From Betaproteobacteria bacterium UBA2293 (GTDB lineage: Bacteria; Pseudomonadota; Gammaproteobacteria; Burkholderiales; Rhodocyclaceae), in contig DDWF01000127.1 of the NCBI GenBank assembly GCA_002345845.1, positions 1 through 20,601 of the forward strand: a stretch of DNA of 20,601 nt. Reading direction: 5' to 3'. Every line of letters begins with the position of its first letter. Within the stretch, counting starts at the first letter, position 1. Both the position numbers and the translations under genes were made by a program. This document shows, piece by piece, positions 1 to 20,601 of the stretch. The notes under the pieces were generated by a model. It worked only from the letters and a program-made list of their open reading frames with translations. It was not told the origin of the DNA and did not search any database.

Positions 1-2
1 TG

Positions 3-326
3 GCGGCCGGCAAGCAATTGGCCGATGGCGCCACACCGCCGCAATGTCTGCTGGCCTTGGTCGAGAAGAAACAACTGGGCAAGAAAACCGGCCAGGGTTT
101 TTATGACTGGAGCAGCGGCAAGGCGCAGAAAGTCGGCGCTGGCGGGACGGCGCCGGCGGATCTGGCCGCGAGTCTGGTCAAGCCGCTGATCGACCGCACC
201 GAAAAACTGGTCGCCGACGGTGTCGTTGCCGATGCCGAGCTGGCTGACGCCGGTGTGATCTTTGGTACCGGTTTTGCACCATTTACTGGCGGACCGCTGA
301 AGTATCGTGAGGCGGCGGGCCGGTAG
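3..326 (+). CDS. 3-hydroxyacyl-CoA dehydrogenase / FadB-like protein, C-terminal part (5' end outside window)
   Basis: This is the last 107 codons of a gene that starts before the window; the frame is open from base 3 and ends at a TAG at 324-326. The motif LGKKTGQGFYDW is the signature of the C-terminal domain of 3-hydroxyacyl-CoA dehydrogenases. The tail IFGTGFAPFTGGPLKY matches the end of the second C-terminal dehydrogenase repeat of FadB/FadJ-type alpha subunits of the fatty-acid oxidation complex. The family oxidises L-3-hydroxyacyl-CoA with NAD in beta-oxidation, in the cytoplasm. The fused enoyl-CoA hydratase half, if present, lies outside the window, so a stand-alone dehydrogenase cannot be excluded. 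It converges on the RND gene to its right. Confidence 0.8.
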   Translation, partial: AAGKQLADGATPPQCLLALVEKKQLGKKTGQGFYDWSSGKAQKVGAGGTAPADLAASLVKPLIDRTEKLVADGVVADAELADAGVIFGTGFAPFTGGPLKYREAAGR

Positions 327-344
327 CTAAAATCAGGGAACCGC

Positions 345-416
345 GACTCCGTCACCCCGGCGGCAACCGGGGTCAGATGCCTGAATCGCTGGATTCCGGC
401 TTCCGCCGTAATGACA
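345..416. repeat. REP-like intergenic repeat with two hairpins, probable bidirectional terminator
   Basis: Two adjacent inverted repeats fill the space between convergent genes. The first is ACCCCGG (354-360) pairing with CCGGGGT (367-373), a perfect 7-bp stem with a 6-base loop. The second, 393-412, pairs ATTcCGGC with GCCGtAAT around a 4-base loop, with one mismatch. The run CTGGATTCCGGCTTCCGCC followed by AATGAC closely resembles a dispersed intergenic element common in betaproteobacterial genomes (inference from memory). Its position between two gene ends suits a shared terminator or mRNA 3'-end stabiliser. No long T-tract is present on either strand. Confidence 0.55.
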
Positions 417-428
417 AAACTGGGTTGA

Positions 429-2861
429 TCAGCTTCCTGTCCGAACCGCCGCTGTTGCTGTTTTAGGTGTTTTCTGCAGCAGCAGCGCGGCCAGTGCCGG
501 CAGCAGGAGCAGAGCTCCCAGCATGTTGACGAGGAACATGAAGGCCAGCAGGATGCCCATGTCGGCCTGGAACTTCAGGGTCGAGAAGACCCAGGTCATC
601 ACCGACACCGTCATGGTCACCGCCGTAAAGAGCGATGCCGTCCCGCGCTGCTTCAAGGCCTCGACGAAGGCTTCGCTGAGCGAGTGATTGCGTTCCTTGA
701 TCTCGTGCGACATGCGTTCGAACAGGTAGATGCCGTAATCGACACCGACGCCGACACCGAGCGCGATGACCGGCAGCGTATTCACTTTCACGCCGATGCC
801 GAGCCAGGCCATGATCGCGTTGCACAGCAGCGTCACCAGCGCCAGCGGCAGGATGATGCACAGCGTTATGCGCAGCGAGCGGAAGGTCACCAGGCAGAGC
901 AGGCCGACGGCGGCGAACAAGGTCACGTTCACCCACTTGTCGGACGATTCCACCACCTCGTTGGTCGCCGCCATGACGCCGACGTTCCCGGAGGCCAGGC
1001 GGAACTGCACCTTGTCATTGTCGTTCTCGGCCTTGAATGCCTTGATCTGTTCGACGATATGATTGATCGTCGTCGCCTGGTGGTCAGCCGTATAAATGGA
1101 AATGGGGATCGCCGTGCACTTCGAATTGCGATACTCGTTGCCCAGGCGGGTGGCAAAGCCGACCCCTTGCGCGATCTGCTCGACAGTTTCCGGCAGCATC
1201 CGCCACTTGACCCAGCCTTCGGCGAAGTCCTGCGTCACAGCGCTGACAAAACTGGCCAGGCTGCGCACACTGGTCACCCCGTCGGTCTGCCGCATGGTGA
1301 AATCGAACTTTTCAACCAGTTCCTCGATGTCGCGCTGGACGCAGGGTGAGTCATCCCCCTTGGCCTCGGCAATCACCTGGATCACATCGACACCTATGGC
1401 GAAATTACTGGTCACCATGTCGACGTCCTGGTTGTAGCGCGAATCGGCGTGCAGTTCTGGAACACCTCGTCCGAGGTCGCCAATCTTCAGGTCGCGTGCC
1501 TGCCAAACGCCAACGGCGGTAAGGACCGCAGCAATGGCCAGCGGCAACAGTGCACCGCGCTTGGTCGCCAGCGAGCCCATGCGTTCCCACAAGGCATAGC
1601 CGACGGTTTCGTTGCCGCGAAACTTGCTAGCCTCGGCCGAGGTGAAGCGCATGTAGGACAGCATGATCGGCAGCAGCACCTTGTTGGTCAGGATCATGAC
1701 GGTGACGCCGATGGTCGCGGTGATCGCCAGTTCGCGGACGATTTCAATCTCGACCAGACCGATCACCATGAAACCCAGTGCATTGGCCAGCAGGGCCGTG
1801 GCACCGGGGATGAACAGCTTGAGGAAACAGTTCCGTGAGGCCGTGACACCGTCAGCACCGGCCAGGGTCTCCAGTTTCCAGGCATTGGTCATCTGTACCG
1901 CATGGGACACGCCGATGGCAAAGATGAGGAATGGCACCAGAATGGACATCGGATCGAGGCCCAGCCCGAAGAGCGGCAGCAGGCCAAGCAGCCAGACCAC
2001 TGGAATGATCGAGGCGACCAGTGCACACGCCGTCAGCATGAACGATCCCGAGTACCAGAGCAGCAGGGCGGCGGTAATCACGAAAGCCACCAGGAAGAAA
2101 ATCACGACGCTGGAAGCACCATTGGCGATATCCGAGGTCGACTTGGCGAAACCGATTATATGCACCGTCACCAGGCCGTTCTCGTACTTGCTGCGAATCT
2201 CTTCCAACTTGCTGCCGACGACGCGCAGGTCGAGTCGCTCACCAGCGTTGCTGCCGCTGTTCTGCAGCGTCGCCACGACCATCGTTGCCGTCATGTCGGC
2301 GGAGACGATGCGCCCAACCCAATCGGATTTCAGGATGTTCAGGCGGACTTGCTCCATTTCCTCTGGCGTACCGGAGAAATCGGCAGCCACGAGATTGCCA
2401 CTCTTGAAGCCCTCCTCGACCACCTCGTTGTAGCGCACGTTGGGGGTGAACAGCGAGGTGAGCGAACTGCGCTCCACACCATCGACGTAAAAGACTTCTT
2501 CGGTTATCTGCTTGACGACATCCATCACTTCCTTCTGGAAGATATCGCCGTTCTTCACCTTGATCGCCACCAGGACCTTGTCGGCCCCGCCGAAATCCTC
2601 CTGGTAATCGAGGAAGGTTTTCATGTATTCGTGATTCAGCGGGATCATCTTGGTGAACCCGGCAGTAACCTGTAGTTGCATGGCGAAATAGCCAAGAACG
2701 ACAGTCAGCAGGATGCCGCCGATCAGCAAGGCACGACGCCAATGGAAGATCAGATAGGCGACGCGCCCGATAAGTCCCTTGAACTCGTCGGAATGAAACT
2801 CTCCGTGAATTTCCTGCTGTCCTGCCTCGGCCTTCCCGGCCTGGTTTTTATCTCGGGTCAA
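429..2861 (-). CDS. RND/MMPL-family exporter
   Basis: This 810-residue inner-membrane protein has the duplicated RND layout. A first membrane helix (about 43-62) is followed by a large periplasmic domain (about 63-248) and a helix bundle (about 250-402). A second single helix (about 436-454), a second periplasmic domain (about 455-643) and a second bundle (about 645-796) follow. The second half carries GVDYGIY with Asp708, in the place of the proton-relay Asp-Tyr of MMPL proteins. The matching place in the first half reads GVSHAVQ (Ser319-His320), so the two halves are not equivalent. Translation most likely starts at a TTG preceded by a strong Shine-Dalgarno; no in-frame ATG occurs before residue 61. 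It is the last gene of the DUF1302-DUF1329-YCF48-RND operon, 59 bases after the YCF48-like gene. Family members move hydrophobic molecules; the substrate here is unknown. Confidence 0.9.
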   Translation of the reverse strand: MTRDKNQAGKAEAGQQEIHGEFHSDEFKGLIGRVAYLIFHWRRALLIGGILLTVVLGYFAMQLQVTAGFTKMIPLNHEYMKTFLDYQEDFGGADKVLVAIKVKNGDIFQKEVMDVVKQITEEVFYVDGVERSSLTSLFTPNVRYNEVVEEGFKSGNLVAADFSGTPEEMEQVRLNILKSDWVGRIVSADMTATMVVATLQNSGSNAGERLDLRVVGSKLEEIRSKYENGLVTVHIIGFAKSTSDIANGASSVVIFFLVAFVITAALLLWYSGSFMLTACALVASIIPVVWLLGLLPLFGLGLDPMSILVPFLIFAIGVSHAVQMTNAWKLETLAGADGVTASRNCFLKLFIPGATALLANALGFMVIGLVEIEIVRELAITATIGVTVMILTNKVLLPIMLSYMRFTSAEASKFRGNETVGYALWERMGSLATKRGALLPLAIAAVLTAVGVWQARDLKIGDLGRGVPELHADSRYNQDVDMVTSNFAIGVDVIQVIAEAKGDDSPCVQRDIEELVEKFDFTMRQTDGVTSVRSLASFVSAVTQDFAEGWVKWRMLPETVEQIAQGVGFATRLGNEYRNSKCTAIPISIYTADHQATTINHIVEQIKAFKAENDNDKVQFRLASGNVGVMAATNEVVESSDKWVNVTLFAAVGLLCLVTFRSLRITLCIILPLALVTLLCNAIMAWLGIGVKVNTLPVIALGVGVGVDYGIYLFERMSHEIKERNHSLSEAFVEALKQRGTASLFTAVTMTVSVMTWVFSTLKFQADMGILLAFMFLVNMLGALLLLPALAALLLQKTPKTATAAVRTGS

Positions 2862-2869
2862 AGTCTTGA

Positions 2870-2877
2870 TCCTTCCT
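2870..2877 (-). promoter_or_regulatory. Shine-Dalgarno deciding a TTG start for the RND gene
   Basis: On the minus strand AGGAAGGA lies 8 bases upstream of the TTG at 2861-2859. A nearby ATG (2880-2878) is in another frame and runs into a stop after ten codons, so the TTG is the best supported start. Confidence 0.65.
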
Positions 2878-2920
2878 CATTCTCAGAGTGCAGCCGGAGA
2901 CGAATATCCGCTGTCGCCGT

Positions 2921-3868
2921 TCATTTTTCCTGCATCCGCAGGGTGCCGGTAGAGAGATAGCCTACATACAGCACGCTACCGTCCTTGGTCAGGCGGCCGC
3001 GCGCCAGGGGCAAGCCTTCCGGCGCCTTGCCCAGGGTGAAGCTCTGACCGTGATCCCTGCTGATGGCTATCAGGCCATTGTTGCCAACGAGAACGACTTC
3101 TCCCGTCGGAGCGACCCAGCCACCATTGATGGCGCTAGTCGAGGGGATGGCTACGGTCATCCAGGTAGCTCCGCCATCCGTCGAACGGAAGATATTGCCG
3201 CGCATGCCGAACACCAGCAGCGAACCGTCAGGTGGTGCCACTGCGCCAAAATACGAACCTTCGTAAGGCGAGGAAAGCTCAGTCCATGTAACGCCTTCAT
3301 CAGAAGATATGGCCATGGTTCCCGTTTCGCCGACAAGGAACAATTTGTCGCCAAATTCGATGACCTGCGAAATATGGCGATCGAAGTCCTCGCGGATAAT
3401 CTGCACGCGCTGCCAGGTTTTGCCGGCATCGGCAGATTCCAGATACATGCCGAAAGCCCCCCAGGCGATGAGCTTGCCATTCTTGCGGGCCAGCAGGCCG
3501 AGGATGGCATCCGTGCCGATCTCCGGCACCGGCACCAGTTGCCAGGTCTGTCCGGCATCCTCGCTGCGCATCACTGTCCCGCCATGGCCGACGGCAACTG
3601 CCACGCTGGCCGAGTGGAAGGCTACCGAGGTCAGGGTGCGATTCGACGGTGTACGCACCGCCGACCAACTTTGCCCTTCGTCGGAAGAATGCATGACAAC
3701 GCCGCGCTCGCCGACCGCCACCATCTTGCCGCCCGCTTCGACGACATCGAACAAGGCAGTCTTCTGCGCCTTGATCTGCAATGCGATTTTTGCCGGCGTT
3801 GCCGCCAGGGAGGGCAGGGAGGCGACGGCAAAGGAGATTGCCAGGGCCCCAAGCAAGGGTTTGATCAT
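2921..3868 (-). CDS. YCF48-like Asp-box beta-propeller protein, exported
   Basis: This 315-residue protein begins with a signal peptide (MIKPLLGALAISFAVASLPS..., cleavage near Ala23). Six Asp-box (BNR) repeats of the type S-x-D-x-G-x-[ST]-[WF] follow: SSDEGQSW, SEDAGQTW, SADAGKTW, SSDEGVTW, STDGGATW and SRDHGQSF. This predicts a periplasmic propeller of the YCF48/HCF136 type, a fold used as an assembly or scaffold factor in photosystem II and found in many non-photosynthetic bacteria beside RND exporters. I chose the ATG at 3868 because it places the signal peptide at the N-terminus. The frame stays open to 3937, but that extension gives no signal peptide and has no ribosome site. The site at 3868 is also weak. 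It probably acts with the RND protein encoded immediately downstream. Confidence 0.82.
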   Translation of the reverse strand: MIKPLLGALAISFAVASLPSLAATPAKIALQIKAQKTALFDVVEAGGKMVAVGERGVVMHSSDEGQSWSAVRTPSNRTLTSVAFHSASVAVAVGHGGTVMRSEDAGQTWQLVPVPEIGTDAILGLLARKNGKLIAWGAFGMYLESADAGKTWQRVQIIREDFDRHISQVIEFGDKLFLVGETGTMAISSDEGVTWTELSSPYEGSYFGAVAPPDGSLLVFGMRGNIFRSTDGGATWMTVAIPSTSAINGGWVAPTGEVVLVGNNGLIAISRDHGQSFTLGKAPEGLPLARGRLTKDGSVLYVGYLSTGTLRMQEK

Positions 3869-3961
3869 AATGGACAGTCCGTGTGGGAGAGCGGATGGAA
3901 GCAGGAACTGCCTCCATTCTCGCAAAAGCTTATGCATTCACTGAACGGGCGTGATTCAACC

Positions 3962-3988
3962 GATCCCGCGATCGAATGTCGCGGGATC
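3962..3988. terminator. Perfect 10-bp stem-loop between the DUF1329 and YCF48-like genes
   Basis: GATCCCGCGA (3962-3971) and TCGCGGGATC (3979-3988) form a perfect inverted repeat with a 7-base loop, starting 8 bases after the DUF1329 stop codon. No U-tract follows it on the minus strand, so it is a poor intrinsic terminator. It may partly attenuate transcription or protect the 3' end of the DUF1302-DUF1329 message, giving more of those proteins than of the YCF48-like and RND proteins. The effect on expression is inference. Confidence 0.5.
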
Positions 3989-3996
3989 AGCTGCGA

Positions 3997-5352
3997 TCAG
4001 CGCTGGCCCCGGCGGCGGATGGCGTCCACCTGGAAGTCAGCCTGCTTGCCCTTCTGGTTCCACTGATAGACCGGCGTCTTCCGCTCGTTGGAAATCGAGG
4101 TCACGATGAAGTTGCCGTTGACCAGATCGGTATTGATGAACGGCGCCTGGAACATCACGCCCGCATCGTAGGCCTGGACCAGATGGTAGGCATAGGAACG
4201 CCACAGGTTGCCACGGCCATCGTAGCCATCGGCCAGGGCAACGGTGTTGCTGTCCTCGTCGATGTAAAAGGTGCGCTTGGCCAAGACATGGGACATGCCG
4301 GCCTTCAGCGTGGCTTCCACCACCCAGACCCGGTGCAGTTCATAGCGCTGCAGCTCCGACTTGACCGAGCCCTTGTCCAGCATATCGGCATACTTCAGCT
4401 TCGGATCCTGCAGCTTGTAGGCGTTGTAGGGAATGTAGATTTCCTTCTTGCCCAGCAGCTTCCAGTCGTAGCGATCCTTGGCCCCCTGGAAACCCCAGTA
4501 GTCGTCGGTGGTCCGCATGCCTTCCGTACCGTCATCGACGTTGTCATAGGCCAGGTCCGGCGCACGACGCACACGGCGCTGGCCGGCGTTGTAGATGTGG
4601 GCGACGCGATTGGCGATGGTGTAGTCGACCGGATCCTTGACCAGGTAGATGGTACCGACCAGCGTCGCCGGCGCATCATAGAGACCGAAGAAGGTGAACA
4701 CGTTGTTCGGTTCACGCGGCTCCATGTTCTGCCCCTGCACCATGTCCTCGCAGAAGCCGACGCGATAGTAGTCGCCGTTGGCCCGGGTCGGCAGCCAGTC
4801 GCGGCAGGCCTTATAGCCGCCGAAGTATTTCGTGGTGTGGTTGTACATGGCCTCAACACCCGTCTTCGGATTCGGGAACGGTACACCGGGTACGTCGTAG
4901 TTCTTGATGCTCAGACCTTCCAGTTTGGCCTTGCCGGCCTGCGCCTTGGTCGCGTCATAGACAGCCTGCGGGTTGGCGAAGGTACGGTGCGTCGGGTAAA
5001 CATTGACAAAGAAAGTCGGGAATTTCTTGATCATCGCCACCGTGCCGGCGGAGAGCTTGTCCTTGTGCTGCTCGACATTCTGGGCGTTGATGGTAAGGAT
5101 CGGCTTTTCGTCCTTGAATGGATCGATGTAGCCCATTTCCGGCTTCCAGCCTGCCGGCGGCTTGGTCAGGCCGCCATTCCAGGCCGGGATCGTGCCTTCC
5201 TTGTTGCCTGCTCTTTCCGCGCCCGAAGGGGTCAGATCCTTACCCAGGCGATCGAGCTCGGCTGCGGACATTTCTGCCACTGCCGGAGCGATGCCCGCGA
5301 ACAGAAATGCCACCGATGAAGCGATAGCAAGCAATTTGAATCGGTTTTTCAT
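3997..5352 (-). CDS. DUF1329 family periplasmic protein
   Basis: This 451-residue protein has a clear signal peptide (Lys/Arg start, hydrophobic core, AVA|E cleavage after residue 26). The mature start, AELDRLGKDLTPSGAERAGN, followed by GTIPAWNGG, is characteristic of DUF1329. That family is sometimes annotated as related to outer-membrane lipoprotein-sorting proteins (LolA/LolB-like fold). No catalytic motif is visible. The ATG at 5352 is fixed by AAAGGAG six bases upstream. The gene lies 32 bases after the DUF1302 gene, a pairing that recurs in proteobacteria. The likely role is a periplasmic carrier or partner for the DUF1302 barrel and the RND exporter; this is inferred from context, not shown. 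Confidence 0.9.
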   Translation of the reverse strand: MKNRFKLLAIASSVAFLFAGIAPAVAEMSAAELDRLGKDLTPSGAERAGNKEGTIPAWNGGLTKPPAGWKPEMGYIDPFKDEKPILTINAQNVEQHKDKLSAGTVAMIKKFPTFFVNVYPTHRTFANPQAVYDATKAQAGKAKLEGLSIKNYDVPGVPFPNPKTGVEAMYNHTTKYFGGYKACRDWLPTRANGDYYRVGFCEDMVQGQNMEPREPNNVFTFFGLYDAPATLVGTIYLVKDPVDYTIANRVAHIYNAGQRRVRRAPDLAYDNVDDGTEGMRTTDDYWGFQGAKDRYDWKLLGKKEIYIPYNAYKLQDPKLKYADMLDKGSVKSELQRYELHRVWVVEATLKAGMSHVLAKRTFYIDEDSNTVALADGYDGRGNLWRSYAYHLVQAYDAGVMFQAPFINTDLVNGNFIVTSISNERKTPVYQWNQKGKQADFQVDAIRRRGQR

Positions 5353-5384
5353 GTTTGTCTCCTTTGTTATGTTGGGATGTCTGA

Positions 5385-7238
5385 TCAGAATGCCGCGTTC
5401 AGGGTCATGTAATAGAACCCGCGATCACGCAGAGGATCGTAGTTGGCATTCTTGTTGAAGAAGGTTGCCCCGACATCCAGCGTATATTTTTTCTGGTAAC
5501 TGAACTTGGCGCCGAGGCCCAGTGCCATGCGGTCTTCCAGGAACTGACTGTCGGCCGAAACACCCTTGACATCATGTGACCAGAAAATACTCGGTGTTAC
5601 CGCAACGCCAGCGAATACGTCGTTGTAGGTCACATCCAGCTTGGCACGGTAGCCCCAGGCGAAATTACTTACATAGCCGCTGTCATCACAGCCAGCCTTG
5701 GTGGTGTTCAGGCCTGCCGTGCAGGTATTGCCGCCGTAACGTGCATCACTGCCAGGACCGAAGATAAAAGCACGGTTGTAACGCAGATCGTTGGCGCCGC
5801 CGATGGACAGGTTGTTCCACTGAAAACCAGCTTCGGCGACGAAGATGTACTGATCACCACCGAGCAGCCGATTACCTGCCTTGACGGCATTGACCTGCAC
5901 CTGGTGAATATTGGCACGCGTATAACCCGGCAGGTAGCCGCTACCGCCGTTCAGGCCGGAAGAAGTAAAAGCGCCATTGCCATAAGGGCCGAACGGGATG
6001 GAAACTCCGGGAGCGACAGCCCCGGCAGCCCCTAGACCAGACATCAACAGGTCGTTGCCATCGATCTGCACCGCCACATCGCGCCGAGTACTCACTTCAC
6101 CGGCCACCGACCAACCCAAAAGGTTCGTCGCGGCGCTGACGCCGAAAGCCTTGACTGCCTCCGGATATTCCCACATGACATCGAACGGCATGCCGTTTTG
6201 TGCCCGACCATTGGCCAGATTGACGATCGAGACAGCTGGGGTACGGGAGTGGTAGCGCATGCCGTAGATGCCGAACTCGGTATCGAGCGCATCAACATTG
6301 AAGCGGTAGGCCAGACCGAATTGCCCCGAGTTACTCGGATCCTTGGCATCGACAGTATGCACATAGGCGCCCAGCGGCGTCGCTACGTTCTGGCTCGCCC
6401 CAGGCACAAGGCTGATCGCGTTGTCACAGGCACCAGCGTTGCGCGAGATGTTGCCAACGGCGACCGACCAATAGCTGCCGCAGCCGAGATCAAGCGGCGA
6501 ATTCTCGTACTTGAGCTGGTAGAAAAACTCCAGGCTGCCCGCGTCACCCAGGCTCTGGTTGGCGTACGCGATCGGCACCGGCAGGAAGACTTCCTTCAAC
6601 TGCGCACCCGGTTTGTGGAAGGACGGGACGTCGATCGGGTTGATCTGGTTGAGGCCCTGGACGAAGAGGCTCTCGCCCCAGTTGACCACCTGATTGCCGA
6701 GGCGGACCTGCAACGGCTTGCCGGCAATATCCCAAGTGTTATAGACATAGGCATCGAGGAGTGCGACGCCATCGTAGCGGGAGAGATTCTCAAAACCGCG
6801 GTCGGACAGCGGGGCGTTGCGGTAACCGTTGTTCTGGTTGCCATAATGTACGTCCTGGTGATTCAGGGTGTAGTCATACCAGGCCTTGGCACGGATCAGC
6901 GCCCCCATGCTCCCCTTCTGCACCTGGAGTTCGGTGAACCACTTGACCTGGGTGGTGAACTGATCGCCCTTCTTGTAGTTCACATTGCCTTCATCGACGG
7001 TATTCGGCGCCCGACCACCCGACAAACCGGCATGGGCGCCGCTGGCAGCTGAATAAAGATCCTTATCCGGATTATTGGCGCGCCAGGCAGTACCCAGCGA
7101 AACCGAGTTTTGCCAACTCCCCGTCCAACCATCGCCAAACTCGAAATCCACCGCATTTGCCTGGCCAGAAAAGGCCGCGGCCAATGCGGCAGCGACGCCA
7201 CTGACCACCAGCCCCGTGCTACGTTTTTGAATATTCAT
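5385..7238 (-). CDS. DUF1302 family outer-membrane beta-barrel protein
   Basis: This 617-residue protein starts with a signal peptide cleaved at about ANA|VDF (after residue 29). The mature N-terminus FEFGDGWTGSWQNSVSLGTAWR and the internal motif VNWGESLFVQGLNQINPIDV are typical of DUF1302. Alternating aromatic/polar strands and the C-terminal sequence TLNAAF, ending in Phe, fit a beta-barrel inserted by the BAM machinery. The frame extends 24 codons further upstream, but the ATG at 7238 has AGGAG seven bases before it and puts the signal peptide first. It is the first gene of the four-gene envelope operon. The barrel may pass or bind a hydrophobic molecule handled by the RND exporter; the substrate is unknown. 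Confidence 0.9.
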   Translation of the reverse strand: MNIQKRSTGLVVSGVAAALAAAFSGQANAVDFEFGDGWTGSWQNSVSLGTAWRANNPDKDLYSAASGAHAGLSGGRAPNTVDEGNVNYKKGDQFTTQVKWFTELQVQKGSMGALIRAKAWYDYTLNHQDVHYGNQNNGYRNAPLSDRGFENLSRYDGVALLDAYVYNTWDIAGKPLQVRLGNQVVNWGESLFVQGLNQINPIDVPSFHKPGAQLKEVFLPVPIAYANQSLGDAGSLEFFYQLKYENSPLDLGCGSYWSVAVGNISRNAGACDNAISLVPGASQNVATPLGAYVHTVDAKDPSNSGQFGLAYRFNVDALDTEFGIYGMRYHSRTPAVSIVNLANGRAQNGMPFDVMWEYPEAVKAFGVSAATNLLGWSVAGEVSTRRDVAVQIDGNDLLMSGLGAAGAVAPGVSIPFGPYGNGAFTSSGLNGGSGYLPGYTRANIHQVQVNAVKAGNRLLGGDQYIFVAEAGFQWNNLSIGGANDLRYNRAFIFGPGSDARYGGNTCTAGLNTTKAGCDDSGYVSNFAWGYRAKLDVTYNDVFAGVAVTPSIFWSHDVKGVSADSQFLEDRMALGLGAKFSYQKKYTLDVGATFFNKNANYDPLRDRGFYYMTLNAAF

Positions 7239-7402
7239 GTAACGTCTCCTCTCAGAATCATCTGTCAAGGCCGTGCCTACTGGCGCAACCCCGCCCGAAC
7301 CTCGGTGCAAAATAAGTATGCCTGCACATAATACACATTGCTACCAATTTCTTGTTATTTCCCATCGAACAAGCGGCGGGGTGTGTTGCGTTTGCTGCGA
7401 CT
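7239..7402 (-). promoter_or_regulatory. Leader and probable promoter region of the DUF1302-DUF1329-YCF48-RND operon
   Basis: The 164 bases between the acyl-CoA dehydrogenase stop and the DUF1302 start are AT-richer than the flanks around 7305-7365. A minus-strand TATTAT (7328-7333) could be a -10 box, but no good -35 lies 16-18 bases upstream. AGGAG at 7246-7250 is the DUF1302 ribosome site. I see no strong terminator for the preceding operon, so read-through from the acyl-CoA dehydrogenase gene is possible. Confidence 0.35.
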
Positions 7403-8569
7403 TCAATAGGACTTGGGCAGATCGAGCACCTTCTCGGCGATGAAGCACATAATCAGTTGTTCGGTGATCGGCGCCAGGCGGGTCACGGTGACTTCGCGCA
7501 GCAGGCGCTCGACGTGGTACTCCTTGGCATAACCGAAACCGCCATGGGTCATCACGGCCTGCAGCGCTGATTCGTAACCAGCTCGAGCGCCGAGGAACTT
7601 GGCCGTATTGGCTTCGGCACCGCAGGGTTTGTCGTTGTCGTACAGCCAGGCGGCCTTCATCGCCATCAGCCAGGCGGCCTCCAGCGCCATCCAGCGTTCG
7701 GCCAGCGGATGCTGGATACCCTGGTTCTGACCGATGGGCCGGTCGAAAACGGTACGCTCCTTGGCATAGCGGGTCGCGCGGCGCAGGGCGTCCTGGCCGA
7801 TGCCGATGGCTTCCACGGCGATCAGGATGCGCTCCGGGTTGAGGCTGTGCAGGACATACTTGAAGCCCTTGCCTTCCTCGCCAACACGGTCGGACTCGGG
7901 AATGAACAGGTCGTCGATGAAAATGGCGTTCGAGTCGACGGCCTTGCGTCCCATCTTCGGGATCTTCTTGACCTCGATCTTCGAGCGATCTAGGTCGGTA
8001 TAGAAAATGGTGATGCCGTCGGTCGGGCGCGCGCAATCTTCGAGCTTGGTCGTCCGGGTCAGCAACATGATCTTGTTGGCGACCTGGGCGGTCGAGGTCC
8101 AGACTTTCTGTCCACGCACGATGTAGCCGCCGGGAACACGCTCGGCAAAGGTCTTGATGGCCGTAGTGTTGAGGCCGGCATCCGGCTCGGTAAAGCCGAA
8201 ACAGCACTGGTCTTCACCGCTGATCAGGCGCGGAATCCAGCGCTGCTTCTGCTCCGGCGTACCGAAGACGACAATCGGGTGCGGCCCGAACAGGTTGATG
8301 TGCACCGTCGAGGTGGCGGCCATGCCGCCGCCATGGGAAGCCACCTCGTGCATCATCACTGCCGCCTCGGTCACCCCGAGGCCGGCGCCGCCATACTCGA
8401 CCGGCATGGTGATGCCGAGCCAGCCGGCATCCGCCATGGCACGATGAAACTCGCGGGGAAACTCCCCGTCTTCGTCGCGCTGCAACCAGTAGTCGTCGCC
8501 GAAACTGCGCATGACTGCCGCCACGCCGTCGCGAATGGCTTCATGATCCGAATTGCTAGAAAAATCCAT
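7403..8569 (-). CDS. Acyl-CoA dehydrogenase with isovaleryl/long-chain-type catalytic Glu position
   Basis: This 388-residue FAD enzyme introduces an alpha,beta double bond into an acyl-CoA in the cytoplasm. Visible family motifs are PVEYGGAGLG (56-65), the flavin-contact segment CCFGFTEPDAG (122-132), KVWTST (155-160), the dimer/FAD motif RTVFDRPIGQNQ (272-283) and HGGFGYAKE (342-350). The usual C-terminal base motif (YEG-T) is absent; that region reads RLAPITEQL. Instead Glu246 in NPERILIA aligns by eye with the base of isovaleryl- and long-chain acyl-CoA dehydrogenases, which suggests a branched or bulky substrate. A GCAGGA lies 9 bases upstream of the ATG. It is the third gene of the MaoC-lyase-dehydrogenase operon, 42 bases after the lyase. 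Confidence 0.92.
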   Translation of the reverse strand: MDFSSNSDHEAIRDGVAAVMRSFGDDYWLQRDEDGEFPREFHRAMADAGWLGITMPVEYGGAGLGVTEAAVMMHEVASHGGGMAATSTVHINLFGPHPIVVFGTPEQKQRWIPRLISGEDQCCFGFTEPDAGLNTTAIKTFAERVPGGYIVRGQKVWTSTAQVANKIMLLTRTTKLEDCARPTDGITIFYTDLDRSKIEVKKIPKMGRKAVDSNAIFIDDLFIPESDRVGEEGKGFKYVLHSLNPERILIAVEAIGIGQDALRRATRYAKERTVFDRPIGQNQGIQHPLAERWMALEAAWLMAMKAAWLYDNDKPCGAEANTAKFLGARAGYESALQAVMTHGGFGYAKEYHVERLLREVTVTRLAPITEQLIMCFIAEKVLDLPKSY

Positions 8570-8611
8570 GGTCTCTATTCCTGCTTAGGTTTTGTCTGGG
8601 GCCACCAGCAC

Positions 8612-9487
8612 TCATGAAAGGCCGGCCTGGGCCAGGGTTTTCATCGCCTGCACCAGATGCGGACGGTCGTACATTTTTCCGTTGATCCCCACCACGCCGG
8701 TTCCCGGCGCCTCGGCGAAGGCGGCGACGATCGAGCGCGCCACGCCAATATCCTCTTCGCTCGGGGTGTAGCAGCGATTGATGACATCGACCTGGTCGGG
8801 GTGGATGGCGATGCGCCCGAGAAAGCCGCGCCGCCGGGACAGCAGGCAATCGCGTTCGAGGCCGGCGGCATCGCGGAAATCGCCGTACAGCGTATCCACC
8901 GCCTGGGCCTCGGCAGCGGCCGCGGCATACAGCGCGCCGGAGCGCGCCTGCACGTAGGCGGCCGACAGTTCGCCGTCCTCCTCGCGGTTGCTAATCGAGC
9001 CGAGCGCCGCCGCCAGATCCTCGGCGCCCCAGGTGATACCCACCAGGCGCGGCGGCTTGCTGGCATAACTGAGCAGATTAAGCATGCCGGCGGCCGTTTC
9101 GGTGGCCACGACAACCACCTTGATCGACTGCGGCAACAGACCGGCGCGCACTTCCAGAACATCCAGGTAATGGCTCAGACGGAGCACCTCGGCGGCACCA
9201 TCGGCCTTCGGCAGGACGATGCCGTCGAGCCCCTCGCCGACCACCTGCGCCAGATCTGGCAATGCATCGGCCGTGCTCAGCGGGTTGATCCGGACAAAGC
9301 CCTTCCAGCTCCGCTGCCCGCAGGTCGCCGCCAGATGCTCGGCGGCCATCCGGCGCGCCAGCGGACGACGGCTTTCGGCCACCGAGTCTTCAAGATCGAG
9401 GATCAGCGCATCGGCTGACGAGGCGACGGATTTCTGCAGCTTTTTCTCGCTATCCGCCGGCACGAAAAGCATCGAACGTAGCTTCAT
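8612..9487 (-). CDS. HpcH/HpaI-family CoA-ester lyase (citrate-lyase-beta-like)
   Basis: This 291-residue TIM-barrel enzyme belongs to the CitE-like group, which cleaves 3-hydroxyacyl-CoA esters such as malyl-, citramalyl- or HMG-CoA by retro-aldol or Claisen chemistry. Family motifs are RSMLFVPA (4-11), DALILDLEDSV (26-36), the CoA/substrate arginine in FVRIN (Arg66), GIVLPKA (89-95), the metal ligand Glu130 in ATETAAGM, the second metal ligand Asp157 in WGAEDLAAALG, and IAIHPDQ (226-232). The ATG at 9487 overlaps the MaoC stop as ATGA, showing translational coupling; a longer frame to 9532 would overlap MaoC more deeply and lacks support. Coupling to a hydratase suggests that the hydratase makes the hydroxyacyl-CoA this enzyme splits. 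Confidence 0.9.
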   Translation of the reverse strand: MKLRSMLFVPADSEKKLQKSVASSADALILDLEDSVAESRRPLARRMAAEHLAATCGQRSWKGFVRINPLSTADALPDLAQVVGEGLDGIVLPKADGAAEVLRLSHYLDVLEVRAGLLPQSIKVVVVATETAAGMLNLLSYASKPPRLVGITWGAEDLAAALGSISNREEDGELSAAYVQARSGALYAAAAAEAQAVDTLYGDFRDAAGLERDCLLSRRRGFLGRIAIHPDQVDVINRCYTPSEEDIGVARSIVAAFAEAPGTGVVGINGKMYDRPHLVQAMKTLAQAGLS

Positions 9488-9948
9488 GCCAGCGGCTTCC
9501 GCAGCATCAGCGCCTGACGAACACAGATGCACACCACTTCGTCGTGCTGGTTGAGACCCTGGTGCCGGAAAGTGACAATCCCCTGCTCCGGGCGCGAGCG
9601 ACTGTCGCGCTTATCGACGACGGTCGTCACCGAGCGGATCGTGTCGCCGGCGAACACCGGCTTGGGAAACAGCACTTCGCTCATGCCCAGATTGGCAACC
9701 GTCGTCCCCAGGGTCGTATCCTGAACCGTCAGCCCGATGACCAAACCAAGCGTAAAAATGCTGTTGAACAACGGACGGCCGAACTCGGTCTGCTTGCAGT
9801 ACTCCGCATCAATATGAATTTGCGCGGGGTTGTAGGTAGCGCCGCAGAACCAGATGTTCTCGGCCTCGACCAGCGTGCGCCGGATCTCGTGCTCGAAGAT
9901 TTGCCCTGCTTCCAACTGATCGTAAAATTTGCCAGCCATGCTTTGCAT
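9484..9948 (-). CDS. MaoC-like (hot-dog fold) enoyl-CoA hydratase
   Basis: This 154-residue protein has the single hot-dog domain of MaoC hydratases. The signature segment is YNPAQIHIDAEYC, then TEFGRPLFNS, FTLGLVIGL and VFAGDTI. His45 is the expected catalytic histidine. The residue five before it, usually Asp in (R)-specific enoyl-CoA hydratases, is Asn40. The block from LFNSIFTLG through DTTLGTTVANLG to DSRSRPEQGIV resembles the subgroup that hydrates branched dicarboxylic enoyl-CoAs such as itaconyl- or mesaconyl-CoA (from memory, moderate certainty). A second ATG at 9939 has GGGA eight bases upstream and could be the real start, three codons shorter. It is the first gene of its operon, 25-35 bases after a good promoter. 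Confidence 0.88.
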   Translation of the reverse strand: MQSMAGKFYDQLEAGQIFEHEIRRTLVEAENIWFCGATYNPAQIHIDAEYCKQTEFGRPLFNSIFTLGLVIGLTVQDTTLGTTVANLGMSEVLFPKPVFAGDTIRSVTTVVDKRDSRSRPEQGIVTFRHQGLNQHDEVVCICVRQALMLRKPLA

Positions 9949-9979
9949 CCCGTAGTTGTCAAAAACAATCCGCTTGTTG

Positions 9980-10007
9980 ATTGTATGCTAGCAAACCGAA
10001 TTGTTAA
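9980..10007 (-). promoter_or_regulatory. Sigma70-like promoter for the MaoC-lyase-acyl-CoA dehydrogenase operon
   Basis: On the minus strand TTAACA (10007-10002, 5 of 6 to TTGACA) is separated by 16 bases from TACAAT (9985-9980, 5 of 6 to TATAAT). Transcription would begin near 9973, about 25 bases before the first MaoC ATG. The -35 box lies inside the perfect inverted repeat TTGTTAATT (10001-10009) / AATTAACAA (10027-10035), so a regulator could compete with RNA polymerase there. Confidence 0.6.
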
Positions 10008-10031
10008 TTGCAATCACCTCAGCGATAATTA

Positions 10032-10057
10032 ACAAACCGACCATTCCGTCTGTTTGT
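10032..10057. promoter_or_regulatory. Candidate operator: 10-bp inverted repeat upstream of the MaoC operon promoter
   Basis: ACAAACCGAC (10032-10041) and GTCTGTTTGT (10048-10057) are inverted repeats matching at 9 of 10 positions with a 6-base spacer. The size and spacing are usual for a TetR-family dimer site. The core CAAACCGA recurs in direct orientation at 9992-9999, between the -35 and -10 boxes, so two regulator sites may flank and overlap the promoter. No regulator gene is present in this window. The regulator family is inference. Confidence 0.45.
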
Positions 10058-10127
10058 GATAGTAAACACTCCGCTCGCGCCCTGTCAATCGTGCGGAGGA
10101 TTTTTCCTTGCTAGATCCAAGTGCCGC

Positions 10128-10150
10128 AGCCTCCGGCCGACCGGGAGGCT
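10128..10150. terminator. Stem-loop downstream of the substrate-binding-protein gene
   Basis: AGCCTCC (10128-10134) pairs with GGAGGCT (10144-10150) around a 9-base loop that can pair further with a bulge. It lies about 25 bases after the binding-protein stop on the minus strand, where the OYE-to-binding-protein operon should end. No U-tract follows directly, so a rho-assisted or stabilising role is as likely as intrinsic termination. Confidence 0.4.
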
Positions 10151-10174
10151 AACGACAGCGCAAGCCGCGTCAGC

Positions 10175-11335
10175 TCAGCGCAAGATCCTGCCCTGGCTGT
10201 TCAGGATGGTGATATCGACGAATTGCGACCCTTGCCGGACGCCAGGCCGGTAAGCGACGACATAACCGCCCAGATCGATCGGCGCCTGTTCCAGGGCCGT
10301 CACCAGATCGTCGGGCACAGGATTCGCCCCCGACCGGCGCAGCGCTTCGCTGGCGATCCGCGCCGCAATGTAGCCCTCCAGGCCATAGTACGAAGGCTGC
10401 GCCTCGGGATTGAGTGCCCTGATGGCGCGCAGATAGTCGCCGGTGACCTTGACCGTGTCGTTCCACGGATAGGGCGTGACCTGGGAAATGATGACGCCCT
10501 TGGCACCTGCGGCACCAAGTTCAGCGACGAGGAGATCGGCACCGACCAGGGAGACGGTGGCAAACTGTGTTGCCGCATTGATCTTCTTCAGGGCGCGGAT
10601 GGCGGCGGCAGCAGGCTTGTGCGTGGCGAGTACCAGCACGAGTTGCGGCGCCGCATCGGCAAGTTGCTTGATGACGCCGGGCGTGACGCCCTTGGCCGGA
10701 TCGAAGGCGACGCTCGCCACCGCTGAAAGCCGGTGCCGCTTCATGGCCTCGACGAATCCGTCCAACCCGGCCCGACCAAACGAATCGTCCTGATAGACGA
10801 CCCCGATCTTCGTCACCGCCAGCGGCACTGCGTGATCGATGATGACCGCCACCTCCTTCTCCACGGAGGCGCGGGTACTGAAGGCGTAGCGACCCGGTTG
10901 CAGATGAAGGGAACTGGTGCCGGTAGACAGGCCGATCAGGGGAATACCAGCCGTGCGGAACGCTTGCATCGCCTCGACGGTACCGGGCGAACCGAAGAAT
11001 CCGACCAGGGAAAGGACTTTCTCCTCATTGATCAGCCGGCGCGTATTGGCCAGCATGCGCTCGGTTTCGTAGCCATCGTCGAGGCTGACGACTTCGATTT
11101 TTCGGCCATGGATACCGCCTTCGGCATTGACCCGGGCAAAGCAGGCCAGGGCGCCTTCGCGCAAGGCCTTGCCGTAGGCCGCCACCGGTCCGCTCAATGG
11201 CAAGGACATGCCCAGCCGGATCGCTGCGCTCCCTTCGTTGCCCGGCGCGGCATTGGCCCGCTCCGGATAGCTGCCGATACCCATCGCTGTCGCGACGAAA
11301 ACGACGAACACCAGCCCACCCAACAATCTTTTCAT
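10175..11335 (-). CDS. Branched-chain amino acid-type ABC substrate-binding protein (LivJ-like), lone
   Basis: This 386-residue periplasmic protein has a signal peptide (MKRLLGGLVFVVFVATAMG, cleavage near ANA|APG after residue 29). A type I periplasmic-binding fold follows: IRLGMSLPLSGPVAAYGKAL, ARVNAEGGIHGRKIEVVSLDDGY, then LVGFFGSPGT and KIGVVYQDDSFGRAGLDGF. These are hallmarks of the Peripla_BP_6/LivJ group, which binds amino acids, short acids or aromatic acids. The frame extends far upstream into the CoA-transferase gene, so the ATG at 11335 is chosen for the signal peptide; its ribosome site is weak. No ABC permease or ATPase gene is present in the window, so it may share a transporter encoded elsewhere. 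It is the last gene of its operon, 83 bases after the CoA-transferase-like gene. Confidence 0.87.
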   Translation of the reverse strand: MKRLLGGLVFVVFVATAMGIGSYPERANAAPGNEGSAAIRLGMSLPLSGPVAAYGKALREGALACFARVNAEGGIHGRKIEVVSLDDGYETERMLANTRRLINEEKVLSLVGFFGSPGTVEAMQAFRTAGIPLIGLSTGTSSLHLQPGRYAFSTRASVEKEVAVIIDHAVPLAVTKIGVVYQDDSFGRAGLDGFVEAMKRHRLSAVASVAFDPAKGVTPGVIKQLADAAPQLVLVLATHKPAAAAIRALKKINAATQFATVSLVGADLLVAELGAAGAKGVIISQVTPYPWNDTVKVTGDYLRAIRALNPEAQPSYYGLEGYIAARIASEALRRSGANPVPDDLVTALEQAPIDLGGYVVAYRPGVRQGSQFVDITILNSQGRILR

Positions 11336-11418
11336 TTCTATTCTCGTTGTTAACCGCGCCCCCGGCTGAACCGGAGCTTGTCCTGAGCGAGCCGCAAGCA
11401 GCCTTCTGTGAACCGCTT

Positions 11419-12672
11419 TTACAGGCCGGCCGCGATGCCCGCCCACTCGGCAGCAAGCCCTTCCCGAAACGGCGGGGCAGCCAGTTCGATCAGCTTCTCG
11501 GCACGCTGGTGCAGCGACAGGTTCGCCAGTTCGGCGCTGCCGTGCTCGGTAACCACGCGATCGAGCATGTGACGCGGCGCCCCGACCGCGCTGCCGGTAC
11601 CGAGTCGGGGAACGATGCGGCTGATCGTCCCCTTGCCGGCCGTTGACGACAGGCAGAAGATTGCCCGCCCACCGGGCGCCAGTCGCGCCCCGGTAACGAA
11701 CGGCGGCATGCCGCCGACGCCGGCCAGCAGCCGACCGTCGAGGCAATCGCAATTGACCTGGCCGAAGAGATCGATCTCGACGGCGGCATTGATCGAAACG
11801 AAATTCGGAATCCGCGCGATGCTGCAGATATCGTGGGTTTCCCCGACACTGCGAAAGGCGAAGGCATCGTCTTCGGCCAGTCGCCGATAGAAGCTTTCGT
11901 CGCCGAGCGCCACGCCGGCGACGATCGAGGCGACGCCCTGAATCGTCCCAGACTCGCGCAGGCCGAGAATCTCCTCGGTCACCATGCCGGAATGCAGGCG
12001 CAACTGGCGATGCTCACGCAAGGAACGAACCACGGCACTCTGCATCTTGCCGATCCCCAGTTGCAGAGTATCGCCATCACGGACCATGGCGGCGACGTGG
12101 CGGCCGATGGCCAGCAGTTCCGGCCCGGGATCACCGCTCAGTTGCGTCACCAGCGGCGCGTCGACCTCACAGACGACATCGCAGTCGGCGCGCGCGATGC
12201 TGAAGCTGCCTCGGGTACGCGGCATGCGCGGATTGACGTGGGCCACTCGGATCCCTGCCCGCGCCCAGACGGCCGGCAGGAAGTCATGACAGACCCCGAG
12301 GCTCATCCGGCCGGCGGCATCCGGCGGACTGACTTGTGCCAGCGCCAGATCGATAGGCAATGACTGCAGGTCATGCCACACCCCGGTGTAATCGAGGGGC
12401 AGCAGGTCCACACGCCCCTGGCGCATCGGTTCCCGCAAATTGGGCTGAATGAAGTAGGCGCGTTGCCTGGCCTGCGGATGCAGGCCGGGATAATCGCCGA
12501 AATTGATGCCGGGAAAATGCACGCCGACGAAGCGTACCCCGGCCGCCTTGTCGGGATGGCGACAGAGGGCCTCGAAAAAAGCCAGCGATTCGCCGGAAGT
12601 GCCGGGGATGAAGACATTCATCCCCGGCCGCAGCATGGCGACGACCTGATCCAGGCACGCTTGCTTGTTCAT
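11419..12672 (-). CDS. Acetyl-CoA hydrolase/transferase family protein (Cat1/Cat2-like), atypical active site
   Basis: This 417-residue protein resembles 4-hydroxybutyrate/acetate CoA-transferases and acetyl-CoA hydrolases. Recognisable segments are LQLGIGKMQSAVV (203-215), VSINAAVEIDLFGQVNCD (292-309), LLAGVGGMPPFVTGA (315-329), SSTAGKGTISRIVP and the C-terminal VVTEHGSAELANLSLHQRA. Members move CoA between acids through a glutamyl-CoA thioester. Where characterised transferases read H-T-E-M, this protein reads LRLHSGMVTEE, so the expected catalytic Glu appears to be Gly229; Glu233 and Glu234 are close by. Its role could be CoA transfer, thioester hydrolysis or something else. An ACGGAGA ribosome site lies about 9 bases before the ATG. 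It sits 39 bases after the thiolase. Confidence 0.82.
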   Translation of the reverse strand: MNKQACLDQVVAMLRPGMNVFIPGTSGESLAFFEALCRHPDKAAGVRFVGVHFPGINFGDYPGLHPQARQRAYFIQPNLREPMRQGRVDLLPLDYTGVWHDLQSLPIDLALAQVSPPDAAGRMSLGVCHDFLPAVWARAGIRVAHVNPRMPRTRGSFSIARADCDVVCEVDAPLVTQLSGDPGPELLAIGRHVAAMVRDGDTLQLGIGKMQSAVVRSLREHRQLRLHSGMVTEEILGLRESGTIQGVASIVAGVALGDESFYRRLAEDDAFAFRSVGETHDICSIARIPNFVSINAAVEIDLFGQVNCDCLDGRLLAGVGGMPPFVTGARLAPGGRAIFCLSSTAGKGTISRIVPRLGTGSAVGAPRHMLDRVVTEHGSAELANLSLHQRAEKLIELAAPPFREGLAAEWAGIAAGL

Positions 12673-12711
12673 TCGGCAGATCTCCGTGGCATCGCTAGCT
12701 GACTCCGTACC

Positions 12712-13914
12712 TCAGGCGCCGAGGCGGCCGATGATGGAGATGGCGCAGACATTCTGGTGCGGATGGCCGCCCAGATTCTGCGTCAGCCCGAGGTCGGCCT
12801 TGGCCAGTTGGCGCTCCCCGGCCCGGCCGAGCAACTGGAGGTAAACCTCGTAGACCATGCGCAGCCCCGAGGCGCCGATCGGATGACCGAAGCACTTGAG
12901 CCCGCCGTCGATCTGGCAGGGAATCGCCCCATCGCGGTCGTAGCGGCCTTCGAGAATGTCGTAGGCGGCGCGGCCGGGACGGCTCAACTGCAGGCCCTCC
13001 ATCAGCACCAGCTCGGTGATCGAGAAACAGTCGTGCACTTCGATCAGGTCCAGCGCAGCCGACGGGTCGGCAATGCCGGCTTCCTGGTAGGCACGGGCAG
13101 CGGCGACCTCGGCGGTACGGATCGAGGCACCGTCCCAGGTGCTGAACTGCGCCTCTTCGCCGTTGGACACCGACAGCTGCAGCGACTTCACGGTGATCAC
13201 GTCCTTCTTGCCGAGCTTTTTGGCGATTTCCGGCGTCGTCACGATGGCGCAGGCGGCACCGTCGCTGACCCCGGAGCAATCGTAGAGGCCGAGCGGCTCG
13301 GCGATGATCTTCGCCTTGAGCACGTCTTCCTCGGTGATCCGGTTACGCAGATGCGCCTTGGGATTGAGTACCGCGTTGTCGTGGCTTTTGACCGAGACGT
13401 GCGCCATCGCCCGTTTCAGTTCCTCGGGCGGGATCCCGTACTTGCTCTGATAAGCCGTTGCCAGCTGGGCGAAGGCGCCGGGGGCCGAACCGTTGGGCAG
13501 CCACAGGTCGGTGACCGTGCCGCGGGTACGGTGCGGCAAGCCGCCGTAGCCGGTGTCCTTGAGCTTTTCGACGCCAAGGGCGAGCACGATGTCGTAAGCG
13601 CCGGAGGCGACCGCATAGACGGCGCCACGCAAGGCTTCGGTCCCCGTCGCACAGGCATTCTCGACCCGGGTCACGGCGATGTTCTGCAGGCGCAGGGCCT
13701 GGGCCAGCGGCCCGGCCGTCTTGCCGACGTTGTTTTCTTCGAGGCAGACGCCCAGCCAGGCCGCTTCAATCTGCTTGCGCTCGATGCCGGCATCGGCGAT
13801 GGCCTCGGTAAAGGCCTCGAGCATCAGATCCTCGGCATTGTCCGACCAGCGCTCGCCAAACTTCGAGCAGCCCATACCTACGATCGCAACGCGATCACGA
13901 ATTCCGCTAGCCAT
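12712..13914 (-). CDS. SCP2-type thiolase (acetyl-CoA acetyltransferase family)
   Basis: This 400-residue thiolase releases acetyl- or propionyl-CoA from a 3-ketoacyl-CoA. The nucleophile is Cys88 in VENACATGTEALRGA. The other catalytic motifs are EVHDCFSITE (292-301) and GGLKCFGHPIGASG (337-350), with the active-site His344. The HDCF motif and the absence of the usual NxNGGAIAxGHP pattern mark the sterol-carrier-protein-type/archaeal group, whose members usually need a DUF35 (OB-fold) partner. The ATG at 13914 is one base after the stop of the HMGS-DUF35 gene and has AAGGA eight bases upstream. An upstream extension of the frame lies inside that gene and is rejected. The coupling points to a thiolase/DUF35 complex, as in BbsAB, Ltp2-type steroid thiolases and archaeal acetoacetyl-CoA thiolase. 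Confidence 0.92.
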   Translation of the reverse strand: MASGIRDRVAIVGMGCSKFGERWSDNAEDLMLEAFTEAIADAGIERKQIEAAWLGVCLEENNVGKTAGPLAQALRLQNIAVTRVENACATGTEALRGAVYAVASGAYDIVLALGVEKLKDTGYGGLPHRTRGTVTDLWLPNGSAPGAFAQLATAYQSKYGIPPEELKRAMAHVSVKSHDNAVLNPKAHLRNRITEEDVLKAKIIAEPLGLYDCSGVSDGAACAIVTTPEIAKKLGKKDVITVKSLQLSVSNGEEAQFSTWDGASIRTAEVAAARAYQEAGIADPSAALDLIEVHDCFSITELVLMEGLQLSRPGRAAYDILEGRYDRDGAIPCQIDGGLKCFGHPIGASGLRMVYEVYLQLLGRAGERQLAKADLGLTQNLGGHPHQNVCAISIIGRLGA

Positions 13915-13915
13915 T

Positions 13916-15367
13916 TCAGTTTTCCTTGTCCTGGGGCAGTACGGTCGCTTTCCAGAAGTACCGTTTGAAGCCCCGCTGAGAGTCCGAATCCTTGATCCGG
14001 AAGACCATGCGCAACGGCACGCCGACCGCCAGTTCATCCGGTTCGCAATCGGTGAATTCCATCATTACCCGCGCCCCGCTGGCGAATTCGACATGGCCGA
14101 AAAGAAAAGGCGGACAGGGTTTGTACGACAGCCAGTCGCAGGTAAAGGAGCGCACCTTGGCCGCTTCGTCGAGCAGGACATGCGACTGCTGCGTATCGAC
14201 GGCCGTGCATTCCGGGTTGACGCAGACCCGCGATTTCGGGAACTGCACCGTGCCGCAGGCCGAGCACTTGCCGCCGGCGAAACGATTGACCATCTCCTCG
14301 CCGCGCCAGGCCGCGGAGAGCGCCGTCTTGTTGTCCATTTCGGCGCGCATGCCCCACTCCAGCGCCAACTGGTTGGTGAAGGAGAGATACTTGAAGTAGT
14401 TGCTTTCGACCCGGCCCTGCGTCAGCCACGGCGCCGGGGTTGCGGCCCTGCCCTGCCCGACCGTTTCGAGGACGATGACGTCGCAGCCGCTGCCGAACTG
14501 GACGAGCACGATCTTGCGGCCGGCCGGCGCGCTTTCCAGTTCGCGGGCCAGCATCAGCAGCGGATGGGCGGCGCCGGTATCGCCACAGGTTTCGAACAGC
14601 GTATCGGCAACCGCCTCCGGCCGGATGCCGGCCTTCTTCGCGACCACTTGATTGACCTTCATCAGCGCTGCCGGCATCAGGAAGGCGTCGACCTGATCGG
14701 CCTGCAGCCCGGCTTCGGCGAGCGCGCGGCGAATGACCGGCGGCACCAGCTTCAGGAAGCCCTCTTCGCGGACCCAGCGCTCTTCCCAGCCGTAATCGCC
14801 GTCACGCCCGGAGGCCCGGAAGTGATCGACAAAATCGATGGTTTCGCTGGCCGAGCCGCGCAGCACCGCAAGCGGCTCCCCGCGACCGACGGCGATGGCC
14901 GCCGCGCCATCACCGGCCAGCAGTTCGCCAGTACTGGCCGGCGTCGGAATGCGCCGCTCGCTGGCGACGATCAGCGACGTCGCCCCGCTATCACCACGCA
15001 GGGCACGCAGCAGTGCGGTCGAGCCGCAACGCAGGCTGCCGGCGGCATCCATGGACGAGAGCTGCGCGTCCAGGCCAAGGGCGGCGGCGAGCACCGAAGC
15101 ATTGAGCCGGTCGGCAAAGGGCAGCGTCGTCGAGGCCAGGGTCAGGTTGCCGACGCTGCCGACCGGGAAGCGACCGAGCACGCTGCGCCCGGCCTCGACC
15201 GCCATGGTCAGGACATCCTCGTCCCAATTGATCATCGACCGCGTGCCCTTGGCATTAGACTTCAGGCCCGGGGCCATCCAGCGGTGGGCCGCCGCAACGG
15301 CCGCCCGATCCAGGCGCAGGCGGGGCAGATAGCCCCCGACGCCAATGATTCCAAATCCTTGTTCCAT
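13916..15367 (-). CDS. HMG-CoA-synthase-like domain fused to a DUF35 zinc-ribbon/OB-fold domain
   Basis: This 483-residue protein has two parts. Residues 1 to about 305 are a thiolase-fold domain like archaeal HMG-CoA synthases: GFGIIGVGGYLPRLRL (4-19), the region around SLRCGSTALL (111-120), LLAGDGAAAIAV (149-160) and FGSGCDVIVLE (291-301). Residues about 320-480 form a DUF35 domain. A zinc ribbon (Cys368, Cys371, Cys382, Cys387; CX2C-X10-CX4C) precedes an OB-fold with FGHVEFASGARVMMEFTDC. By eye, all three HMG-CoA synthase catalytic positions are altered (see findings). The ATG at 15367 follows the OYE stop by 8 bases; its ribosome site is weak. The likely role is a partner that presents CoA substrates to the thiolase encoded next, or a new Claisen-type activity. 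Expected in the cytoplasm. Confidence 0.85.
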   Translation of the reverse strand: MEQGFGIIGVGGYLPRLRLDRAAVAAAHRWMAPGLKSNAKGTRSMINWDEDVLTMAVEAGRSVLGRFPVGSVGNLTLASTTLPFADRLNASVLAAALGLDAQLSSMDAAGSLRCGSTALLRALRGDSGATSLIVASERRIPTPASTGELLAGDGAAAIAVGRGEPLAVLRGSASETIDFVDHFRASGRDGDYGWEERWVREEGFLKLVPPVIRRALAEAGLQADQVDAFLMPAALMKVNQVVAKKAGIRPEAVADTLFETCGDTGAAHPLLMLARELESAPAGRKIVLVQFGSGCDVIVLETVGQGRAATPAPWLTQGRVESNYFKYLSFTNQLALEWGMRAEMDNKTALSAAWRGEEMVNRFAGGKCSACGTVQFPKSRVCVNPECTAVDTQQSHVLLDEAAKVRSFTCDWLSYKPCPPFLFGHVEFASGARVMMEFTDCEPDELAVGVPLRMVFRIKDSDSQRGFKRYFWKATVLPQDKEN

Positions 15368-15375
15368 ATATCTAG

Positions 15376-16479
15376 TCACTTCCCTAACGAAACGGATGGC
15401 CCCGACCAGTACTGCGGACTGCACAGCATGTACTGACTGGGGAAAGGCAGGTTGACGCCGAGCTGCCGGGCCGCCTTCAAGGCCCAGCGCGGGTCGTAGA
15501 GCATGGCGCGACCGATGGCCACGCCGTCAACATGGCCGGCGGCGACGGCTGCCTCGGCCATCGCCGGGTCATCGAGCAAGCCGACAACCCGGGTAAACAG
15601 ACCGGTCTGCGCCCTGACTTGGGCGGCAAACTCGACGAGATATCCCGGTGCCGCCGGAATCCTGACGCCTTCGGCAATGGCACCGGCCGAGATACAGACG
15701 AAATCAACGCCGGCGGCTTTCAGTGCCGCGCAGACAGCCAGCGTGTCGGTGAATTCGAGGCCGCCCTCATGCCAGTCGCGGCAATTGAGACGCACGCCCA
15801 GCGGCTTGTTCTCCGGCCAGGCAGCCCGCACCCTGGCGACGACTTCGAGCGGAAAACGCATCCGGTTGTCCAGCGAGCCGCCGAATTCATCGCTGCGCCG
15901 GTTGCTGACCGGCGACAGGAAACTGTGCAGTAGATAGCCATGCGCCATGTGCAGCTCAAGATAGTCGAGGCCGGCGTGCCCCGCCCGCCGCGCGGCCCGG
16001 GCGAAGGCTGCGGCAATGCGCTCCATGCCGGCATGGTCGAGCTCCTGCGGCATCGCGCGGTTCTTGCCGAAAGCGATCGGGGACGGCCCGACGATGTCCC
16101 AGCCGCCCTCATGACTGGCCAGGCCTTCGCCGCCCCGCCACGGCTCGTGACAGGAAGCCTTGCGCCCGCCGTGATTGAGTTGCAGGCCGAGCCTGACCGG
16201 ACTCAGTCGCCGCAGATAGCCCAGCAGTACCGTCAGGGCCAACGTCTGCTCGTCGTCATACAGACCCAGACAACCACGGGTGATACGGCCTTCCGGCAGG
16301 ACCGCCGTCGACTCGATGGTGATGGCTCCAGCACCACCTACCGCCAGCGCACCGAGATGCTGCCAGTGCCAGTCGCCGACCTTGCCGTCCACGCCGCTGT
16401 ACTGACACATCGGCGCGACGAAGACGCGATTGCTCAGGCGCATTGACTTGATCTGCAGGGGAGAAAACAGCGTGCTCAT
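15376..16479 (-). CDS. Old yellow enzyme family NADH:flavin oxidoreductase (YqjM-like)
   Basis: This 367-residue single-domain FMN TIM-barrel enzyme reduces activated C=C bonds (enones, possibly dienoyl-CoA). Class-defining residues are visible: Cys25 and Tyr27 in VAPMCQYSG match the FMN-tuning Cys and the Tyr of YqjM-type enzymes. His177 and His180 in LHMAHGYLLHSFLSP are the substrate-binding pair. FGGSLDNRMRFPLEV (199-213), GVRLNCRDW (228-236) and VAIGRAMLYDP (320-330) complete the FMN site. It lacks the C-terminal iron-sulfur/FAD half of FadH-type dienoyl-CoA reductases. The ATG at 16479 has only a weak CGGA ribosome site. It is the first gene of the five-gene leftward operon and is divergent from the SDR gene. 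Confidence 0.9.
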   Translation of the reverse strand: MSTLFSPLQIKSMRLSNRVFVAPMCQYSGVDGKVGDWHWQHLGALAVGGAGAITIESTAVLPEGRITRGCLGLYDDEQTLALTVLLGYLRRLSPVRLGLQLNHGGRKASCHEPWRGGEGLASHEGGWDIVGPSPIAFGKNRAMPQELDHAGMERIAAAFARAARRAGHAGLDYLELHMAHGYLLHSFLSPVSNRRSDEFGGSLDNRMRFPLEVVARVRAAWPENKPLGVRLNCRDWHEGGLEFTDTLAVCAALKAAGVDFVCISAGAIAEGVRIPAAPGYLVEFAAQVRAQTGLFTRVVGLLDDPAMAEAAVAAGHVDGVAIGRAMLYDPRWALKAARQLGVNLPFPSQYMLCSPQYWSGPSVSLGK

Positions 16480-16720
16480 GCGAATCCGTTATCGAGGTTT
16501 CTCACGTTGATCGGCATCCCGGACAAATCCGGTCACTTGGTATGCTTGCGTACAGTACGTTAACACCGTAACATAGTCAACGTGATTTGCCGCCGCCATC
16601 AAGGTGTTTCCCTCGCTCTATCGGGATATCGCCAACTGGCACTGGCCAGATGGGGCACATTCGCATTCACCGATTCATATTGGCGCATATCAATAGACGC
16701 ATCAACGAGAGGAAGACTCC
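16480..16720. promoter_or_regulatory. Divergent promoter/operator region between the OYE and SDR operons
   Basis: This 241-base spacer must drive both operons. It holds the palindrome CGTACaGTACG (16549-16559), the stem CCGGA/TCCGG (16519-16532) and a 9-bp inverted pair TCACGTTGA (16502-16510) / TCAACGTGA (16577-16585). A weak rightward promoter can be drawn as TTGCGT-17-TAACAT (16546-16574). A weak leftward one is TTGACT (minus strand, 16580-16575) with TACTGT 17 bases on. The two overlap each other and the palindrome, as expected for co-regulated divergent operons. The SDR ribosome site, AGGAAG (16710-16715), is strong. Box assignments are tentative. Confidence 0.45.
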
Positions 16721-17650
16721 ATGAGCACACAAGGCAAATCGCAACTTCTCGCCGGCAAGGTCGCCCTGGTGACCGGCGCCGGTCGCGGCGTCGGTCGCGG
16801 CATCGCGTTGGAACTGGCAGCCGCCGGCGCCCGGGTCGTCGTCAACGACGTCGGCACCTCGCCGACTGGCGAAGGCTGCGATCTCTCGCCGGCTAATGAG
16901 GTGGTCGCCGAAATCCGGCGCAATGGCGGCGAGGCGGTGGCCGACTCGAACTCGGTCGCCGACTGGGACCAGGCCCATGCCATGGTGCAGACGGCGATCG
17001 ATGCCTTCGGTCGCATCGATATCGTCATCAATAACGCCGGCATCCTGCGCGACACGATCTTCCATCGCATGACCAAGGAAGACTTCGACTCCGTCATCAA
17101 CGTCAATCTCGCCGGCGTCTTCTATGTCAGCCGGGCCGCAGCGCCGCACTTCAAGGCCCAGAACAGCGGCTGCTTCGTGCATATCACCTCGAGTTCGGGA
17201 CTGGTCGGCAATTTCGGCCAGGCCAACTACTGCGCCGCCAAGCTCGGTGTCGTCGCCTTGTCCAAGGCCATCGCCATGGACATGCAGCGCTTCAACATCC
17301 GCTCCAACGCCGTCGCCCCCTGGGCCTGGACCCGGATGGTGAGCACCATCCCGGCCGAGACCGAGGCCGAGAAAAGGCGCGTGGAAGGCCTGCAGAAGCT
17401 GATCCCGGAAAAAATCGCCCCGTTCATCGCCGCCCTTGCCAGCGATCAGGCGGCCGAGGTCAACGGCCAGGTATTCGGCGTGCGCAACAACGAGATCTAC
17501 CTATTCTCGCAATCCCGCCCGATCCGCACCGCCCACACCGCCGACGGCTGGACGCCGGAAACGGTCATCGAACGGGTCTTCCCGATGTTCAAGAACGACT
17601 TCTATCCCCTGCATCGCTCCGGCGATGTGTTCACCTGGGACCCGGTGTAG
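16721..17650 (+). CDS. SDR family oxidoreductase, MFE-2-like (3-hydroxyacyl-CoA or hydroxysteroid dehydrogenase type)
   Basis: This 309-residue short-chain dehydrogenase has the Rossmann motif TGAGRGVGRG (18-27, G-x3-G-x-G), Asp43 after beta-2 (VVVNDVG) favouring NAD, INNAG (103-107), the catalytic serine region ITSSSG (155-160), and Tyr170 with Lys174 in YCAAK. The VVVNDVG strand and the long insertion after it resemble the 3-hydroxyacyl-CoA dehydrogenase domain of peroxisomal MFE-2 and related bacterial beta-hydroxyacyl-CoA/hydroxysteroid dehydrogenases. A C-terminal extension of about 50 residues goes beyond the usual 250-residue SDR core. The start is fixed by AGGAAG five bases before the ATG. 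It leads the rightward operon and probably supplies the 3-ketoacyl-CoA for the thiolase encoded on the opposite strand. Confidence 0.9.
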   Translation: MSTQGKSQLLAGKVALVTGAGRGVGRGIALELAAAGARVVVNDVGTSPTGEGCDLSPANEVVAEIRRNGGEAVADSNSVADWDQAHAMVQTAIDAFGRIDIVINNAGILRDTIFHRMTKEDFDSVINVNLAGVFYVSRAAAPHFKAQNSGCFVHITSSSGLVGNFGQANYCAAKLGVVALSKAIAMDMQRFNIRSNAVAPWAWTRMVSTIPAETEAEKRRVEGLQKLIPEKIAPFIAALASDQAAEVNGQVFGVRNNEIYLFSQSRPIRTAHTADGWTPETVIERVFPMFKNDFYPLHRSGDVFTWDPV

Positions 17651-17667
17651 GTTCGGCGGCGCATCCG

Positions 17668-18456
17668 ATGTCCGCCACCACGCCGTTGCTGCAGGGCGCG
17701 CCGAACTTTCGCGACTTTGGCGGCTACCGGGGAACGGACGGCCGCGTGGTCCGCGGCGGCCGCCTGTTTCGCTCCGAGGCCCTGGCCCGACTCACCGATG
17801 CCGACCTGCAGCAGGTGGCCGGTCTGGATATCCGGCTGCTCTACGACCTGCGCGCCGCCGACGAGCGGGCACGCGAACCGAATCGCTGGCCGGCGTCGCT
17901 GGCCACCGAAGCGGTGGCCGGACTCGAATCGGATGAACTGGCGGCAGTGCGCTTTTCCGGCTGGCGCCAGCGCCTCGGCGACCCGAGCTTCGATGCCGCC
18001 GCCGCCCGCCAGTGGATCCTGCATGCCTACGGCGGAATGCCGGCGCTGTTTGCCGGCCTCATCGCCACGCTGTTGCTCCGCCTCGGCGCGCCTGCCGCCC
18101 CGGCCACCCTGATCCATTGCACGGCCGGCAAGGATCGCACCGGCTTTGTCTGCGCACTGCTGCTGGCTGCCCTCGGCGTCCATCGCGACGACATCTTCAC
18201 CAACTACCTACTGACGCGCAAGCGTCGCCCGCCGGAGGACTTGCTGAAGGTGCTGCTCGGTGACGAGCTGGATCACCAATCTGCCGCGACCCGCGCCGCC
18301 CTGATGGTCATGGCCGACGTCCGTGAAGACTATCTGGGCACGGCGCTGTCACGCATCGATGCGGATTACGGTGGTATCGAACGCTACCTCACCGCGGCCT
18401 GCCAATTGGACGAGCAACGACGCGACAAACTTTTCGCCGCCCTGCTTGCCGGCTGA
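17668..18456 (+). CDS. Tyrosine/lipid phosphatase, MptpB-like (Y_phosphatase3)
   Basis: This 262-residue protein carries the phosphatase P-loop HCTAGKDRTG (150-159), with Cys151 as nucleophile and Arg157 binding phosphate. NFRDFGGY (13-20) and GRLFRSEAL (31-39) are the N-terminal signature of this family. The GKDRTG form of the loop is typical of the group containing mycobacterial PtpB, which acts on phosphotyrosine, phosphoserine/threonine or phosphoinositides. No signal peptide is visible, so it is probably cytoplasmic. It starts 17 bases after the SDR stop; the ribosome site is poor, so translation may depend on coupling. Its link to the catabolic genes is not explained by any known pathway I can name. 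Confidence 0.88.
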   Translation: MSATTPLLQGAPNFRDFGGYRGTDGRVVRGGRLFRSEALARLTDADLQQVAGLDIRLLYDLRAADERAREPNRWPASLATEAVAGLESDELAAVRFSGWRQRLGDPSFDAAAARQWILHAYGGMPALFAGLIATLLLRLGAPAAPATLIHCTAGKDRTGFVCALLLAALGVHRDDIFTNYLLTRKRRPPEDLLKVLLGDELDHQSAATRAALMVMADVREDYLGTALSRIDADYGGIERYLTAACQLDEQRRDKLFAALLAG

Positions 18457-18502
18457 GCCGGCGGCGGCGCCACGACCCGCATCCCGATACGGAGAAGCAT
18501 CG

Positions 18503-19213
18503 ATGAATCGCAAGAAAAAACCGCTGCCCCCGGGGCAGTTCGTCTATCCCAGCTTCGATCGCTTTGGACTTGGTCTGTTCGCCAAGCGCTTCCCGAACCA
18601 ACCGGAGCGCATCGAACTGAGCATCGGCGGAGATGTCGAGTCGCCGCTGACCGTCTCCGGCGAGCTAAGCAGCTTGCCGCGCGTCGAGCAGGTTTCCGAC
18701 TTCCACTGCGTCACAACCTGGTCCTGCCTGGATGTCCGCTGGAGCGGTGTACGCTTCTCGGATTTCTACGAGCAGATCGTCGCGCCGCGCGTCAAGCCGC
18801 AGGATGGCGCGACCTTCGTAGTCTTTCGCGGCCAGGACGGCTACGCCTGCAGCATGCAGTTGGCCGACCTGCTGGCGCCGGACGTATTGCTGGCCGATAC
18901 CGTCGACGGCCACGACCTGGGCATCGAGCACGGCGCCCCGTTGCGTCTGGTCGCCCCGGCCCACTATGGCTACAAGAACGTCAAGCACATCGCCGCCATT
19001 GAATTCTGGCGGGACCGCCGCTACTACCGTTTCCCTTTTCCCTACCCCCAACTGATGGATCATCCGCGCGGTCGGGTGGCCTTCGAAGAACGCGCCCGCT
19101 ATCTGCCGATATGGCTGGTCCGCCTGGTTTATCGCGCCCTGATGCCGGGCGCCCGCAGCAAGATGCGCAAGGCTTTGCTGGCCTATCGCAGCCGAGGCGG
19201 CAGCCGGGCCTGA
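18503..19213 (+). CDS. Sulfite-oxidase-like molybdopterin-binding protein, no export signal
   Basis: This 236-residue protein matches the molybdopterin domain of the sulfite oxidase/YedY (MsrP) family. IELSIGGDVESPLTVS is the usual start of the domain, and VSDFHCVTTWSC places the molybdenum-ligand cysteine at Cys69. WSGVRFSDFYEQI and HGAPLRLVAPAHYGYKNVKHI are further family segments. Unlike YedY, it has no Tat (twin-arginine) leader: the N-terminus is MNRKKKPLPPGQFVYP. It also lacks a heme or dimerisation domain. A cytoplasmic oxidoreductase of unknown substrate is therefore likely. The ATG at 18503 is preceded by GGAGA; a longer open frame to 18323 overlaps the phosphatase gene and is rejected. 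Confidence 0.85.
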   Translation: MNRKKKPLPPGQFVYPSFDRFGLGLFAKRFPNQPERIELSIGGDVESPLTVSGELSSLPRVEQVSDFHCVTTWSCLDVRWSGVRFSDFYEQIVAPRVKPQDGATFVVFRGQDGYACSMQLADLLAPDVLLADTVDGHDLGIEHGAPLRLVAPAHYGYKNVKHIAAIEFWRDRRYYRFPFPYPQLMDHPRGRVAFEERARYLPIWLVRLVYRALMPGARSKMRKALLAYRSRGGSRA

Positions 19214-19257
19214 GCCGGCCATCCGCGCAACTCATCTTCCCACGACAAAGGACCATC

Positions 19258-20508
19258 ATGCGCGCTGCCGCACTGACCAAGTTAATCCTGCTCCCGGCAA
19301 TCCTCGCCCCGGGGTTGGCTCTGGCCACCAACGGCTACTTCTCCCATGGCTTCGGCATCAAATCGCAGGGCATGGCCGGAGCCGGCATCGCCCTACCCCA
19401 GGACGGACTTGCGGCGGCGATCAATCCGGCGGGAACGGTTTTCGTCGGCAACCGGGTCGACTTGGGGATGGTTCTGGTTCGGCCGCAACGCAGCGCTGAA
19501 ATCAGCGGCAATCTGGCCGGCATGAACGGCGACTACGCCGGCAACGACACGCGGAATTTCCTGGTCCCGGAGATCGGCTACGTCGAACAACTGAGCCCGC
19601 GTCTGACCGCCGGGGTCGCCGTCTATGGCAATGGCGGGCTCAACACCGATTATGGGAACAATCCTTTCCGCGCCCTCGGGGCGACCGGCGCCGCTGGCGT
19701 CAACCTCGAACAACTGTTCATCTCGCCCTCGCTGGCCTGGAAGCTGGCCGACGAGCACGCCATCGGCCTGGCGCTCAATATCGCCTACCAGCGCTTCGAG
19801 GTGGAGGGCATCGCCCCCTTTGCGGCGGCCTCGTCCTCACCGGGCAATTTCACCAATCGCGGGGTCGATAGCGCCCTCGGCTGGGGCATTCGCCTCGGCT
19901 ATACCGGCAAGCTGAGCGACAACCTGACCCTGGGCCTGACCTGGGCCTCGAAGACGCGCAGCGGCGAGCTGGACAAATACAAGGGCCTGTTCGCCGAACA
20001 CGGCGGCTTCGACATCCCAGCCAACTACGGCCTCGGTCTGTCCTGGGCGGCGACCCCGGCGCTAACGCTGGTCGCCGACGTCAAGCGCATCGAATACGGC
20101 GACGTCAAGGCGCTCGCCAACCCGATCGGCAACTTGTTCGCCGGCCATGCCTTCGGCAGCACAAACGGCCCGGGGATGGGATGGCGGGACATTACGGCGG
20201 TCAAGCTAGGCATCCAGTACCGGCTCGCCGAGTGGACCCTGCGCGCCGGCTACAGCCACTCCTCGCAACCGGTTCCCAGCGACCAAACCTTGCTCAACAT
20301 CCTGACCCCCAGCGTCGTCAAGGACCATGTCAGCGTGGGCGCTACCTGGCAGTCGAGCCGGAGCGGCGAGTTAAGCCTGGCCTACACCTATGCCCTGAAG
20401 AACACCGTGCACGGCCGCAATTCCATTCCCGGCGCCTACGGCGGTGGCGAGGCCGATCTCACCCTGAAAGGCGACATCATCGGCATCGCCTACGGCTGGA
20501 AGTTCTGA
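19258..20508 (+). CDS. FadL-family outer-membrane transporter of hydrophobic compounds
   Basis: This 416-residue protein has a signal peptide cleaved at ALA|TNG (after residue 23). The mature N-terminus, TNGYFSHGFG, then SQGMAGAGIALPQDGLAAAINPAG, is the FadL/TodX pattern that forms the hatch region of the barrel. Alternating strands and a C-terminal GIAYGWKF, ending in Phe, indicate a BAM-inserted barrel. FadL proteins let fatty acids, aromatic hydrocarbons or similar compounds diffuse laterally through the outer membrane. The ATG at 19258 has AAAGGA five bases upstream and sits 44 bases after the molybdopterin gene; the longer frame to 19111 overlaps that gene. As last gene of the rightward operon it probably imports the substrate of the pathway. 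Confidence 0.92.
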   Translation: MRAAALTKLILLPAILAPGLALATNGYFSHGFGIKSQGMAGAGIALPQDGLAAAINPAGTVFVGNRVDLGMVLVRPQRSAEISGNLAGMNGDYAGNDTRNFLVPEIGYVEQLSPRLTAGVAVYGNGGLNTDYGNNPFRALGATGAAGVNLEQLFISPSLAWKLADEHAIGLALNIAYQRFEVEGIAPFAAASSSPGNFTNRGVDSALGWGIRLGYTGKLSDNLTLGLTWASKTRSGELDKYKGLFAEHGGFDIPANYGLGLSWAATPALTLVADVKRIEYGDVKALANPIGNLFAGHAFGSTNGPGMGWRDITAVKLGIQYRLAEWTLRAGYSHSSQPVPSDQTLLNILTPSVVKDHVSVGATWQSSRSGELSLAYTYALKNTVHGRNSIPGAYGGGEADLTLKGDIIGIAYGWKF

Positions 20509-20511
20509 ATA

Positions 20512-20528
20512 CCGGCCTCCGGGGCCGG
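20512..20528. terminator. GC-rich stem-loop after the FadL gene
   Basis: CCGGCC (20512-20517) pairs with GGCCGG (20523-20528) around 5 bases, three bases after the FadL stop codon. It lies between FadL and a possible convergent gene, so it could end transcription from both sides. No clear T-tract follows it. Confidence 0.45.
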
Positions 20529-20562
20529 CCGCAGCCCGCCCCGGAACCAGACAAACACCTCT

Positions 20563-20601
20563 TCAACCCAAGGTGTTCAGCAACTCCGGAACCGCCTCGA
20601 A
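20563..20601 (-). CDS. Possible C-terminal end of a convergent gene (rest outside window)
   Basis: On the minus strand the last bases of the window read FEAVPELLNTLG followed by a TGA at 20565-20563. The helix-like ending and the hairpin between it and FadL suit the 3' end of a real gene, but twelve codons are too few to identify a family. Confidence 0.35.
   Translation of the reverse strand, partial: FEAVPELLNTLG

Follow-up and report, generated by a model that had tools for sequence, protein, structure and literature searches.

In HMG-CoA synthase (HMGS), a cysteine is the acyl carrier and works together with a glutamate and a histidine. All three residues are present in the archaeal HMGS, which makes HMG-CoA, and in the archaeal complex this enzyme and a thiolase are joined by a DUF35 protein and have a CoA site in common (reported in PMC12329534). 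The HMGS-like/DUF35 fusion protein described here (hereafter, HMGS35) differs from the archaeal HMGS in having lost all three residues and in carrying DUF35 on the same chain. Its closest precedent is PhlACB (Pseudomonas protegens, 5M3K; Chromobacterium sphagni, 9SKH). There, too, the HMGS-like subunit lacks the catalytic residues; DUF35 is a subunit of its own, and catalysis is confined to the thiolase subunit. According to the sections of PMC6392133 on the PhlACB structure, the HMGS Cys and Glu are missing from PhlA and the substrate is contacted by PhlC residues only; the entire operon is required, and PhlA, PhlB, and PhlC together form the walls of the cavities.

MucABC (Streptococcus macacae, 9VBO/9VBT) is likewise made of separate chains and is more distant from HMGS35 in sequence. 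By published description and by fold matches, a thiolase fold with a DUF35 partner also serves catabolism in the benzoylsuccinyl-CoA thiolase BbsAB and the Ltp2/Sal-DUF35 aldolases, which are not known to have an HMGS-like subunit. None is described for them in the part of PMC12329534 where they are contrasted with the archaeal complex and PhlACB. Another HMGS-superfamily protein accompanied by a thiolase (LrcC and LrcD) is found in the limonene ring-cleavage operon of Syntrophobacteraceae LiM6, and LrcC was proposed in 2025 to cleave 3-hydroxy-3-isopropenylglutaryl-CoA in limonene degradation (PMC12583861). LrcC, a possible relative of HMGS35, has been assigned a catalytic role, unlike HMGS35.

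The combination of an inactive HMGS-like subunit and an active thiolase is already known (PhlACB; MucABC by its residues). New here are the DUF35 fusion, the catabolic setting, and a pairing of the two genes that is near-obligate across the genomes examined. The titles and abstract openings of the open-licence papers searched held no description of a fused HMGS-like/DUF35 family.

The HMGS35 gene and its setting

We analyzed a stretch of 20,601 nucleotides from Betaproteobacteria bacterium UBA2293 (contig DDWF01000127.1; hereafter, the window). HMGS35 lies on the minus strand within a run of closely spaced genes that reads, in the direction of the genes, oxidoreductase, HMGS35, thiolase, CoA transferase, periplasmic binding protein, MaoC hydratase, CitE-type lyase, and acyl-CoA dehydrogenase. 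The features, in order of position, are as follows.

7403..8569, minus strand, acyl-CoA dehydrogenase
8612..9487, minus strand, CitE/RipC-type C-C lyase (HpcH_HpaI), RipC-like but under the model cut-off (152.6 vs 375 bits)
9484..9948, minus strand, MaoC-type hydratase, RipB-like but under the model cut-off (131.5 vs 340 bits)
about 10175-11338, minus strand, periplasmic binding protein
11419..12672, minus strand, CoA transferase of the acetyl-CoA hydrolase/transferase family, downstream of the HMGS35-thiolase pair
12712..13914, minus strand, partner thiolase of the SCP2/archaeal type (hereafter, THL; NF004810, 657 bits vs cut-off 403)
13916..15367, minus strand, HMGS35, 483 amino acids, ATG at 15367 and TGA at 13916-13918; HMGS-like domain at about residues 4-335, zinc ribbon at 361-387, OB fold at 402-457
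15376..16479, minus strand, NADH:flavin oxidoreductase of the old yellow enzyme type, immediately upstream of HMGS35
16721..17650, plus strand, SDR dehydrogenase, with a homologue of at least 50% identity in 31 of the 80 HMGS35 loci described below

The Pfam matches of HMGS35 above the gathering score are ACP_syn_III_C (216-295), zf-ChsH2 (361-387), and OB_ChsH2_C (402-457), in agreement with the preliminary description of this DNA, which had read an HMGS-like/DUF35 fusion here with the right frame and coordinates. The C-terminal part combines a ChsH2-type zinc ribbon, including its four zinc cysteines, with an OB fold, as expected of DUF35, and its best PDB sequence match is the DUF35 chain of the archaeal complex. 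The HMGS-like domain is full length and is predicted with good confidence to adopt the HMGS fold, while matches to HMGS models stay well under their cut-offs (NF003274, 124.7 vs 244 bits; TIGR00748, 74.8 vs 353 bits). Predicted as single chains, both HMGS35 and THL had the archaeal thiolase/HMGS/DUF35 complex as their first Foldseek match, and the VIA-align ranking of HMGS35 put the archaeal complex level with PhlA. By profile matching in the PDB, HMGS35 was closest to PhlA (139 and 131 bits), followed by archaeal HMGS (109 bits) and MucABC (87 bits), and THL scored higher with acetoacetyl-CoA thiolases of archaea (203 and 200 bits) than with PhlC (85 and 72 bits).

Among named relatives, the closest is Betaproteobacteria bacterium HGW-Betaproteobacteria-12 (L001), a metagenome-assembled genome with an HMGS35 99% identical and the same gene order. 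A CoA transferase follows the pair in this locus, and also in L002 (Azoarcus Aa7), L003, and L004 (Castellaniella).

Catalytic columns in HMGS35 and its relatives

The catalytic columns were read from an alignment of HMGS35 with the archaeal HMGS 6ESQ, two PhlA, MucA, two bacterial HMGS (L104 and L106), and two FabH. HMGS35 has Thr80 in the Glu column, Leu112 in the Cys column, and Pro232 in the His column, and so has none of the catalytic residues of an HMG-CoA synthase. The active controls retain theirs, with Glu/Cys/His in 6ESQ, L104, and L106 and Thr/Cys/His in both FabH (L107 and L112), whereas the same columns hold Cys/Gly/Gln in PhlA and Cys/Glu/Gln in MucA. The Cys-His-Asn triad of KAS III is also absent, as residues 112, 232, and 263 are Leu, Pro, and Asp in HMGS35 vs Cys, His, and Asn in the two FabH. 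The preliminary description had the whole HMGS triad apparently missing, placing the Glu position at Thr80 or Thr81, the Cys position at Leu112, and the His position at Leu230. The alignment confirms the loss, decides for Thr80, and gives the same Leu112, but the real His column is two residues further on: the His of 6ESQ, of the two HMGS, and of the two FabH falls in the column of Pro232, and phmmer aligns 6ESQ likewise, which rules out Leu230 and does not affect the conclusion on the triad.

Homologues were collected in several ways. A contig scan seeded with the motifs WEERW and WDED gave 80 HMGS35 loci (44-99% identity, query left out), and this seeding biases the conservation in the 80 loci and could hide triad-bearing relatives. 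A set of 121 database proteins consisted of the best 120 of 4,244 matches and the query, only candidates sharing most words having been scored. Independently of the two motifs, 249 genomes drawn evenly from across the phylum were searched with an HMGS35 profile and with the archaeal HMGS model.

Thr80 proved near-invariant, being present in 80/80 loci, in 117 of the 121 database proteins (three Asn, one Arg), and in all nine copies that the HMGS35 profile found in six of the 249 genomes. Column 112 was without Cys throughout, with Q38 L24 A9 P2 S2 M2 R2 T1 in the 80 loci. Pro dominated column 232, which read P78 A1 G1 in the loci, P117 A2 S2 in the database proteins, and P7 A1 H1 in the nine copies. 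Glu, Cys, or His in the respective catalytic columns was thus found in 0/80 loci and 0/121 database proteins, and a full triad in none of the HMGS35 homologues examined, the nearest being L171, with the His column only. Judged from these sequences, triad loss is a feature common to HMGS35 relatives and not the decay of one gene. The family alignment that the preliminary description had proposed as a check sides with it on the triad, and neither of the outcomes that it had named as refuting, one of them close homologues with a canonical triad, turned up among the homologues examined. Its remark that the zinc ribbon (Cys368/371/382/387) is intact also extends to the family, with all four cysteines in 121/121 database proteins, in 78 to 80 of the 80 loci, and in 7/9 copies of the genome survey.

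The archaeal HMGS model (E 1e-15) had matches in 41/249 genomes. Two of these, L104 and L106, were read out; both have the full triad, neither matched the HMGS35 query at E 1e-4, and a DUF35-like end was not visible in them by eye. The triad-bearing HMGS of L104 lies in a 757-residue open frame together with what appears by eye to be a mevalonate kinase, possibly a fusion of mevalonate-pathway enzymes. In a small tree, 27 HMGS35 family members were apart from every reference protein (support 1.000). The support for PhlA/MucA vs HMGS as the nearer relative was 0.06, so that one and two losses of the triad are not distinguishable.

Within the family, columns 80 and 232 barely vary, and the entropy of column 112 exceeds that of 66% of the columns of the HMGS-like domain. 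Conserved polar residues of the pocket region in the 80 loci are Thr80, Asp107, Ser/Thr111 (S70 T10), Lys/Arg113, and Glu148. The mean pairwise identity is 52% for the HMGS-like domain, 56% for the DUF35 part, and 71% for the thiolase, and the 12 most conserved residues of HMGS35 fall within the HMGS-like domain. The segment 337-353 was considered as an interface argument and set aside, as it is highly conserved in a 60-sequence alignment, but in the 80 loci it takes only rank 83 among 455 windows. His228, four residues ahead of the His column, occurs in 91/121 proteins and 54/80 loci; it was rejected as a shifted catalytic His, being common in the family yet Ala in the window protein.

Some copies depart from this pattern. 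The most divergent one, L171 (genome G195, 41% identity), has His in the catalytic His column together with Cys114, but is without the Glu, has Arg in the Cys column and YEERF for WEERW, and is without the zinc cysteines; it still adjoins its thiolase and is possibly a relic or a return of chemistry. A family member in genome G151 (L108/L167) has one of the four zinc cysteines, and its thiolase is on a separate contig.

The partner thiolase and the proposed role of the pair

One base separates the HMGS35 stop codon from the ATG of THL. SCP2-type thiolases rely on a nucleophilic Cys and on HDCF and GHP motifs, and THL has all of them (Cys88; HDCF at 294-297, with His294 and Cys296; GHP at 343-345, with His344). 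These residues and motifs are invariant in 71/71 full-length THL copies, five truncated copies having been left out. The motif given for the Sal aldolase in PMC12329534, YDCY with an essential Cys304, does not occur in these THL homologues, in which HDCF stands throughout.

The HMGS-like, DUF35, and thiolase parts are thus encoded together, and this holds widely. THL was found in 76/80 HMGS35 loci and directly downstream of HMGS35 in 75 of them, including L014, where the match begins 18 bases after HMGS35; in L053 the thiolase is 1.8 kb away. For three of the four loci without a thiolase, the contig ends within 274 bases, and in the remaining one (L046) there is no thiolase in the 1.5 kb downstream of HMGS35. 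In the even draw, the HMGS35 profile and NF004810 (above its cut-off) matched the same 6 of 249 genomes with nine copies each, and 8/9 pairs were adjacent, 6-125 bases apart, the exception being that of G151 on different contigs. Two random sets of this size would coincide with a chance of 3e-12, or 1e-10 without the centre genome, already known to contain both, kinship being ignored in both figures. When 71 loci were compared pair by pair, HMGS35 identity also correlated with thiolase identity (r 0.88), and we set this aside as a sign of binding, since shared descent accounts for it too.

From the triad loss, the gene pairing, and the intact thiolase residues, all read from sequence, and from the predicted fold, we infer that HMGS35, with its fused DUF35, is quite probably a subunit without catalysis of its own in a beta-ketoacyl-CoA thiolase complex, acting as scaffold or as part of the pocket and in this window probably serving terpenoids. 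HMGS35 would have kept the HMGS-like fold and lost the chemistry, and its fused DUF35 domain would take over the bridging for which the archaeal complex and PhlACB have DUF35 on a chain of its own. If the stoichiometry follows that of Phl(A2C2)2B4, HMGS35 and thiolase would be present 1:1, probably in a hetero-octamer. Every bond would be broken at the Cys88 site of the thiolase, and the former HMGS pocket would remain as an inert space in which the acyl chain or the CoA of bulky substrates may lodge. PhlACB differs in that its HMGS-like and DUF35 parts are not one polypeptide and in its setting, antibiotic biosynthesis, whereas that of HMGS35 resembles CoA-based catabolism. The preliminary description had offered two interpretations. 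The non-catalytic thiolase-fold subunit is now well supported by the family-wide triad loss and the pairing with an intact thiolase, and also by the structural match to thiolase/HMGS/DUF35 complexes and the PhlA precedent; a use of Cys114 for other chemistry found no support.

Several points weigh against the complex proposed here. The structures were predicted as single chains, and the pairing of genes is no proof of binding. At the level of sequence, the near-invariant Thr and Pro of columns 80 and 232 and the conserved positions 111, 113, and Glu148 leave room for an activity in the pocket. L171 has the His column and Cys114, His228 is frequent, and HMGS35 in G151 and L046 is unpaired nearby.

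Other roles for the pair were also weighed. As PhlA is the best PDB profile match and the triad is gone from the HMGS-like subunit of both systems, HMGS35 and THL could form a PhlACB-like C-acyltransferase, which would acylate a carbon nucleophile instead of acting as a thiolase in degradation; PhlACB itself C-acylates phenolics independently of CoA. We consider this very unlikely, given that THL is closer to archaeal acetoacetyl-CoA thiolases than to PhlC and that neighboring genes for beta-oxidation, transport, and CoA transfer speak against it. It is very unlikely that HMGS35 itself cleaves a C-C bond, for example that of 3-hydroxy-3-isopropenylglutaryl-CoA. Such cleavage by LrcC is already in print, next to a thiolase, LrcD, that carries the following letter (PMC12583861), and the HMGS35 pocket region retains the conserved polar residues listed above; the HMGS mechanism, however, uses the Cys, Glu, and His that none of the 80 loci and 121 proteins has, and the cluster contains a RipB-type hydratase and a CitE/RipC-type lyase (each under its cut-off), types of enzyme by which a tertiary alcohol of this sort could be formed and cleaved. 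If LrcC is in the HMGS35 family, the lost triad argues against cleavage by LrcC as well. The cleavage assigned to LrcC in anaerobic limonene degradation would then fall to a different enzyme, for example a CitE-type lyase, which, taken jointly with the reading of HMGS35 as a pseudoenzyme, we regard as possible rather than probable.

The faster evolution of the HMGS-like domain relative to the thiolase might suggest a functionless, decaying remnant retained through its fusion to a useful DUF35. This is hard to reconcile with a domain that is full length, predicted with good confidence, and home to the 12 most conserved residues, next to a DUF35 part that is scarcely more conserved, and we regard it as highly improbable. 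Least credible of all is an acyl transfer of another kind, carried out by HMGS35 with Cys114 or some other residue of the pocket. Cys114 sits two residues past the old nucleophile column, columns 111 (Ser/Thr) and 80 (Thr) are conserved in 80/80 loci, and L171 combines Cys114 with the column His. But Cys114, the sole Cys in columns 109-115 of the 80 loci, is present in only 3 of them and in 6/121 database proteins, mostly replaced by Ala elsewhere, and the window protein has Pro in the His column; we therefore dismissed it as an alternative nucleophile on conservation, L171 notwithstanding.

A wider reading of HMGS35 as a pseudoenzyme is more tentative, and we rate it somewhat below even chances: a machine widespread in Proteobacteria, in which HMGS has become an obligate pseudoenzyme and its dead site, joined to the thiolase through DUF35, an acyl/CoA chamber that lets this thiolase cut bulky, branched terpenoid and other alicyclic beta-ketoacyl-CoAs. 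Several of the 4,244 database matches (best 120 listed) are named hydroxymethylglutaryl-CoA synthase or 3-oxoacyl-ACP synthase. The fused, triad-less proteins among these would be thiolase partners rather than enzymes, and, if the wider reading is true, many names such as 'HMG-CoA synthase' and 'beta-ketoacyl-ACP synthase III' would be wrong.

A probable monoterpene context

The cluster in the window resembles the monoterpene island of Castellaniella defragrans. The open frames of the C. defragrans locus L004, read by eye, are two FAD-oxidoreductase genes (28% identical to one another), a thiolase, regulators and others, HMGS35, a thiolase, a CoA transferase, and electron-transfer flavoproteins. 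The sequenced strain, DSM 12141, is presumably not the same as 65Phen. The order in L004 matches that of CDM25289-25302 in Table 1 of PMC4109377, a stretch opening with ctmB and ctmA, which encode limonene dehydrogenase, and this synteny suggests that CDM25298 is HMGS35. That table lists CDM25298 and CDM25299, annotated as 'hypothetical protein' and 'acetyl-CoA acetyltransferase', as identified in cells grown on alpha-phellandrene only; the main text of PMC5876002 mentions neither. A function is thus suggested for a hypothetical protein identified only in terpene-grown cells, and HMGS35/THL becomes a specific candidate for a thiolytic step of monoterpene breakdown.

By annotation and neighbors, the table in PMC4109377 lists further counterparts of window genes: a molybdopterin oxidoreductase, a tyrosine phosphatase, an NADH:flavin oxidoreductase, a 3-hydroxyacyl-CoA dehydrogenase, an (R)-specific enoyl-CoA hydratase, a citrate lyase, and an acyl-CoA dehydrogenase. 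On the same basis, the SDR dehydrogenase at 16721..17650 is likely the counterpart of the 3-hydroxyacyl-CoA dehydrogenase CDM25246.

In the window, the substrate of the pair would most likely be a branched beta-ketoacyl-CoA of monoterpene breakdown, candidates being 3-oxo-5-isopropenylpimeloyl-CoA and 4-methyl-3-oxopent-4-enoyl-CoA. The acyl-CoA dehydrogenase, the RipB-like hydratase, and the CitE/RipC-like lyase could make and cut a tertiary alcohol, and the 3-oxo acid so released, once activated to its CoA ester, would be the substrate of HMGS35/THL. Enzymes of itaconate metabolism make and cut citramalyl-CoA in the same manner. The block encoding these three enzymes (7403-9948) could dehydrogenate, hydrate, and cleave a 3-alkylglutaryl-CoA by way of such an alcohol; its acyl-CoA dehydrogenase is 85-87% identical in L013, L018, and L023.

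Genes of the BadH/BadI type (MrcD/MrcE-like) are present in 15/80 loci, among them the Aromatoleum toluolicum locus L005, where they stay under the model cut-offs (329 vs 431 and 405 vs 468 bits). Among the 46 loci of at least 19 kb, they were found in 14 and not found in 32. Three genomes (G001, G002, and G003) have them elsewhere, and the BadI-type protein of G001 is 90% identical to its A. toluolicum counterpart, so a ring-cleavage route is likely present there. G001, a genome that may be incomplete, had no match to the one limonene-dehydrogenase-like query used. In other bacteria the pair may have other substrates, and monoterpenes are not necessarily the general one.

The genome of the A. 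toluolicum locus (G004) contains three HMGS35-thiolase pairs (L164, L170, and L172), of which two share a contig at a distance of about 11 kb. The flanks of the window cluster hold further genes. A row of MMPL/RND transporter, YCF48-like, DUF1329, and DUF1302 genes at 429-7310 is probably concerned with the handling of hydrophobic compounds at the cell envelope, and the region 17668-20508 encodes a tyrosine-phosphatase-like protein, a molybdopterin oxidoreductase, and a FadL/TodX-type porin, the first two with counterparts by annotation in the C. defragrans island.
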